DNA of 64,000 nt. Source: Flavobacterium sp. 1. GTDB taxonomy: Bacteria; Bacteroidota; Bacteroidia; Flavobacteriales; Flavobacteriaceae. Shown here in pieces: positions 1 through 64,000 of the stretch. Numbering within the stretch: the first letter of the stretch is position 1; every line of letters begins with the position of its first letter. The DNA is taken from positions 1,488,001 through 1,552,000 of the forward strand of contig NZ_PGER01000001.1 in NCBI RefSeq assembly GCF_002797935.1. The letters run 5' to 3'. The position numbers and the translations under genes were made by a program. Under the pieces are notes generated by a model that saw only the letters and a program-made list of their open reading frames with translations, ran no database searches and had not been told where the DNA came from.

Positions 1-152
1 CCGGTTCCTGCATATCCTTTCAGCACAAAAATGGTCTCATTATGAGTGTCGGTCAAAAAAATAGCTATTTTTTGAAAAAATATATCCTGATTGTATGTTG
101 GCTGAAAAGGAAATTTTCTCTGTAAATGGCTGTAAAATAAGGAGGAATTCAT
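1..152 (-). CDS. RecD-like AAA ATPase/helicase, N-terminal fragment
   Basis: The minus strand has an open frame from an ATG at 152-150 to the window edge, about 50 residues. It begins MNSSLFYSHLQRKFPF and runs into IFVLKGYAGTGK-type sequence, the start of a Walker A P-loop cut by position 1. An N-terminal 'short helix, then GYAGTGKT' layout is typical of the RecD2-like ATP-dependent DNA helicase/exonuclease family found in Flavobacteria. It is divergent from the DUF3822-rsmD pair. Only the N-terminus is visible, so the exact helicase subfamily is inferred. Confidence 0.72.
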   Translation of the reverse strand, partial: MNSSLFYSHLQRKFPFQPTYNQDIFFQKIAIFLTDTHNETIFVLKGYAGT

Positions 153-185
153 TGGGAATATTTAGATTGCAAAGTAAGGCAATTT

Positions 186-304
186 CAATGGCAATATCAA
201 AAATCAATGTCAATAACAATTACAATATCAATTGCAAAATTCAATTTTATATTTACTTCCTTTTTTTCTATTGCTATTGCAATTGATTTTTGATATTGCC
301 ATTG
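186..304. repeat. 23-bp perfect inverted repeat between divergent genes
   Basis: Positions 186-208 and 282-304 are exact reverse complements (23 bp, core GGCAATATCAAAAATCAAT), separated by 73 bases rich in CAAT/ATTG units. It lies between two divergent starts (152 minus, 346 plus), so it is not a terminator for either gene. The right arm overlaps the proposed -33 element of the DUF3822 promoter. Confidence 0.7.
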
Positions 305-325
305 CCTTTTAAATTCGTAAGTTTG
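296..325 (+). promoter_or_regulatory. Promoter of the DUF3822-rsmD pair
   Basis: A TAAGTTTG box (318-325) fits the Bacteroidota -7 consensus TAnnTTTG and lies 19 bases after a TTG (296-298). The predicted transcription start, near 331, is downstream of the possible TTG start codon at 328. This favours the ATG at 346 as the translation start. Confidence 0.6.
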
Positions 326-345
326 CATTGTCGCAAAAAAATACT

Positions 346-1158
346 ATGAACATCAATATAACTGATAAAAAATACAAAAAACTTTCCATTCAGGTTTCAC
401 TGACGGGGCTGTCTTTTTGTTGTTTTGACACGCTTCATAACAGGATTGTATCACTGAATGAAATTTATTTTGACACTTTTCATAAATCAACGAAGATTGA
501 AGAATTGTTTTCGAGTGCATTTAGAAATTACCCGGAACTGAATGACCGTTACGATGAAATTCAGGTGATTCATAATAACAATCTTTCGACATTTGTACCC
601 ACTGCCCTATTTGACGAAAATTTTCTGGGCAGTTATTTACAGTACAACACCAAGGTTTTTGAAACCGATTTTTTTGCATTTGATGAAATTACGAATTATC
701 AAATGAATACGGTTTATATTCCGTATGTGAATATCAATAACTTTTTTATAGACCAATTTGGTTCTTTTGATTACAGACACGCCAACAGTATATTGGTTTC
801 AAAGCTTTTGGATGCATCCAAAAATAATGATAATAAGAAAATGATCGTACATTTTAATCCTGGTCATTTTGAAATTATTGTAATTCAGAATCAAAAACTG
901 CTTTTATTCAATTCATTCGAATATAAAACTCCCGAGGATTTTATTTACTACCTGCTTTTTACGGCCGAACAGTTAAATATGAATCCAGAAAGTTTTAAAC
1001 TTGAATTATTAGGAGCCATTTCGGAGGAAGATGATTTTTATAAAATTGCTTTCAAATACATTCGAAATGTGTCCTTTCTTGATGTTGCCGATTTACAAAA
1101 AAACAACAGCTTTTCAGAAAGACAAAATCTGCAGCATTTTATACTTTTTAACTCATGA
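346..1158 (+). CDS. DUF3822 family protein
   Basis: This is a 270-residue soluble protein that I recognise as the DUF3822 family, which in Flavobacteria commonly sits directly upstream of rsmD. It has no signal peptide or membrane segment. I chose ATG 346 over the in-frame TTG at 328 because the predicted promoter would place transcription start after the TTG. Its stop overlaps the rsmD start (ATGA, 1155-1158), so the two are translationally coupled. The function is unknown. Repeated aromatic-rich stretches and its size fit a compact two-domain fold, possibly actin/ASKHA-like, but that is inference. Confidence 0.8.
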   Translation: MNINITDKKYKKLSIQVSLTGLSFCCFDTLHNRIVSLNEIYFDTFHKSTKIEELFSSAFRNYPELNDRYDEIQVIHNNNLSTFVPTALFDENFLGSYLQYNTKVFETDFFAFDEITNYQMNTVYIPYVNINNFFIDQFGSFDYRHANSILVSKLLDASKNNDNKKMIVHFNPGHFEIIVIQNQKLLLFNSFEYKTPEDFIYYLLFTAEQLNMNPESFKLELLGAISEEDDFYKIAFKYIRNVSFLDVADLQKNNSFSERQNLQHFILFNS

Positions 1159-1757
1159 GAATCATATCAGGAAAATACAAAGGAAGACGCATTTTTCCAC
1201 CAAAAGGGCTCCCCGTTCGGCCTACAACCGACATGAGTAAAGAAGCATTATTCAATGTCTTAAACAATCATTTTAGTTTTGAAGGCCTAAAAATATTGGA
1301 TTTATTCTCTGGAACCGGTAATATCAGTTTTGAGTTTGCTTCACGCGGAAGTACGCCAATTACCTCAGTTGACGGCGATTTTGGCTGTATAAAATTCATC
1401 AAACAAGTGGCATCGGAATATGATTTTAATATAGCGGCCACTAAAAGTGATGTTTTCTCTTTTTTGGAAAAAAGCAAAACAACTTATGATATTATTTTTG
1501 CAGATCCTCCTTATGGCTTAGACCAAAAAATTTTTGAGAAAATTGTATTATTAATTTTCGAAAAAGGATTACTGAATGAAGATGGTATGATGGTTATTGA
1601 GCATTCGAAATACACCAAACTGGATCACATGATTAATTTTTCTTTTCAAAAAAGTTACGGCGGTTCAATTTTTAGTTTCTTCGAATTGAATAAAGGAAAT
1701 GAAGAAGAAGTAGATGATGAATCGAGTCGAAAAGACACGGAAGAAGATGAAGGTTAG
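1155..1757 (+). CDS. rsmD: 16S rRNA (guanine966-N2)-methyltransferase RsmD
   Basis: RsmD methylates G966 of 16S rRNA during small-subunit assembly, using S-adenosylmethionine. The protein starts MRIISGKYKGRRI, the family signature. It has the SAM-binding motif LDLFSGTGNISFEFASRG (about residues 48-66) and the catalytic (D/N)PPY motif as FADPPYG (about residues 115-121). Length (200 aa) is normal for the family, apart from a charged acidic C-terminal tail (EEEVDDESSRKDTEEDEG) that looks like a lineage-specific extension. It overlaps the DUF3822 stop by four bases and ends 38 bp before a convergent gene. Confidence 0.95.
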   Translation: MRIISGKYKGRRIFPPKGLPVRPTTDMSKEALFNVLNNHFSFEGLKILDLFSGTGNISFEFASRGSTPITSVDGDFGCIKFIKQVASEYDFNIAATKSDVFSFLEKSKTTYDIIFADPPYGLDQKIFEKIVLLIFEKGLLNEDGMMVIEHSKYTKLDHMINFSFQKSYGGSIFSFFELNKGNEEEVDDESSRKDTEEDEG

Positions 1758-1795
1758 TATACTACCAAACGATTTTATATAAAATAAAGCCCTTG

Positions 1796-2479
1796 CTATT
1801 GCAGGGGCTCTGGTATTTTAGTAGGTCTTGGTTTTTTAGCCTTTTTAAAAGAAAAATAATAGTTACAGCCTGCTCCAAGTACATTATTTGTATTAATTCT
1901 ACTAGCTCCACTATGACTTAATTGATTCAAAGCCTTACCCATATCAACATTTTGATAATAGATATTCAAACATAAAGAATCCGTATTATCATTAGAAACA
2001 CTAATATCAAGACCAACACCAATCCCTAATGAATGTTGCCAATCGGTAATTGTTTCTTTGGTGGTAGTCTTTACATCGTTAGTGTTTAATGAAGTATATT
2101 TGCCAACAGCAGTAACTTTAGAAAATGAATATTTCGGCAAAATCACTAGATAGGTATCATTCTGTCCGTTATTATTGATACAAATTTTTGGAGAAAAACT
2201 AATATTATAAGCAGAAGCCGACCTCCAAAAAGAATTTGTTATACTGCCTAAATCATTACGTTGCACTGCTTCTTCAATAGTTCCAAATAGAATATTGAGA
2301 TCTATTTCGGGTTTGATATAATTTTTAACCTTAAATTCAGCACCACAACTAACACCTGCAAAAAAAGATCCTTTAAAATCACTGTGCAAATAACCAGATA
2401 TTCCTCCAAAGCCCCTAACGTTTTGTGCATTACCATTTAAAGAAATAGTAAGCAGTAAAAATAGAAATATTTTTTTCAT
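1796..2479 (-). CDS. Exported protein, probable outer-membrane barrel
   Basis: This 227-residue protein has a clear signal peptide (MKKIFLFLLLTISLNGNAQ). The mature part alternates hydrophobic and polar residues, with many Gly/Ser/Asn turns (for example GVSCGAEFKVKNY, LGIGVGLDISVSND), which suggests a small beta-barrel or beta-sandwich. A proline/lysine-rich tail (KKAKKPRPTKIPEP) follows an aromatic strand (NYYFSFK). It lies 6 bp downstream of the next gene and is probably its operon partner. I do not recognise a named family. Confidence 0.65.
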   Translation of the reverse strand: MKKIFLFLLLTISLNGNAQNVRGFGGISGYLHSDFKGSFFAGVSCGAEFKVKNYIKPEIDLNILFGTIEEAVQRNDLGSITNSFWRSASAYNISFSPKICINNNGQNDTYLVILPKYSFSKVTAVGKYTSLNTNDVKTTTKETITDWQHSLGIGVGLDISVSNDNTDSLCLNIYYQNVDMGKALNQLSHSGASRINTNNVLGAGCNYYFSFKKAKKPRPTKIPEPLQ

Positions 2480-2485
2480 TACTTA

Positions 2486-3028
2486 CTATTTACCTATTAA
2501 CCAACCTAATGTGAAATTTACCACTGGAACTATTTCACTGTTATTTTTGTCAATGTTATAACCAACTCCCCCATTTAGATTTAGATTGAAATTATGCTTA
2601 TAAGTTCTCTGAAATCCCCAAACAGGAGCAATTGTAAATGAAGCAACCGTTGGCGAAACTGATTTGTTGGAGTTAATAGATTCAAAATTATAAATTGCAT
2701 TCAAACCAAAAAAATTACCTGAATTACCGAATATTCTTTTTCCATTAGCAGTTCTTTTTTCTAAGTTATAATAATGACGAAACTGCTCATTAACAGTTGG
2801 ATAATAAGACCAAGTTGAGCCACTAAAACCGCTTTTACTATAGCCTAGACCAAAACTAAATTCAGAATATAGCGTGTTTTTATTGCTAAAGCCGTGCTCG
2901 TACACTACACCGGGTAATATTAAATTTATCTTGAATTGATTTTTTTCGACAGATGGAATATCTTGTGCAATAATTTTCATTAAAGGTGTGAAAAATAAAA
3001 AAAGAACAAACGAATGCAGTAATTTCAT
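2486..3028 (-). CDS. Exported protein, probable outer-membrane barrel
   Basis: This 180-residue protein starts with a signal peptide ending near IIAQ. It then shows beta-strand-like repeats typical of small outer-membrane proteins (NLILPGVVYEHGFSNKN, SEFSFGLGYSKSGF, VNFTLGWLIGK at the C-terminus). It is first of a two-gene minus-strand operon with the 227-aa protein, only 6 bp away. No catalytic motif is visible. Barrel topology is inferred from pattern, not from family recognition. Confidence 0.65.
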   Translation of the reverse strand: MKLLHSFVLFLFFTPLMKIIAQDIPSVEKNQFKINLILPGVVYEHGFSNKNTLYSEFSFGLGYSKSGFSGSTWSYYPTVNEQFRHYYNLEKRTANGKRIFGNSGNFFGLNAIYNFESINSNKSVSPTVASFTIAPVWGFQRTYKHNFNLNLNGGVGYNIDKNNSEIVPVVNFTLGWLIGK

Positions 3029-3274
3029 GAAAGCTAGTACTAATAATTAATTTGAATTCAAATGTAATACAATTATTATATTTGAAAAGTATTTGTAGTC
3101 ATTTAGTATTTTTTTTTTGACATAAATGAGCAATATGAACTTTTATATAATCCTATTGGAATTATCATCAATGTTTTTTTTCTTTAAACTCAGTCGATTT
3201 TATTTTACCAAATGAACATTTAACAGGTATTGAAAATTCGTGTGCATCAACCAAGTATCTGGTTGTTGAACTAA

Positions 3275-3460
3275 TAACCTGAGTTCGATTATTCAATAAT
3301 TTGTTATTTATTGGATATCCTGCAAGGTTTTTTCAACCTTGTAGGTATGAATACTAATGATAAGATACCTACAAGGTCAAAAAAAAGACCTTGCAGGAAC
3401 ATTAACTGATATAATTTATTTGTAAGCAAGTTTTATGCTGTATTAATCGAACTCAGGTTA
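3275..3460. repeat. Nested palindromic element (MITE-like)
   Basis: The outer 17-bp arms TAACCTGAGTTCGATTA (3275-3291) and its exact complement (3444-3460) enclose two inner near-palindromes, about 3318-3347 and 3365-3397. These pair with each other and also fold on themselves (CCTGCAAGG...CCTTGTAGG). The whole 186 bp would form a cruciform with side hairpins. It contains no ORF and sits between decayed sequence and the OmpR remnant. The organisation resembles a non-autonomous palindromic insertion element. Confidence 0.7.
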
Positions 3461-3529
3461 ATATTGTTTATCGTAAAACTTTCTTCATAAATCGTATTTC
3501 TAAAAATATAATTATAACTTAAGGTATAA

Positions 3530-3723
3530 TTCTTTTATACCCATAAAAATCAAATGATAAAAAGAGAACAAATTTTGAAGACAATTTGGGGTAATGATGA
3601 TTTTTTTTAGGAAGAAGTATGGATGTCTATATCAGTAAAATTCGGAAGTATTTCAAAAATGATTCTCGAATAAGCATTGAAAGTGTTCAGAATATTGGAT
3701 TGGAATTTAAAATAGATAACTAA
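3530..3723 (+). pseudogene. OmpR-type response regulator, C-terminal remnant
   Basis: Reading from about 3530 gives FFYTHKNQMIKREQILKTIW, then NDDFF and a TAG. One base shifted, it continues GRSMDVYISKIRKYFKNDSR to a TAA at 3721-3723. Together these match the winged-helix DNA-binding domain of OmpR/PhoB-type regulators, including the RSMDVYISKIRK recognition-helix region. The frame breaks in a T8 run (3601-3608); one more T would restore it. The receiver domain and probably its kinase are gone, so this is a decayed fragment. Confidence 0.75.
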
Positions 3724-3730
3724 ATTAGTT

Positions 3731-4651
3731 TTATTTCGACAATTTGTTTAATATCATTTGATAAACTGGAGTTGAAACACCATACTTTATTCCTTCTTTG
3801 ACAACAAATTCGGTTAGCGAAACTACTTCTGTTTTATGATTGGCTAAAAAATCCCGATGCATAGAAGAAGTAACACCTTGAGGTGATTTTTCTAATTTTA
3901 TAATAGTCTCTTCAACAATATTGTCTGTAATTTTTAACCCTTTTGCAGAAGCGACCAAAGTAATTTCATTAAGTAAGGAAACATAAACTTGTTTACTCTC
4001 AGAATTTGATAAAATTTGACCAATATTTTGATTCAAATAAGAGGTAACTGATGCTAAAGTCGAAATAAAAATGAATTTTTCCCAAACAGTCTCTTCAATA
4101 TTCACAACATGATAACTTTCGATTTTGGCTCTTTCGAAAATAGATTGAAGTGCTGTTACTTTAGAATCAGAAATTGATCTAGATCCAAAAAACAGTTTTT
4201 CATAAGGTCCTATTTTTTTGACAATTCCTGGTGAAACAATCATTGAAACGATATAAACACAACCTTGTAAAACGATATTTTGTGGAAATAATTTATAAAT
4301 TCGCTCTGTAGCATCAACTCCGTTATAAAGTGGAAGAATAACCGTATTTGGTGTGATACATTTTCTATAGGATTCAAAACTAGTTTCAATATCATAGGTT
4401 TTTGTAGCACATATCAGGTAATCGAGTGTTCCTATTAATTCAGGATCGTCAGAAACTAAATTTGGGAAAACAATAGTTTCTCCATCATCGGATAGAATTT
4501 TCAAACCTGATTCGGAAATGTTTTTTTGAGTTTCTCCACGAGCAATAAAGATAATTTTTACGGTACTTGATTTAAAATAGGCTTGCGCCAATAATGCTCC
4601 AAAATAACCACCTACTCCACCTAAACCTAAAATTCCTATTCTTGTTTTCAT
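3731..4651 (-). CDS. panE: 2-dehydropantoate 2-reductase
   Basis: This enzyme would reduce ketopantoate to pantoate with NADPH in pantothenate/coenzyme A synthesis. The protein (306 aa, normal length) opens with a Rossmann nucleotide-binding motif, IGILGLGGVGGYFGALLA. It has the conserved ICATKTYD segment of the ketopantoate reductase/ApbA family around residue 80, PLYNGVDA near residue 105, and a C-terminal helical domain with WEKFIFISTLASVTSY. It appears monocistronic. ApbA paralogs with other ketoacid substrates exist, so the exact substrate is less certain than the family. Confidence 0.85.
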   Translation of the reverse strand: MKTRIGILGLGGVGGYFGALLAQAYFKSSTVKIIFIARGETQKNISESGLKILSDDGETIVFPNLVSDDPELIGTLDYLICATKTYDIETSFESYRKCITPNTVILPLYNGVDATERIYKLFPQNIVLQGCVYIVSMIVSPGIVKKIGPYEKLFFGSRSISDSKVTALQSIFERAKIESYHVVNIEETVWEKFIFISTLASVTSYLNQNIGQILSNSESKQVYVSLLNEITLVASAKGLKITDNIVEETIIKLEKSPQGVTSSMHRDFLANHKTEVVSLTEFVVKEGIKYGVSTPVYQMILNKLSK

Positions 4652-4872
4652 TATTTTATATATTAGTTATCAAGGTCCCTTTTGGGTTTTTCGTAGTTGT
4701 AATAACAATTAATCCCAAAATTAAGGCACAATTCGTTCCATTTCCCATCACAAACAAAAAAAGGGAGTGTTATTTTAAAAAGCAAAAGGGACTGAGATGA
4801 AGATATAAAAAGAAAAATTTCTCGTATTTTTTTAATAAAATAGTAAAAAAAATGAAAAATTTTAAAAAAAAA

Positions 4873-5194
4873 GCAGACCTATAAGCCGGATTCTGTTCTC
4901 GTTATTGCTAACGATACCTTATCATTTATCTAGATCCAGCATTACTGCTGGACTCAAGCTATCTACCCTTCAGCAACGGACGAGAAGCCCTTAAATGCTG
5001 ATATACTTGATATTTCACCGCATAGAGTTTACCTGGTTTCACTACAGCATTACCTGTACATACTTTCTGTTGCACTTGTCCTAATCTCGTCCGTAAAGAC
5101 GAGACCGACGGGTGTTACCCGCTATGCTTCTCTATGGTGTCCGGACTTTCCTCCCTCCCGTCCATAAAGACGAGACGACGATAAGGCGGTCTGC
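4873..5194 (-). ncRNA. rnpB: RNase P RNA
   Basis: RNase P RNA is the catalytic RNA that removes tRNA 5' leaders. On the minus strand the transcript begins GCAGACCGCCTTATCG and contains GGAGGAAAGTCCGGACACC, the universally conserved P4/J region. It ends ...CCGGCTTATAGGTCTGC, pairing the 3' end with the 5' end. A T-rich run follows at 4865-4872 as terminator. Length of about 322 nt is normal for bacterial type A RNA. The promoter position agrees with the 5' end. Confidence 0.95.
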
Positions 5195-5198
5195 ATTG

Positions 5199-5229
5199 CA
5201 AATCTACAACATTAATCAAGGTTTATCAA
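5199..5229 (-). promoter_or_regulatory. Promoter of rnpB
   Basis: On the minus strand a TAGATTTG box (5199-5206) fits TAnnTTTG and follows a TTG (5227-5229) with a 20-base gap. The box ends five bases upstream of the RNA 5' end at 5194, the expected distance. Confidence 0.7.
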
Positions 5230-5316
5230 GATTAGGTTTTTTACTTTAACAAGTAATTTGCAACTTGCTACAAATAAAATAGTTATCTTTATTTGTGAAT
5301 TTTAATTTTGTCAATT

Positions 5317-5616
5317 ATGAAACCAACCTATCATTATACGACCGTTTTGGAAGCTTTAGAGGATTTAAAAGAAAAAGGGTTTGATCATGATTTTAATCTT
5401 CATACAGAAGCTATTAAGGCAAATCCGAATGACTACGCAGTGCATCATGTTTATCGCTATGAAGGAGACTCGGATCCAGATGAAGAATCTGTTGTTTATG
5501 GCATAATTTCCATTTCAGGAAAAAAAGGAGTTTTTGTGTCTGGTTTTTCGGCAAATTCAGATTATGAAGCGTCACAAATTTTAGAAAAGTTATACATAGA
5601 AAGTAACAAGCAATAA
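5317..5616 (+). CDS. Small conserved protein, PRPP-synthetase-like annotation
   Basis: This 99-residue acidic soluble protein starts [20 protein letters not shown]. Short Flavobacterial proteins with this 'Y.T..EAL..LK..G...DFNL' pattern are often labelled phosphoribosylpyrophosphate synthetase. No PRPP loop or catalytic motif is visible here, so I treat that label as unsupported. I chose ATG 5317 over the in-frame TTG at 5308. It precedes the MidA-type methyltransferase gene by 48 bp. Confidence 0.75.
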
Positions 5617-5664
5617 TTCTATTGTTACTTATAATTCAGGTGAACTTTAAAATAATTCGGTTCA

Positions 5665-6756
5665 ATGTCCTTGTCAGATATAATAATGCAACGGATTCAT
5701 CAAGAAGGTTCAATATCGTTTCGGGATTTTATGGAGATGGCTTTGTATTATCCTGACTTGGGATATTACGCTTCTTTTCCAAGTAAAATTGGGGCTGATG
5801 GAGATTTTTATACTAGCGTTTATCTTTCGGATGCTTTTGGAGCGATGATAGCCCGCCAAATAGAAGAAATGTGGCAAAATTTAGATCGAAACCCTATAAA
5901 AATTATTGAATATGGAGCAGGAACAGGTTTATTGTGCCATGATATTTTGGATTATTTAAAAGATAATAATCCTAATCTATATGATGTTTTATCCTATTGC
6001 ATTATCGAAAAAAGTCCCAGTATGCAAGAAAGAGAAAAAATGCTTTTGAGGGAAAAAGTGACATGGTACGACTCCATTAAAGAAATTCCGCAAATAAATG
6101 GCTGTATTTTGTCCAATGAATTGGTTGATAATTTTTCGGTGCACCAAGTGGTTATGGAAGAGCAGTTAATGGAGGTTTTTGTTGATTATTCAGGTGGTTT
6201 CATCGAAGTTTTGAAGCCTGCAAATAAGGAACTCATTGATTATTTTGCCAATTTGAATGTAGAATTGCCAAAGGGATTCCGTACAGAAATAAATCTGGAA
6301 GCTCGATTCTGGATTGAAGAAATCGCAAAATCCCTGAATAAAGGTTATGTAATCACCATTGACTACGGAGACATTTCCCCGGAATTATATGATAAACATA
6401 GAAGTTCCGGCACGCTATTGTGTTATTACAAACACCACAAAAACGACAATCCGTACCAATTTATAGGAGAACAAGATATTACGACTCACGTAAATTTTTC
6501 GGATTTAATAAATTGGGGAAATATAAATGGTCTCAATTGCAGTGGAATGACAAATCAAGCTTCATTCCTATTGTCTCTTGGGTTTAAAGAATATCAAAAC
6601 AAAAGATTAATGAATGTCAAGGGAAATGCATCAATAGCCATGTCAGAATCAAACATAAACTATAGGCTTTTAATGGATATGGGATTTAAATTTAAAGTAT
6701 TAATTCAAGAGAAGAATGTTCCAAAATATCCACTTTCGGGCCTAAAGACAGTTTAG
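5665..6756 (+). CDS. MidA/NDUFAF7-type SAM-dependent methyltransferase
   Basis: This 363-residue protein belongs to the DUF185/MidA family; mitochondrial NDUFAF7 methylates an arginine of complex I. Diagnostic segments are ISFRDFMEMALYYPDLGYY (residues about 15-33), GADGDFYTSVYLSDAFGAM, the SAM-binding IIEYGAGTGLLCHDIL near residue 90, and CILSNELVDNFSVHQV near residue 150. Also visible are VITIDYGD and GTLLCYYKHH, followed by the QDITTHVNFSDL motif. Length is typical. It stands 48 bp after the small gene on the same strand. The substrate in bacteria is unknown. Confidence 0.88.
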   Translation: MSLSDIIMQRIHQEGSISFRDFMEMALYYPDLGYYASFPSKIGADGDFYTSVYLSDAFGAMIARQIEEMWQNLDRNPIKIIEYGAGTGLLCHDILDYLKDNNPNLYDVLSYCIIEKSPSMQEREKMLLREKVTWYDSIKEIPQINGCILSNELVDNFSVHQVVMEEQLMEVFVDYSGGFIEVLKPANKELIDYFANLNVELPKGFRTEINLEARFWIEEIAKSLNKGYVITIDYGDISPELYDKHRSSGTLLCYYKHHKNDNPYQFIGEQDITTHVNFSDLINWGNINGLNCSGMTNQASFLLSLGFKEYQNKRLMNVKGNASIAMSESNINYRLLMDMGFKFKVLIQEKNVPKYPLSGLKTV

Positions 6757-6757
6757 T

Positions 6758-7111
6758 TTATGTATTTTCTTCCAAATTATTGTGATTGTCTCCACCAATG
6801 CTGTAATGGCTGTTTTCCTCATCTTCGTTTCCTGTGCTTTCGAATTCATCATCGATCTCCGAACCTGGTATGTCCAAATCGCCACCGGACATATCTTCAT
6901 CAAATTCCTTTTGGTTTAGCTCACTGATTTTGTTGATTTCGACGAGAGCTTTCTTTTTCGAAATGTCTTCAGGGTCGATGTCACTTTCTTTATGGAATTT
7001 TCTATAAATATCTTCTTCCGAAGGATACAAAAGAGAATCCGGTAATTTGTTTTTGCCTTCCTTTTTGTGTTCTACACCATTTGTTCTTAACAATTTTTCT
7101 ATCTCTTTCAT
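6758..7111 (-). CDS. Acidic hypothetical protein
   Basis: This 117-residue protein has a lysine-rich N-terminal third (IEKLLRTNGVEHKKEGKNK). A strongly acidic, glycine- and asparagine-containing C-terminal half follows (DEDMSGGDLDIPGSEIDDEFESTGNEDEENSHYSIGG). It has no signal peptide, membrane segment or recognised domain, and the C-terminus is probably disordered. Its stop is two bases from the convergent MidA-type gene. No function can be assigned. Confidence 0.65.
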   Translation of the reverse strand: MKEIEKLLRTNGVEHKKEGKNKLPDSLLYPSEEDIYRKFHKESDIDPEDISKKKALVEINKISELNQKEFDEDMSGGDLDIPGSEIDDEFESTGNEDEENSHYSIGGDNHNNLEENT

Positions 7112-7266
7112 GATATCTCCATTTTACTGATTTTCAATGTACTAATTTACGCTTTTTAGCTAAATATAGAAATCAATCTGTTTGTTTTTTTAGCTGACTT
7201 CCCATTTAATAAGATAGAAATAGCTAACTTTAAACTACTTTTTTGAGATAAAATAAAAATTTTACT

Positions 7267-8061
7267 ATGGAAAAAGGTAATTTCATCAAAATTGAAGCGA
7301 TCCAAATAGCCGAAGCTTTTAATATAAAAAAATTAAGGGCTGAATTTGGTGTTGAACCCCACTCGAGTTCACCGTCGGAAATATTTTACACGCTGACGAA
7401 TAAAAAAAGATATCTCTATATATTTGACTATGGTGTGGTTGTATTTGCAAATTTTACAGCACCTAAGAAAAATGAATTCATTGATTTTGTAAAAAATTAT
7501 ACTTCTACAATTGTTGATTTGGAATTACTTGAAGAATACAGAATAGAAATTGACGAAAACATCGCAAAAGTGATTATCAAAAATGATTATGTTACTGTGC
7601 CTTATGTGGATCCTTCTGTTTTGAAAATCGTAATGTTGAATATCGCACAATCTGTTGCTTTGGATTATTATGAGGCGCTGACAGATGATCTTATCACTTC
7701 TTCCAAAAAATACATACAGGAATTGGAACATCGAGGAAAACTGAGCATTTCAAAGAAAAATCTGCTCAAATACATCGGAAAAGTATTGAACGTTAAGAAC
7801 AGTATTGTTGACAATCTCTATATTCTCGATGACCCGAATTTAGTTTGGGACAATGAAGAGCTCCATTTGCTAAACCGACACCTAAAAGCAAATTTTGATA
7901 TTAATCCACGTTTTAAGGATCTTGATTATAGATTGGATATCGTAGAGGATAATCTTAGGCTTTTTACCGACGTACTGAATGTTCGCGAAAGTTCCCGATT
8001 AGAATGGATTGTGATTATATTGATCTTTTTGGAGATTATGATTGCATTGCTTTTCCATTAA
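7267..8061 (+). CDS. RMD1/YagE family protein (DUF155)
   Basis: The 264-residue protein fits the RMD1/RMND1 (DUF155) family. It has an N-terminal alpha/beta region with YLYIFDYGVVVFANF (residues about 39-53) and the SVALDYYE segment near residue 131. The helical region near 175-230 contains DDPNLVWDNEELHLL and RLDIVEDNLRLFTDVLN. A single C-terminal membrane helix preceded by the family signature SSRLEWIVIILIFLEI (about residues 243-258) anchors it. Family members in mitochondria affect translation; the bacterial role is unknown. It overlaps the end of the convergent oxygenase by four bases. Confidence 0.85.
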   Translation: MEKGNFIKIEAIQIAEAFNIKKLRAEFGVEPHSSSPSEIFYTLTNKKRYLYIFDYGVVVFANFTAPKKNEFIDFVKNYTSTIVDLELLEEYRIEIDENIAKVIIKNDYVTVPYVDPSVLKIVMLNIAQSVALDYYEALTDDLITSSKKYIQELEHRGKLSISKKNLLKYIGKVLNVKNSIVDNLYILDDPNLVWDNEELHLLNRHLKANFDINPRFKDLDYRLDIVEDNLRLFTDVLNVRESSRLEWIVIILIFLEIMIALLFH

Positions 8062-8651
8062 TCACTCTTCAGCCAACCTGTAATGCTCATTCTAGTACTT
8101 TGGGTAACCAGAACTTCATGAACAAGCTCATCGCTTTTAAAAAAAACCGTTTTGCCTTGAGTAGGGTTTATTTTTTGATTGTTATCCAATTGATGAATCA
8201 GAAGTTCTCCTCCATCACTCTCTTGCCACTCACTGTTTAAATAGCTAATCATGGAATATTTTCGGCTCGGGTTATTCTTGAATTGGTCAAGATGTTTCAC
8301 ATAGAAATCACCTTTTTCGTAAAGGGAATAATGGAATTCATAACCTGTAATTCCGGCGTAACAACTTTCATTTAAATAGAGAATAAAAGCTTCTATTTGC
8401 ACAAAAAACTCATTCTCAAAATCATTATTGTTCTTTTTGTCCAACCAATAAATGGAATCGCTTCGGATGGCACCATCGTATGATAACTTCTCTGAATTGC
8501 CAATACCTGCTGTGGCTAATTGGCTGTTTTTATTTAATGCAGATAAATTCTGCTTCAAGTTATTAGCCAAAGTTTCACTTAAAAAATGTTCCGATATACC
8601 TACTTTATTTTCAATATAAGTTGCAATCAAAGCTTCAAAACTATTTTCCAT
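8058..8651 (-). CDS. 2OG-Fe(II) oxygenase (prolyl 4-hydroxylase type)
   Basis: The protein (197 aa from the ATG at 8651) has the double-stranded beta-helix iron ligands of the 2-oxoglutarate/Fe(II) family. They are HLD in GDFYVKHLDQFKNN, the distal His in SDELVHEVL, and the 2OG-binding Arg in RMSITGWL. SYLNSEWQESDGGELLIH is typical of SM-20/prolyl-4-hydroxylase-like members. An upstream in-frame GTG at 8720 would add 23 residues of low-complexity sequence; I prefer the ATG. The substrate is unknown. It is convergent with the RMD1-type gene. Confidence 0.82.
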   Translation of the reverse strand: MENSFEALIATYIENKVGISEHFLSETLANNLKQNLSALNKNSQLATAGIGNSEKLSYDGAIRSDSIYWLDKKNNNDFENEFFVQIEAFILYLNESCYAGITGYEFHYSLYEKGDFYVKHLDQFKNNPSRKYSMISYLNSEWQESDGGELLIHQLDNNQKINPTQGKTVFFKSDELVHEVLVTQSTRMSITGWLKSD

Positions 8652-9159
8652 ATCCAATTTTGATGGACTGAAAATAGCGCCAACGGGGCAAGGTAGACTA
8701 TTAAAAACAGGAACGGTCACAAAATAAAATAAATAAAAATTTTCTGATTGATATGGGACGTATATTTTGAATGTTCGCCAACTCTAAAATCTTATGACTT
8801 TGTGTTTTTTTTTGAAAGTTTTTGAAAAGCGTGAAACATGTCAAAAGTGTTTAGAATTTTTTCGTGATGTTTTTAGAATTAGAAAAGTTTCTAGAGTTAA
8901 AAAAACTATACAATTACATTTTTATATATAAGCAATGATACTGAATCTTTAAGGGTTTCACGGTAAAAGTCGGGAGACTTTTATATGATTTACAATTTTA
9001 AAAAACATTTAAATAAAAGCGCAAAGTCATGATACTTTACGGGGCGGGGCGTTTTGGTTTTGAGGCACCTCATTATCAAGAAACCATTTCAAATCTAAAA
9101 AGCTATATTTTAGAGCGTTGTCGTGATAACAAAATTTGGCTTGAAATCATTCCGAGGAA
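8652..9159. other. Intergenic region with a short hairpin
   Basis: No convincing gene is present. A perfect 7-bp hairpin, AAAAGTC-GGGA-GACTTTT (8965-8982), could be a weak terminator. A 65-codon plus-strand frame (9029-9226) runs into the GLPGLI gene from the opposite strand and is not recognisable. It is left uncalled. Confidence 0.4.
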
Positions 9160-9921
9160 CTATAAAAACGCATTCCACAAAAAATTGTTTTTTCTTCTAT
9201 TGTTCTCCTCTTTATCATCACCATAATCGAACCATTCTTTCGTTTTTTCTTCAATTTCTTTCTTTAGACCCAATAAATCATAGGTTTTTTTAGCTGTGAT
9301 GGGTTTTAATTCGGAGGCTTTAGTCATCGACAAATCTACTTTGGTGGCTACAAATGAGGTGTATAATCTAGGAATTGAAAGCCCCAAAATCAAACCTGAC
9401 AATCCGTGAATAGAACAAGGACCTCCAGAAATGGTGATCTCATCGGTATAAAAAGCAAATACATAAACGTCGTCCATTATTTTGCCTACTGCTTTTCGGC
9501 AATTATAACCTGCTATTTCTCTGTTTTCGTTAGTGATTTTCCATTCAATATTTTGGATGCTGTCGGCTATCACAAAATTAGTACCTACTATTTGTTTTTG
9601 CATCATCATTTTTTTGGCTCCAAAATCAAAATACCAAGTGTTTTCTTCATCTTGATCTTTGTAGTATTTAGGAATTTTTGTTTTTGAACTCCATCGATCA
9701 AATTTGAAGATGCTTTTGTTGTCTGCAAAAGTATAGGTGTAATACGATATTTTTAGGTCAGAAAGGTTGTCTTTCATCATCTCATCCCAACTATCATTGC
9801 TCATTGTTTTTTTCAAATTCGTATTTACTTCATATTCAACTACCGCTTTTTCTATAAATTGCTGTGCTATTGCTGTAGTTGTAAAAATTAGTGTTGTAAG
9901 AATAAAAAGTATTGATTTCAT
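9160..9921 (-). CDS. GLPGLI family protein
   Basis: This 253-residue exported protein has a signal peptide ending IAQQ. The family hallmark appears as HGLSGLILGLSIPR around residues 172-185, preceded by the conserved AGYNCRKA cysteine motif and the YAF..YTDEI strand. GLPGLI proteins are periplasmic or outer-membrane-associated proteins of Bacteroidota with unknown biochemical role. They are often paired with a TonB-receptor-like barrel, exactly as here: the 927-aa barrel gene lies 42 bp upstream on the same strand. Confidence 0.88.
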   Translation of the reverse strand: MKSILFILTTLIFTTTAIAQQFIEKAVVEYEVNTNLKKTMSNDSWDEMMKDNLSDLKISYYTYTFADNKSIFKFDRWSSKTKIPKYYKDQDEENTWYFDFGAKKMMMQKQIVGTNFVIADSIQNIEWKITNENREIAGYNCRKAVGKIMDDVYVFAFYTDEITISGGPCSIHGLSGLILGLSIPRLYTSFVATKVDLSMTKASELKPITAKKTYDLLGLKKEIEEKTKEWFDYGDDKEENNRRKNNFLWNAFL

Positions 9922-9963
9922 ATGTTGCTATTTTTTATGGTCATTTTCGGAACAGTTCCTGAT

Positions 9964-12747
9964 TTATTTTTTTGCTGTTTCGCCTTTGTTTTTAAAATTC
10001 CAGGTAAATCCTATCATAGCATATCTTTTGAGTCTGTCATTTTGTTCCTCTGTAATTGAGTTTTCATAAACAGATCTTCGGATACCAATATTTTGATTCA
10101 AAATATCTCGCACCATTATGTAAGCCGTAAATTCATCATTTTTGAAAGTGCGTTCTAGTCTTGCATTCCACAATTGATTGGTAAGATTGGTTTGAAAATC
10201 AACCGTTTTTTGCCTAGACATAAAATTATAATCAGTAGATAGTTTCCATTTTTCTCTGAAATAAACCCCAATATCCAATCCTAAATCATTGGTGTTAAAT
10301 GATTTTATTTTATCGTTTTGAGATGTCGTATTTCTGTTATTTGAAAAATTATTACTCAAACTAAGGTCATATTTTTTTGCTTTAGATTTATTTAAATAAA
10401 CGGAAAATCCTGAGTTTAAAGTTTTAGAATCGTTGGTGCTATTATTAATGCTATTTACAGATTTATTGTAGTTTAGATTTGGATTAAGATTAACCTGTAA
10501 ATCAAGTTTCTTCAGCTTAAAACCATATCCTACATACAAATTGACAGAATAATTACCATTCGTATTTATAGGTTTGGTAATTGTTTGCGCACTTTCTGGA
10601 TCTATAACTCTGCTATAAGAAATCAAATTAGAAGTTGTTCTAAACGAGAAACTTTGATAAAATTGGGTTTCTGTCAAAATGCTATAAGTGCTGTTAAATA
10701 GACCTATATTATTGGTAAAAGATTGCTTTAAATCTGGATTTCCTAATGTTTGATTAAAAAAGTCTTGATTGTTTCTCAAAGGCTGTAATTGGTCGATAGT
10801 CGGCTGTCTTGTTTCTCCTTGATAATTGATGCGTAAATTACTGTTGCTTTTGTACTTATAAGAGAAATTCGCAGACGGAAAAAAATTGGTGTAACTGCGT
10901 TTGTATTCTTTGTTTAAAGTTTGATCTTCTAAATCAAACGAGGTAAATCCAAAACCACTTCCGAAGTTATAATTAATTTTTTTGGAATTATAACTCAATC
11001 TAATGCTGGGCTTGTTAGTTATTATGGTCTGGTTGAACTGGTTTGACAAAGAATTTACAATCACATCATACTTGCCTGTAAGGTTCGAATAATCATACGT
11101 CAAATAGTCATTTTCTCCTGTGTTGAGCGATACTTGATAGGCAAATTGCAAGGCAAATTTCTTAGCAATTGGTTCAGAATAAGTAAGGTTTACAGTAACA
11201 TTTTGGGTTGACTTATCCCCTATTTTGTTTTGATTCACATCCTCTTTTTTATCAAAATCACCATTAATATAACTTTCGTTAGAAGACTTCAAAAAATTAT
11301 TTGAATTGGTATTCAAAGTGTTCCAACTACTGTTTGCTGAAAATGTACGACGGGCTTTGGCAAATTTATGTTTGTATAAAATACTTGCCAATAAAGCAGT
11401 TTTGTCAGAATCTGTAGTGAATGTTTTTTCTTGTTTGTTTTTCAATAATCCACCATCACCAGTAGTACTTCCATTTGTATATTCATCACTTTCGGTAGCA
11501 TAAAAATTGGTTTTAGCAGTAATTCGTAAACTGTTTAAAGAATCTAATTTTACATCGTAAATAGCATTCAATTTAAAATTACTCCTGTTGACATTGCTTA
11601 CTTTAGAAGTGTTTTCATTCAATTGGGTTTCTCCTACTTGGGTTTGTGTTTTTCTACTATTGTTGTTCGTATAAATTTGATTATTATATTTTGGTGTTAA
11701 ATTCAATGTTTGTTTATCCTTCCACTTGTTACTGTACTGTAATCCCGCATTGGTATTTTTAACAAATCCATTTTGAGTATCAACATTAGGTTCTTCATCA
11801 TTATTACCACCAGTCCATTCATAATTTACATTTCCATCGTCATCCATACTCATACTAAAGCTGTCATCCCGACTACCATATTTATCGCTATCTTGCCAAC
11901 TAAGTCCATCTTGACCTGTATTACCATTCAATAAAAATGCCGATATTTTTCTTTTGCCTTTAAAACTGCTAAACATAAGATTGCTATTGTATCTGGAATC
12001 GGAACCTGCAAGTGGCTCACCGGCACCATCAATCTTACCAAAATACCCTTTCTTTTTGTCTTCTTTTAATTTTAGATTAATGGTTTTTTTGGTTTCGCCA
12101 TCATCAATTCCTGTAAACTCGGCTTGGTCACTTTTCTTGTCAAAAACTTGGACTTCTTTTACGGCATCTGCTCGCAAATTCTTCACAGCCATTCCAGGAT
12201 CATCTCCAAAAAATTCTTCGCCATCGACCAATACTTTTTGTACCGTTTCGCCCATAGCTTTTATAGCACCATTTTTATCTACTTGTATTCCAGGGAGTTT
12301 TTTTAGTAATTCTTCTACGTTAGCATTTGCACCAACAACAAAATCACTGGCTCTGTAACTTGTCGTATCTCCTTTGATTCTAATAGAACCCGTTTTTATT
12401 ATTACTTCTCTTAGCGCATTAATTTTGCTTACCAAATCTATTGTTCCTAAGTTTTTTACAGTTTCACTTACGGTTATATCATCTAAATAATCGGCATATT
12501 GTCTATGGGAAGTCATCACAATATAATTTCCGGCTTTTACATTTTTAAGGTCAAAGTTTCCCTTTTTATCCGATCGGGTAAACTTATATAAAATAGAATC
12601 TTTGGGTGTTAGTAAGGCAACAACCGAATTGTATACTGGAGTTTTTTCTTTACTATCAATCAAAACACCCGAAACATTTGTTTTTTGAGCAAAAACAGAA
12701 AAAGAAAATAAGAACAATATTGCAAAGGTTATGGTAATTTTAATCAT
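9964..12747 (-). CDS. Outer-membrane beta-barrel protein (TonB-receptor-like)
   Basis: The 927-residue protein has a signal peptide (FAILFLFSFSVFAQ), then a carboxypeptidase-regulatory-like beta-sandwich (residues about 23-100; VSGVLIDSKEKTPVYNSVVAL). A plug-like segment follows (SDFVVGANANVEELLKKLPG, VLVDGEEFFGDDP, residues about 130-185). The long C-terminal barrel is rich in Asn/Ser/Thr/aromatic strands (SFKGKRKISAFLLNGNTGQD, RINYQGETRQPTIDQLQPL). This is the 'outer membrane beta-barrel family protein' type, related to TonB receptors but without the usual terminal Phe. It forms an operon with the GLPGLI gene; a peptide- or metal-related role is only a guess. Confidence 0.88.
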   Translation of the reverse strand: MIKITITFAILFLFSFSVFAQKTNVSGVLIDSKEKTPVYNSVVALLTPKDSILYKFTRSDKKGNFDLKNVKAGNYIVMTSHRQYADYLDDITVSETVKNLGTIDLVSKINALREVIIKTGSIRIKGDTTSYRASDFVVGANANVEELLKKLPGIQVDKNGAIKAMGETVQKVLVDGEEFFGDDPGMAVKNLRADAVKEVQVFDKKSDQAEFTGIDDGETKKTINLKLKEDKKKGYFGKIDGAGEPLAGSDSRYNSNLMFSSFKGKRKISAFLLNGNTGQDGLSWQDSDKYGSRDDSFSMSMDDDGNVNYEWTGGNNDEEPNVDTQNGFVKNTNAGLQYSNKWKDKQTLNLTPKYNNQIYTNNNSRKTQTQVGETQLNENTSKVSNVNRSNFKLNAIYDVKLDSLNSLRITAKTNFYATESDEYTNGSTTGDGGLLKNKQEKTFTTDSDKTALLASILYKHKFAKARRTFSANSSWNTLNTNSNNFLKSSNESYINGDFDKKEDVNQNKIGDKSTQNVTVNLTYSEPIAKKFALQFAYQVSLNTGENDYLTYDYSNLTGKYDVIVNSLSNQFNQTIITNKPSIRLSYNSKKINYNFGSGFGFTSFDLEDQTLNKEYKRSYTNFFPSANFSYKYKSNSNLRINYQGETRQPTIDQLQPLRNNQDFFNQTLGNPDLKQSFTNNIGLFNSTYSILTETQFYQSFSFRTTSNLISYSRVIDPESAQTITKPINTNGNYSVNLYVGYGFKLKKLDLQVNLNPNLNYNKSVNSINNSTNDSKTLNSGFSVYLNKSKAKKYDLSLSNNFSNNRNTTSQNDKIKSFNTNDLGLDIGVYFREKWKLSTDYNFMSRQKTVDFQTNLTNQLWNARLERTFKNDEFTAYIMVRDILNQNIGIRRSVYENSITEEQNDRLKRYAMIGFTWNFKNKGETAKK

Positions 12748-14183
12748 AAATAGTTTTAATTGTAATTAGCATTTCAAAATTTTCAACAAGCCGTTTAAAC
12801 TAAAATTACGATAGTCTTTCACTTAAAATTTACCTTGTGTATAAAATATATGAACTAAAACGAAAGTAGTAGTATTTCTATTAATTTTTAAAAATTATAA
12901 TGTTAAATTAACCATAAATATATTCGTGCAAAAAATAAAAATCCTTGCGGGAAAAATACATTACAAATTTTTCATTTACAGTAAATTACAAGCTTTACAA
13001 TAGATTTTGGAGAAATGGTTCGCATTGCATCTTCATATCCCCCGCTAGTTTGAGCGGGTCAATAGAGCGAGCGCAATGTCATTAAGTTAAGCGATTTTAG
13101 AATGAAGATTACCGATTTATGGTTTCAGATTTTTGTGTTGAAGATAGAAAATCGTCGATTTTACGGGTTTTGTACATCTGAAATAAATCCCGATAGCTAT
13201 CAGATATCGTACCACTTTAGCCACTCCTTGCTGCTCTCCCCTCTTTGAAATTAGAGTGAATTTAATACATTCCTAGAGAAAATAAAATTTGTAGTTTTTA
13301 CAGCAATAATTGAGAGGACATAATGGAATACTCGATACAATAGCGATGACGAAGAAGTACGCAGCTTGAATTTCATTTATTACTATGTATCTGAATTAAA
13401 GCAATTTACTTTATATTTATAATTAATAAATCGAAACAAACCTTAGAATGTATACCAAAACTAAGTTGGCTTTACGAAGGTTTGTATCGCATATATGCAA
13501 GTTAGCGATTATTGCTCCGTTGAAAAGACCAGTTTACATTAATAAGAAAGAAAAAATTGAATCTAATCTTCTCCTAACCTATCGACGAAAATCGAAAGGA
13601 ATAAATTGCGGATTTTCGAGGTCGAGTTTCAAGATGGAATTAGAAAGTCGATTTTTTTTTTTGCGGACTTTTTTCGCCGATTTTTTTTGAGGTTTAAGAG
13701 GAATTTTATTCTCCTGACTTTTGGATTGCTTGAAAGTGTTTTCGGGACGGATTTTGAAAGTGGATAAACTTCCGCAATTGGAATGGATTATTGGAATCGA
13801 TAATCAGAGGTGCTTAACGAGCGTTTCGCAACATTCGCTAACACACGCTACAAGTTATTTGAGTATTAGGCTTAATTTGAAATTGGATTTGTATTTGGAA
13901 GATTTACTTCGTCTATTCGCTATCGCTCGAGTGGCAAATCCGAATAATGGGCTTAATTTAGTTCCAAACTGTTTGTAGTGCGAGAACGTCAGGCTGTGAA
14001 AAAAACTCTTCAAATTTAGAAAGTATTCGGAGGGCTACCAAAGAAAAAACTCAAATATGAGATTCTCAGGAGGCAGATTTTAGTTTTTTCACAGACTGAC
14101 GTTAGACTTATAGATTTTTTGACTTTTAAAAAAAATTGTGTAAATACATGAAATTGATTTTACTCTAAATGGCTCAAAATAAG
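12748..14183. other. 1.4-kb non-coding region with repeat-like sequence
   Basis: I see no credible gene here. There is a hairpin CCCGCT-AGTTTG-AGCGGG at 13041-13058. A stretch at about 13560-14110 looks like degenerate interspersed repeat. It ends in a 20-bp inverted repeat (13985-14004 with 14084-14103, 19 of 20 pairs, core AACGTCAG...CTGTGAAAAAA). Two frames, at 13448-13690 and 13721-13978, have low-complexity, gene-unlike composition. Confidence 0.5.
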
Positions 14184-15641
14184 CTATAATTTACTGATAT
14201 AACTGCCAAATATATCCTTGAACTGATATCCTTCGGAAATGCGGTCTTTACTAAGTTTTTTGTATTCGACCAATCCCCACAAAATGAATTCTTTCATAAA
14301 ATAACGATCTCGTTTTTCTAATTGAGGCTGGTATTTTTCTATTAATTTGTCAAGAGGAGTAATACTGTCCAAAATAGTTTTGTACTCTTCATCGGTACAG
14401 TCATCTAATAATTCAAAACCACTTTCTGTAAAAAACCAATCTAAAGTATCACTGTAAGGTGTTTTTTGTCCCTGTTTTTCTAATTTCTCAATTTTCGGAA
14501 AATAGGCAGGTAAAAAGGTATGTATTGCATCACTTATCAATCGCTGAGCTACAATAGCGGCTCCCTCCTGCTCTCCTTCATAAACCAATTCAACTTTGCC
14601 GGTTATGGACGGAATAATTCCCATAAAGTCGGATAAACGCAAAGATGTATGGTCGGCTCCGCATAGTAAAGCACGACGCTCGGCAGTACTCATTAAATTT
14701 TCATAGGCCGTAATGCTCAATCGGGCACTTACCCCGCTTTTATTGTCTATGAATTCACTTTCGCGGGCTTCAAAACTGATTTGTTCCAATAAATCTCTGG
14801 CCAGAGATGGAATATAAACCGAGTCGCTTTGAGCTTCATCAAGTTTTGCTTCCTGCGTTGTAATTGTTCTGGCGATTTTTATATCTTGAGGATAATGCGT
14901 AAGGATTTGTGAACCAATTCTATCCTTCAGAGGTGTTACAATGCTTCCTCTGTTGGTGTAATCTTCGGGATTGGCGGTAAAGATAAACTGCATATCGAGT
15001 GGCATCCGCAATTTGAATCCGCGAATTTGTATATCTCCTTCCTGCAGTATGTTAAATAGCGCTACTTGTATTCGGGCTTGCAAATCAGGTAATTCGTTAA
15101 TCACAAAAATACAGCGGTTGGCACGCGGAATCATTCCGAAATGAATTACACGGTCATCGGCATACGATAATTTTAGATTTGCAGCTTTTATCGGATCGAC
15201 ATCACCAATTAAATCAGCAACGGTTACATCTGGAGTAGCTAGTTTTTCGAAGAAACGTTCGCTTCGGTGAAGCCACGAAATGGGAGTTGCATCTCCTTTT
15301 TCGGCAATTAAATCTTTGGCAAAACGGGATAATGGATGAAAAGGATCGTCATTAATTTCAGAACCCGTCACAAACGGAATGTATTCGTCCAATAATTCAA
15401 TCATTTTTCTAGCCAATCTCGTTTTGGCCTGCCCGCGAAGCCCCAATAAATTGATATTGTGACGGGACAAAATGGCTCTTTCCAGTTCTGGGATTACAGT
15501 ATTTTCAAAACCATGAACGCCCTCAAATGTTGGCTGTCCTGATTTTATTTTTTCTCTCAAATTATGTCGTAATTCATCTTTGATGTTCTTGCTTAAGTAT
15601 CCAGATTGCTTTAATTGACCGAATGTATGTATGTTGTTCAT
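14184..15641 (-). CDS. MoxR-like AAA+ ATPase
   Basis: This is a 485-residue AAA+ protein of the MoxR/magnesium-chelatase-like group. The P-loop is in INLLGLRGQAKTRLARKMIELL (about residues 65-86; a GxxGxAKT variant). Walker B is IFVINELPDL, followed by PLDMQFIFTANPEDYTNRG and sensor/arginine motifs PLKDRIGSQILTHYP. I prefer ATG 15641 to the in-frame ATG at 15686, whose extra residues are low-complexity. The VWA gene lies 57 bp upstream on the same strand. MoxR-VWA pairs act as chaperone-like modules for metal insertion or complex assembly; the client here is unknown. Confidence 0.88.
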   Translation of the reverse strand: MNNIHTFGQLKQSGYLSKNIKDELRHNLREKIKSGQPTFEGVHGFENTVIPELERAILSRHNINLLGLRGQAKTRLARKMIELLDEYIPFVTGSEINDDPFHPLSRFAKDLIAEKGDATPISWLHRSERFFEKLATPDVTVADLIGDVDPIKAANLKLSYADDRVIHFGMIPRANRCIFVINELPDLQARIQVALFNILQEGDIQIRGFKLRMPLDMQFIFTANPEDYTNRGSIVTPLKDRIGSQILTHYPQDIKIARTITTQEAKLDEAQSDSVYIPSLARDLLEQISFEARESEFIDNKSGVSARLSITAYENLMSTAERRALLCGADHTSLRLSDFMGIIPSITGKVELVYEGEQEGAAIVAQRLISDAIHTFLPAYFPKIEKLEKQGQKTPYSDTLDWFFTESGFELLDDCTDEEYKTILDSITPLDKLIEKYQPQLEKRDRYFMKEFILWGLVEYKKLSKDRISEGYQFKDIFGSYISKL

Positions 15642-15698
15642 TAATTTTAGTTTTTGATTTATTTTTATTGGTATTGAAATTGCCATTTCTATTGAAAA

Positions 15699-16817
15699 CT
15701 ATTTAATCCGTTTCTTTCTATTGGTTTCATAATCTTCAAAAATCATTTCGCCTAAACCTTTCAATCCGGTGTAGAACGCTTTTCCCTGATTGGCTTCGGT
15801 AAACTTATTTACAAATTTTTGCAGATAAGGATCGTTAGCGATCATAAAAGTAGTTATTGGAATGTGCAATTTTCGAGCTTGCTGTGCCTGGGTATAACAT
15901 TTATCGACGATGTATTGATCGAGGCCGTTACTATTCATATAATAAGTGCCGTCTTTTTCTCTTACACAACTCGGTTTACCGTCGGTAATCATAAAAATCT
16001 GCTTGTTGGTATTACGTTTTCTGCGCAATAAATCCATAGCCAATTGCAGACCAGCAACGGTATTGGTGTGAAATGGCCCGACCTTTAGATAAGGCAAATC
16101 TCTAATGGAAATCGGCCACGCATCATCTCCGAAAACAAGAATATCCAAAGTGTCTTTTGGATAACGAGTAGTAATTAATTCAGCCAAAGCCATAGCGACT
16201 TTCTTGGCGGGCGTTATTCGGTCTTCGCCATACAGAATCATACTGTGGCTGATGTCAATCATCAAAACGGTGCTCATTTGGGATTTGTACTGGGTTTCTT
16301 CGACTACCAAATCATTTTCGGTCAGCATAAAATCGGCAACGCCGTTATTGATTTGTGCATTTCGCAGACTTTCGGTCAGCGAAATGCGTTCCAAACCGTC
16401 TCCAAAATGAAACTCCCTGAATTCTCCCGTATGTTCGTCACCATTGCCAACGTGCTTCGTTTTGTGATTACCACTCCCCGACTTTTTAATGTTTCCAAAA
16501 ATGTTATCCAAAGCCTGCTGGCGTATGGCTCGCTCTGTTTTGGCAGTAATTCCAATGCCAGAAGTTCCGTCATCTTTGACTTCTTCTCTGATGTATCCTT
16601 TTTTCTTTAAGTCCTCAATAAAATCATCGATGGTATAGGATGGTTCAGTCAGTTTGTATTCTTTGTCCAATTCGCGCAGCCAACTGATAGCTTCATCAAA
16701 ATCTCCCGAAGTATGCGTGATAAGTTCTTTGAAAATGCCAAAAAGTTTATCAAATGGAGATTGAAACGGAGCTTCGTAGCTTTTAAAATAGAATCCCTTT
16801 TTTATAGTAGTGTTCAT
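15699..16817 (-). CDS. VWA domain-containing protein (MoxR partner)
   Basis: The 372-residue protein has an N-terminal helical region and a C-terminal von Willebrand A domain from about residue 180. The metal-ion-dependent adhesion site is complete: DxSxS in MIDISHSMIL, a threonine in PFHTNTVAGLQ, and aspartate in FMITDGKPS. No signal peptide or membrane segment is present, so it acts in the cytoplasm. It is the first gene of the pair with the MoxR-like ATPase, the usual arrangement for this system. Confidence 0.88.
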   Translation of the reverse strand: MNTTIKKGFYFKSYEAPFQSPFDKLFGIFKELITHTSGDFDEAISWLRELDKEYKLTEPSYTIDDFIEDLKKKGYIREEVKDDGTSGIGITAKTERAIRQQALDNIFGNIKKSGSGNHKTKHVGNGDEHTGEFREFHFGDGLERISLTESLRNAQINNGVADFMLTENDLVVEETQYKSQMSTVLMIDISHSMILYGEDRITPAKKVAMALAELITTRYPKDTLDILVFGDDAWPISIRDLPYLKVGPFHTNTVAGLQLAMDLLRRKRNTNKQIFMITDGKPSCVREKDGTYYMNSNGLDQYIVDKCYTQAQQARKLHIPITTFMIANDPYLQKFVNKFTEANQGKAFYTGLKGLGEMIFEDYETNRKKRIK

Positions 16818-16993
16818 AAATATAAAAATACATCATTTTTGAACGACCCCGCCTCAAACATTATATAATTTTACGTTAAAAGTCCTTTATAATTAGTGAT
16901 TAGTTAAAATTTGTTACATTGAAAAAAAATCAAAAAGCTAACTGCTAATAACTTTTACCAATCGCCATAACATCAATTAATAGTTTAAAAAAG

Positions 16994-17782
16994 CTAATCT
17001 ACTTTTTTGAAAACCAATACTTCACCTGATGGATTGGTAAGTATCAACTGTAAATTTTCAACTTTATAATTGGTTATGCCTTGCAATGCTTTTAGGAATT
17101 CGTTTTCTTTATTATTGGGACCGCAAACCATTCGAGTTGTGATGGTTTTGGTAAATCGGAGTAATCCTCTTTCAAAGAAAATAGTTCCGTTCATTCTGTT
17201 ACAGCCTGTAAATCCTATAAATTCATTAGTAGAATAGTTTATTTCAAGGTTTGGCAATTCTTTGGTAAAATCTTCATGACTCACTTTTTTCCCCTTTAAT
17301 TGTTCCAAAACCCAAATATCGTGCAAGCGAAAATCAGTAATATAGTTTCCGCAACCGTTTAAAAATGTGGAGTTTTTATCTTTTACAATTTCAATCCGTA
17401 CAGAATAAGAAGATTTATCGCCAGACATGGTACTGATGCATTCCTGTTGCATAATTTGGATAATCATTGAGACGGATTTATCCGTAACTCGATACATTTT
17501 TACATTGGTATCCATGGCCTGAAGTGGCTCGACGTGATTGCCTGTCAATGATTCAAAACCGCGTATTGAAGAGGTGAATTCAATGGTTTCCTCCGATATT
17601 TTTAAGTTCCAATCCGGTTCGTTACCATTTCCTCTGAAATAAATCCCTTTCTCCAAATTCTCCATTTGCTGTTTGTAGGCAAAAGTGGGTTCGAATTTCA
17701 CGGTTTCTTTCGGGGCTGTTACAGTGCTTTTACAGCTAACTATAAACAAAACAATTGATAAGAATTGAATCCATTTCTTCAT
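16994..17782 (-). CDS. META domain lipoprotein
   Basis: The 262-residue protein carries a lipoprotein signal with lipobox IVSC (Cys17). An N-terminal domain holds GIYFRGNGNEPDWNLKISEE (about residues 46-65), similar to the COG3650 lipoprotein domain. A C-terminal META/HslJ domain follows, with FTGCNRMNGTIFFERGLLRF and TRMVCGPNNKENEFLKAL. META domains occur in exported heat-shock or protease-inhibitor-like proteins. It is expected to sit on the periplasmic face of a membrane. It lies 29 bp downstream of the YchJ-like gene on the same strand. Confidence 0.85.
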   Translation of the reverse strand: MKKWIQFLSIVLFIVSCKSTVTAPKETVKFEPTFAYKQQMENLEKGIYFRGNGNEPDWNLKISEETIEFTSSIRGFESLTGNHVEPLQAMDTNVKMYRVTDKSVSMIIQIMQQECISTMSGDKSSYSVRIEIVKDKNSTFLNGCGNYITDFRLHDIWVLEQLKGKKVSHEDFTKELPNLEINYSTNEFIGFTGCNRMNGTIFFERGLLRFTKTITTRMVCGPNNKENEFLKALQGITNYKVENLQLILTNPSGEVLVFKKVD

Positions 17783-17811
17783 AATTTGTAATATGAATTT
17801 AGAATCGTGAA

Positions 17812-18189
17812 TTATTTAAACTTCCCATCCACATAAAACCAACTTCCGTTTTCTTGTTTAAAAGTAGAAAACTCATGATGCACTTGGCTCGCATTATCAG
17901 CATCGATGTAATGCGCTTTGAACTCCACTGTATTTTCTGTAGCTGAAATAATTTCGAGTTTTTGCCATGTATTGGCGGTAGCCCAATGCAAAATTTCTTC
18001 TTTCGAATAATATTTCCTTTCTGAACTATGCGTTGTTGCCAATAAATAATCAGCCTGATGCGTGGCATAAGCCGTGTATCTCGATTTCATCAATGCCAAA
18101 GCCGTTGGCGCTTTTTGAACGCCACTAATATGAAGACTGCAACAGGTGTCAAAAGATTTATAGGAACCGCAATAACAATTTTTGGACAT
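17812..18189 (-). CDS. YchJ family SEC-C metal-binding protein
   Basis: A 125-residue protein of the YchJ/UPF0225 family. The N-terminal zinc-binding cysteines are in KNCYCGSYKSFDTCC, followed by the family segment TALALMKSRYTAYATHQADYLLATTH and a C-terminal NTF2-like part ending NGSWFYVDGKFK. Start ATG 18189 is preferred because the frame-extending alternative at 18228 overlaps the upstream gene and adds non-family residues. It is in a minus-strand run with two small genes upstream. Confidence 0.85.
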   Translation of the reverse strand: MSKNCYCGSYKSFDTCCSLHISGVQKAPTALALMKSRYTAYATHQADYLLATTHSSERKYYSKEEILHWATANTWQKLEIISATENTVEFKAHYIDADNASQVHHEFSTFKQENGSWFYVDGKFK

Positions 18190-18199
18190 CACAAATAAA

Positions 18200-18436
18200 T
18201 CAATTAAGTTGTGCTTTAAGCAAGACAATTTTTTGTTGCAATTGATTTAGCAGCACTTGAAATTTACTAATCTCAACAAGCTCCTCATCATCATCTGAAT
18301 GATCCAAAAGTTCGTCTAATTCTTCACTAACTTCGGCTAACTTATTATTAGCATCCTTGGCATTTTTGCTCGCAATCAAATCAATTATTTCCTGAACGCC
18401 ATTTTTTAATTCTTCAAATTTATTTTTGTCTATCAT
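18200..18436 (-). CDS. Small coiled-coil hypothetical protein
   Basis: This 78-residue protein is almost entirely helical, with acidic heptad-like sequence (KNGVQEIIDLIASKNAKDAN, SEELDELLDHSDDDEEL) and a leucine/glutamine-rich C-terminus (VLLNQLQQKIVLLKAQLN). No domain is recognised. It sits 10 bp upstream of the YchJ-like gene and 8 bp downstream of a 50-aa ORF, which suggests one operon. Confidence 0.65.
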   Translation of the reverse strand: MIDKNKFEELKNGVQEIIDLIASKNAKDANNKLAEVSEELDELLDHSDDDEELVEISKFQVLLNQLQQKIVLLKAQLN

Positions 18437-18444
18437 GGCCTGAT

Positions 18445-18597
18445 TTAATTATTATCCGAAGATTTACTTTCGTTAAACTTTTTAGTAATCTGCTTTAATT
18501 TCTCCTTTCGGTCGATAACAGCTTGTTTTGCCTTGTCTTGTGCTTTGTGCAGTTTATCGTTGTGTTTTTTGATATTTCTTTCGTTGTTTCGGCTCAT
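18445..18597 (-). CDS. 50-residue basic coiled-coil protein
   Basis: The minus-strand frame from ATG 18597 to TAA 18445 encodes 50 residues, starting MSRNNERNIKKHNDKLHKAQ and rich in Lys/Gln/Asn. It lies 8 bp upstream of the 78-aa coiled-coil gene in the same direction, supporting an operon start. It is short, so the coding claim rests on the frame, spacing and composition. Confidence 0.5.
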   Translation of the reverse strand: MSRNNERNIKKHNDKLHKAQDKAKQAVIDRKEKLKQITKKFNESKSSDNN

Positions 18598-18865
18598 TGT
18601 ATTTTAATTTTATTTGCTCCTTTCTTTATTAAAATCTGAATCTTGTTTTCAATTCGTTACAAAAAAGAAGGCTGGCAAAGTTCGGTTTTATTATTGAGAT
18701 GAATGTTATTTTATTTGGATAAACTATTTCTTCGGGTGCTTAGTGTTAAAAAATAAAACAAGTATTTTTTACTTCAATAATTTAGAAATGGTATCTTTAA
18801 GGATTTATAAATTTAGTTTTTTTATCCCAAAAACACTTTTTTTAAACCTTACAGTATAATATTCA

Positions 18866-21703
18866 ATGGAGTACAAAAGGAAATGGCCTAATTATGTTCG
18901 ATGGTTTTCGGCAAAACCTAAAACTACAGGATTTTTAATCTTTCTAATCCTTAGTTTTTGCGTTGGCCTTTCAATCTTTCAGCGTTATCAGGTTATCAAA
19001 ATAAACGAGCGCCGAGAAATGGGCGTAATTCTTGAGAATTTGCATCAAAATATTGAGCAGTGCCTAAAAAACTGTTACACAACTACCCTTACACTAGCAT
19101 TAACTATCAATGACAATGGGACTCCTGATAATTTTGACTCCATAAGCTCAAAACTTTTGGTTTCTAATAATTACATTAGCGCAATCCAGCTGGTGCCAAA
19201 TGGAGTTATAAAGTATATTTATCCTTTAGAAGAAAATAAATCAGCTTTAAATCTTAACATTTTTAAAACTCCAAGCGTTAGAAAAGAGGCATTAAAATCT
19301 TTAGAGAATAAAAAAATGTATTTTGCCGGCCCTTTGGTTTTGAAGCAGGGTGGCATTGGTATTGTTGGCAGATTGCCAGTTTATAAAAAAAATAAATTTT
19401 GGGGATTTTCAGCAGTCGTAATTAAATTTAAAGATTTATTAAAAGTTTCAGGAATCAATTCAATTGATACTAATAAATATTACTTTCAGTTTTCAAAAAT
19501 AAATCCTAACACCCAAAAAGAAGAATTTTTTCTTCCTAAGAAGAAAGACATTAATAAAGGAGAACAGATTTCAACAAAGATTCTGGATGGAAACTGGAAA
19601 TTATATCTGATTGCAAAAAAACAGAATCATCATTACTCTGTTCTTTATCTGCCCTCAATTTTAGGTTTTATTCTGGCAGTACTGCTAGGTTCTTTTATCA
19701 CTGTCTTATTATACAAACCCAGACAATTACAGCAATTAGTCAATATTCAGGCCTCAAAACTGCAGAATAGCGAAACTAAATTTAGAACTATTTTTGATCA
19801 GGCTCCATTAGGAATAGCTCTTGTAGATGATGAAACAGGAAATTTTTTGGAAATCAACAGAAAATTTTGTGAATTAATGGGGTATTCTGAACAAGAAATG
19901 AAAACTAAAAATTATCAGTCTATCACACATCCTAAAGATTCACTAAAAACAGAATTAAATGTAAATGAACTTAAAGAGGAAAAAATTAATAATTATACTG
20001 CAAAAAAAAGATATATAACTAAGTCCAATGTAACTATCTGGGTGAATTTAATTGTTTCGTCTCTTTCCAGAACAACTAATAACCGAAAAACAAACATTGC
20101 AATTGTAGAAGATATCACCTTGAAAAAACAAATTTTGGAGGATCTTAAAAAAAGCGAAAAACAATTTAAAAACCTCTTTAATAATTCCCCCATTCCTATG
20201 TGGGAAGTTGATTTATCCTTAATTAAAAATTATCTCACGGATCTAAATCTGGTTGGTAAAAAAGCGGCTAATGTTGAAAAATATTTTAATGAGAATCCAG
20301 ACGTGGTACTAAAATGTTTTAATTTAGTCAAGATTATAGCAGTAAATTATAAATGCCTGCAGCTTCTTCATATAAACACAGTACAGGAATTAAATTTAGG
20401 TCAAGTACTTGATACAGAAACTATAAATGATTTCATGAAACAGCTAATTGCAGTTACACAAAATAACAACCAATTAGCTTACGATACCAAAATTAAGAAC
20501 AGTTTAGGAGAATCAATCGATATTCATTTTAGATGGAATGCAATAAGGGAGTATGAAAAAACAATGGAACGCATGATTATTTCCACTGAAGATATTACTT
20601 TTCGAAAAAAAAATGAAAAAGTAATTCTTAACTCCCAGAAAAAAATTGAGGCTCTTATTAATACCATAGACGGAATTGTTTGGGAATGCGATATAAAAAC
20701 CTTTAGATTTACTTTTGTAAGTAAAAAAGTTGAACAAATTTTAGGTTTTACCTCAGAGGAATGGCTAAGCGATCCAGACTTTTGGAAAGATCATATTTAT
20801 CCCGATGACAGAAACTGGGCGCTGGAATATTGTACTAAAAAAACAAATGAGCTTTTAAATCACGATTTTGAGTACAGAATGATCTGCAAGAACGGAACAC
20901 TTATATGGCTTCGTGATATGGTTAATATTGTTTTTGAAAACGGAAAACCAACGAGCCTGCATGGAATCATGATTGATATAACAAAATCCAAAAACATAGA
21001 AGATGATTTGAATAACTCATTCAATTTGGTATCGAGGCAAAATGAAAGGCTATTAAATTTTTCCTATATAATCTCACATAATTTAAGATCTCACACCAGT
21101 AATATAGCTTCAATCGTTACTTTGCTTCAAGCATCTGAAACACAAGAGGAAAAAGAGCAAATGATGCAATTATTGATTTCTGTTTCCGGCTTACTAAACG
21201 AAACAATGCTGCACTTAAATGAAGTAATTAATATACGTACCAATGTAAGCTTAGTAACCCTGTCATTGAACCTAAAAGAGTACATTGAGAATGTGATGAA
21301 AGTATTCTCCCAGCAAATCATTTCAAAAGAAGTAACAATCTTCAATCAAATTCATGATGACTTGATAATCAATTATAATCCGGCCTATTTGGAAAGTATA
21401 CTTTATAATATGATTTCAAATGCAATCCGTTATGGTCATCCAGAACGAAAAATTATTATATTTTTAAAGTGGATAACAGAAAACGATAAAAATTACCTAG
21501 AAATATCGGATAACGGTATTGGAATTGATTTGGTGAAAAACAGCAATAAAGTTTTTGGTATGTATAAAACTTTCAGTAACGACCCAACTTCAAAAGGAGT
21601 TGGATTATTCATAACAAAAAATCAAATAGAAGCAATGGGTGGCTCTATAACTGTAGAAAGTAACCCCAATGCAGGAACAACATTTAAAATTGAAATCTTA
21701 TGA
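18866..21703 (+). CDS. CHASE-PAS sensor histidine kinase
   Basis: This 945-residue membrane sensor starts with a membrane helix (GFLIFLILSFCVGLSIF, about 22-38). An extracytoplasmic CHASE-type domain follows (about 45-255, with MYFAGPLVLKQGGIGIVGRLPVY), and a second membrane helix (YLPSILGFILAVLLGSFITVLLY). Three PAS-like modules lie at about 300-420, 430-560 and 590-715. The kinase core has phosphoacceptor His in SYIISHNLRSHTSN, N-box SILYNMISNAIRYG, G1 LEISDNGIGID and G2 KGVGLFITKNQIEAMGG. It overlaps the response regulator gene by four bases, so the two are a coupled two-component pair. The ligand is unknown; CHASE domains often bind small signals. Confidence 0.9.
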   Translation: MEYKRKWPNYVRWFSAKPKTTGFLIFLILSFCVGLSIFQRYQVIKINERREMGVILENLHQNIEQCLKNCYTTTLTLALTINDNGTPDNFDSISSKLLVSNNYISAIQLVPNGVIKYIYPLEENKSALNLNIFKTPSVRKEALKSLENKKMYFAGPLVLKQGGIGIVGRLPVYKKNKFWGFSAVVIKFKDLLKVSGINSIDTNKYYFQFSKINPNTQKEEFFLPKKKDINKGEQISTKILDGNWKLYLIAKKQNHHYSVLYLPSILGFILAVLLGSFITVLLYKPRQLQQLVNIQASKLQNSETKFRTIFDQAPLGIALVDDETGNFLEINRKFCELMGYSEQEMKTKNYQSITHPKDSLKTELNVNELKEEKINNYTAKKRYITKSNVTIWVNLIVSSLSRTTNNRKTNIAIVEDITLKKQILEDLKKSEKQFKNLFNNSPIPMWEVDLSLIKNYLTDLNLVGKKAANVEKYFNENPDVVLKCFNLVKIIAVNYKCLQLLHINTVQELNLGQVLDTETINDFMKQLIAVTQNNNQLAYDTKIKNSLGESIDIHFRWNAIREYEKTMERMIISTEDITFRKKNEKVILNSQKKIEALINTIDGIVWECDIKTFRFTFVSKKVEQILGFTSEEWLSDPDFWKDHIYPDDRNWALEYCTKKTNELLNHDFEYRMICKNGTLIWLRDMVNIVFENGKPTSLHGIMIDITKSKNIEDDLNNSFNLVSRQNERLLNFSYIISHNLRSHTSNIASIVTLLQASETQEEKEQMMQLLISVSGLLNETMLHLNEVINIRTNVSLVTLSLNLKEYIENVMKVFSQQIISKEVTIFNQIHDDLIINYNPAYLESILYNMISNAIRYGHPERKIIIFLKWITENDKNYLEISDNGIGIDLVKNSNKVFGMYKTFSNDPTSKGVGLFITKNQIEAMGGSITVESNPNAGTTFKIEIL

Positions 21704-22095
21704 GCCTAAAAACAATATGGGTAATAGATGATGACCCGATTTATCAAATCATCGTTAATAAAATAATCCAAAAATCCGAGTTATTTTCAAGTGTTTCCAG
21801 TTTTACAAATGGAAAGGATGCCATAGATACATTAAAAAAAACATTAAAAACTAATGAAATGCCTCCCAATATAATCCTCTTGGATATTAATATGCCCATT
21901 ATGGACGGTTGGGAATTTATGGAAGAAATGGTACTGCTAAAATCTCAAATCAATGACTCTATACAAATATATATTGTAAGTTCGTCTATTGCATTAGAAG
22001 ACAAAAGCAAAGCAAAAAACTATTCCGAAATTATTGCTTATTTATCAAAACCAGTCAATGCCAATGACTTGATATTAATAGCTGCAAATTATTAA
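21700..22095 (+). CDS. Single-domain response regulator
   Basis: The 131-residue protein is a stand-alone receiver domain. Visible are the acidic pair in IWVIDDDPIYQII, phosphoacceptor Asp in ILLDINMPIMDGWEF, the conserved Ser/Thr segment IYIVSSSIA and Lys in AYLSKPV. No output domain follows, so it probably acts by protein contact or as part of a relay. It overlaps the upstream kinase by four bases and is its likely partner. Confidence 0.92.
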   Translation: MSLKTIWVIDDDPIYQIIVNKIIQKSELFSSVSSFTNGKDAIDTLKKTLKTNEMPPNIILLDINMPIMDGWEFMEEMVLLKSQINDSIQIYIVSSSIALEDKSKAKNYSEIIAYLSKPVNANDLILIAANY

Positions 22096-22637
22096 ATGAT
22101 ATGTCTTTTTATTTCCTCCAATGTTTTATTGGTAAAAATTAGCTCTTCTATAATTTCTTTGCGCAGTTCATCAATATCTTCATAATCAAAATACTTAGCC
22201 CACGAAATCAATTCAAATAAATTTCGAATCTGCTTGATTCTTTTTGCGGTAGCAAAACTCGTTCTCAATATAGCTTTCGAATCGTAATTTGGATTGTTTC
22301 GGTGCTGGTAATTCACTGTTTTTTTTTCGTAATTGGCTTCCAGGTAATACAATTCCTCTTCAGCATTATCTGGATAAAACTCATTCCATGAAGCAAAACC
22401 TATTTTAAATTTAGACACAGTCTCTGGTTCCATCGGCTCCAGCCGCCATTTGCTGTTGGCCAACCTCCCCCAATGATTGGACAAACGGTACATTCCCTCT
22501 TTGGTATAAAAATACTTGCTGCCGGACTGGCTGTCATACTGCACAGGCATTCCTTCAATTCGGCTAGGTAAAACCTCCTGAAAAACACAAAATGTATTTT
22601 TAAATGATCTTGGACTCGGGCGAAATATTTTTTCCAT
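22092..22637 (-). CDS. Conserved hypothetical protein, 181 aa
   Basis: The protein begins MEKIFRPSPRSFKNTFCVFQ and is rich in aromatic and charged residues (SNHWGRLANSKWRLEP, WNEFYPDNAEEELYYLEANY). The C-terminal half is helical (FATAKRIKQIRNLFELISWA, EEIKRH). There is no signal peptide or membrane segment. The N-terminal half suggests a short beta-rich ligand-binding fold, but I recognise no family. Its stop overlaps the end of the convergent response regulator by four bases. Confidence 0.7.
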   Translation of the reverse strand: MEKIFRPSPRSFKNTFCVFQEVLPSRIEGMPVQYDSQSGSKYFYTKEGMYRLSNHWGRLANSKWRLEPMEPETVSKFKIGFASWNEFYPDNAEEELYYLEANYEKKTVNYQHRNNPNYDSKAILRTSFATAKRIKQIRNLFELISWAKYFDYEDIDELRKEIIEELIFTNKTLEEIKRHII

Positions 22638-22700
22638 AAAAACAAAAGTAATAACAAACTATAATATCTGCCAAATCTATTCCCTATTACAAATCATTAT

Positions 22701-22860
22701 GGGGTGTCCCCGTTGAGAAAAGCGGCTAACATATAGTACCGCTTACAAAGCCGTTTTCCTCAACGGGGTCAGGCTGTCCGCACTACTTCGGTAGCTTGCT
22801 CCAAACGAAGTTTACTGAACTCCTATGAAAATAAATATATGGTGAAGTAATCCCTCACCC
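22701..22860. repeat. Palindromic intergenic repeat element
   Basis: CCCCGTTGAG (22708-22717) and its complement CTCAACGGGG (22759-22768) enclose further pairing (AAAA.CGGCT with AGCCG.TTTT) and a small AGCGG...CCGCT hairpin. Downstream sequence CAGGCTGTCCGCACTACTTC is of a kind I associate with interspersed Flavobacterial repeats. It lies in an otherwise empty 350-bp gap. Confidence 0.5.
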
Positions 22861-22952
22861 ATCCGCAATCCTATTTTTCGGTTAACAGCAATTATACCTT
22901 TCCCGAAAAGACTTTCAACACCAAATCTCACGTCAATTCCCAATTAATTAGC

Positions 22953-22960
22953 TAACTTTG
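22953..22960 (+). promoter_or_regulatory. -7 promoter box for the 81-aa gene
   Basis: TAACTTTG fits TAnnTTTG and ends 29 bases before the ATG at 22990. No good -33 TTG is visible at the usual spacing. Confidence 0.4.
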
Positions 22961-22989
22961 CCACAGAATTATTTTAAATTAAACAGATT

Positions 22990-23235
22990 ATGACCAAAAC
23001 AGGAGAACAAAAAATGTTGCAAAAAGGCGTTTTTACAGGAATAATGGAGCAAGATGAAAACAAAAATTTTTTTTGTGGGGAATATCTTTTAGATTATAAA
23101 ATGGCTCAAAAACACAGCCTCGGCGATTGGATTACCATAAAAAGCGTTATTGAAAACCCAAGCGATATCAGTTATAATAAATATCCAAAAAAATCTAAAA
23201 ACTTTGATAAGGCAAACAATAAGCCTCAACAATAG
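22990..23235 (+). CDS. Hypothetical protein, 81 aa
   Basis: A small soluble protein starting MTKTGEQKMLQKGVFTGIME, with a lysine/asparagine-rich C-terminus (KSKNFDKANNKPQQ). A promoter-like box lies 29 bases upstream and a hairpin terminator follows from 23263, so it looks like an independent unit. No domain is recognised; the 'GEYLLDYKMAQKHSLGDWITI' region could be a short beta-strand unit. Confidence 0.6.
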   Translation: MTKTGEQKMLQKGVFTGIMEQDENKNFFCGEYLLDYKMAQKHSLGDWITIKSVIENPSDISYNKYPKKSKNFDKANNKPQQ

Positions 23236-23262
23236 ACTCTTATACACATAATAAACATTTTT

Positions 23263-23300
23263 AAAAATCAAAAAAGTACTTTTTTTGATTTTTTTTTTTG
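23263..23300. terminator. Near-perfect palindromic terminator
   Basis: AAATCAAAAAA-GTAC-TTTTTT-GATTT with a single-base bulge, then a T-run. It follows the 81-aa gene by 28 bases. Because it is nearly symmetric it could act in both directions. Confidence 0.6.
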
Positions 23301-23327
23301 TCTAAATGGAAAAGTTAAAAAAAAGTG

Positions 23328-23335
23328 TACCTTTG
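23328..23335 (+). promoter_or_regulatory. -7 promoter box of the J/KTSC gene
   Basis: TACCTTTG matches TAnnTTTG and lies 68 bases upstream of the ATG at 23404. No TTG is found at the usual distance. Confidence 0.45.
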
Positions 23336-23403
23336 CAAAAAATTGTCAATTTTCAACCGCTTTAATTTGGTTTAATAGTAAAAGACAAGTAGTTACCTTA
23401 TTT

Positions 23404-23844
23404 ATGAAAAAAATAGTTGAATACCGCAAACTACTAAATGTAGAAAAAACAGTAGAGCTTAAAGAATTGAAAACCATCTATCGCAATGCGATGAAAGACG
23501 CGCATCCTGATAAATTTCAAGGTGATGATGCTGGTTTAAAAGAAGCCGAAGAAAATAGCAAGAAAATAATTGAAGCTTATCACTTCTTGGTAAGCATCAA
23601 TGCAGAGACAATTAAACAGCTTTTACCTGAATATACGGAGACAATCTCTACAGTAGCCATTACAGACTATAAATTTGTTGAAGGAAGATTGATTATCAAT
23701 TTCTCTAACGGAAGCGTTTACGAATACATTAGTGTCCCTAAAGCTATTTATATAAAAATGGTTAACGCAGATTCACCGGGACGTTACGCAAAAAGACACA
23801 TTCTTAATGCATATCCTTGGAGAAAAACAACGAACCAAGAATAA
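23404..23844 (+). CDS. J-domain and KTSC-domain protein
   Basis: The 146-residue protein joins a J domain (residues about 4-65, with the HPD triad in DAHPDKFQG) to a C-terminal KTSC domain (about 82-140). The KTSC domain contains ITDYKFVEGRLIINFSNGSV and YEYISVPKAIYIKMVNADS. The HPD motif is needed to stimulate DnaK-type ATPases, so it could target Hsp70 to an unknown client; KTSC has been proposed to bind nucleic acid or protein. A strong terminator follows at 23864, supporting a single-gene unit. Confidence 0.85.
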   Translation: MKKIVEYRKLLNVEKTVELKELKTIYRNAMKDAHPDKFQGDDAGLKEAEENSKKIIEAYHFLVSINAETIKQLLPEYTETISTVAITDYKFVEGRLIINFSNGSVYEYISVPKAIYIKMVNADSPGRYAKRHILNAYPWRKTTNQE

Positions 23845-23863
23845 GTTTTAAAATAAAATTTAA

Positions 23864-23891
23864 GAGCACTCCTAATAAGAGTGCTTTTTTT
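23864..23891 (+). terminator. Terminator of the J/KTSC gene
   Basis: GCACTC (23866-23871) pairs with GAGTGC (23879-23884) around a short loop and is followed by seven Ts. Confidence 0.75.
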
Positions 23892-23975
23892 ATGGCTTAA
23901 ATTGTAAAAAATTGATACTAAGGAAACAAAATCCAAAATCTGCTTTAATTAACATTTCTTTAACAAGTTTATTAA

Positions 23976-23983
23976 TATATTTG
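23976..23983 (+). promoter_or_regulatory. -7 promoter box of the 72-aa gene
   Basis: TATATTTG fits TAnnTTTG and ends 28 bases before the ATG at 24012. Confidence 0.45.
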
Positions 23984-24011
23984 TGTACCCAAATTATTAA
24001 AAAACTTACAA

Positions 24012-24230
24012 ATGAAAGACCAAACCACCTTGTATCAAAGGCAATATAACAATGCCTTAAGAACAATAGAAAGACTTAGAAACCGTCAAGCTGAAATTGA
24101 TTTCAAATTAAAATCAAATCCTATTTGTACCCACTTACACAAAGATTTAAGAATGGTAAATCTAGATATTACGATTACTCTCAATGAAATCGAGCATCTG
24201 GAATCACATCTTTTTGAATATAATTCCTAA
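24012..24230 (+). CDS. Small coiled-coil hypothetical protein, 72 aa
   Basis: The protein is helical (YQRQYNNALRTIERLRNRQA, NLDITITLNEIEHLESHL) with heptad-like hydrophobics, suggesting a short coiled coil. A -7 box lies 28 bases upstream. There is no signal peptide and no recognised family. About 230 bases of non-coding sequence follow. Confidence 0.6.
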   Translation: MKDQTTLYQRQYNNALRTIERLRNRQAEIDFKLKSNPICTHLHKDLRMVNLDITITLNEIEHLESHLFEYNS

Positions 24231-24402
24231 AAAATATTAACCATTAAAACAAAATTGCCAGTTATGAAAAAATACCTAAAGCTCTTTTAGCGGTAATTAT
24301 GGCTGATAACTATTGTAAAAAAATCATAAACTGCATCTTTAGAGGTTTTTAAACAGCCTAAAAGAGTGAAAAATTATAACATAAATTTAGGGACTAAAGT
24401 TA

Positions 24403-24431
24403 TTGTTAATTTATAAATTTAAATACTTTTG
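24403..24431 (+). promoter_or_regulatory. Promoter of the DUF4369 gene
   Basis: TTG (24403-24405) and TACTTTTG (24424-24431) are separated by 18 bases, matching the Bacteroidota consensus. The box ends 28 bases upstream of the ATG at 24460. Confidence 0.65.
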
Positions 24432-24459
24432 TAACCTTAAAAACAATTAACTAATAAAA

Positions 24460-25224
24460 ATGAAAAAAATTATTTTATTTCTTGCCGCTACAGCTTTACT
24501 TACTTCTTGTAGCAAAGACAAATACACAATTTCAGGAACTGCAGCTGGATTTGAAAATGGAAAAACAGTTATCCTAGAAACTCAAGATGAGAAAGGAATG
24601 GGATTAATTGCTGTAGATACAGTAAAAATAGAAAACGGAAAATTTGAAATCAAAGGAAAAGTAACTGAACCATCTTTTCATACATTACAAATTGAAGGAG
24701 CGCAAGGTAAAATTCCATTTATCTTAGAAAACGGTGATATTACAGTTCTAGTAAACAAAGATACTATTCAAAAATCTAAAATTTCTGGTACTTACAACAA
24801 TGACGAGTACGTGAAATTCAATGAAGAGATTACTAAAATCCAAAAACCTTTAATGGACTTTCAAACGGCTAATATGCAAAAAATGCAAATGGCTCAACAA
24901 ACTAAAGATACAGCAACTATCAATGGTTTAATGAAAGAATACACAAAAATTCAAACTGAAATTGGTGCTACTTCAAAATCTAAATATGTTGATTACGCAA
25001 ATGCACATCCAAAAGCTTTTATCAGCGTATTAATTATTGAGGGAATGAGCAATGACCCAACAGTAGATTCTAAAAAAATAGAAACTATGTACAACAGCCT
25101 TGATGAGTCTTTGAAAAACTCTAAACACGGTAAAGCTGTAAAAACAAAAATCGCAGCATTAAAGCTTCCTTCTGTTGGTGCTTCTGCAGCTTCTGGTGTT
25201 CCAGCGGCAGCTCCGGCTAAATGA
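24460..25224 (+). CDS. DUF4369 lipoprotein, N-terminal half of a split thiol protein
   Basis: The 254-residue product has a lipoprotein signal (LAATALLTSCSKD) and a DUF4369 domain (residues about 20-120; YTISGTAAGFENGKTVILET, FILENGDITVLVN). A helical linker and an Ala/Pro-rich end (AASGVPAAAPAK) follow, then a TGA. The next codons, in the same frame, encode DFSAPNAHGKTISLKESLGK and a thioredoxin domain. In related Bacteroidota proteins DUF4369 and an AhpC/TlpA-type thioredoxin form one polypeptide. The gene is therefore probably a single 389-codon ORF broken by a nonsense codon at 25222-25224. Confidence 0.85.
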   Translation: MKKIILFLAATALLTSCSKDKYTISGTAAGFENGKTVILETQDEKGMGLIAVDTVKIENGKFEIKGKVTEPSFHTLQIEGAQGKIPFILENGDITVLVNKDTIQKSKISGTYNNDEYVKFNEEITKIQKPLMDFQTANMQKMQMAQQTKDTATINGLMKEYTKIQTEIGATSKSKYVDYANAHPKAFISVLIIEGMSNDPTVDSKKIETMYNSLDESLKNSKHGKAVKTKIAALKLPSVGASAASGVPAAAPAK

Positions 25225-25629
25225 AGAACAGATTTTTCTGCTCCTAATGCGCATGGCAAAACAATCAGCCTTAAAGAAAGTTTAGGAAAAGTGACAATTG
25301 TTGATTTTTGGGCATCATGGTGTGGTCCATGCCGAAGAGAAAATCCAAATGTAGTTGCTATTTATAATGAACTGCATTCAAAAGGTCTTAATATAATTGG
25401 TGTTTCTTTAGATGAAGATCCAGTAAAATGGAAAGAAGCTATTGCAAAAGACAAATTAGTCTGGACACAGGTTTCGAATCTAAAAGGCTGGGAAGATCCA
25501 ATCGCAAAGCAATACAAAGTGGAATCAATTCCAGCAACTTTCATTCTTGATCAATCAGGAAATGTAGCTGCACAAGATTTAAGAGGCGATGAACTTAAAG
25601 CAAAAATCATAGAGTTACTGGGGAAATAA
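25225..25629 (+). pseudogene. Thioredoxin (TlpA-like) half behind an in-frame TGA
   Basis: The frame of the DUF4369 gene continues without further stops for 134 codons. It carries the thioredoxin active site WASWCGPCRREN (CGPC), a VSLDEDPVKWKEAIAKD segment, and the cis-proline region VESIPATFILDQSGNV. Standing alone it would lack a signal peptide. A GTG at 25291 could start a 112-residue fragment missing the first strand. It may be silent, read through at low level, or reflect a recent mutation or sequencing error. Confidence 0.8.
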
Positions 25630-25650
25630 CCCTTTTTAGTATTCAAAAAT

Positions 25651-25680
25651 AAAAAATCTCCCTAGTGGAGATTTTTTATT
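25651..25680 (+). terminator. Terminator of the DUF4369-thioredoxin gene
   Basis: AAAAAATCTCC pairs with GGAGATTTTTT around CTAGT. It lies about 22 bases after the TAA. Confidence 0.8.
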
Positions 25681-25733
25681 TTATTCAATACCAATACATT
25701 AAAAATAATACTAAAATAAAGTGCAAAAAAAGT

Positions 25734-25763
25734 TTGTAAAACTAAAAACTGTCTCTATATTTG
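25734..25763 (+). promoter_or_regulatory. Promoter of tRNA-Tyr
   Basis: TTG (25734-25736) and TATATTTG (25756-25763) are 19 bases apart and lie just ahead of the tRNA at 25802. Confidence 0.65.
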
Positions 25764-25801
25764 CACCTGGATAACGCAATAAGCGTTACCAAATAAGGCC
25801 T

Positions 25802-25885
25802 GGGGAGATACTCAAGCGGCCAACGAGGGCAGACTGTAAATCTGCTGTGTGAACTTCGCAGGTTCGAATCCTGCTCTCCCCACCA
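25802..25885 (+). tRNA. tRNA-Tyr (GTA)
   Basis: The acceptor stem GGGGAGA pairs with TCTCCCC, the anticodon arm is GCAGACTGTAAATCTGC with anticodon GTA, and the T arm GCAGGTTCGAATCCTGC is canonical. A long variable arm (class II) fits bacterial tRNA-Tyr. The CCA end is encoded (25883-25885). A mobile element and an integrase remnant follow directly. Confidence 0.93.
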
Positions 25886-25950
25886 AAAGGGTAAAAGAAG
25901 TAAAAAGGCAGCTTTTTCAATCTTTTCAAAAACCCATAAAAAACGTGGTA

Positions 25951-25984
25951 AAACCTGCAAATCCAAGGATTCGTAGGTTTTTTG
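25951..25984 (+). terminator. Probable terminator downstream of tRNA-Tyr
   Basis: AAACCTGCAAATCC pairs with GGATTCGTAGGTTT around AA (two mismatches), followed by T-rich sequence. Confidence 0.6.
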
Positions 25985-26040
25985 CTTTTAAGGCGGTTTT
26001 CAATCTTTATAAAAACGGGATCAGTAGCAAAAGTTGGGGA

Positions 26041-26976
26041 TTATGCAAAAAGATTGGATAATCTGAATAAGAAGAAATCTATATTTCTCACTCCTCTAAA
26101 CTGACTTCTAAAAGCTTTTATTTTTGCATTGAAAGATTCGGCAGAAGCATTTGTGCTTCTATTGTCAAAATAGTTTAAAATTGACTGGTAGTTAAAAGTT
26201 ATAGTATTGAGCAGAATATTAAAGTTTTTAAAGCCTGATTCCTCTACATTTCTATACCAATGCGCCAGTTTGGTCATGGCAATGTGTTTGTCATTGTTGT
26301 TATTGTAAATCCCTCGAAGTTGTTGATTTAGATTATATGCTGTCTTTATATCGGGGTATAATTCAAATAACATTTGAGCCCTTTCTTTTTGATTTTCAGT
26401 CCATTTTTCGCGAGATTTATAGAGTAGATACCTGCTTCTGGCCAAAAGTTGTTTTAGAGAATCTCCATTAGGCAAGAGCTCTGGGATATATGTTTTATTC
26501 TCTCTTTTTGCCTGCAATATCAATTGATTCTCAAAATCCATAGCTTCCCATCGATGCTTGATTCTAATCTCTTGTAAAGCTTCCAATGCTAATTTTTGAA
26601 CATGAAACCTATCGGTCACTTGTATTGCTTTTGGAAAGCATCTCTTAGAGATTAGTTTCATGGAATTAGCCATGTCAAGTGTTATCTCTTTGACACAGCT
26701 CCTCTTCTTATAATCAATCTTACTGATGTGTTCTATAACCTGATCAGCCTTGGTTCCAGCAACAATAGCAACTAATGAACCTTTTTTGCCTTTGAATTTC
26801 TTGTTGGTTACAATAGTATAAAGTTCACCCTGAGATAAAGCTACTTCGTCAATTGATAAATGAGTACCTATATTTTCAGGATAAACAATCCATTGATGTG
26901 CATGTTCTCGTGGATCCCAAGTATTAAAGGAACTCAAGTGCTTTTTGTATTGTCTTTGGAGCTTCTTTCCGTTCAC
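26041..26976 (-). CDS. ISAon1-like DDE transposase
   Basis: The 311-residue protein (GTG start as drawn) has the DDE_Tnp_ISL3-type core. The first Asp region is GTHLSIDEVALSQGELYTIV, the second is AIQVTDRFHVQKLALEALQE, and the Glu region is RSTNASAESFNAKIKAFRSQ. The open frame extends upstream of the GTG for about 16 more codons (DNSATDCHTIGGFFGV), overlapping the end of the upstream ORF. The two proteins may therefore be linked by frameshifting or by translation reinitiation. It catalyses movement of the surrounding element. Confidence 0.88.
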   Translation of the reverse strand: MNGKKLQRQYKKHLSSFNTWDPREHAHQWIVYPENIGTHLSIDEVALSQGELYTIVTNKKFKGKKGSLVAIVAGTKADQVIEHISKIDYKKRSCVKEITLDMANSMKLISKRCFPKAIQVTDRFHVQKLALEALQEIRIKHRWEAMDFENQLILQAKRENKTYIPELLPNGDSLKQLLARSRYLLYKSREKWTENQKERAQMLFELYPDIKTAYNLNQQLRGIYNNNNDKHIAMTKLAHWYRNVEESGFKNFNILLNTITFNYQSILNYFDNRSTNASAESFNAKIKAFRSQFRGVRNIDFFLFRLSNLFA

Positions 26977-27016
26977 TCCGAAAAAACCTCCAATGGTATG
27001 ACAATCGGTAGCGCTG

Positions 27017-27364
27017 TTATCTATTAATTTCTTTTAAAAAAGCCGCAAACTCTTGAGTCATGCGGGTTCCTTTGGCAACTAAATTCCAATCTCTTTTAAT
27101 AATTTCTCCTGTGGTTTTATTAGTCCAGCGACGTCTTTTGATATGCAAATACACAAACTTACCTCTTAGAGGAAAATCCTGAATAGTGATCTCATCCAAA
27201 AAGCCCTTTGATACCAGTTCAAATGTATTAAACTCTTGTGGAGGCTTAATTTTTTCCTCAAAATACAAGTGTAATATTTCTTCTGTATTAGTAGTAGAAA
27301 CCACTTCAAAGTGGTCTACTAAAAAATCAGGCAGCATCAATTTTAAAAGGTCAATAGGAGTCAT
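27017..27364 (-). CDS. ISAon1-like transposase N-terminal-region protein
   Basis: The 115-residue protein (MTPIDLLKLMLPDFLVDHFE at the start) corresponds to the accessory ORF that precedes the transposase in ISAon1-type elements. Its basic segment (LHIKRRRWTNKTTGEIIKRD) suits DNA binding. It ends in AAFLKEINR-TAA, and the sequence TTTTTTAAAAG near the stop contains a potential slippery site. The transposase frame is reached from +1, not -1 (see rejected notes). Confidence 0.8.
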   Translation of the reverse strand: MTPIDLLKLMLPDFLVDHFEVVSTTNTEEILHLYFEEKIKPPQEFNTFELVSKGFLDEITIQDFPLRGKFVYLHIKRRRWTNKTTGEIIKRDWNLVAKGTRMTQEFAAFLKEINR

Positions 27365-27598
27365 CTCAAATTATAAGATTACAAAGCTCTTATTTTATTG
27401 TAACATTTCCTCCCAAGGTTTTGTTCTTGATCCTAAAAACGCCCAAAATTTCTATGGCAGAATCGTGGCACTTTTGTCTGGCAAGAAAAACTGCCACAGA
27501 ATTTGAACTAAACCCTTATAAATACAGGGGTTAAGGAGGTTAACGACTTGTTTTTTTGATGCTATAATTCTACATTTATTAATCTAAAAAGTTGAATT

Positions 27599-27834
27599 AT
27601 GTTAGAGAGCAGTTTTGGGTTAGTTTTCTTTATGAAAATAACCAGTAATGACAGAAAAATTAGAACCGTGTACTTTAAGATTACCGTAGACGGCATTCCA
27701 AAAGAAACATCCACCAAACGAAAATGGGACAGCACCCGCTGGGATCAGAAAACCGAAAGAGCGATCGGCAGTAAAGAAGATGCAAGATCACTTAATTTTT
27801 TTTGGATTCACTGACCCTAAAAATCAATGAATAA
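27599..27834 (+). pseudogene. Tyrosine recombinase (integrase), N-terminal remnant
   Basis: The ORF starts MLESSFGLVFFMKITSNDRK and contains RTVYFKITVDGIPKETSTKR, the arm-type DNA-binding domain of phage/integrative-element tyrosine integrases. It breaks at a T-rich run near 27795-27803, where SLNFFWIH-stop replaces the expected continuation. One frame over, DSLTLKINE continues to a TAA at 27832-27834. The catalytic domain is missing. Its position after a tRNA gene fits an integrative element that once used tRNA-Tyr as its attachment site. Confidence 0.75.
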
Positions 27835-28064
27835 CGGATTCTTGGCAGAGGAAGCAGGTTTTAGCGGTACACGCGCTTTGCCAATGCATTTTTAGCAAAA
27901 ATGGATATGCCCCTTAATTTATGGAAGAACTAAGAAAAAAGCAATCTTAATTGTATCAGCTCTTTACAAAAAACAGATTGACTTTTTCCACCAGATAAAA
28001 TTAAATCTTCGCCCAATTATAGCAATTTTAACAACAAATCATCCCTGCCCTACCCATAAACTTC

Positions 28065-28072
28065 TATTTTTG
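28065..28072 (+). promoter_or_regulatory. -7 promoter box of the H1-like gene
   Basis: TATTTTTG fits TAnnTTTG and lies 25 bases upstream of the ATG at 28098. Confidence 0.45.
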
Positions 28073-28097
28073 CAGGCTAATTTAATACGAAAATATC

Positions 28098-28274
28098 ATG
28101 AAAGATTTAGTAGCAAAAATCAATGCCGAATTCGAAACATTCAAGACAGAGTCTGAATCACTTATAGAGAAAGGTGTTAAAGCAGCCGGACCAAGAGCGC
28201 GTAAATCAACTTTAGAACTGGAAAAACTTTTAAAAGAGTTCAGAAAAGTTTCTGTTGAAGAGTCAAAAAAATAA
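28098..28274 (+). CDS. Histone H1-like protein
   Basis: This 58-residue basic protein starts MKDLVAKINAEFETFKTESE and contains VKAAGPRARKSTLELEKLLK. It is the short Hc1/histone H1-like family common in Bacteroidota, thought to bind and compact DNA. A -7 box precedes it and a clear terminator follows, so it is a single-gene unit. A broken partial copy lies 2 kb downstream (30206-30312). Confidence 0.85.
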   Translation: MKDLVAKINAEFETFKTESESLIEKGVKAAGPRARKSTLELEKLLKEFRKVSVEESKK

Positions 28275-28286
28275 GATTTCAATTTA

Positions 28287-28320
28287 TAGCCCTTTGGAAT
28301 TTTTCAAAGGGCTATTCTAT
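28287..28320 (+). terminator. Terminator of the H1-like gene
   Basis: TAGCCCTTTG (28287-28296) pairs perfectly with CAAAGGGCTA (28305-28314), followed by a T-containing stretch. Confidence 0.75.
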
Positions 28321-28400
28321 TGTTCTCTACACCCTCCTGTAAGGCTCTTCCCATAACTACTAGAAGTAAAGCGGAACTCACATAGATTGCTAATTTTTTT

Positions 28401-29423
28401 TTACTGTTTCATCAATGACGGCTTAATTTTGGAAAGATAGTGCAGTGCTTCGGTTACTGCCTGTTCCGGTTTTTTAGGATTAAATCCCAGTTCTGTTCTC
28501 GCTTTTGAAATATCAAAATTTTGTTGCAGCCCTGAAAACATTGCAATATCTTTTCTGGTTAATACAGGAGCCTTTCCATTTAGTTTGGCACTGAATTCCA
28601 TCATACCTGCAATAACAAAGAGAATGGGTTGCGGAACTGAACGCGGAACGTTCAGTTGTAATTCAGGATACAGCTTATTAGCCAATTTGGTCGTATCTGT
28701 AATGGTCATGCACTGTTCATTAGCCAAAATATATCGTTCCCCATTGCGGCCTTTTGCTGCTGCCAGATAACAACCTTCTGCTACATCTTTAACATCTATC
28801 CAATTCAAGGTAATCTTAGTATCGACGGGAATTTCTTTGTTCAAGATTAATTTCAAAATGCCATAAGAAACATTTAAAGGAAGAAATGCTTCTTTACCGA
28901 TCATTGCTGCCGGCATAACAACTACCAACTCTATTCCTAATTGTTTTGCCAATTCAAAAGCTAATTTTTCGCCATCGTTCTTAGAATTGTAATACATATC
29001 CCGTCTATCAGGATTATAACCGTAACTTTCTTTTGTAGGCAATTGAGAATAATTTAATGCCGCAATAGAACTCACATAAACAATTCTTTTAACACCGGCT
29101 TCAGCTGCAGCTTCAATCGTATTGCGAGTTCCTTGAACATTTATATCGTAAATTTCCCTTTTAGGATCCTTTGCCCAGAGTTTGAAAGCCGCTCCTACTG
29201 CATAAAAAGTTTCAACTCCCTGCAAAGCCTTTACATATGAAGCCTTGTCGGTGATATCCGCTTGTATTAGTTCGCAATCTAAGTCGGCAAAAGGCACTTT
29301 GTTTTCACTGTTTCGGACAGCCGCCCTCACAGGAATTCCTTTTTTTATAAGAAATCGAACTAAATTATTCCCTAAATGTCCATTAGCTCCAGATACCAAT
29401 GCTAAATTTTTCTGTATCATCAT
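28401..29423 (-). CDS. NAD(P)-dependent epimerase/dehydratase (extended SDR)
   Basis: The 340-residue protein has the extended-SDR cofactor motif GANGHLGNNLV (about residues 12-22) and the YxxxK active site in DMYYNSKNDGEKLAFELAKQ. The catalytic Ser region is IVYVSSIAALNYSQ, followed by VVMPAAMIG. It resembles dihydroflavonol-4-reductase/hydroxysteroid-dehydrogenase-like SDRs; the substrate cannot be read from sequence. It lies 62 bp downstream of the Crp-type regulator on the same strand. Confidence 0.85.
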   Translation of the reverse strand: MMIQKNLALVSGANGHLGNNLVRFLIKKGIPVRAAVRNSENKVPFADLDCELIQADITDKASYVKALQGVETFYAVGAAFKLWAKDPKREIYDINVQGTRNTIEAAAEAGVKRIVYVSSIAALNYSQLPTKESYGYNPDRRDMYYNSKNDGEKLAFELAKQLGIELVVVMPAAMIGKEAFLPLNVSYGILKLILNKEIPVDTKITLNWIDVKDVAEGCYLAAAKGRNGERYILANEQCMTITDTTKLANKLYPELQLNVPRSVPQPILFVIAGMMEFSAKLNGKAPVLTRKDIAMFSGLQQNFDISKARTELGFNPKKPEQAVTEALHYLSKIKPSLMKQ

Positions 29424-29485
29424 TTTTTTTATTTATTTGATGACGCAAAGTTCATTAAAGGCCATTGGTTTGCACTTGACATTTG

Positions 29486-30061
29486 TTAGTTAATCATTTT
29501 TTTTCGTATCCTACTCAGGCTTTCGGGTTTCATTCCAAGAAAGGAAGCGATTTGAGCTATCGGTACGTGGTGAAGTATATCAGGTTGTTCCGTTATGAGT
29601 TTATGATATCGTTGAGCAGCAGATAAAGCCGCCAACTCTCTTGATCGCTTCTCATTGTAGCTAATGGATTGCTGAAAGACCATAATGCTAAAATCTTTGA
29701 TTGCAGGGCTTTCGTCTGTTAAGCTGTCCAAATCATCTTTTGTAATTCTCAATAACTCACAGGCTGTTATGCATTCCACTTTTTCATTAGATTTTTGCTG
29801 GCTTATAAAATTGGAATAAGAGGTAAAAAATCCCGGCGGGCAATTAATATGCGTTGTCACTTCGTCACCCGATTCATTGTAATGGTACAAGCGCAGATAG
29901 CCTGAAACGATATAATATAAGTATTTTGGAACTTTCTCTTCCTCTTCAATCACACTGTTTTTGGGAAATGATACCGCTTCAAAATATCTTTTGCAAAGCT
30001 CTGTGTCGTTATCTGTTAATTTAATTTTAGCTGAAATAAAATATAGGAGTTTTGATATCAT
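29486..30061 (-). CDS. Crp/Fnr family transcriptional regulator
   Basis: The 191-residue protein has an N-terminal cyclic-nucleotide-binding beta-roll (about 30-120; KYLYYIVSGYLRLYHYNESG, NCPPGFFTSYSNFI). A dimerisation helix and C-terminal helix-turn-helix follow (about 165-188; VPIAQIASFLGMKPESLSRI). No Fe-S cysteine cluster is seen, so it is not Fnr-like. It is directly upstream of the SDR gene in the same direction and may regulate it. Confidence 0.88.
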   Translation of the reverse strand: MISKLLYFISAKIKLTDNDTELCKRYFEAVSFPKNSVIEEEEKVPKYLYYIVSGYLRLYHYNESGDEVTTHINCPPGFFTSYSNFISQQKSNEKVECITACELLRITKDDLDSLTDESPAIKDFSIMVFQQSISYNEKRSRELAALSAAQRYHKLITEQPDILHHVPIAQIASFLGMKPESLSRIRKKMIN

Positions 30062-30205
30062 ATTGCAATCTTTCTAAGTAATCTAGACGGCTATAAAGGT
30101 ATATATATTGAATAAACTATGCTTTGTAAAAATTACAGGCATAAACTATAAATGATCTTCAGTGCTTATGCCATAAAGATTAACAGTCAGTACTCTTTCA
30201 AAGAA

Positions 30206-30312
30206 AATAAAGCCACCACTCCAAAACCCGTAAATCGACTTTGGAATTGGAAAAACTTTTAAAAGAGCTTAGAAAAGTTTCTGTTGAAGAATCAAAAAAA
30301 TTAAGAGTTTGA
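30206..30312 (+). pseudogene. Partial duplicate of the H1-like gene
   Basis: From CGT at 30229 the frame reads RKSTLELEKLLKELRKVSVE, nearly the same as the C-terminal half of the intact H1-like protein. A one-base deletion just upstream breaks the frame and there is no ATG. The stop has shifted to TGA at 30310-30312, and the copied downstream sequence (TATAGCCCTTTGGAATTT) retains only half the original terminator. This shows a duplicated segment, not convergence. Confidence 0.75.
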
Positions 30313-30410
30313 TTTATAGCCCTTTGGAATTTCTTAAGGTTTTTTTTTCATTTTCTTCGGTCTATAAAATAAAGCTCAATCTTTAGTGTTTACATAAAAG
30401 TCCTTTTCTT

Positions 30411-30917
30411 TTATTTTTCTTTGGCAACAATCAGTTTGAGAGAATTGATATAATCGGTATCAAATTCTATAACTCTTATTTTATCGAGTTTAAAACTCAT
30501 TTCGCCATCAAATTCTCCTTCGGTTCCCATAAAATCTATTACCAGTTCTTCCTCATTCAGTTCCATGAGTTTACCGAGATAAACAGCTTTATCTGATTTT
30601 TTTGCAATCTGAAAAATCTCATATTTGTCTGCCAGAAAATTTATAATTGAAGACAAATCTTTAAGCGGAATTATTTCCTCCGCACTTGTTTTTAAACCTT
30701 TAAGCTTAATTACTCTTTCTGTAAATTCATGATCCTTGTCTTGAATAATGGACTTTACATTCTTGTTTTTTAATATTGTATAACCATCAATTATGAAGTC
30801 AACAGGATTGTTTTTTAGTAAAATCCAATCTTCCGTCCAATCAATAAGAAAACCGCTAAAGATATCTTTTTTGTCTTCAAATTCTATTGAAATTAATTGT
30901 CGTAAGTATTTTTCCAT
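30411..30917 (-). CDS. Hypothetical protein, 168 aa
   Basis: The protein starts MEKYLRQLISIEFEDKKDIF and alternates beta-strands with charged turns (GFLIDWTEDWILLKNNPVDF, VYLGKLMELNEEELVIDFMG, KLDKIRVIEFDTDYINSLKL). Two similar 'G.L.....W..L / G.L.....LVIDF' units suggest an internal duplication of an SH3-like barrel, but no family is certain. It has no signal peptide. No adjacent operon partner is obvious. Confidence 0.65.
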   Translation of the reverse strand: MEKYLRQLISIEFEDKKDIFSGFLIDWTEDWILLKNNPVDFIIDGYTILKNKNVKSIIQDKDHEFTERVIKLKGLKTSAEEIIPLKDLSSIINFLADKYEIFQIAKKSDKAVYLGKLMELNEEELVIDFMGTEGEFDGEMSFKLDKIRVIEFDTDYINSLKLIVAKEK

Positions 30918-31034
30918 TATGTTTTTTATCAGTTTTTAGTTTCACTTTGCCTCTACTATCAGTTTATATATAAATCTCAAAACGAACCTTATATTGACCA
31001 ATTATAATATAAATCTATGATTCATCTACTTTTT

Positions 31035-31367
31035 TTACCCAATTGAGTCAGTTTCCAATTCGGCAACGGGTAGTTGCCAAATTGAGAAATTAGAATATTC
31101 AATATAAAAAGAAACCATCGCTCTTATATTTCTTTCGGAAAATCCTTTTACTTCAGAGAGTTCGTTTCTTAAATCGATTGCTACCTTCGGGATAATGCCT
31201 TTTTCTCAACCTTTTTGCTGTTGCTGATAATGAATCATTCGACCAATATCCCAATAGGTTGCTAACAATTCGGCATTGGTGGCAAGATTGACTTTTAGCT
31301 GTCCTTGGCGAACTCTATTTTTTATGTTAGTTAGTAATCCTTTGTATATTTCTATTTCGTTGTTCAT
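31035..31367 (-). pseudogene. DUF1016/YhcG-type nuclease, truncated remnant
   Basis: From ATG 31367 the minus strand reads MNNEIEIYKGLLTNIKNRVR and NLATNAELLATYWDIGRMIH, the N-terminal DUF1016 domain of YhcG/PDDEXK nucleases. A TGA at 31206-31208 replaces the expected Trp of QQQxGW. The frame then continues with SEVKGFSERNIRAMVSFYIE to a TAA at 31035. The C-terminal nuclease part is absent (family length is near 340 aa), so the gene is dead. Confidence 0.8.
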
Positions 31368-31648
31368 TTTCTATACAGTTTAAAATCTTGAAATGAGTTC
31401 AAGGCAGTGTAATGATTTACTTTAGTTGTTAATTCTCCCATAATAGTGGAGAATTAAATAACACACTTTTTTGCAGCATCTCGAACCGATGTTCCCTAAT
31501 TTAAATTAATACCAGAATTTTAGCACTTAAATTATCCTTTTCTATTTCCAATGCCAAAATAGCAACAGTGATTTTTCTATATTTCACAATGGCTTGTTTT
31601 TATAAAAATATGTATTAAAACTGATTTCGTTGTCAAACGCTAAAAATT

Positions 31649-31684
31649 AAAAGCCGATTTTCACTAAGAAAATCGGCTTTTTTT
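31649..31684. terminator. Strong hairpin terminator
   Basis: AAAAGCCGATTTTC (31649-31662) pairs perfectly with GAAAATCGGCTTTT (31668-31681) and is followed by Ts on the plus strand. No obvious plus-strand gene ends here, so its source gene may be lost. Confidence 0.65.
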
Positions 31685-31829
31685 GCTAAATATAAATAAA
31701 AGAATATGATATTCGACTTTTAAAATTAAATAATTTCTCTCCGAAGTCTGCTTTTGCATTATATTTTAGAGAACCGAAAAATGGGTTTGGGCCAATCCAA
31801 TAGTACCAAAAAATAATATCCTTAAAAAT

Positions 31830-31905
31830 AAGAAAAAGTGATAGTTGAAAAGCCAAGGTTTCTATTATAAAATCGAAACCTTAACTTTTCAGCCTGATCA
31901 CTTTA
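31830..31905 (-). terminator. Terminator of the fructan operon
   Basis: Arms 31835-31862 and 31874-31904 pair through AAAGTGAT, TTGAAAAG and AAGGTTTC blocks with small bulges. T-rich sequence follows on the minus strand, just after the fructokinase stop at 31921. Confidence 0.7.
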
Positions 31906-31920
31906 TGGGATAGTGAAAAA

Positions 31921-32841
31921 CTATTTATTAATAGTGTTTTTTTTCTCAATTTTCATATAATCCCTAATTACATCTTCAGAAATCTTGGGATTCGCGCCTT
32001 CTTTTCCGGCGACTAAAGCCCCAATTGCACAAGCATAGTTCAATGACTTTTGAGGTGACTTCCCTTTTAGCAGTCTTACTATTAGTGAAGCCAAAAAAGA
32101 ATCCCCTGCACCAACTGTATCTACAACTTTAATAAAATAACCGCTGTTATAGTAAAACTTTTTATCATAGTACAAAACTGCACCAAATGCCCCTTTAGTA
32201 ACACATACTTGTTTTGTATTTGTTTTATCAGCAATGAATTTAATATTCTGCTCAAAAGAATTATAAGGGGAATCCAATTTTCTGCTTATTTCAAACAATT
32301 CTTCATCGTTAAGCTTGATAAAATCTGCTTTCATCATAAGCTCAATTAAGACGTCAGTTGTATAATAAGGAGCTCTTAAATTAGCATCAAAAACTTTATA
32401 TTTTGCTTCATCTAATAAAGCATTCAAAGTTGATCTGGATTCTTCATCTCTGCAGATTAAGCTTCCAAAAATAAAAACATCCGAATCAGAAACTTTTTTC
32501 TTAATATCTTCATTCAGTGTTATTTTATCCCATGCAGAAGGATATAAAATATCATAGGATGCATTCCCTTTTTCATTAATCATCACATTAACTACTCCAG
32601 TTTTATACTCTTCACTAGTTTGAATTATATCGGTATCAACTCCTTTTTCAGATAAAAAAGAAACAATTTCTTCCCCATCGGCATCGGAACCTACTTTACT
32701 GATAATCGCTGATTCTGCACCAAACGATTTCATTCTAAGTGCTACATTTAATGGTGCTCCGCCTATTTTCTTATGAGTTGGAAAGACATCCCAAAGCACC
32801 TCTCCGTAGGCCACCGCCTTAAGGTTTTTTTCGCTGTTCAT
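31921..32841 (-). CDS. PfkB-family fructokinase
   Basis: This kinase would phosphorylate fructose released from fructans, feeding glycolysis. The 306-residue protein has the PfkB N-terminal signature region (VAYGEVLWDVFPTHKKIGGA, with PLNVALRMKSFG) and the C-terminal signature VVDTVGAGDSFLASLIVRLL, containing the catalytic Asp. It is the last gene of the fructan locus, 24 bp after the GH32-like gene. A fructose substrate is inferred from context; the family includes other sugar kinases. Confidence 0.88.
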   Translation of the reverse strand: MNSEKNLKAVAYGEVLWDVFPTHKKIGGAPLNVALRMKSFGAESAIISKVGSDADGEEIVSFLSEKGVDTDIIQTSEEYKTGVVNVMINEKGNASYDILYPSAWDKITLNEDIKKKVSDSDVFIFGSLICRDEESRSTLNALLDEAKYKVFDANLRAPYYTTDVLIELMMKADFIKLNDEELFEISRKLDSPYNSFEQNIKFIADKTNTKQVCVTKGAFGAVLYYDKKFYYNSGYFIKVVDTVGAGDSFLASLIVRLLKGKSPQKSLNYACAIGALVAGKEGANPKISEDVIRDYMKIEKKNTINK

Positions 32842-32864
32842 TTTTCAATTATTTTGTATTAATG

Positions 32865-34436
32865 TTATTCGGGCTGTGTAACCTGAAGATTTGTAAACAC
32901 TGCATTTTGTCCTTCAGACAACAGTCCCCATTTATTTTTATCTCTGCCGTAAATACGGTTTGTTAATGCAATCTTACCGTTTATGTAAAGAACTGCTGTG
33001 CTTCCTTCTGTAATTATTTCAACATCATATTTCACATTTGCTTGAAACTGAAAAGGAATTCTTGCCGTTTCCTGAGAAGCTGAATTATACCCCGCAATTT
33101 TACTTTGAGCAATATCAAAAACAATTTTGTAATAACTTCCTGTATCATTCGTATGAAAAACAAATCCAGCTGTTCCATTTGTTTTCCCTAATGTAACTTC
33201 CGCTTTTATTTTTGCTTTTTTTCCAATAGGCTTAAATGTTATCATGGCTTTTTCTGCTGCACTTGACAAAGTATATGTTCCATTATTTGCATTTGCATTT
33301 CCTGATGTTGCATCCACTTCTGTACTGACAGTCTTTTTAGAAAACAAATCTTTTACTGACTGCAGTGCCTGAGTGCCCAAAGTTCCATCAGCATTTTGTA
33401 CTAACTGATGGGTAACCATATTCCCTGCCCAATCTTTATTCCCTGAATCATTTTCAGGCGTTTTTCTGGCATTCCAGCCAAAAACATATCTATTATTTCC
33501 GTCTGAAGCTGTTTTTCCGGCATAAAAATATTCACCGTCAATCATATCATTTTTTGGCGTCAGCCAAGGCCCGTTAATTGATGTTGCCATTCGGTAATGC
33601 GTTCCTTTATTGCCGCTCCAGTTTTCTGAAAACATCAAATACCAATAATTTCCCATTTTAAAAATATCAGCACATTCCATCATTAAATAATTTTCTTCAG
33701 GGGTTGTGGTGTAAATTGGAGCTTGAACATCCCACTTCCCAGACGCTGGGTCGGCACTTGTGAAATGCAGTAAAACCGCTTTTCTACCAGGTTCCGTCTG
33801 CGTGCTTACTAACATCGAATATTTCTTTAATTCATCGTTATAAAACACATGCGGATCTCTAAAATCAAAGTTATAATACCCAGCTGGTGCTGTTAATTTG
33901 AAAGAAGGTACTTTTGTCCAATTTTCCAAATCTGAACTAGTAGCGCACAAAACGCTTTCTCTCGCATTTGACTGCAAAAAAGCCGGAGTTCCATTGTGAC
34001 CAGTGTAATAAAAGTAATAAAGATTACCCACTTTTACAACTGACCCTGTGCCAGTGGCAAAATCAGGATCAGTAGCTTTTCCGAATGGGATCATTTGTCC
34101 TTCATAGGTAAAATGAGCCAAATCGGTACTTAAATATTTATGGATATCATGAAAACCCTTGCCCGCAGGTTTATTCTGGGCATCATGAAGGAAATAGATA
34201 TGGAATTTTCCGTTGTCAAAAAAAGGCATAATATCTCCTGTATAACCTGCGCTGTAATACGGGTCGGTTCCGCCCATCCATTGAGAGGGCGGTGCGGGGT
34301 AAATACTTGTCATTTCTGACTCACCTCCTGAGATTGAACCTCCAATATAAGTTTCTTCCTCGCTGCACGAAACTGCCGAAAAGAAAATGGAAGCCAATAC
34401 TATTATGTTTCTATATTTCATTTTTATTGTTTTCAA
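32865..34436 (-). CDS. GH32-type surface lipoprotein with DUF4975-like C-terminus
   Basis: The 523-residue protein has a lipoprotein signal (IIVLASIFFSAVSC) and a five-bladed GH32/GH43-like catalytic region. Residues resembling the GH32 triad are in PSQWMGGTDPYY (nucleophile position), DFRDPHVFYNDEL (transition-state stabiliser RDP) and MMECADIFKMG (acid/base Glu). The C-terminal beta-sandwich (from about 385) has the segment AGFVFHTNDTGSYYKIVFDI. It is probably surface exposed. The context is the SusC/SusD fructan locus, so endo-fructanase activity is inferred; the Gly in WMGG differs from the canonical WMND. Confidence 0.82.
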   Translation of the reverse strand: MKTIKMKYRNIIVLASIFFSAVSCSEEETYIGGSISGGESEMTSIYPAPPSQWMGGTDPYYSAGYTGDIMPFFDNGKFHIYFLHDAQNKPAGKGFHDIHKYLSTDLAHFTYEGQMIPFGKATDPDFATGTGSVVKVGNLYYFYYTGHNGTPAFLQSNARESVLCATSSDLENWTKVPSFKLTAPAGYYNFDFRDPHVFYNDELKKYSMLVSTQTEPGRKAVLLHFTSADPASGKWDVQAPIYTTTPEENYLMMECADIFKMGNYWYLMFSENWSGNKGTHYRMATSINGPWLTPKNDMIDGEYFYAGKTASDGNNRYVFGWNARKTPENDSGNKDWAGNMVTHQLVQNADGTLGTQALQSVKDLFSKKTVSTEVDATSGNANANNGTYTLSSAAEKAMITFKPIGKKAKIKAEVTLGKTNGTAGFVFHTNDTGSYYKIVFDIAQSKIAGYNSASQETARIPFQFQANVKYDVEIITEGSTAVLYINGKIALTNRIYGRDKNKWGLLSEGQNAVFTNLQVTQPE

Positions 34437-34442
34437 ATTAAA

Positions 34443-35840
34443 TTAATTTTCAGCTAAATAATTGATGCTGTTTTGCGTCAAAAGTCTGATATTGCCAATA
34501 AACTCATTGGCCTGACTTGGCACCCCGCTGCTATTAGCCTCGTTATACCAATCATAAGCTCCCATCGAAATCACGACTGCATTTTTATCGGTTCCTGTAT
34601 TCGGGAACTCAGCAATAGTAACTCTTCCGTTAAGAGCATTATCCCAGGCTTCACTGGCTAAGTTTGTTCCGCCAGTTTGATTTTTCCAGCCTTCTCCGTT
34701 TACGTAGCCTCCCCATTCCGGTAAAAACCACCAGGCAGTGTGATTTAATCTAAAAGTACCGCTTTGCAGTAAATTAGCTTTTCCAGATTCGTAAGTCACC
34801 AAACCTGCAAAGATTGGGTGATTCTCATGTCCTACGAATGACATTCCCCATGAATTTCCATCTACAAATCCGTTAGGAGGAAAATCTCCAAAAACATTAT
34901 TAGGTCCTTTTCCAGAAGGAACAATTCCTAAAGCATCTACATATTGTGAAGCAAATGAAGTTAACAATAGATTCCCTCCATTAGTTCTAAAGCTTTTCAG
35001 TGCTGCTGTTACCGCAGGATTGTATGCTGCAGCAGGCAAGTTAGTCGCCGAATCAAAATGCCACCAAATCACATCGATATCACTCAAATCGGCACCCTTT
35101 AAAACAGCATCAAATGATATGTATTTAGCTCCTGTGAAATTTTCAAACAGCCAGTTTGAAGCTGTAATTTCATCCATATTTGTTATTTCAGCTCTAGTTG
35201 CAGCTGTTCCTAAAAAGGCAACTACTAAACCTTTTACCGGTACACCAACATTAGCAGTATAATTAACGCTTTTTCCATTTGATGTTACCACAAAAGTTAC
35301 CGGGTTTGTAAAATTAACCGTTGCTCCTGAAGCCGGCGAAATAGAAACTCCATCCGTTAATTCGATTACGGGTTTCAGTGCTGTTAAATTAGTATTTTCG
35401 GGCAGAGTCATCGTTATCGTTTTGCTGACATCATTAATTACTGCAGCTATTCCATTAATTTTAAAACTCTTAATTGGACTCAAAACGGTTACGGTTACGG
35501 TATAATCTTTAAACAGATTACCATTTATTACCCTAAATTTTACTGGATTTGTAAAATTGGCAGGCGCTGATAAATTAAGATTTGAAGTTGCATCTGCTTC
35601 CAAAATAACTTCTGGAATTACATCTGTAATATCAGATCCGTAAGGCATCGTAACGGTAATCTTTCCTGTTTTCTGGTCGATTTCTCCTGCTGTTCCCTTT
35701 AGCTTAAAAGAAATAACATTAGAAGGTGAATTGACATCAAAACCCCCATTTTCGAAACTGTCTTCACATGCTGTTACTATGAAAAGCAATGCCAGTATCA
35801 AAGACGCCTGCATCCAGATTTTATATATAAATTTTCTCAT
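34443..35840 (-). CDS. DUF4960 surface glycan-binding protein
   Basis: The 465-residue protein has a lipoprotein-like signal (LALLFIVTAC), two immunoglobulin-like beta domains of about 75 residues each, and a C-terminal alpha/beta domain starting VVAFLGTAATRAEITNMDEI. That domain continues into SDIDVIWWHFDSATNLP, the DUF4960 pattern. Such proteins occupy the surface glycan-binding position in fructan utilisation loci such as BT1761. No catalytic motif is seen, so a binding role is inferred. It lies 19 bp from the SusD gene and 6 bp from the GH32-like gene. Confidence 0.82.
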   Translation of the reverse strand: MRKFIYKIWMQASLILALLFIVTACEDSFENGGFDVNSPSNVISFKLKGTAGEIDQKTGKITVTMPYGSDITDVIPEVILEADATSNLNLSAPANFTNPVKFRVINGNLFKDYTVTVTVLSPIKSFKINGIAAVINDVSKTITMTLPENTNLTALKPVIELTDGVSISPASGATVNFTNPVTFVVTSNGKSVNYTANVGVPVKGLVVAFLGTAATRAEITNMDEITASNWLFENFTGAKYISFDAVLKGADLSDIDVIWWHFDSATNLPAAAYNPAVTAALKSFRTNGGNLLLTSFASQYVDALGIVPSGKGPNNVFGDFPPNGFVDGNSWGMSFVGHENHPIFAGLVTYESGKANLLQSGTFRLNHTAWWFLPEWGGYVNGEGWKNQTGGTNLASEAWDNALNGRVTIAEFPNTGTDKNAVVISMGAYDWYNEANSSGVPSQANEFIGNIRLLTQNSINYLAEN

Positions 35841-35859
35841 ATTGATGTTTTTAAATGGA

Positions 35860-37551
35860 TTAGTATCCTAAATTTTGTTTGTATAATCCCTGACTGAAAT
35901 TAATCTGTTTTAACGGAATCGGGCAATACTCTTCTTTATGTGCATCAAAAAAGGCATCTTGATAATAGCTGCGTTTTGTTTTTTCCTTATCAAAAAACGC
36001 ATTCATAACTTGATCGGTTACACCCCAGCGAACAAGATCAAAAAAGCGGTTTCCTTCCATAGCCAATTCTAAACGGCGTTCCCAGCGCAATGCTTTTCGG
36101 GCAAAATCTTTAGTCCAGCTGCAGTTAACTCCGTCAACATAAGTATTGATTTTAAAGTTCTTCACATACGGAAGCCTTCCTGTACTTTGAGACGCTCTCT
36201 CTCTAATCTGATTGATTAACGGTAAAGCTTCGGCTTGTCTTCCTAATTCAATCAAAGCTTCAGCACGCATCAAAATCACATCAGCATAACGAATTTGTAT
36301 TCTGTTTTTTGAATTTCCGTAAAATGGATCAATATTCACAACACAGCTGCAGCTTGGTGCCACATTTTCCTTTAAAGAAGCAAAATAGCCATAAGTTCCC
36401 GGAGATCTTACCCATGCTTCAACATATAAAAATTCAGGATCGTATTTGTATGGCAGACCTGGCATTGCAACCGTATGGTACAATCTAGGGTCAACCGTAT
36501 TGGCATCTATATTTTTATAATCAAAATCCTGATTATTATAAGTGTCAAATTGAGGCAAACCATCAGCACCTGTTTTAAAGGCATTTACTAAGTTTTGACT
36601 TGGCTTATGAAAATCACAGCATCCCAACCCTTGAGGAGTAGAAAGAACATCCGAAAAATTTAACCTCCCGTATAAAGTTCCGTCGTTATCTGAAAATTGA
36701 ATAGAAAAAATGGATTCAGAACCGTTTTCAAAAGTCCCAGGTAAAAAGTTATTAGCAAAATCAGGCTCCAAAGTGGCTTTTCCAATTACTTTATCTGTAG
36801 CTGCAATTACTTCTTGAAGATGCTGCGTATTGATTCCTGTAACAGCATAGGTTTCGTCCTGTGTATAAGCCTGATACAAACGGGTTTTGGCTAAGTAAGC
36901 ATAAGCGGCTTTTTGGGTGGCACGCCCAACTTGTGGCTGTGTTTCCGGCAGATCATTGGCTGCAGCCTGAAAATCTGCTGCAATTTTATTCCAAAGTTCT
37001 TCGTTCGGAAGTGCTTTGTTTGAAATCGTTTTATAATCCTCTACAGGAATATCTTCTGTAATGTATGGCACATTTCGGAACATAATTTTCAGCATAAAAT
37101 AAAAATGTCCTCTTAAAAAACGCATTTCTGCAATACGTGTTTTTTTCAGCGGATAATCCACTTCCGAAATTTGCTCCAAAGCCTTCAAAGCTTTATTAGC
37201 TCTGGAAACTCCCACATAACTGATGTACCAAAAAGAATCTAATTCACCAAAATCAGGTCTGATATTATTGGATACTTCAAAAAAGTGAAAATCCTGAATG
37301 TCATTAGTACCGCTGCCGCCTTTATAGGCATCATCAGAACGGACATTTCCAAAAGGCCACAAACTGTAAGGGGAATCATAATGATCATTCCCCAATTGTG
37401 CGTAGGCAGCATTCATAAATCCTTCTACCGATTCTGGTGTAACAATATCATCCTCAGATAATACGCCGCGCGGGTTAGTTTCCAAAAAATCAGAACAGGA
37501 AGAGATGATTCCCATCACTAAAAACCCTGCTATATATATTATTTTTTTCAT
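35860..37551 (-). CDS. SusD/RagB outer-membrane lipoprotein
   Basis: This 563-residue protein binds oligosaccharides at the outer surface and lids the SusC channel. The lipoprotein signal is MGIISSCSDFLETNPRG, then TPESVEGFMNAAYAQLGNDH, SRANKALKALEQI and MRFLRGHFYFMLKIMF (TPR core). The typical C-terminal RYADVILMRAEALIELGRQA and ERRLELAMEGNRFFDLVRWG follow. I chose ATG 37551 over an upstream frame extension that would overlap the SusC gene. The upstream partner is SusC, 22 bp away. Confidence 0.93.
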   Translation of the reverse strand: MKKIIYIAGFLVMGIISSCSDFLETNPRGVLSEDDIVTPESVEGFMNAAYAQLGNDHYDSPYSLWPFGNVRSDDAYKGGSGTNDIQDFHFFEVSNNIRPDFGELDSFWYISYVGVSRANKALKALEQISEVDYPLKKTRIAEMRFLRGHFYFMLKIMFRNVPYITEDIPVEDYKTISNKALPNEELWNKIAADFQAAANDLPETQPQVGRATQKAAYAYLAKTRLYQAYTQDETYAVTGINTQHLQEVIAATDKVIGKATLEPDFANNFLPGTFENGSESIFSIQFSDNDGTLYGRLNFSDVLSTPQGLGCCDFHKPSQNLVNAFKTGADGLPQFDTYNNQDFDYKNIDANTVDPRLYHTVAMPGLPYKYDPEFLYVEAWVRSPGTYGYFASLKENVAPSCSCVVNIDPFYGNSKNRIQIRYADVILMRAEALIELGRQAEALPLINQIRERASQSTGRLPYVKNFKINTYVDGVNCSWTKDFARKALRWERRLELAMEGNRFFDLVRWGVTDQVMNAFFDKEKTKRSYYQDAFFDAHKEEYCPIPLKQINFSQGLYKQNLGY

Positions 37552-37573
37552 GTTTTTTCGATTTAATCTTTTA

Positions 37574-40500
37574 TTATAATGTAAAATTAAGCCCAGCTGT
37601 AAAAGTCGTTGGCTGCGGATATCCAAATCCTGCATTTTCAGGATCTACGCCAGTGAAATTTTTAGCATCAAAAATTAATAAATTTTGGCCGCTGATGTAA
37701 AGTCTAAAGCTTTCGATACTCATCTTTTTCAATACATCTTTTGGCAGACTGTATCCCACTTGCAGCACACGAAGTTTAAGATAGTTTCCGTTTTCTACAT
37801 AATAAGTAGAAAATCTTGATTCAGCATTTCTGTCTACTGTTGTCAAAGCCGGAATGGTTGAATTTGAATTATCCACAGACCAGGCATTCAGCAAACGGGT
37901 TCCTTTGTTAGACCCAACATCATCAACACTCCAAAAATCAGTTTGATATTTTGTGTTATTAATTACATCAACATCACTAGCTCCTTCCCAGAAAGTGCTG
38001 AAATCGAAGTTTTTATAAGATAAGTTCAAGTTAAATCCGTATAGCAGACCTGCATTTGGATTCCCTATCCAAGTTCGGTCTTTGTCAGTAATAGTTCCAT
38101 CACCATTTAAATCTTTGTAGCGGATTCTTCCAAGACCTTTACCATCCTGATTGGCCGAGTTATCCACTTCGTCCTGACTTTTAAACAATCCGTCAGTAAC
38201 ATAACCGTACATAGAGTTAATCGGACGGCCTAAAATATTATCATCGCCACCATTTCCTCCATAATTATTTCTAACTTCATCCGGTAATGCTGTAATCTTG
38301 TTTTTGTTTGACGAAACATTAGCAGAAATATCATATTTCAAACCAAATGAAGTTTCATCGCGGTATCCTAAAGTAACTTCCCATCCCTCATTCTCCATTG
38401 AAGCTCCATTTACCCAGCGGTTTCCGCCTTCGCCAATTACTCCTAAATAAGGTGGTAAAACCAAAATATCTTCCGTTTTTTTGATGTAATAATCAACAGA
38501 TCCGCTTAATTTTTGTTTGAATAATCCAAAATCTAAACCGATGTTTGTCTGAGTAGTTGTCTCCCATTTTAAATCATCGTTTCCTGATTGTGTTGCGATA
38601 AAACCTGACGGAAGCAAACCGTTTCCGTTTCCTGCAATATCATAAGCAGTTCCAAAAGATGTTGCCCATGTTGGGCTTCCGCCTGCATAACTAGCCAAAT
38701 AAAGGCTATAAACAGCAGTATTGCTTATTTCTTGATTTCCAGTTTGTCCCCAGCCTGCTCTAAGTTTTAAATCAGAAAAAACAGGAGCATTATTTTTGAT
38801 AAAATCTTCATTACTGATTCTCCATCCCGCTGAAACCGCAGGAAAAGTTCCGTATTGATTGTTTTTACCAAAACGTGAAGAACCATCTCGACGGATTGTA
38901 GCCGAAAGCAAATAACGGTTATCAAACTCATAATCTGCTTTTCCAAAATAAGAAAGCAATGAATATAATGTCGATGTGCCGCTGGTAAACGATTCACCAG
39001 TTCCGGCATCAGGATACATATAATCTGGCGTTTCGATCAAAAAGTCATTTTTGCGCAAAGTAGTGTTATCAAAAACATCTTTGTACATCTCTGTTCCTGC
39101 CATCAGATTCAAATTGCTTTTTCCAATTTTCCAATTATAAATTGCAGTATTGCTCCATGTCCATTTATCGCTCACCGATTGGTCAATTGTAACCGATGTC
39201 TGATTGTTTTGCAAATAACCGGATTGATAGCTTCTTTGCAGCGTGCGTTTTTTATAAGAACCGTAATCGATACCAAAACTGCTCTTGATATGCAGATTTT
39301 TGATAATCTCTAAATCTGCATACATATTCCCGAAAAGACGCAGATAATCATATTTATTGTCTTTATTATATTCTAATAGACGAACTGGATTTTGTCTGTC
39401 ATTCATTCCTCCTACCGGGCCTCCCCATCCTTTTCCGTCAACAGTATGCACTGGAATAATTGGCAGAGCGCGAAGTGCAGGATCTAAAACACCTGGATCT
39501 GTAACTTCATTGGTACGATTCAGACTAAAGTTCTCGCCTATTACCAATTTTCCGTCAAAATATTTATAAGAACCGTTCATTCTGGCAGAAATTCTTTCGA
39601 AATCTGTTGTTTTTACAACACCTTCATTATCATAATAGCCCAAAGAGAAAACATAATTTCCCTTATCCGAAGCATTGGAAACTGATAAATCATAAGAACT
39701 TGCTATTCCTGTCTGTGAAATTTCATCATACCAGTCAGTGTTTGATGATTTCATTGTCTGATTAGCATCTAAATATTCAGGAACCAACACTTTGTTCAAT
39801 TGCGGCTTATTATTATTAACCGACCAATCAAATTGGTAGCGCAGGTTATTGTTATTTGGATCCAATCCGTCGTTAATATTTGCCTGCCATAAAGCCTGGC
39901 CAAATTGATTAGCATTCATCACTTCGAGTTTTCTGGCATAATCAGAAATTGAAGTATAAGTACTGAAATTGATTCTCATTTTGCCTTCTTTCCCTTTTTT
40001 GGTTGTAATGATAATCACCCCGTTTGAAGCTCGGGAACCATAAATACTGGCTGAAGAAGCATCTTTCAAAACCTGAATCGTTTCAATATCATTTGGATTC
40101 AGTTCATGCATTCCGGATTTAGTCGGCATTCCGTCAATCACATAAAGAGGGTCTGTGTTGTTTAAAGTACCAACACCGCGAATCACCACTTTTGTGTTTG
40201 ATCCGCTGGGAGAACCATCAGAAGAAATTTTCACCCCTGCAACGCGTCCCTGCAAAGCTTTAATAGGATTCGGTTCGGGCTGCTTCATGACATCTTTCAT
40301 ATTTACAATAGAAACAGCTCCAGTAATATCGGTTTTCTTTTGTTTTGAATATCCTGTTACAACAACTTCATTAAGCTGATTGTTATTTACTCTTAAACTA
40401 ATGTTCAGTATTTTTTGTCCATTGAGCGTAATCGTTTGCGGAGCAAATCCGATAAATGAAACAACAATTACAGCATCTGATTTTACTTCAGGCAATGAAA

Positions 40501-40678
40501 ATTTTCCATCAAAATCTGTTGATGCACTGGTGCTTGTTCCAGAAATAGTCACAGTCGCTCCTGGAAGAGGCAATCCGTCTTCTGACGAAATCACCGTCCC
40601 TTTAATTCCCCCATCCTGTGCTGTCATTATCAGCATCGGAAAGAAGAAAATTAGAAAATAAATAATTTTACTTTTCAT
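37574..40678 (-). CDS. SusC/RagA TonB-linked outer-membrane transporter
   Basis: The 1,034-residue TonB-dependent channel imports oligosaccharides bound by SusD. Visible are the signal peptide, a carboxypeptidase-D-like domain (GGIKGTVISSEDGLPLPGAT), the TonB-box region EVVVTGYSKQKKTDITGAVS, and the plug motif YVIDGMPTKSG with SASIYGSRASNGVIIITTKK. A full barrel ends in a C-terminal strand, FTAGLNFTL. Length is normal. It is followed by SusD, the conserved pairing, and belongs to the fructan locus. Confidence 0.95.
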   Translation of the reverse strand: MKSKIIYFLIFFFPMLIMTAQDGGIKGTVISSEDGLPLPGATVTISGTSTSASTDFDGKFSLPEVKSDAVIVVSFIGFAPQTITLNGQKILNISLRVNNNQLNEVVVTGYSKQKKTDITGAVSIVNMKDVMKQPEPNPIKALQGRVAGVKISSDGSPSGSNTKVVIRGVGTLNNTDPLYVIDGMPTKSGMHELNPNDIETIQVLKDASSASIYGSRASNGVIIITTKKGKEGKMRINFSTYTSISDYARKLEVMNANQFGQALWQANINDGLDPNNNNLRYQFDWSVNNNKPQLNKVLVPEYLDANQTMKSSNTDWYDEISQTGIASSYDLSVSNASDKGNYVFSLGYYDNEGVVKTTDFERISARMNGSYKYFDGKLVIGENFSLNRTNEVTDPGVLDPALRALPIIPVHTVDGKGWGGPVGGMNDRQNPVRLLEYNKDNKYDYLRLFGNMYADLEIIKNLHIKSSFGIDYGSYKKRTLQRSYQSGYLQNNQTSVTIDQSVSDKWTWSNTAIYNWKIGKSNLNLMAGTEMYKDVFDNTTLRKNDFLIETPDYMYPDAGTGESFTSGTSTLYSLLSYFGKADYEFDNRYLLSATIRRDGSSRFGKNNQYGTFPAVSAGWRISNEDFIKNNAPVFSDLKLRAGWGQTGNQEISNTAVYSLYLASYAGGSPTWATSFGTAYDIAGNGNGLLPSGFIATQSGNDDLKWETTTQTNIGLDFGLFKQKLSGSVDYYIKKTEDILVLPPYLGVIGEGGNRWVNGASMENEGWEVTLGYRDETSFGLKYDISANVSSNKNKITALPDEVRNNYGGNGGDDNILGRPINSMYGYVTDGLFKSQDEVDNSANQDGKGLGRIRYKDLNGDGTITDKDRTWIGNPNAGLLYGFNLNLSYKNFDFSTFWEGASDVDVINNTKYQTDFWSVDDVGSNKGTRLLNAWSVDNSNSTIPALTTVDRNAESRFSTYYVENGNYLKLRVLQVGYSLPKDVLKKMSIESFRLYISGQNLLIFDAKNFTGVDPENAGFGYPQPTTFTAGLNFTL

Positions 40679-40695
40679 GGTTTGTGGTTTTGGTT

Positions 40696-42303
40696 TTAGT
40701 TTATATTTAATTGGTTAATTACGAGATTGCTCAATTCAATTTCTTGGTTTGAAGAAACTGAAAGAGAAGTAAATGGCTGATTTGAGAAAAAGATTTCGGT
40801 AATTACTTTTTCGCCATTGTTATAAAAAAGTTCAATTGATGTTTTGTCCAAAACAATTTTAAAAGCAGCATCTTTCTGCTCTCCTTCTAAAGCTGCTTTG
40901 GTAACTGTTGAAGCAAATTTTTCAGAGAAATCAGTCTTTCCAGATTTGGAACGATCTGCAAATAAATAATGATCTGAATTATTGATTCCGAAAGTCAAGG
41001 ATTCTCCAAGTGTATTAGAAAGGATAAAAGTGTAAGTGTCCTGTTTCAGATTTTTTAAATCAAAATTGACAATTGCTTTAGTCAAATCTATCTTTCCAGC
41101 CGTTACAAAGTCTAGTTTTCCTTTTCCTTTTAATGATTTTTCTTTAATGGTTTTAGAAATATATTTATCGATTTCTTTTACGGGATTGCTTATCAAGCTG
41201 TATGCACTTCCTTTTTTTACTAATTTAATTTCGCGCGCAATAGTAGTGCTTCCTCTCCAAATAAATGTGGGCACTTGCTGTGCGTAATCCCAATTGGACA
41301 TCCATCCGATGAATAATTTTCTTCCGTCAGAATTTGGAACATTATTCCAAGTCACACCAGCATAATTATCTTTTCCATAATCCAGCCAAACCGCTTTTTC
41401 TTGTTCTGTTCTTTTTGCAAAATTAGAGTCTAAAGTAAAAGTGGTGCCGTCAAAATCCCCAATGAAATATTGAGTTCCTGAACCTCCGTTTGCACCGCCT
41501 GGATTCAAACTCTGAATTAAAACCCATTTGATTTCATTCGTTCCTTCCACTTTCATCTGAAAAAAATCAGGACATTCCCAAACTCCGCCATGAGCGCCAA
41601 TATTCTTTCCAAAATCCGACAAATATTCCCAGTTTTTAAGATTCTTGGATTTATAAAGCTGCACTCGGTCTTGTGCTGCAAGAACCATTATCCATTGTTT
41701 ATGCATTCCATCCCAACTCATTTTAGGATCACGAAAATCACGAATTCCAGGGTTTTTTATGACAGGATTTCCTTCCTCAAATTTCTGCCATGTAAAACCG
41801 TTATCGTTCGAATACGCAATATCCTGCTGTTCAAAATCAATCTTGTTGTCTTTTTCCTTTGCCATATCATGCAAAGTATAAATCGCCACAATCGGAGTCA
41901 TTTTTCCAGTTCCTAAACCTGATGTATTATTTATATCTACTGTTGCACTTCCTGAAAAAATATATTTGTCTTTATCCGGATAAATTGCAATAGGCTGTTC
42001 TTCCCATTTAATTAAATCTATGCTAATGGCGTGTCCCCAATGCATTGGTCCCCATTTATTTCCATCAGGATAATATTGATAAAGCAAATGATACTGTCCG
42101 TCAGCATAGAACATTCCATTGGGATCGTTCATCCAGCCTTTTTTTGGCGTATAGTGAAAATTTGGGCGGTACAATTGTTCCTCAACAGAAGCTGATACCG
42201 AAACAGCAGTTGTTTGTGCAGCAGCCGAATAGGGCTTACAGCTTCCAATGGAGAGCAGTACTGCACTACAAAATGCCAGCGGTAGATGTTTCTTTGATTT
42301 CAT
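40696..42303 (-). CDS. GH32 fructanase (levanase/inulinase type)
   Basis: The 535-residue exported enzyme has a lipoprotein-like signal and the complete GH32 signature. The nucleophile is in KKGWMNDPNGMFYADGQYHL, RDP in IRDFRDPKMSW, and acid/base EC in GVWECPDFFQM. The C-terminal beta-sandwich (from about 390) completes the family architecture. It would hydrolyse beta-fructosidic bonds of levan, inulin or sucrose-type substrates, likely in the periplasm. Its start overlaps the end of the MFS gene by 38 bp, so the two are co-transcribed. Confidence 0.93.
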   Translation of the reverse strand: MKSKKHLPLAFCSAVLLSIGSCKPYSAAAQTTAVSVSASVEEQLYRPNFHYTPKKGWMNDPNGMFYADGQYHLLYQYYPDGNKWGPMHWGHAISIDLIKWEEQPIAIYPDKDKYIFSGSATVDINNTSGLGTGKMTPIVAIYTLHDMAKEKDNKIDFEQQDIAYSNDNGFTWQKFEEGNPVIKNPGIRDFRDPKMSWDGMHKQWIMVLAAQDRVQLYKSKNLKNWEYLSDFGKNIGAHGGVWECPDFFQMKVEGTNEIKWVLIQSLNPGGANGGSGTQYFIGDFDGTTFTLDSNFAKRTEQEKAVWLDYGKDNYAGVTWNNVPNSDGRKLFIGWMSNWDYAQQVPTFIWRGSTTIAREIKLVKKGSAYSLISNPVKEIDKYISKTIKEKSLKGKGKLDFVTAGKIDLTKAIVNFDLKNLKQDTYTFILSNTLGESLTFGINNSDHYLFADRSKSGKTDFSEKFASTVTKAALEGEQKDAAFKIVLDKTSIELFYNNGEKVITEIFFSNQPFTSLSVSSNQEIELSNLVINQLNIN

Positions 42304-43624
42304 TTTTTTTGGTATTTTTTTTAGTTAGATTTTCACTTAATACTTCCAGAGAAATTCCTTTGGTTTCCGGCATCATAAAGATTACAAACAGCAACTGAAG
42401 CACCATCATCAAAGTAAAAATTAAGAAGACAACTTCAGGGCCGATTTCTGAAAACAGCATCGGGATTAAAGATGGAATAATCGCTGCCAGAACCCAGTGC
42501 ACTGAACTTCCAAAAGCTTGTCCTGAAGCACGAATGTGATTTGGAAAAATTTCTGAGATGAAAACCCATATAACGGCTCCCTGACCAATAGCATGCGAAG
42601 CAATGAATAAGAAAAGGAAAATAGGTACTGATAACCCTCCCCAATTGTAATAAAAAGAAGCAGAGACTAATCCCAACGAAATAATATATCCGACAGAACC
42701 AATGTACATTAACAACTTTCTTCCTAATTTGTCAATTAATGCCACACCGATTAAAGTAAATATAAGATTTGTAATCCCGATTCCAATACTGCTCAATAAA
42801 GCTGTATTTTGTCCTAAACCTGCTTCTTCAAAAATTCTTGGTGCATAATATAAAAACGCATTAATTCCCGAAAACTGATTAAAAAATGCAATAAAAAAAG
42901 CCAGCATTAATGGGAAACGGTATTTTTTCATGAAAATATTTTCATGTTTGGTAACACCATTTTCTCTCGAATCATCCATTATGTCTTTGAGGTCTGCAGA
43001 CGGATCAATTTTAAACAACACTTTGCGTGCCTCCTCATCCCGATTTTTAGATATTAACCATCTCGGACTTTCCGGAATCGTAAGTATAAAAAGAATATAG
43101 ATAATCGATGGAATAGCCTGGACTCCAATCATCCAGCGCCAAGCATTTTCTCCTATATCTTTTAAAAAGTAATTGGATATAAAGGCAATTAGGATTCCCA
43201 GTACAATATTAAACTGGTACAAAGCTACTAATCGTCCACGTTTGTCTGCTGGAGCAATTTCAGAAACATAAGCCGGAGCAGCAATGGTTGATGCACCAAC
43301 ACCTAAACCTCCTATAAATCTGAAAAATGCAAAAACATAAGGATCATCTGCAAAAGAAGCACCTATGGCCGAAACAAAATATAAAATTCCGATCCACAAC
43401 AGTGTTTTTTTGCGTCCTATTTTATTAGTTGGAATTCCTCCAAAAATAGCACCTACAACTGTTCCCCATAGTGCCATTGCCATAACAACAGATCCATGAA
43501 AAGCATCAGATGATTGCCAAAGAAGCTGTAATTGTTTATCAGCTCCAGAAATAACTACGGTATCAAAACCGAAAAGAAAACCTGCCAGTGCAGCAGTAAC
43601 AGACCAAAGTAATATCTTGTTCAT
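42266..43624 (-). CDS. MFS sugar porter (fructose permease)
   Basis: The 452-residue inner-membrane protein has twelve hydrophobic segments and sugar-porter motifs. These are GFLFGFDTVVISGA in TM1, RKKTLLWIG after TM2 (NKIGRKK loop), GGLGVGASTIAAPAYVSEIAPA, PESPRWLISK before the central loop, and FNQFSGINAFLYYAPRIFEE. Context within a fructan locus makes fructose the likely substrate, parallel to BT1758. It is the first gene after the sensor, across a 230-bp gap. Confidence 0.92.
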   Translation of the reverse strand: MNKILLWSVTAALAGFLFGFDTVVISGADKQLQLLWQSSDAFHGSVVMAMALWGTVVGAIFGGIPTNKIGRKKTLLWIGILYFVSAIGASFADDPYVFAFFRFIGGLGVGASTIAAPAYVSEIAPADKRGRLVALYQFNIVLGILIAFISNYFLKDIGENAWRWMIGVQAIPSIIYILFILTIPESPRWLISKNRDEEARKVLFKIDPSADLKDIMDDSRENGVTKHENIFMKKYRFPLMLAFFIAFFNQFSGINAFLYYAPRIFEEAGLGQNTALLSSIGIGITNLIFTLIGVALIDKLGRKLLMYIGSVGYIISLGLVSASFYYNWGGLSVPIFLFLFIASHAIGQGAVIWVFISEIFPNHIRASGQAFGSSVHWVLAAIIPSLIPMLFSEIGPEVVFLIFTLMMVLQLLFVIFMMPETKGISLEVLSENLTKKNTKKNEIKETSTAGIL

Positions 43625-43811
43625 TGTAGATGTATTAAAAACTTATTGCTAAGATATCCGCAAAAAAAACAACTTATTTTTAATGATGTTACAATTTAAT
43701 TGTTCAATTACTGAGAGTCTGACAATTATAACTCAAAGCCTTTATCTACAAGGGATTACAGAAATTAAAAAATATTTACGAAAACCTTGTAGTTTCGATT
43801 TTGTTACATAA

Positions 43812-43850
43812 GGTTTAAAATTGATACCTGATTTGCATCAATTTTAAACC
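43812..43850 (-). terminator. Terminator of the hybrid sensor gene
   Basis: A perfect 14-bp stem, GGTTTAAAATTGAT (43812-43825) with ATCAATTTTAAACC (43837-43850), follows the sensor stop at 43855 on the minus strand. The remaining gap to the MFS gene is open and probably holds the regulated promoter; no clear consensus box is seen. Confidence 0.65.
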
Positions 43851-43854
43851 AATA

Positions 43855-46593
43855 TCAATTTGAAAATTTATATTCCTTTGGTGAAATTCCAAATTTATTC
43901 TTAAAAGCTGTAGAAAAGTAGTTTGGAGAAGAGAATCCAAGTGAGTATGCAATTTCAGAAATATTCATATCATTTGACTTTAAAAGCTCTGCAGCTTTCT
44001 CCAATTTTACATTATTAATATGATCACTGATATTAATTCCGATAATCGCTTTTACCTTTCGATATAACTGAACTCTGGAAACACTTAGTTTATCGGCTAA
44101 ATCTTCAACAGAGAATTTAGGATCATCAACATTCAATTTAATGATATCGTTCATTTTGGTAATGAAAGATTGCTCCTGATTGCCAAATTTTGATTCAGGT
44201 TCAATGCGGTAAATATTATTAGTATAGTAATAACGAAGTTTTTCCCTGTTGAAAAGCAAACCGGAGATAGATTGTTTTAAAATCGAAAGGCTAAAAGGTT
44301 TCGTAAGATATTGATCCACACCACTCTGTAATCCTTTTAAAACAGATTCCTTGTTGCTTTGTGCCGTTAGAATAATAATTGGAATGTGTGAAGTACGCAG
44401 ATCTTTCTTCAGTTCTTTGCTAATTTCATAGCCATCTTTATCAACTAAATTAATGTCGCAAATGATGATATCCGGAATAATTTCCATTGCTTTTTCAATA
44501 GCATCGCTTCCGTCTGAGGTATGAACTACATATTCGTTAGCTAATTTAGCTTTCAGAAATGTAACCAAATCGATGTTATCTTCAATAACCAAAAGAGAAT
44601 ATTTTTCTGATTCAGAAATTACATGTACCTGTCTACTATCAGATTCTATATCTAAATTATCAGTTATCAAATTCGGAGCAATGCTTATGTTTTCGGCTCT
44701 ATTTATGATTTCAGACGGCTGCAGATGACTGTTCCCTTTTAATAAAGTAATCACAAACTCACTTCCCTGCTTGGATTTTAATTCAATAGTCCCTTTATGC
44801 AAGAGCACGAATTCTTTTGACAAATGAAGTCCGATTCCTGAACTGTTTTTATTATTATTTGAAGCTCTGAAAAATGGATTAAAAACATTAGACAATTCAT
44901 CTTCAGGGATTCCAATTCCAGAATCCTTAAAACTTATTTTAACTGTTTTACCCTGATTTTCAATAATGAAAATATTTATTTTTCCATTGTCAGGTGTAAA
45001 TTTAAAGGCGTTGGAAAGCAAATTAAAATAAACTTTATCCATTAATCCTCTGTCAATAAATAACTCCAGATTTTTATTTTTACAAGTAAGCTGAAAATCA
45101 ATATTCCTGCGGGCAGCTTCACCTTTAAAGTTTCTCATTACTTCGTTTGTAAAATCATAAATTTTGGTATTTGAGGCTCTTAAGGTAAATTTTCGCTCTT
45201 CAATTTTCCTAAAATCCAGCAACTGATTTATTAATCGTAACAATCTGTTAGAATTTTTATGGATCAGTTTTATTTCTTCAATAAGAACAGTTCCTTTAAT
45301 TTTTTCATTTTCAATTAAAGATTCCACATAACTCATAATCAAAGTTATAGGAGTTTTAAATTCGTGCGAAAGTCCGGTAAAAAAATTCAATTTGGCCTCA
45401 TTGCTTCTCTCGGCAATTTTAGCCATTTCCTGAATTTCATGATTCTGGTCAATTACTGTCTGATTGATTCTTTCAAGCTGTTTTTTCTTTCTTGAAATAG
45501 AAATAGTCGAATAAATACTGTAAATAGTCAAACTCAAAATAATCACTAAGAAAAAACTCAACAGCCGAACCAGGTTGTTCTGCGAGGCATATTCTCTTTC
45601 CTGTACTTTTATTGCTCCTTGTTGTGACTCAATAACCACTTGCTGCTGATCGACCTTATCCATTTGATTTTCGATAATTTCTGCATTATTCTGGTCGATA
45701 ATAATGGTATTCAGGATGTTATTTTTGGAAATTGGTTCTTTATTATACATTTTCAACGCCAGTTTCAATGCTTCATTTCCTCCGGTTGGATATAAAATGG
45801 TTGCGTCTAAAACCCCGTTTTTTACTAATTCGATACCACCATTAACGGTATTTAATCCATCAACACCAATAAATTTAATTTTCTTTTCTAGTCCTACTGT
45901 TTTGGCAGTTTCCCAAGCACTCAATGCCATGCGGTCGTTATGAGCAAAAATGTATTCAACGTCAGGATTTTGTAAAAGAATTGTTTTCAAAGGTGCTTTG
46001 ACCGACTCCCCTTCCCAATCGCCATGAATGGTATTTCTGACTTTAAAACGCTTGTTTTCATTAATGATCTGGTCAAAACCAAGACTGCGCTCATATGCCG
46101 GCGATGAGCCATTTGCTCCGGTAATTTCAATAATTTTACCGGAACCTTTACTGTGCGAAATAATATATCGGGAGGCAATTCTGCCAATTTCAATATTATC
46201 GGCTCCAAGATAGGCGGTGTAGTTTTCGCCATCAATTTTTCTGTCTACCACAAGAACCGGGATTCCTGCTTTTAATGATTTTTCGACAACTGCCGTCAAG
46301 GGTTTTGATTGAATCGGAGATACAATTATAATATCGGCTTTGTTCGCTATAAACCTTTCGATATCCTCTATTTGTTTCTCGATATTATTGTTGGCATCGC
46401 TAATTTTTAAATCGACTCCAGGCCGTAAAGAAGCTTCAATTTTCATGGAATTGTTCATCTGTTTACGCCAGTCATCAGTTGTCATAGCTTGAGAAAAACC
46501 AACTTCGATTTTGTCTCCTTGTTTTTCTTTACAGGAAACCAAACTTAATGATGCTAAAAAAAGCAGCAAAATATATTTTACAAATTGATACAT
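43855..46593 (-). CDS. Hybrid two-component sensor with periplasmic sugar-binding domain
   Basis: The 912-residue HTCS senses a sugar in the periplasm and acts as its own transcription factor. Domains: lipoprotein-like signal (LSLVSC); periplasmic-binding-protein domain (about 27-310; IIVSPIQSKPLTAVVEKSLK, DGLNTVNGGIELVKNGVL); membrane helix (about 343-362); HisKA with His410 in FTGLSHEFKTPITLI; HATPase. A receiver domain follows (about 650-765; IIICDINLVDKDGYE, AQSNKESVLKG, YLTKPF), then an AraC helix-turn-helix (about 815-912). The arrangement matches the fructose-responsive BT1754 type, so a fructan signal is likely. Confidence 0.93.
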   Translation of the reverse strand: MYQFVKYILLLFLASLSLVSCKEKQGDKIEVGFSQAMTTDDWRKQMNNSMKIEASLRPGVDLKISDANNNIEKQIEDIERFIANKADIIIVSPIQSKPLTAVVEKSLKAGIPVLVVDRKIDGENYTAYLGADNIEIGRIASRYIISHSKGSGKIIEITGANGSSPAYERSLGFDQIINENKRFKVRNTIHGDWEGESVKAPLKTILLQNPDVEYIFAHNDRMALSAWETAKTVGLEKKIKFIGVDGLNTVNGGIELVKNGVLDATILYPTGGNEALKLALKMYNKEPISKNNILNTIIIDQNNAEIIENQMDKVDQQQVVIESQQGAIKVQEREYASQNNLVRLLSFFLVIILSLTIYSIYSTISISRKKKQLERINQTVIDQNHEIQEMAKIAERSNEAKLNFFTGLSHEFKTPITLIMSYVESLIENEKIKGTVLIEEIKLIHKNSNRLLRLINQLLDFRKIEERKFTLRASNTKIYDFTNEVMRNFKGEAARRNIDFQLTCKNKNLELFIDRGLMDKVYFNLLSNAFKFTPDNGKINIFIIENQGKTVKISFKDSGIGIPEDELSNVFNPFFRASNNNKNSSGIGLHLSKEFVLLHKGTIELKSKQGSEFVITLLKGNSHLQPSEIINRAENISIAPNLITDNLDIESDSRQVHVISESEKYSLLVIEDNIDLVTFLKAKLANEYVVHTSDGSDAIEKAMEIIPDIIICDINLVDKDGYEISKELKKDLRTSHIPIIILTAQSNKESVLKGLQSGVDQYLTKPFSLSILKQSISGLLFNREKLRYYYTNNIYRIEPESKFGNQEQSFITKMNDIIKLNVDDPKFSVEDLADKLSVSRVQLYRKVKAIIGINISDHINNVKLEKAAELLKSNDMNISEIAYSLGFSSPNYFSTAFKNKFGISPKEYKFSN

Positions 46594-46816
46594 GAAATTA
46601 TGAGTTTATGTAAATAAAAATGAATTCTTAAAAATACCTTCTCGAACCAGCAACTTGTCTAAATAATTAGGAAGGATTATTTTGTAATGACAAGTAAGAA
46701 GGAAATATGTGATTTAAAAAGTAAAATTAAGCTTTTATTTTATGTATCCAAACGTGGAAATGAATTATCTGTAAACCCGTTGTGGGGGTAAATTGTTTGA
46801 TTTTTAAAAAGCTTGT

Positions 46817-47380
46817 TTATGACATAACTCTTAATAAAGGATCAACATCTGTATTAATAGTAGAAAGAGGCAATGATCGTATTGTAACTGTCTTTATTTT
46901 ATTTGTATTTCCAGATATGATATTTATTGCCTTACTTAACAAAACTTCTGATGGGTTACCCAACGGAAATACTTCAGGTTGTAGAAGTTCATTAGCATTG
47001 ACAGTTGGATTTATCCCTTTAGAATAACTACCTCCATATCTTGCATTGAACAATTTATAGATTGAAAGATATAATATCCAGCCTTTGCGTCCCGCAATTC
47101 GATCATCCTCTATTGGAAAACCTGTGGTGATGACATTTAAGGTTTGAGGTTATTGATAATAAGTTCAGAGGATGATGCTGTTCGATTTCCACACAATACA
47201 TATACTCTGTTAATTGAAGAGTGTGCATTCTGTAAAGCATCAAAGCTTATTTGAGATTCATTGCTTTCTAATGCCTGCCTGAAGGACTGATCTACATTTC
47301 CTCCATTGCTATTCCCTTCAAATTTTATAAATAGGTCACTGGATCGAATGTTTGGAGCTAACACAATACTATGCCATTGT
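46817..47380 (-). pseudogene. S41 peptidase, decayed C-terminal remnant
   Basis: Two frames on the minus strand recall the S41 (tail-specific) peptidase C-terminus. SINRVYVLCGNRTASSSELI carries the catalytic Ser-type region (TASSSEL), and after a frame break ITTGFPIEDDRIAGRKG and YGGSYSKGINPTVNANEL correspond to the following conserved part. It joins without a clean start to kinase sequence upstream, near 47380. The boundary between the two parts is approximate. Confidence 0.55.
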
Positions 47381-47960
47381 TGATGCGATATCTCTTTCTC
47401 CTCTACAATAAACACTTCAATTCTGCCATTATCAGGAGTAAACTTAAAACTGTTAGACAATAAATTATAATATTTTGATCTATATATAATACCTCTAAGC
47501 CTTTATTATTTGTAGAAAAATAAAATTTTATATTTCTCCTTAAAGCCTCTCTTTCAAACTCTTTAACTATTTTTTTTTAAAAAATTATAAAGATTTATTT
47601 TTACTTGTTTTATAGTAAAATTTTTACTTTTTATTTTTCTAAAATCGAGTAATTGATTTATTAAACGAAGTAATCTTTTTAGAATTATTATACATTAAAT
47701 CTAAATCTTTTTTTACAGCATTATTTTTATTTTGAAATTCATGGGAAAGTCATGTGAAAAAATTAATTTTAGCTTCATTACTGATTTTTAATTTATTTGC
47801 GTATAATTCGATTTCATCTTTTTGGTTTCCAATTTTAATGTTTGTTTTTTCTAATTCTTTCTTTTTACTGCGCAGTTTTATACCCGAATAAATACTAAAC
47901 GCAGCCAGACCTAAGATTAATAAACTAAAATTAAGTTTCCTTTTCCAACCTTTTATTATA
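47381..47960 (-). pseudogene. Decayed sensor kinase related to the hybrid sensor
   Basis: Fragments in changing frames read a membrane segment and coiled coil (LNFSLLILGLAAFSIYSGIK), EAKINFFT, then LSHEFQN, LLRLINQLLDFRKIK, and KEFEREALRRNIKFYFSTNN. SNSFKFTPDNGRIEVFI follows at the HATPase N-box. These match the corresponding parts of the intact hybrid sensor next door (FFTGLSHEFKTPIT; NAFKFTPDNGKINIFI). The periplasmic, receiver and AraC parts are missing and several frameshifts are present. It is a dead paralog that meets the NHLP cassette at about 47931-47960. Confidence 0.7.
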
Positions 47961-49067
47961 ATTATCAATAAGTAAAGAAGCTCCATTTGCAGATGATAAT
48001 TCTTCTAAACTTGTTTCACAAAGAGCATCTATTCTGCACATTTGATCTAGATTTGATTGTAACTTTCCGCGAGTTTTATCAAAAATAGAAATATTTTCAA
48101 TTGCATTTTTAATTATTTTAATTAATTGTTTAAAGTCTCCTTGAGATAATTTATTGTCTAATAAATAATTTTCTAACCTTGCTCCTTGCCTATATTTAGG
48201 ATACTCTTCAAGTCCCATAAATATTAACATCCATGATTTATTGTAATGTCCAATAGTTTTTACAATTCCTATATAATCTGCAATTAACTCATCGTGCAGG
48301 TTATTTGATGCTACCCCGAATTTTTTAAGAGTGTATAGATGTGTACATTCGTGTTCTTCTCTTATCGAAATGGAATAGGATAACCATAAACTTTTATTCA
48401 AACCCAATTGCTTTGCCGCTACATTACTATAGGGTTTTGTGCTTAGAATAATTAATTTATCTTTATATAAGCTCTTATTTGGCAAAACATTACAAGAAAA
48501 CTCTTTGACCCAATTTTCAGAAGTGTTAGTTGTTAACCAATCGTTTTTTAAAATCATTAATCTCTCCCAGTTATTGATTCCATTGATTAATACTGCACCC
48601 ATAGATTGCGGAACATGTTTGGGGTTGTTTTTATATAATAGTGATTGTATAATTGTTGTGAAGTCTTCTTTATTTGGGACCGTTACTATTGGTATTTTAC
48701 CTGCAATACTTTTATGAATTTTAAAAGCTATATTTTTAGGATCGCTTAGCTTTAGTGAAAAAGGTAAATTTATATTTTCTGTTTTTCCCCTTAAAACTAT
48801 ATTTTTATAAAATTCTGTTTTTTCGATGCCAATTTCTATTGGAAAATTTAATTGAAGATAGCATTTTTTTAATTCATTAAATAATAATTTATCCGCAGTA
48901 ATTTTTTTTGCAAAATCTTCCCAGTATTTAATACCTATTTCATTTTCGAAAGGTGGTATTGTTTTTTTTGATTTAAAATTATTTGATAAGTAGGTTTTGA
49001 GTTCCTCAGAAAGATCAATATTAATGAGATGTTCTTCTTTTTTTAAAGGAGATGATTGATTTACCAT
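47931..49067 (-). CDS. Zincin-like HECTH protein of the NHLP cassette
   Basis: The 378-residue soluble protein has no signal peptide. Residues 236-243 read REEHECTH, a HExxH zinc-binding motif, followed by HDELIADYIGIV (258-269), which could supply a third ligand in zincin style. I recognise no named domain. The gene is 3 bp after the ABC transporter stop and shares the minus-strand orientation of the whole export cassette. A role in peptide processing or self-protection is inference; metal binding is suggested only by the motif. Its 3' end overlaps the decayed sensor. Confidence 0.75.
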   Translation of the reverse strand: MVNQSSPLKKEEHLINIDLSEELKTYLSNNFKSKKTIPPFENEIGIKYWEDFAKKITADKLLFNELKKCYLQLNFPIEIGIEKTEFYKNIVLRGKTENINLPFSLKLSDPKNIAFKIHKSIAGKIPIVTVPNKEDFTTIIQSLLYKNNPKHVPQSMGAVLINGINNWERLMILKNDWLTTNTSENWVKEFSCNVLPNKSLYKDKLIILSTKPYSNVAAKQLGLNKSLWLSYSISIREEHECTHLYTLKKFGVASNNLHDELIADYIGIVKTIGHYNKSWMLIFMGLEEYPKYRQGARLENYLLDNKLSQGDFKQLIKIIKNAIENISIFDKTRGKLQSNLDQMCRIDALCETSLEELSSANGASLLIDNYNKRLEKET

Positions 49068-49069
49068 TG

Positions 49070-51967
49070 TTAGGCAATTTGACGTTTAGCAAGTTCTGTA
49101 AACAAACCTTCCATTTGAATTAGCTCATCATAAGTTCCTGATTCTTTGATTTCTCCTTTTTCCAAAACAAAAATACGGTCAGCATTTTTTATAGTACTCA
49201 ACCTATGTGCAATAACTATGCGGGTAGCTTGAAGTTTATCTAAACTTTCTGCAACAATATTTTGAGTTTTATTATCAAGAGCGCTTGTTGCCTCATCCAT
49301 AAATAATAATCTGGGTTTATGAACAATTGCTCTGGCAATCATTAATCTTTGTCTTTGACCTCCTGAAAATGTACCTGCTCCTTCACTAATAAATGTATGC
49401 ATTTCCATTGGCATATTCTTTATGTCATCTTCCATACCAGCCATACGTGCTGCGGCCCAAGCATCTTCTAATGTTAATTCTGAATTACCAACAATATTTT
49501 GATAAATACTACCTGACATAAGCGTTCCATTTTGCAACACTACACCTATTTGTCGCCTTGTAAGTTCCTTATTCATTGCGTCAAATGTATTACCATCATA
49601 GAATATAGAACCTAACTCAGGGTGTTCAAAGCCTAAAAGAAGTCTCATAATTGTTGATTTCCCAGAGCCAGACGCGCCTACAAACGCAACCATTTCACCC
49701 GGTTTTATTTTAAATGTAACATTTTTTAAAATTAGCGGCTGATCTTCATAATATCTAAAAGATATAGAATTCAGTTCAATTTCACCCATTAATTCTCCTG
49801 GATCAATGCTTTCTTCAATCGATTCTGGTTTTTCTTCTAAAATTGGCCTTACTCTTTCGTACAAAGGAATAACGCTAAGTGAAGAAATAAATGCCATACT
49901 TAATCTTAAACTATCATTTAAAAATTTATTAAAGGAAATGATAAAAGCCATAAATGATCCTACAGATAACATTCCAGAATTTTGAGAATTTAAAACTGTA
50001 TAATATATAAATGAAAAAAATAATATACTTGTAAAAAGAGGATAAGAGCTATTAAAAACTTCTACAAAGTTTTGATAACTCCCCGAACTAAATCCTAATT
50101 TTTTTAATTTTGAAAACTTATCACCCCATAAAGAAAAAATTCTTTTTTCACCTCCGGTTATTCTTATTTTACTAATTCCAGATAAAAATTCGAAAAGGAA
50201 ACCTTGAATTTCTCCTTCGTATTTAGACACCTCTCGATCATACTTCAATTTTAGCCAGCCCATTAAAACCATAAAAGCAATAGCAATTAAAACAAGTCCA
50301 ACTCCTACCCATGCTAAACTCGAATCATAATAAAAGAGAAGTAATAAATTAACAAATGAGAATGCCCCACTAAGTACTACCGTCATAAGTGTATTAGAAA
50401 GGATTTGTCTAATTGAATTAATACTTAAAACTCTATTTGTGAGATCACCAGCAGTATATTTTTTATAAAAAGTTACAGGTAAGCGAAGTATATAATCCAT
50501 CACTCCGGCTTGTAGGTTAATACTTGATTTTGACTCTACTCTCATTTGTAGGACTCCTTGAGTAAGTTGCAGTCCGGCAGATACCAAACCTATAATTATC
50601 ATAATCGTAAAGATTTCTAAATGTATGGATTTATCTGCAGTTGGTATTACATCATCATATATCATCCCAGATAATACAGGAATTAATAAACCAATTAGAC
50701 TTCCGACTAAAGAAGCAATTAATAATAGTTTCGCGTCTTTTTTCACACCATTCATAGCGAAACTTAATACTTTTTTTATGGAATCCATTTTTATATCAAA
50801 TCCAGAAAAAAACATATAACCTATAGGATTTAAAGATTCGGCTATTTCATTATTAACAACAGTTTCAGTTCCTTTTGAAAGATTTTTGATTATGTAAGTT
50901 GTAGAATTTTGCTGTATAAGAGCAACAGGCTCATCAGACTCTTTTATAAATGCTAATAAATGCCCATTTTCATCTTTCCACCACACATCTCTCAAAATAA
51001 TTTTTCGTATTCTTACTTTAGAACTTTGAGCAATAGCATATAGCAGATTGTTTGCGTTATGTATATCTGACTCAAAATGTTTTGGCTCTTCACATTTAAA
51101 GCCAGCATGTTCTCCAATTAATTGACATGTTAAATACAGTATGTTTTGCTTTTTATTATTCGTGCGATGTAATTTTTTTTTACTACCCGTAACTATAGAT
51201 TTTATTTTTTCTAAAGTGTTTTTTAATTCTTCTTCCTGATGAATTAATTTATCATTTAGGTTATTGTTTTCGAACAAACTATTGATCTCAATATTTTTGC
51301 AAAGCTGATTGTAAAAATAAGCTTGTAATTTTTCTAAGGAAATTAAAAAATTAATTTCATCTTCTAAAACTTCTCTGGTACTTATCAATTTTAATTCAGA
51401 AAATTCAGACATTGATTTAACCCATAACTTATTACAAACAGGAATTGGAAATTTAAGGGTATCGTCAGAGTTAATTGTTTCCTGTTCTGAGAAAACGGAA
51501 AGTTGTCCATGAATTAAACTTACCCAATTTATTCCCTGAGAAGGGTATGCTATAGTGTTTTGATTTAAAATAAAATCATTATAGTTCTCTAACGTGCTGT
51601 AAGATTTTGGAGCATTACTTGAATTAATTTTAAATGAAGTTTTTAATATCCATTTATCAATCATACCTTTTAGAAAGAAATGATCTATAGTAATGAGTTC
51701 GTGTTTATTTATAGATAGTAAATTAGCTTCGTTAGAAAAAACAATTAAACGAATATCATCCTTACAGTCAGGAGATAGTAAACTAAATAATAAGTCCCCT
51801 TTTTTTGCAGAGTAAAGATATTTTAACGCGCATAAATATTCTCCTTTTTCATCAACTCTAACATAAAACACATTAACTTCACCAGAAACCACCATCCAAA
51901 ATTTGTCTGAACTATTTAGTATCAATGGTTCTTCAACTCCTATACCTATTTTATCTTTCGTTGACAT
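49070..51967 (-). CDS. NHLP-type bacteriocin export ABC transporter (ABC2)
   Basis: The 965-residue protein fits the NHLM_micro_ABC2 architecture: a long N-terminal region (about 1-400, KFWMVVSGEVNVFYVRVDEK near the start) that does not resemble C39. A membrane domain follows (about 400-690; LLIASLVGSLIGLLIPVLSG), then a nucleotide-binding domain with Walker A FVGASGSGKSTIMRL, signature TFSGGQRQRL and Walker B LLFMDEATSALD. It should export a modified peptide together with the peptidase ABC protein. Spacing to that gene (51978) is 10 bp. Confidence 0.88.
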   Translation of the reverse strand: MSTKDKIGIGVEEPLILNSSDKFWMVVSGEVNVFYVRVDEKGEYLCALKYLYSAKKGDLLFSLLSPDCKDDIRLIVFSNEANLLSINKHELITIDHFFLKGMIDKWILKTSFKINSSNAPKSYSTLENYNDFILNQNTIAYPSQGINWVSLIHGQLSVFSEQETINSDDTLKFPIPVCNKLWVKSMSEFSELKLISTREVLEDEINFLISLEKLQAYFYNQLCKNIEINSLFENNNLNDKLIHQEEELKNTLEKIKSIVTGSKKKLHRTNNKKQNILYLTCQLIGEHAGFKCEEPKHFESDIHNANNLLYAIAQSSKVRIRKIILRDVWWKDENGHLLAFIKESDEPVALIQQNSTTYIIKNLSKGTETVVNNEIAESLNPIGYMFFSGFDIKMDSIKKVLSFAMNGVKKDAKLLLIASLVGSLIGLLIPVLSGMIYDDVIPTADKSIHLEIFTIMIIIGLVSAGLQLTQGVLQMRVESKSSINLQAGVMDYILRLPVTFYKKYTAGDLTNRVLSINSIRQILSNTLMTVVLSGAFSFVNLLLLFYYDSSLAWVGVGLVLIAIAFMVLMGWLKLKYDREVSKYEGEIQGFLFEFLSGISKIRITGGEKRIFSLWGDKFSKLKKLGFSSGSYQNFVEVFNSSYPLFTSILFFSFIYYTVLNSQNSGMLSVGSFMAFIISFNKFLNDSLRLSMAFISSLSVIPLYERVRPILEEKPESIEESIDPGELMGEIELNSISFRYYEDQPLILKNVTFKIKPGEMVAFVGASGSGKSTIMRLLLGFEHPELGSIFYDGNTFDAMNKELTRRQIGVVLQNGTLMSGSIYQNIVGNSELTLEDAWAAARMAGMEDDIKNMPMEMHTFISEGAGTFSGGQRQRLMIARAIVHKPRLLFMDEATSALDNKTQNIVAESLDKLQATRIVIAHRLSTIKNADRIFVLEKGEIKESGTYDELIQMEGLFTELAKRQIA

Positions 51968-51977
51968 ATTTTAATTT

Positions 51978-54176
51978 TTATTTTGTTTCAATCAATTTTG
52001 CATAAACACCATTTAGTTTTAATAATTCTTTATGAGAGCCTCGTTCTACGATTTTGCCAAACTCCATTACTATTATCTCGTCACAGTCCATTATAGTGCT
52101 TAATCTATGGGCAACAATTAAACAAGTACATCCTCTTTTCTTAATATTATCCATCACAATTTTTTCTGTGGTAGAATCTAATGCGCTGGTAGCCTCGTCC
52201 ATAATTAAAATTGTAGGGTTGCAGACTAAAGCTCTGGCAATTTCAATTCGCTGGCGCTGTCCTCCACTAAAATTCGAACCGCCTTCTAATACAGAGCTTT
52301 CATATCCATCATTTCTAGCTGCAATAACATCATGAATGTCAGCATCTCTTGCTGAATTTATAATGTTTTTTTCAGGAATCATGGTGTCCCAAAAAGAAAT
52401 ATTTTCTTTAATAGTACCATTAAACACCAGGACTTCCTGGTCTATTACCGCTAATGATTCTGTAATGATATGTCTGGGTATACCTGCTCTATTTTTATTA
52501 TCAAGTAAGATATCTCCTTCCCATGGATCATAAAGTCCCGAAGCTATCCTTGCAACGGTTGACTTTCCGCTCCCAGAACCTCCAACTAATGCCACTCTGC
52601 TTCCGGGTCTTAATTTTAAATTAAAGTTTTCTATTAATGCAGGCATGGTCCGACTGTATCCAAAAGTCACATTCTTCATTTCGAAGTATCCAATCAATTT
52701 GTTATTAATAAATTGATTCTTTGTCTTTTGGATATTTTCATCTTCATTGTCTATAAATTGTTTGTCAATTTCATAGTTCATTACATCATCAATGCGTGCC
52801 ATATCGCTTTCTGTTTCGTGCAGCATGGCTCCTACTGATACAAGTTGGTTTACCGGAGTAATAAAATTATTCATTAAAAAAGTAAAAGCAACTAAAGTTC
52901 CTAAAGTCATTTCTCCTTCCATTATCCTTAATGCACCAATTCCTAATATTAAAGTATTTGTTAAAGATGAAATTAGATTTGGAAGTATATTAAGCCTTAT
53001 TGTCAACCATCCAAATTCTTGTTGAGCATTCATTACTTTAGCCAAATATCCTATCCAATTAGTAAAAAAATCATTTTCTCTACCAGAGGATTTTAATGTT
53101 TCAATCATACTAATTCCCGAGGTTGTAGTACCTAATAACTTTCCCATTTCATTACTTAATCTTCGACTTCCGTCTTTTCTAGCTGTTGAAACATACCTTA
53201 AGGCGACAACATTTAGTGCTGCCATAAAAACACCAATTAAAGTCAGGGTAACATCATAGGAGAACATTAAAATTGCATAAAAAATCACAACAATAACATT
53301 TAATGCAGCGTTGGCTAAATCCCCACTTAACAGTTTTGCTACTTTATCATTTAATGAGACTCGATTACCTATTTCGCCACTGTATCTTTGAGTAAAAAAA
53401 GCAATTGGTAAATGAAAAACATGCCAAAGAAATTTACTGGAAGTTACCAATGCAAGTTTTGTTTCTAATTTAAGTAAAAAGTATTGCTGGAGATAAACTA
53501 AAGAAGCATTAACAATTAGAACTACACCCATAATTAGTAAAAGAGGCATTACAAAACCTGAGAAATTATTAATTAAATATTTATCTATAAATATTTTAAG
53601 GAATGAAGGAATTACTAAACCAGGAATTACTAAAAACAAGCTTGCTATAACAATGTAGATAACACTTAACTTAGAATTAGCAATTCTTGAAATCAAAGAT
53701 GATTTTAATCCTTTTTTATGATTTCCTTTTTCAAATTCTGTTGAAGGACTAAAGGTTAAAACCACACCTGTATAAGAATCGTCAAATTCATTATGACTCA
53801 CATAATACCTCCCTTGTGCCGGGTCACTAAGGTAGACTCTCTTTTTTGTAAAACCCTCCAGAACTAAAAAATGGTTAAAATTCCAGAAGATAATCGATGG
53901 AGTTTCTAATTGCATTAGTTTTTCAATAGATTTAGCATATCCTTTTGCTTCTAATCCATACTCTTTAGCAGCTTTTAAGATATTAGTAGCTTTCAATCCA
54001 TCTCGTGATACCCCACAAGCTATTCTCAATTTTTCTAATGGAACAAACTTGCCAAAATGTCCTAAAATAATACTTAAAGCTGCAGCACCACATTCAACGC
54101 TTTCCATCTGTAAAACAGTCGGCACTTTGACAGGTTTAGCTTGTTTTTTTATAAGTAAGTTTGTGTTATTTTTCAT
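51978..54176 (-). CDS. NHLP-type ABC transporter with C39 leader peptidase
   Basis: The 732-residue protein starts MKNNTNLLIKK; an upstream TTG at 54188 is possible. The N-terminal C39 peptidase (about 10-135) has the catalytic Cys in LQMESVECGAAAL, His in FNHFLVLEGF and Asp in YLSDPAQG. This type cuts the leader, usually after a double-glycine motif, during export. Membrane domain and nucleotide-binding domain follow, with Walker A LVGGSGSGKSTVAR, signature NFSGGQRQRI and Walker B ILIMDEATSALD. It overlaps the HlyD gene region by a few bases. Confidence 0.9.
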   Translation of the reverse strand: MKNNTNLLIKKQAKPVKVPTVLQMESVECGAAALSIILGHFGKFVPLEKLRIACGVSRDGLKATNILKAAKEYGLEAKGYAKSIEKLMQLETPSIIFWNFNHFLVLEGFTKKRVYLSDPAQGRYYVSHNEFDDSYTGVVLTFSPSTEFEKGNHKKGLKSSLISRIANSKLSVIYIVIASLFLVIPGLVIPSFLKIFIDKYLINNFSGFVMPLLLIMGVVLIVNASLVYLQQYFLLKLETKLALVTSSKFLWHVFHLPIAFFTQRYSGEIGNRVSLNDKVAKLLSGDLANAALNVIVVIFYAILMFSYDVTLTLIGVFMAALNVVALRYVSTARKDGSRRLSNEMGKLLGTTTSGISMIETLKSSGRENDFFTNWIGYLAKVMNAQQEFGWLTIRLNILPNLISSLTNTLILGIGALRIMEGEMTLGTLVAFTFLMNNFITPVNQLVSVGAMLHETESDMARIDDVMNYEIDKQFIDNEDENIQKTKNQFINNKLIGYFEMKNVTFGYSRTMPALIENFNLKLRPGSRVALVGGSGSGKSTVARIASGLYDPWEGDILLDNKNRAGIPRHIITESLAVIDQEVLVFNGTIKENISFWDTMIPEKNIINSARDADIHDVIAARNDGYESSVLEGGSNFSGGQRQRIEIARALVCNPTILIMDEATSALDSTTEKIVMDNIKKRGCTCLIVAHRLSTIMDCDEIIVMEFGKIVERGSHKELLKLNGVYAKLIETK

Positions 54177-54184
54177 TTGATAGA

Positions 54185-55447
54185 TCAATATAGGTCAAAA
54201 AATTTCTTAAATGCAGGAACAACTAGTGTTACAGGAGGCTCTTGTTTGATCGTAATTTTACCTAAACAAGATGTGCCTTCTTTCAGAAAAATATCGGGAC
54301 CTTTAGCAGAAGTCCATTTATAACCACTATACGATACAGGGTCCTTTTCAAAATCGACGTAAACCTCAAACAAAGGACCACCTACTAAAAGTTGCTTTGT
54401 AAGTTGATCATTTTTAACTGAGGTTAGCATTCCTTGCTGGGTTATCGGGAAATCAGATACATACGTTACTTTCCCTTTTATAAAACCATATTCTTCAGGC
54501 TGCACGGTCGAAGGTACAATTAGAGCTTCCATTCCTTTTTTAATTTTTTTACCATCTTTGGAAGGGATATAAAGAATTCCTCTTAGTTGTGATTGTTTTG
54601 TGTTAAGTGTATTTTTAAGTTTAAATAATGGAGATCCAGCTGATACTACAATTCCGGCATCGGTTAAAACTTCAACTACTTCTCCGTCATAAGGGCTTTT
54701 TACATTTCTTTGATTGTCATATTTTTCAGTTAAAAACTGAAGATTTCTTGCAGCTTCTGCAATTCTTTGTCTTTGTAATGTAACTTTCTGTTGTATATCA
54801 AATCCCAAATTATTTTGTTGACTGGATGTTTCTACGATTTGTCCTTTTAATCTTTCGATTGTGTTTTTTGCAGCCTCTATCTGTTGTTTTGTATTTGCAA
54901 CTTGAGATTTAGTTATTAAACTTTTATCAAGAAGTATATTCTCTGATTCCAATTGATTATTCAGAAATGCGATTTTCTTTTTTTCTGATTCGATTTCGCC
55001 TGTAATACTTACACGTGATTGACTAATTATTTGACCTTGTAATTGAGCGCCTTGATTTCCGTAAGACGTTAGCTTTTCCATTTCAAATTTTCTGTCTGAC
55101 AATACCACTTTTGCATCTTCTATTTGTTGAAATAGTTCTGGTTGTCGTATTGTAGCTATAATATCTCCTTTTTTAACGTTATTACCTATGGCTATTTTTA
55201 ACTCTACTAATTGTCCTTGTGCAGTAGCAACTACTTCATGAACGTCTCCACCTAATACAACTCCAACTACATCTAACTTTGTTTTTACGGTACCCATAAA
55301 TGACCACATTAAGGCTGTAAAAATTGCCACTATAATTGTAATTAGAGCTATCCAGGCTTTTGTCCCGGTAACCTTAATCAACTGATCCAATTTTTCTGGA
55401 GTAGAAAGTTTCTCTAATGCCGATTTTCTAAAAAAAGATGCTGACAT
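54185..55447 (-). CDS. NHLP-type HlyD secretion adaptor
   Basis: The 420-residue membrane-fusion protein has one N-terminal membrane helix (ALITIIVAIFTALMWSFMGT). A biotinyl-lipoyl-like part contains VVGVVLGGDVHEVVATAQGQ, then a long coiled coil (about 110-250; EIESEKKKIAFLNNQLESEN) and SPYDGEVVEVLTDAGIVVSA on the other side. It connects the inner-membrane ABC transporters to the TolC-like channel. Spacing to the TolC gene is 12 bp. Confidence 0.88.
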   Translation of the reverse strand: MSASFFRKSALEKLSTPEKLDQLIKVTGTKAWIALITIIVAIFTALMWSFMGTVKTKLDVVGVVLGGDVHEVVATAQGQLVELKIAIGNNVKKGDIIATIRQPELFQQIEDAKVVLSDRKFEMEKLTSYGNQGAQLQGQIISQSRVSITGEIESEKKKIAFLNNQLESENILLDKSLITKSQVANTKQQIEAAKNTIERLKGQIVETSSQQNNLGFDIQQKVTLQRQRIAEAARNLQFLTEKYDNQRNVKSPYDGEVVEVLTDAGIVVSAGSPLFKLKNTLNTKQSQLRGILYIPSKDGKKIKKGMEALIVPSTVQPEEYGFIKGKVTYVSDFPITQQGMLTSVKNDQLTKQLLVGGPLFEVYVDFEKDPVSYSGYKWTSAKGPDIFLKEGTSCLGKITIKQEPPVTLVVPAFKKFFDLY

Positions 55448-55459
55448 AATTTATATATT

Positions 55460-57025
55460 TTAATTTTCTGTGTTAGGAATAGTATAAAATGCATTTTGAG
55501 TAATTTTAAACCCAAGGTTCTCTTTAGAAATAAGAGTCCCGGTTTCATGTCTAAGAATTAGTATTGCATTTGAAAATTGTTGCTGTGCGTTTAAATTCTG
55601 TAATTCTGAAGAAGTAAGTCTTTCTTGAAATATCATTAAATTTAAAAGAGTTGTCAAACCTGCCTGAAACTTTATCTGTTCATTATTATATGCATTTAGA
55701 CAAAAACTAAAAGCTTCTTCTGATTTTTTAACAATTAGAGCATTATTAATCAGGTTATTAATAGCTATATCAATATTCAATTCAATATTTCTATGAGTGT
55801 TTTCATTTATTGTGGATTGATTTTGCAAAGCGATTTTACTTATTGAATAATTCCCTTTTGCCAGATTGTTATTCAGTGGAAAAGAAAATGTTAGTTTAGC
55901 TCCACCTCCTAAATCCTGACCTTGATGGTTAATAAGAGAAGACCATGATTTTTCAACACCATTTCCAACACTTGCACTTCCATAAAAAGCAAATGCTGAT
56001 AAATTTAATTGAGGCTTTAGATTGTTTGTTGCTACCAAGTATTGAAGCTCTATTGCTTTATATTCTTCTTCAATTGCCTTTACATCAGCTCTATTATCCT
56101 TAGCAATTTTAATAAGTGCATCTTTATTAATAGTACCATCATACCCAGATTCTAAAATAGTTGGAAAGTCATTAATAGGAATATCCAATCTTTGACTCTC
56201 CTCATCGATTAAACCTATAACCCGTCCTAAATTTAATCGTGTATTATATAGATCTTGTTTTGCAGCAGCGGTTAACCTTTCCTGATTGCTTAAATCGGCA
56301 TTGACTTGAGCTAAATCACTTTCTGGTTTTTTATCAGCTTTTACAAGTTCAATAGTCATATTTAATACCTCTCTTACCCTATTTTCATTTTGAATATAAA
56401 TTGCCAGACTCTTATACGAAGTATAGTAATTCCAATAGGCAATACCAATTTGTTCAATTTCATAAGAATTGGTAAATTCAGAATCATATTTACTTTTATT
56501 AATATAAAAAACAGAAGCTTTTTCTAACGCTGTAGTTATCTTTGCTCCCCTTCCTCTTAAAAGAGGTTGAGTTAATTGAAGATTAACAGTGCTAAAATGA
56601 TTACCATAAAAAGGGCCAACAAACTCATTAAAATTGTTATATGGATAATTACTATCGTTATAATTATAATTTAAACTTACATCTGCTATTTGTCCGGAAC
56701 GTAATTTTTTTTGTAAGCTTGTTGAAACATCTAATGAATTATTTCTTAAAGCTTTATCGACGTATTTATTTCTTGGATCAGCAGTAAAAAGATTGTATTT
56801 ATCATTTTTATATGCAATTTCAGAATTTAAGTTAAAATCAAAAATACTTTTTTGAATTTGGAAATTAGCTTCGGCATTATCGATAGAGTAATTAGCAATT
56901 TTAATATTTGGATTTTTATTAAATGCGATACTTGAAACCTCTATTAAATCGCACTTAATTTTAGACTGACTATATAAAATAGTACTACTAATCAATAAAA
57001 TGCAAAACAAAAAGTAATTCCTCAT
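55460..57025 (-). CDS. TolC family outer-membrane channel
   Basis: The 521-residue protein has a signal peptide (LFCILLISSTILYSQ) and the two repeated helical-barrel halves of the TolC family. Visible are LQLTQPLLRGRGAKITTALE with coiled-coil helices (residues about 155-260) and the second half RADVKAIEEEYKAIELQYLV, ending LILRHETGTL. It supplies the outer-membrane exit for the exported peptide. Gaps to the adaptor and the CNB gene are 12 and 9 bp. Confidence 0.9.
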   Translation of the reverse strand: MRNYFLFCILLISSTILYSQSKIKCDLIEVSSIAFNKNPNIKIANYSIDNAEANFQIQKSIFDFNLNSEIAYKNDKYNLFTADPRNKYVDKALRNNSLDVSTSLQKKLRSGQIADVSLNYNYNDSNYPYNNFNEFVGPFYGNHFSTVNLQLTQPLLRGRGAKITTALEKASVFYINKSKYDSEFTNSYEIEQIGIAYWNYYTSYKSLAIYIQNENRVREVLNMTIELVKADKKPESDLAQVNADLSNQERLTAAAKQDLYNTRLNLGRVIGLIDEESQRLDIPINDFPTILESGYDGTINKDALIKIAKDNRADVKAIEEEYKAIELQYLVATNNLKPQLNLSAFAFYGSASVGNGVEKSWSSLINHQGQDLGGGAKLTFSFPLNNNLAKGNYSISKIALQNQSTINENTHRNIELNIDIAINNLINNALIVKKSEEAFSFCLNAYNNEQIKFQAGLTTLLNLMIFQERLTSSELQNLNAQQQFSNAILILRHETGTLISKENLGFKITQNAFYTIPNTEN

Positions 57026-57034
57026 ATTTGAGCC

Positions 57035-57574
57035 TTAATAATTAACACTTAACTTAACTTCGGAAAATTTATTTAATATTTGACCGAAACGCGCACCTGC
57101 CTGAGAAACCACATCTAATACTTTTGTATCAATTAAATCCTCTTCTTCAGGAATCCCATATCCCAAACGATCTGTTGTTTTTCTTAACCTATTAGAAAGA
57201 AACAATGCTAGTGAGTAATAAAAATTAGCTTTAAAATCTGAATTTGAAGAAAGTCTTGCTTCTATTGCGTTTCGAGATATTTTATAAATTACGGATGTTT
57301 TTTTTGAAATAACAGAAACTGAAGGAGGTCTGGATTCTAAGAAAGACATTTCACCTACAACTTCTCCTGCTCCAAGAAGAGCAACTTCCTGTCCGTCAAT
57401 TCCATCTGAATAAATAGACAATTGACCTGATAGTAAAATGTATAAATTATCTACATAATTTCCTTTCTGGATCAGTGTTTCTCCAGTTTTTAATTCTATT
57501 TTTTGGCCATTCTGGATCATCCATTCCAGGTCTCTGTCATCTAATTGGCCTAAGAAAAAAAGCACTCGTTTCAT
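57035..57574 (-). CDS. Cyclic-nucleotide-binding domain protein without HTH
   Basis: The 179-residue protein has a single beta-roll (about 15-125; NGQKIELKTGETLIQKGNYV, LYILLSGQLSIYSDGIDG, GEVVGEMSFLESRPPSVSVI), with the phosphate-binding cassette region GEMSFLESRPPS. The C-terminal helices lack an obvious DNA-binding helix-turn-helix. It is the first gene of the export operon and could gate transcription or act as a protein switch. The ligand is not deducible, because the usual phosphate-contacting Arg occurs as ESRPPS in a slightly altered setting. Confidence 0.78.
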   Translation of the reverse strand: MKRVLFFLGQLDDRDLEWMIQNGQKIELKTGETLIQKGNYVDNLYILLSGQLSIYSDGIDGQEVALLGAGEVVGEMSFLESRPPSVSVISKKTSVIYKISRNAIEARLSSNSDFKANFYYSLALFLSNRLRKTTDRLGYGIPEEEDLIDTKVLDVVSQAGARFGQILNKFSEVKLSVNY

Positions 57575-57798
57575 AATATATATTTTTAAGGTTATGGTTA
57601 TTTAATTATGCTTTATTTTAAAAAAATCATTAAAGAATTTTATAGACTTTGATAATCAGTAATAACTTTATAGTGCATATCAACCGTACATTAATACAGC
57701 CAAAATTATTCTCGTTTAATTCAATATCTTTTTAAAGTAGGTTTAAAGGAATTCTATATAAAATTCTGCATTTGGTGAATACTTTTTATCAGACTCTT

Positions 57799-58452
57799 TT
57801 AGGCTAATGAGTTTATTAATGCTTTGGGTGATATATCATATTGATTACTGAACAATTTTGAAAAATAATGGGAATCATTATATCCAACAGAATAAGAAAC
57901 TTGAGAAATGGAATCTTGAATATAATTATCGATTAGCTGCTTTGCTTTATGCAACCTTAATATGCGTATGTATTTATTAGGAGTTAAGTAAACTAAATTT
58001 GCAATTTTTCTATGAAGCTGTCTTTCACTTACAGCCATTTTACACGATAAATAATACAAATCAAGATCATCCTTAGAAATGGAATTATAAATTTCTTTTT
58101 CTAAGTTTATTAACCAATTTTGGTCGTTTTTTGTAACTTTTTCTGGAGTGATCTTATTGGAGCATAAATGCTGAACATTCTTATTTGATTCATAAATATC
58201 AAAAATATCAGGTCGGCTTTGTATTGTTAAGCTTACTGATTTAGATTTAATTTCATTTAATATTTCCTCTATAAGATCATTAATTTCATTACTACTAGAA
58301 AAAATAATTTCATTTTTAACCTCGTTTCCAGATGTGCTAGGTGTACTAGCTGTAATAATAGAATCTAATGGACTTTTTATATGTAAGAATAGATGATTTA
58401 AAATATCTGGTGAAGACCAATCTATTGCAGTTTTCTTTGCTGTTGTATTCAT
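57799..58452 (-). CDS. AraC-type regulator with a DHp-like, His-less N-terminus
   Basis: The 217-residue protein ends in an AraC/XylS DNA-binding domain (about 125-215; MAVSERQLHRKIANLVYLTP, ISQVSYSVGYNDSHYFSKLF). The N-terminal part (residues about 15-75) reads LFLHIKSPLDSIITAS and later SSNEINDLIEEILNEIKS. It resembles a HisKA dimerisation/phosphoacceptor helix (S-H-E-I-R-T-P-L), but the His position is replaced (F-L-H-I-K-S-P-L). It may dimerise or contact a kinase without being phosphorylated there. It lies 224 bp upstream of the CNB gene. Confidence 0.8.
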   Translation of the reverse strand: MNTTAKKTAIDWSSPDILNHLFLHIKSPLDSIITASTPSTSGNEVKNEIIFSSSNEINDLIEEILNEIKSKSVSLTIQSRPDIFDIYESNKNVQHLCSNKITPEKVTKNDQNWLINLEKEIYNSISKDDLDLYYLSCKMAVSERQLHRKIANLVYLTPNKYIRILRLHKAKQLIDNYIQDSISQVSYSVGYNDSHYFSKLFSNQYDISPKALINSLA

Positions 58453-59180
58453 GATTTGTAATGATAATTAATTCTATTGATTACTAATTTTCAAAAATCG
58501 AGTACTAATATTTTTTTAAGCAAATTCAAAGCCATTTGATTTTTATTTTCAAATATCTTAAAAACAGACTCTTACAAACAATCGATACGCTTTTATTACT
58601 TTATAATCATTCTGTTTTATTAGCTTTTCTAAACTCCAAAATTTTAATTATAAATAATTCTGAAGTAATTTGATATGTCAAAGCTACTGTAAGAGTTTTA
58701 TGCGGTTTTACACTTAAAGTGTAAAAAAAGTTAAAATTAGTAGGTATTCAGCACCTTGTAAGTGAGTGAATCTAAATACATTATACAACGATTTTTTTTT
58801 AATCTTGAAAAGAGGAACGAATACAAATATTTGATAAGTATATACCCAAAATATAAATCGTGTAGGCACATCAAAAAAGTAATATAATATGAGCTCTTAT
58901 GATGAACAACATCTAAAAGAGAAATACTAAATTTTGAATGTTTTTTTTAAATATGTAGGAAAATGATTTTGGAGAAACAAAGGATAGTCGCAAAAGGATT
59001 TGCATGATAATCTGGAGACGCTGTAAACAACAATAAAATTTTATCTGAAACCAGTGTAAATAACAAAATCCAGGCTCATTTGTAATTTAATTAGCATCAG
59101 TCTTGTGGAAAATAGAAAAAAAGTTTTTTATAAAAATAAAAGAAGTCGATATTTAGATAAAGGAGCGTATCCAACTCTCT
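58453..59180. other. 728-bp gap with regulated promoter, no precursor gene seen
   Basis: I looked for a small precursor ORF on both strands and found only frames of 12-14 codons. The notable content is the palindromic operator and -7 box described at 58679-58737. If that promoter drives the AraC-type gene, the leader is about 220 bases long. Confidence 0.5.
58679..58737 (-). promoter_or_regulatory. Palindromic operator plus -7 box (site A)
   Basis: On the minus strand TTTACACTT-A-AAGTGTAAA (58707-58725) is a perfect palindrome. Counting from TTTACACTTT (58725-58716), 29 bases separate it from the -7 box TAGCTTTG (58686-58679). There is no -33 TTG, which suggests activator dependence. A 22-bp block, 58716-58737, matches site B upstream of the small lipoprotein at 21 of 22 bases. 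Confidence 0.65.
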
Positions 59181-59843
59181 CTATATCATTTGTAATAATC
59201 TACACTCACGCAAAATGTCTTCGTCATTGCCTTTATCAATTCCTAAAATATCTTTTATTTTACTTTTGCGTTTTTTAACAGTGTCTTCCGAAACTTTTAT
59301 AGTGTTTGCAATGGTTTTTATTTGACATCCTTTAGAAATAAGTGTTATGATTTGGCGGTCAACACTATCAAAATGACCTTCGGCTAACAAGCGTTCAGTT
59401 TTTGCCTTTTTAGCAGTTTTACTAAAATAGCTTTCACCAGTCATGATTTTTTCATAAGCTAACAACAATTCTTCATCGTCGAAATCAGTTTTGACCATAA
59501 TTCCGTTGACATGAGTTTTTTGATAAATATTGTACAAAATAACACTTTCAAAATGCGAAGTAATAATTAATGTTTTTGCACCAGGAATATATTTGTGAAC
59601 TAAAAGTGCTAAATCACCACCATTAAAAATGTCCTTTTCAGGGAAAGATGGTAAACTATAATCTAGCATTACCAAATCAAAAGGAATTGGTTTGGTTTCA
59701 TTTGAAATACAATCATAAGCAGCCTTACAATTGTTTGCAGAATAAAACTCTAACTCATGCCCTAACTTATTGTGAGAGAGAATGGTTTGATATCCAGTAA
59801 TCATTGAAGAATGATCTTCAACTATTAGTATTTTTTTTGTCAT
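59181..59843 (-). CDS. NarL/LuxR-type response regulator
   Basis: The 220-residue regulator has a receiver domain (about 1-125: acidic start KKILIVEDHSSM, phosphoacceptor Asp in DLVMLDYSLPSFPE, ITSHFES, and MVKTDF in place of KP). A LuxR helix-turn-helix follows (about 155-215; QIITLISKGCQIKTIANTIK, then VSEDTVKKRKSKIKDILGID). It is 6 bp downstream of the TPR kinase, its probable partner. It is the best candidate to bind the TTTACACTT operators nearby, which is inference. Confidence 0.9.
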   Translation of the reverse strand: MTKKILIVEDHSSMITGYQTILSHNKLGHELEFYSANNCKAAYDCISNETKPIPFDLVMLDYSLPSFPEKDIFNGGDLALLVHKYIPGAKTLIITSHFESVILYNIYQKTHVNGIMVKTDFDDEELLLAYEKIMTGESYFSKTAKKAKTERLLAEGHFDSVDRQIITLISKGCQIKTIANTIKVSEDTVKKRKSKIKDILGIDKGNDEDILRECRLLQMI

Positions 59844-59849
59844 TGGTGT

Positions 59850-61904
59850 TTAAAACTCAAAACTATTGAATTCTATTGGAATTGACAAATTTATTTTTGT
59901 ACCTATATTTTGTTTCGATTCTATAGAGAATTGTCCCTTAAGTTCCATTGCGCGATGATTCATGTTTTTTAATCCAATTCCTTTTTTTGCTTGCGTTAAA
60001 TCAAAACCTTTACCATTGTCGGCAATTTGAATACTTATACCTGTTTCACTTTTAGCAATTGCAATTGTTATTATATAAGCATCGGCATATTTATTGATGT
60101 TTTGTAATGCTTCTTGAAAAACTCTGTAAAGATTCATTTTTACATTTATATCGACCAACGACCAGTCTATCCTTGGATCAATTGCTATATTTATTTTAGT
60201 TATTGGATTATTGTTTAATTCCGTGAATAATGCTTTTATCGTTGTTTCAAAATCATCAGATCCTGAAAAAACATTCGTATTCAGTTCGTGTGTCAAATTG
60301 CGGATTTCTTCTTCAATATTTTTCATCTCAGCAATATGTTCCAAATATTTTTTTATTGATTCTGGTGATTGACTATATTTTATTTCGTACAAATTCATAC
60401 GTATTGCCGACAATTTTCCAATTATCCCGTCGTGCAGGTCTCTAGAGATTCGTTGTTTTTCGATAAGTTTGCCTTCTTCCATTTTTTGCTGATTTGAAAG
60501 CATCAAATTATAAATTTGCGAATCGTTTAAAGCTTGTTCTTGTTTGCGAAACAATTTTTCAAGTTTGATGTTATTGTTTTTGCGATATAAAATAATTAGC
60601 AATAATAATAATACCAAGGCACTCATGATAGCGTATAAAATGAATTGTTTTGAGATTTCATTCTTTTTATTCTCAGCTATTATTTTTTCCTGGATTATTT
60701 GGTCGGTTTCAAATTCTATTCGGGCATATTTATTACGAGAAGTACGTTCTACATCTTGAAGACTATCTTTAAGATATATGTATTTATTTGTATAATAGAA
60801 TTCGTTTTGAGGACTTGCGAGGGTTAATAATTTAAGGATTGTGAGTTCGTCTTCAAAAAGATTATTTTTACGTGCCTGTAGTAGCGCTTCTTTCAAATAG
60901 TAATTAGCTATTGAATAGTTTTTTTGATTTAAATAATATTCTCCTAAATAAGTTTTGGAGGTAATCTGAACAGGAATATTATTTATTCTGTCACCAATTT
61001 TCAAGGTTTCTTCAAATTGTTTTAATGACGATTTGTTACCCAGTTTAAATTTAGAATAAGCAAGTTTATTGGTAAGATAACAATAAATTGGAGGGTCAAC
61101 TTTTTTGAAATTTGCTATAGCTAACCCTTGTTTTGCAAATGCGATAGCTTTTTCATATTCTTGCGTTTTTACATATATATTAGCAATATGATTGTAGGGC
61201 TGGCATTTATAAGATAAATAATTTGAATTTGATTTTAATTTTTCAGAAATTTCAATAGCTTTGTTGTAATAATCTACAGCTTTTTCGTAATTATCCAGAC
61301 CTACTAGTGTACTTCCTAAAGTGAGATAACAATTGTAAATCAGCAGATTGTTTTTTTTTTCAATGCCATATTTTAATGCTTCAATCGCCAATTTTTCAGC
61401 CCCTACATAGTCATTTTTAAAAGATAATATTTCTGCTTTCCATATCTTTACATTACCTAATAAATTCTCATTTTTTTCTTTTAAAAGGACCTTTTCTGAT
61501 TTTGTAAAGTAATAATAAGCCGAATCATATTTTGTTTCTTTATTATAAACAATTGCAATACTGTAGCTTGCATTTTGAATACCTTCGTTATCATTTAATA
61601 AAATTGATTTTTGATACAGCTTTTGCAGTAAGTGTATACATTTTTCACTCTCGCCAAGTTGAAAAAATGAATCCGCCAATTCAAAATAATAATCAGATGA
61701 CATCACTAAAGTGTCATTTTTTTGAATAATTTCAGAAGCTAATAACGCCTTTTCTAACCTTTCTTCTTTAGTTATGTTTTTGTATGTCGAAGTTGAAATC
61801 AACGAATCTAAATTATTAGCGTTTGAAGTGTAAGAATTTTGATTTTTACGCTCGCATCCAATAAAAAAAATACTAAAAATAAATATTGTTGTAAATAGTT
61901 TCAA
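59850..61904 (-). CDS. TPR-containing sensor histidine kinase (HisKA_3)
   Basis: The 684-residue protein starts with a TTG codon; the upstream in-frame TAA rules out an earlier start. It has a lipoprotein-like signal (IFSIFFIGCERKN). About eight TPR-like helical repeats follow (about 60-390; SYSIAIVYNKETKYDSAYYY, YLTLGSTLVGLDNYEKAVDY), then a membrane helix near residue 425-445 and a HisKA_3 region (RISRDLHDGIIGKLSAIRMN). The HATPase shows GISIQIADNGKGFDLTQAKK and GIGLKNMNHRAMELKG. The outside TPR domain probably senses a peptide or protein partner. Confidence 0.88.
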   Translation of the reverse strand: MKLFTTIFIFSIFFIGCERKNQNSYTSNANNLDSLISTSTYKNITKEERLEKALLASEIIQKNDTLVMSSDYYFELADSFFQLGESEKCIHLLQKLYQKSILLNDNEGIQNASYSIAIVYNKETKYDSAYYYFTKSEKVLLKEKNENLLGNVKIWKAEILSFKNDYVGAEKLAIEALKYGIEKKNNLLIYNCYLTLGSTLVGLDNYEKAVDYYNKAIEISEKLKSNSNYLSYKCQPYNHIANIYVKTQEYEKAIAFAKQGLAIANFKKVDPPIYCYLTNKLAYSKFKLGNKSSLKQFEETLKIGDRINNIPVQITSKTYLGEYYLNQKNYSIANYYLKEALLQARKNNLFEDELTILKLLTLASPQNEFYYTNKYIYLKDSLQDVERTSRNKYARIEFETDQIIQEKIIAENKKNEISKQFILYAIMSALVLLLLLIILYRKNNNIKLEKLFRKQEQALNDSQIYNLMLSNQQKMEEGKLIEKQRISRDLHDGIIGKLSAIRMNLYEIKYSQSPESIKKYLEHIAEMKNIEEEIRNLTHELNTNVFSGSDDFETTIKALFTELNNNPITKINIAIDPRIDWSLVDINVKMNLYRVFQEALQNINKYADAYIITIAIAKSETGISIQIADNGKGFDLTQAKKGIGLKNMNHRAMELKGQFSIESKQNIGTKINLSIPIEFNSFEF

Positions 61905-61990
61905 TCGTTTTTAATTAAAATAAGTGTAAAAGTACATTTTTTTTAACTTTTTAATATACTTGAAAAATAATACTAAAAAAATTAAAAAGG

Positions 61991-62152
61991 TTATTTTTTT
62001 GGTGGGATTATGCTACCAGAATTATTTGGGTCAACATCAGCTTGAACTTCGGCTTGAGCTTTAGGTTTGTCAGTTTCAATTTCGTCTGCAGTACAAGAGT
62101 TTAAAGTGGCTAGCAGTGATATAATCGCGATAATATAATAAAAATGTTTCAT
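61991..62152 (-). CDS. Tiny lipoprotein, 53 aa
   Basis: From ATG 62152 the product is MKHFYYIIAIISLLATLNSC, with a lipobox ending in Cys, then an acidic tail TADEIETDKPKAQAEVQADV and a proline-rich end (SGSIIPPKK). Similar 'SCTADE'-type short lipoproteins occur near TPR kinases in Flavobacteria, with no known function. An upstream frame extension to 62200 adds no signal. It lies 86 bp upstream of the kinase gene, and site B drives it. Confidence 0.7.
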   Translation of the reverse strand: MKHFYYIIAIISLLATLNSCTADEIETDKPKAQAEVQADVDPNNSGSIIPPKK

Positions 62153-62264
62153 GGTGTTTTTGGTTTTGTTAGAAAATATTTGTTTTAGCAACAGCTTCAT
62201 AATAGTCGTTGCATTATTAAAAAAATGCTTTTCAGGAATTCCTCGTATTTGTAATATTACATAA

Positions 62265-62323
62265 CAAATCTATGGCTATTCTAAAATTTAGCTTTAGACT
62301 AAAAGTGTAAAAAATGTTAAAAT
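62265..62323 (-). promoter_or_regulatory. Operator plus -7 box of the lipoprotein gene (site B)
   Basis: On the minus strand TTTACACTTT (62311-62302) is followed after exactly 29 bases by TAGATTTG (62272-62265). The operator is an imperfect palindrome (TAGTCTAAA on its second half). The block 62302-62323 matches site A at 21 of 22 bases. The box lies about 115 bases upstream of the ATG at 62152, and no -33 TTG is seen. Confidence 0.65.
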
Positions 62324-62491
62324 ACCTACTTTTTATTGTATTCCTCTTTTGAAAATAGTTTAGCTATTTATGGAAACAATATCCTTTTACGAAAACGTAG
62401 CCTTGACTTGATAAATCACCAATAAAAATGGGATCATTTAATCACTATCATTAGTAATAAGAAAAGTTTAGCTTTTTATTCATCTAATAGT

Positions 62492-62545
<54 letters not shown>

Positions 62546-62802
62546 ATATATTACAAGTTTTTTTCGCAATATTCTTAAGAAAGTATGACCAAAATAAATA
62601 AAAAATAAGGTTTTAAAATGCTAAAGGAGAACGATGACAATAACAAAACTGCTCTAGAAGTACATATGCAGTTTTTGTATGAGCTACGTAATCCCTAAAA
62701 GCTTCAAAACATGGCTTTACGTTTTTTTTTTGTTCTTAAAAACGTTAAACATTAAAACTCTTCTAGCTCTTTTCGCAAAGGCTTTTAAATTTTTTTTGAT
62801 TG

Positions 62803-62961
62803 CTTAAAGAAGTTTCGACTCGGGCTTTTACTATACGTGAAATTGCAAAAGAAATATTTGTTTCGCCGGATGCTGTAAAATTTCACAGAAGAAAACTTTT
62901 TGAAAAATTAGAAGTAAATAATATTTCAGAAGCTATTGTTTTGCAACCAGCAATAAGCTGA
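62803..62961 (+). pseudogene. LuxR-type DNA-binding domain remnant
   Basis: The frame reads LKEVSTRAFTIREIAKEIFV, SPDAVKFHRRKLFEKLEVNN and ISEAIVLQPAIS, then TGA. This is the LuxR/NarL helix-turn-helix with its recognition helix. There is no start codon or receiver domain in frame and the upstream sequence is degenerate, so the gene is truncated. It resembles the C-terminus of a NarL-type regulator, but on the opposite strand from the active one. Confidence 0.7.
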
Positions 62962-63009
62962 TTTAGAAATAGCTTCTTTTATCGGTGTTATTTTAACCTT
63001 AAATGGCAA

Positions 63010-63204
63010 CTAACGAATCCGTTTGAAAATTATTTTTTTAGTTTCATTTGCTTGAATGATTAGATATTTTTTATTTATTTCATATTTTCCTTTCAGTAAT
63101 GTTACCATTTGTGATTCTACGGGTTCATCAAACGTACTGGGCTGAACAATAAATTGCGTTCCCAAGATTTTTGCAAAGGCATACGAAAGAATCATTGTTG
63201 CCAT
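63010..63204 (-). CDS. Small unrecognised ORF
   Basis: The 64-residue frame starts MATMILSYAFAKILGTQFIV and ends with a lysine-rich tail (QANETKKIIFKRIR). It follows the LanM-type stop by 84 bases on the same strand. It shows no cyclase motif (no LanC zinc ligands) and no leader-like acidic pattern. It may be a gene fragment or spurious. Confidence is low. Confidence 0.35.
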   Translation of the reverse strand: MATMILSYAFAKILGTQFIVQPSTFDEPVESQMVTLLKGKYEINKKYLIIQANETKKIIFKRIR

Positions 63205-63288
63205 TTAATAGCGACAAAACGTGTATAAGTAGTAATGTTTTTTTTCAATTCCATAAAATTAATTTTTCAATCTTTTGCTTCTTTTTAA

Positions 63289-64000
63289 TTAAAGTTTAAC
63301 CGAATCCGTAATCAGCATTATTTGATTCTCAAAATCTTCTATGCTTGCATTTTTAACTTTATTGTGTATATTTTCTATAGCACTGCATTTTATTAAATCC
63401 ATGCTTTTTTTATTGGGTAAATTGATACGGTTATCTAAAGCCTTAATATAAAATACAGGAATATCATCTCGTAACATTTGTTCTCGCTCCGCATCTAATA
63501 TGGGGCCGCCATTATCAAAAGCTATGTATGCTTTTGCTAACATCTCCAGTTTTATTCCATACTTGATGGAATCAGCCAAATATTCCTGCTTATTTAGAAA
63601 TTTTAAAATCTTAGCGTACACTTTTGTGTGGCGGTTGACAAAACGAATTTTGGAACTATAAAAATTAGTAATGGGAGAATATTCAGACTGCAGATGTTTT
63701 TTGTTTTTCAAAATTAAATTGTACAACTTTTGAAACCCTGTCTTAAACTCTTTTTCATATTCTGCAAGATTTACAACTGAATCGTTCAAAAAAGGCTTAT
63801 TTAATTTGTACAGTTTTTTCGTCTCCATTTCAGAAATCACTTTCATGGAATCTTTATTCACATCTTGAATTTTTGAAATTGGGAAATCAGACTCTAACAT
63901 TTTTGAAGAACCAAATCCGTACATATAATAGGGCAAATTTAAATGTCTTGTCGGGAGCAGTGATGCCTCAAAAATTGATCTAAAAATAGCACTCTGTGAT
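63289..64000 (-). CDS. LanM-type DUF4135 dehydratase, C-terminal part
   Basis: The open frame continues past 63936 to the window edge, so the visible part is about 237 residues. Key matches to the class II lanthipeptide synthetase dehydratase domain are EASLLPTRHLNLPYYMYGFG, IRFVNRHTKVYAKILKFLNK, ILDAEREQMLRDDIPVFYIK (the GDIPxF-type segment) and the final DFENQIMLITDS. It ends right after the dehydratase domain, where a LanC-like cyclase domain normally follows in LanM. The enzyme would dehydrate Ser/Thr of a precursor peptide; the upstream half is outside the window. Confidence 0.8.
   Translation of the reverse strand, partial: SQSAIFRSIFEASLLPTRHLNLPYYMYGFGSSKMLESDFPISKIQDVNKDSMKVISEMETKKLYKLNKPFLNDSVVNLAEYEKEFKTGFQKLYNLILKNKKHLQSEYSPITNFYSSKIRFVNRHTKVYAKILKFLNKQEYLADSIKYGIKLEMLAKAYIAFDNGGPILDAEREQMLRDDIPVFYIKALDNRINLPNKKSMDLIKCSAIENIHNKVKNASIEDFENQIMLITDSVKL

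Follow-up and report, generated by a model that had tools for sequence, protein, structure and literature searches.

A candidate multi-peptide proteusin locus with a dehydratase-only LanM enzyme in Flavobacterium sp. 1

Cyclase-less relatives of LanM are already known from published descriptions, each as a single case. PoyF of the polytheonamide (proteusin) pathway is described as a LanM dehydratase domain without a cyclase, whose substrate carries an NHLP leader (PMC9505594). EmbM of the phospeptin system is reported to miss the elimination residues and to leave phosphothreonine on a precursor with a Nif11-type leader (PMC9259500, PMC9505594). For NHLPs without Cys that are encoded next to LanM, Haft et al. 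2010 state that they presumably stay dehydrated (PMC2887384).

The locus analyzed here lies in the window, meaning the whole stretch of 64,000 nucleotides, and continues past its edge. We consider it probable that the locus is a proteusin (NHLP) system with multiple peptides, in which the LanM is dehydratase-only and the product would be a linear dehydropeptide. Compared with PoyF as it has been described, both architecture and neighbourhood agree, with a cyclase-less LanM dehydratase beside NHLP precursors. PoyF acts a single time, on the N-terminal Thr, in a pathway with many further maturases. The present locus differs in its several short precursors, its NHLM export operon and its adenylate cyclase, and the dehydratase is the sole recognised peptide-modifying enzyme of the locus in the window. 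Pfam scans of the genes accepted as real between DUF7005 and the first precursor, both included, showed no radical SAM family, to which the epimerase and C-methyltransferases of a polytheonamide-type pathway would belong. A sole cyclase-less LanM-like maturase and a GG-leader precursor are common to this locus and to the published account of EmbM, but here the elimination residues are intact and the leader is of the NHLP and not the Nif11 type. With the NHLP/LanM clusters as presented in PMC2887384 it shares NHLP leaders, the TIGR03794/03796/03797 transporter and a LanM-like enzyme. The fetched cyanobacterial relatives possess the cyclase domain, except the L041 row, whereas every member of one Bacteroidota clade lacks it.

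Organization of the export operon

The genes from DUF7005 to the CNB protein are tightly packed on the minus strand, with gaps of 2, 10, -4, 12 and 9 bp, and form a complete NHLP/NHLM export operon. The AraC gene lies beyond the packed run, 224 bp from the CNB gene.

47931..49067, minus strand: DUF7005, putative cytoplasmic zinc metallopeptidase, HExxH...E (PF22541, E 9.5e-125)
49070..51967, minus strand: NHLM ABC2 permease/ATPase (TIGR03797, 856 bits, cut-off 709)
51978..54188, minus strand: NHLM ABC1 with C39 leader peptidase, permease and ATPase (TIGR03796, 1039 bits, cut-off 853; PF03412, E 6.8e-38)
54185..55447, minus strand: NHLM HlyD-type periplasmic adaptor (TIGR03794, 308 bits, cut-off 156)
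55460..57025, minus strand: TolC-type outer membrane channel (PF02321, E 8.4e-33)
57035..57574, minus strand: CNB protein of the export operon, a single cyclic-nucleotide-binding fold (PF00027, E 4.2e-19; TIGR03896, E 4.9e-33, under its cut-off)
57799..58452, minus strand: AraC-type regulator (PF12833, E 1.1e-15)

Every gene named in this closely packed run by the first-pass annotation is found at its position and on its strand, and the NHLP-type export proposed there agrees with TIGR03794, TIGR03796 (with C39) and TIGR03797, each of which exceeds its cut-off. The CNB protein displays an atypical phosphate-binding cassette, as do all rows aligned (21/21). What had been described as a HECTH protein belongs to DUF7005, HECTH being its HExxH motif. 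Residues H239, E240, H243 and E260 are invariant in 45 aligned rows (own protein included), drawn from 120 listed of the 322 found. In the AlphaFold model (pLDDT 81), helix 225-250 carries the HExxH and the next helix, 257-272, carries E260, an arrangement that is the gluzincin signature; structural matches of the model, compared for a thermolysin-like catalytic fold, were weak.

The dehydratase and its precursors

The gene cut by the window edge had been annotated as DUF4135, which is confirmed, and it belongs to the same locus as the export operon. The sequence was read 13 kb past the edge, where positions are given as window equivalents (L002 coordinate + 57000). Upstream of DUF4135, and 1.3-5.2 kb beyond the edge, four precursor genes with NHLP leaders and Gly-Gly sites were found. 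A precursor outside the window had been anticipated, and the extension to the right that had been advised as a search for leader-bearing short ORFs thus located the genes adjacent to DUF4135.

63289..64000, continuing to window-equivalent 65169, minus strand: dehydratase-only LanM gene (DUF4135), 3' part in the window (PF13575; TIGR03897)
65314-65631 (window-equivalent), minus strand: NHLP precursor 1 (TIGR03793)
65707-66024 (window-equivalent), minus strand: NHLP precursor 2 (TIGR03793)
66065-66397 (window-equivalent), minus strand: NHLP precursor 3 (TIGR03793)
66764-68770 (window-equivalent), minus strand: TPR-adenylate cyclase (PF00211, E 1.5e-54)
68826-69152 (window-equivalent), minus strand: NHLP precursor 4 (TIGR03793)

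The adenylate cyclase embedded among the precursor genes is of class III. A scan of the 5.35-Mb genome at E 1 returned just these four NHLP-leader genes, all inside 3.8 kb beside DUF4135. Three score 58.3, 58.3 and 53.8 against TIGR03793 (cut-off 50.9), and the fourth falls just under it with 49.4. The leaders, of 88-89 residues, all end in AGG, and the cores, whose borders were defined by the Gly-Gly pattern, comprise 17-21 aa. Two of the four cores contain no Cys; the other two genes share one identical W-T-x-x-C core, QFNLEILWTGICIGWGN, in which Thr and Cys each occur once. Over 318 bp these two copies show 5 synonymous changes and 0 changes of an amino acid.

The DUF4135 protein has 626 aa and no C-terminal LanC domain, its TIGR03897 match spanning positions 2-519 of 932. 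All nine CylM residues assigned to phosphorylation and elimination in PMC4550811 (D252, H254, K274, D347, H349, N352, D364, R506 and T512) are kept, and they are invariant in 49/49 aligned dehydratase rows, which were selected from 99 matches. The AlphaFold model (pLDDT 90.6) matches LicM2 (E 3.8e-27) and CylM (E 1.0e-24), with which the enzyme has the dehydratase fold and these catalytic residues in common but not the LanC domain. The LanM kinase/elimination site is thus intact. The architecture shared with phospeptin, a cyclase-less LanM and a GG-leader precursor (PMC9259500, PMC9505594), would also suit a kinase-only system in which the enzyme leaves phospho-Ser/Thr. The chance of this is very slight: EmbM is reported to miss critical elimination residues, whereas D260, H262, R509 and T515 of the present enzyme are invariant in 49/49 rows, with no loss of the phospeptin/EmbM type. 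Recent truncation of a normal LanM was rejected, because the 26 Bacteroidota cyclase-less dehydratases form one clade across several families (SH-aLRT 100, quick method) and the catalytic residues are kept.

LANC_like (PF05147) gave no match at E 0.001 in the strain's own single-contig genome, while the control, Deinobacterium chartae, was matched, and no LanC-profile matches were found in the fetched stretches of 23 Bacteroidota cyclase-less loci. With no LanC domain in the enzyme and no LANC_like protein found in the genome, the term lanthipeptide is therefore unsupported and a linear dehydropeptide is the best reading. The first-pass annotation accordingly stood in its NHLP export, its LanM-like dehydratase in the same system and its outside precursors, and not in calling the system lanthipeptide-like, against which the two Cys-free cores among the four precursors and the lone Thr and lone Cys of the core shared by the other two also count. 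Databases label many such enzymes 'type 2 lanthipeptide synthetase LanM', by which the wrong chemistry would be predicted.

True lanthipeptides would arise if the dehydrated Thr of W-T-x-x-C formed a ring with the Cys that follows it at a distance of three residues, either spontaneously or by the action of a cyclase that is unrecognised or works in trans; the product would be a methyllanthionine peptide with one ring. This is unlikely, though in L002, L009, L010 and L011 the ten peptide genes closest to the dehydratase include eight with W-[TS]-x-x-C, L065, L069 and L120 have SC-x-x-x-SC cores, and 12/26 cluster genomes give a LANC_like match (over the cut-off in 10). These LANC_like proteins look like parts of separate systems, because a class I LanB lies within ~6 kb in nine of the ten over-cut-off genomes. 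Moreover, L011 has Ser in place of the Cys in both copies, the cyclase is missing across the whole enzyme clade, and 68 of 111 distinct cores are without Cys, as counted after 15 of 139 NHLP rows with no clear GG or of a divergent CNB-side type had been dropped (124 rows, 111 distinct).

Distribution and core types

In 299 Flavobacterium genomes, the cyclase-less DUF4135 was found in five, all among the six with an NHLM transporter (ABC2) and with both genes on the same contig. The co-occurrence in other Flavobacteria for which a check had been suggested is thus present (5/5 within 6/299), with P 3e-10 if genomes were independent, a nominal value because members of one genus lack such independence. 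Neither of the two outcomes named beforehand as refuting, a lack of precursors near DUF4135 and a lack of co-occurrence of the gene groups, was observed. Three other Flavobacterium LanMs (G528, G532, G580) are full-length, judged by open frames of 916-1014 aa. Similar loci, as judged from sequence, occur in other Bacteroidota. The 26 loci were collected using the dehydratase itself, which is therefore present in all of them by selection; L117, L118 and L119 were kept out because their contigs are equal in length to those of L010, L017 and L029. An NHLM ABC gene is near DUF4135 in 22 of them, and the other four are cut by stretch or contig ends.

The type of the enzyme-adjacent cores (W[TS]xxC, SCxxxSC or hydrophobic xTP pairs) agrees for the most part with the dehydratase subclade: with labels assigned by hand, 5 changes were required against a shuffled mean of 13.8, and 0/200 shuffles were as low. 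The two conserved cores flanking the adenylate cyclase show no such agreement. The second core residue is Ser/Thr in 18 of 22 enzyme-adjacent peptides of the xTP clade, taken by position (two genes nearest DUF4135, 11 loci) and tallied by eye. The xTP group itself was chosen by a pattern demanding Pro at position 3, and its Pro is therefore given by the selection.

These data bear on another possibility, namely that the peptides are bacteriocin-like or pheromones and leave the cell unmodified, with DUF4135 acting on something else. The hydrophobic paired cores resemble two-peptide bacteriocins, a point in favour. Cores flanking the adenylate cyclase are without Ser/Thr in some genomes (7/111 distinct cores have none), and the G529 locus, scanned like L111 and L120 for the top profile per frame only, has a JmjC cupin in place of DUF4135 with the same transporter, adenylate cyclase and precursors. 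We nevertheless hold this to be very unlikely in view of the precursor genes immediately upstream of DUF4135, the core types that track enzyme subclade, and the Ser/Thr at position 2. Dehydration to a linear peptide is the reading preferred here. A wider proposal, possible though doubtful, is a Bacteroidota-wide cyclase-free dehydropeptide secretion class, in which the adenylate cyclase between two conserved, essentially unmodified signal peptides would control release of a variable dehydrated peptide set, and each dehydratase subclade and the core type proper to it (W[TS]xxC, SCxxxSC, or xTP pairs acting as two-peptide membrane-active agents) would have evolved together.

Proposed pathway and accessory genes

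Small ribosomal peptides are very probably dehydrated at this locus, as a prediction. The 626-aa enzyme would phosphorylate its cognate core, here the twice-encoded QFNLEILWTGICIGWGN, at Ser/Thr, with the Thr that follows Trp as the probable site, and its intact active site suggests that elimination of the phosphate would yield dehydrobutyrine. No cyclase would act, so that the product would remain linear or one ring might close non-enzymatically. Judging by family, the C39 domain of ABC1 would cleave after Gly-Gly and ABC1/ABC2-HlyD-TolC would export the core from the cell. DUF7005, as a cytoplasmic gluzincin-like peptidase, might perhaps serve in leader trimming or recycling, and, speculatively, a nucleotide signal could be linked to peptide production or export through the adenylate cyclase and CNB protein. 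The pair of cores that flank the adenylate cyclase probably leave the cell scarcely dehydrated or not at all. A role in interbacterial antagonism or signalling is likely, with bioactivity a prediction.

A stand-alone LanM dehydratase clade with adjacent natural substrates of three core types would supply Dha/Dhb makers without cyclisation and reveal what cyclase-free dehydropeptides do. The locus also opens to direct test the roles of DUF7005, of CNB proteins in NHLP operons and of the precursor-embedded class III cyclase.

An AraC match is present in 21/26 loci (own included), and in L027, L032 and L082 it is on the opposite side of DUF4135. Between the AraC gene and DUF4135, further genes and remnants were found, of which the histidine kinase, response regulator and lipoprotein-like ORF were absent from the first-pass annotation.

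59181..59843, minus strand: response regulator with LuxR-type output, weak matches (PF00072, E 1.9e-6, under cut-off)
59850..61904, minus strand: TPR-containing sensor histidine kinase (HATPase_c, HisKA_3, TPR_12)
61991..62200, minus strand: small lipoprotein-like ORF, signal and lipobox Cys by eye, ending IIPPKK
62809..62937, plus strand: LuxR-family regulator gene remnant, a fragment (PF00196, E 1.6e-9)
63013..63270, minus strand: DoxX-like gene remnant, N- and C-terminal pieces only

Homologues of the response regulator and the TPR histidine kinase are at the equivalent place in L111 and L120. The small lipoprotein-like ORF had no match in the Pfam scan; it is kept directly ahead of the kinase in both loci with 58-67% identity, and is probably paired with it. 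The LuxR remnant shows 81% identity over 43 aa to the LuxR gene that L117 carries at the corresponding position. A LanC origin was considered for the small ORF lying downstream of DUF4135 and rejected, as this ORF is instead what is left of a 300-aa DoxX-like gene (72% over 53 aa and 65% over 31 aa), whose full counterpart comes after the dehydratase gene in F. ajazii.

The dehydratase locus and its precursor genes

A complete gene for a cyclase-less LanM-like dehydratase (DUF4135) and four precursor genes were found in L002, a stretch reaching past the window edge (window-equivalent coordinate = L002 + 57000), of which the first 13 kb past the edge were read out of 33 kb retrieved. The genome itself is one contig of 5.35 Mb, in which the window spans G000:C1:1488001-1552000. 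The locus is composed of the following features.

Window 57574 down to 47931, minus strand: genes for a cyclic-nucleotide-binding-fold protein (CNB), TolC, HlyD, ABC1 with C39, ABC2 and the putative HExxH peptidase DUF7005, in that order, tightly packed
Window 57799-58452: AraC, upstream of CNB
Upstream of AraC, in order: response regulator, TPR histidine kinase, small lipoprotein-like ORF, DUF4135
L002 6289-8169: DUF4135 gene, complete, 626 aa
L002 8314-8631: precursor G2, directly upstream of DUF4135, C-terminus ...AGG-QFNLEILWTGICIGWGN
L002 8707-9024: precursor G1, C-terminus ...AGG-QFNLEILWTGICIGWGN, same as G2
L002 9065-9397: precursor A, C-terminus ...AGG-QTVWSDLVNSLFPTLKDYIKI
L002 9764-11770: TPR and class III (adenylate) cyclase gene, between precursors A and B
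L002 11826-12152: precursor B, C-terminus ...AGG-DGDITPPIIIKPNNFSGDIF
L002 12340-13047: transposase-like fragments past precursor B, assigned by eye only

Starting at B and moving towards DUF4135, the intergenic gaps measure 55, 366, 40, 75 and 144 bp, and G1 differs from G2 by five changes over 318 bp, all synonymous. A whole-genome scan for NHLP-leader genes at E up to 1 found these four and no fifth.

The TIGR03897 (LanM) match covers positions 2-519 of 932, which is the dehydratase half only. Aligned to CylM, the enzyme retains all five kinase residues (K274, D347, H349, N352, D364) and all four elimination residues (D252, H254, R506, T512), with roles taken from the consulted part of PMC4550811, and the nine positions are invariant across 49 aligned rows. 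LicM2 and CylM are the structural matches of the AlphaFold model (pLDDT 90.6). A PF05147 search of the genome found no LanC-like protein. A class I LanB N-terminal protein with a 738-aa frame is encoded 2.2 Mb off (G000:C1:3764824-3766773), with no LANC_like match genome-wide.

Related loci and co-occurrence across genomes

The profile of 49 aligned cyclase-less relatives was used to collect the best 79 loci of a longer list from GTDB genomes, 23 of which are Bacteroidota loci with a DUF4135 frame without LanC match. These, the window and the Flavobacteriaceae stretches L120 and L121 constitute a comparison set of 26 loci. NHLP genes are present in 25 of them, the exception (L016) having little sequence upstream of the enzyme; the TPR-cyclase is present in 19, AraC in 21 and CNB in 20. 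An NHLM ABC gene was found in 22, the window's own counted, and the other four (L011, L016, L032, L072) are each cut by stretch or contig ends. In the Flavobacterium loci the genes run from B through the cyclase, A and the variable precursors to DUF4135, followed by the regulators, AraC, CNB, TolC, HlyD, ABC1, ABC2 and DUF7005. Some other loci depart from this order: L012, L059, L079 and L121 have transporter and DUF7005 upstream of the precursors. In L121 a UDP-glycosyltransferase-like gene adjoins DUF4135.

In a tree of 103 rows built by a quick method, all 26 cyclase-less Bacteroidota rows form one clade amid full-length LanMs (SH-aLRT 100), and two more cyclase-less rows, L041 and P0099, are placed elsewhere. 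LanC is present in two retrieved Bacteroidota DUF4135 genes (L063, L073) and in the cyanobacterial ones, save L041. DUF7005 also occurs in the stretches of the cyanobacterial LanM loci L068, L075, L080, L086 and L087.

Twelve of the 26 cluster genomes have a LANC_like match, above cut-off in ten. In nine of these ten (G179, G388, G604, G605, G606, G611, G612, G613, G615) it has a class I LanB match no more than about 6 kb away, and none was found within that distance in G602; G179 encodes a full-length LanM too, on another contig. In two Chryseobacterium loci (L016 4364-7399, L011 14283-17424) a class I lantibiotic dehydratase adjoins the cyclase-less one. The LanB of L016 comprises PF04738 and PF14028; that of L011 is in two pieces with PF14028 matched, PF04738 being seen at the matching place of genome G598. 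Neither stretch contains a LanC-profile match.

Among 299 Flavobacterium genomes, NHLM ABC2 was found in 6, DUF7005 in 11, NHLP leaders in 13 (6 above cut-off) and DUF4135 in 8, with five cyclase-less frames (503-648 aa) and three long frames (916-1014 aa). All five cyclase-less genomes are among the six with NHLM ABC2, on the same contig (nominal P 3e-10), and none of the three long-frame genomes is. The sixth, G529 (L111/L134), keeps the order B, cyclase, A and precursor; DUF4135 is absent and a JmjC cupin gene stands in its place in an otherwise equal NHLP locus, a swap of tailoring enzymes within one export framework. In 299 genomes sampled across the family, the same three contain both DUF7005 and DUF4135, and neither was found in any other.

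Five further Flavobacterium DUF7005 loci (L112-L116) carry a reduced set: DUF7005, an NHLP gene without a core, and genes resembling ThiF, LuxR and FeeM, the last three judged by eye from their likeness to locus L117. No transporter was found in the 20 kb retrieved, and NHLM ABC2 is absent from these five genomes; the loci are either a remnant or a separate system. A lone B-type precursor lies beside a short cyclase piece in L135 of G565 (8993-10002), with no other locus part in 20 kb retrieved. Precursor B and the cyclase may be the last parts to remain together.

Diversity of the core peptides

A total of 139 NHLP frames gave 124 cores, after 15 divergent frames or frames without Gly-Gly were excluded. 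Among the 111 distinct cores, 68 have no Cys, 42 have both Cys and Ser/Thr, and 7 have no Ser/Thr. A and B cores each occur in 16 loci. Because both are found in different enzyme subclades, with some of the cores possessing no Ser or Thr, they are unlikely to be the main substrates.

Enzyme-adjacent cores vary by enzyme subclade. W-[TS]-x-x-[CS] cores are found in L002, L009, L010 and L011 (W[TS] in 10/10 nearest genes, Cys in 8/10), and S-C-x-x-x-S-C cores in L065, L069 and L120. Eleven loci have hydrophobic Gly/Ala-rich core pairs, mostly starting x-T-P; counted by eye in the two genes nearest DUF4135, Pro is at position 3 in 22/22 and Ser/Thr at position 2 in 18/22. Core-type labels, set by hand, require 5 changes on the enzyme tree versus 13.8 for shuffled labels, with 0/200 shuffles as low. 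Linked inheritance could also produce this tracking; the A and B cores serve as internal contrast. Genera are mixed over the core groups, with Flavobacterium in all three and Chryseobacterium in two, and x-T-P pairs also occur outside their main clade (L082, L121). In G529, which has no DUF4135, the corresponding pair starts EIV and EFI; L079 is a counter-case, where the enzyme is present yet nearby cores have no x-T-P.

A divergent NHLP gene with the conserved core end TDYESLYDSL....K precedes CNB in L009 (15341), L010 (14467), L013 (15361), L017 (15418) and others, and is absent from the window. Many loci with this gene also have a FeeM-like acyltransferase, and its peptide is a possible acylation substrate.

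Proposed working and regulation

Gene content, intact active-site residues, the missing LANC_like match and conserved linkage are direct observations; the scheme that follows is inferred. The DUF4135 enzyme would carry out leader-guided phosphorylation and then elimination, and C39 would cleave at Gly-Gly during export. DUF7005, whose HExxH...E is invariant in 45/45 rows, may act as a peptidase; nucleotide control through cyclase and CNB is speculative. Of 20 aligned adenylate cyclase frames, 18 retain the metal Asp pair, the Lys and Asp of the adenine type, and the Asn/Arg residues; the other two are a second, different cyclase present in L059 and L121.

In the consulted parts of the sources, PoyF (PMC9505594) and EmbM (PMC9259500, PMC9505594) are single cyclase-less LanMs, Haft et al. 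(PMC2887384) foresaw Cys-less NHLPs in dehydrated form, and a Kordia proteusin cluster appears in a survey of 2,680 Flavobacteriaceae genomes (PMC10734526). The parts consulted of the literature on such systems contain no description of the Bacteroidota cyclase-less DUF4135 clade. Since PoyF and EmbM are known singly and dehydrated Cys-less NHLPs were foreseen, the clade, itself not described there, appears to be a variation on known cyclase-less LanMs.

Among relatives, 8 of 19 DUF4135-to-export-gene gaps examined contain genes for a regulator of LuxR type and an acyltransferase resembling FeeM; one representative of each was scanned, in L117 (PF00196, E 1.8e-18; PF21926, E 1.5e-5, just below cut-off). 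The window holds a kinase/regulator pair instead, common to L111 and L120. A LuxR gene fragment (62809-62937, 81% over 43 aa) and pieces of a DoxX-like gene (63013-63270) remain there, so its regulatory module was probably replaced. A trinucleotide repeat TAG/CTA of 19.7 copies (window 62488-62545) lies upstream of the lipoprotein-kinase-regulator genes; it may change in length and so modulate expression. Downstream of the operon, window 43855-46593 encodes a 912-aa hybrid two-component protein that joins a sugar-binding periplasmic sensor to a kinase, a receiver and an AraC output.
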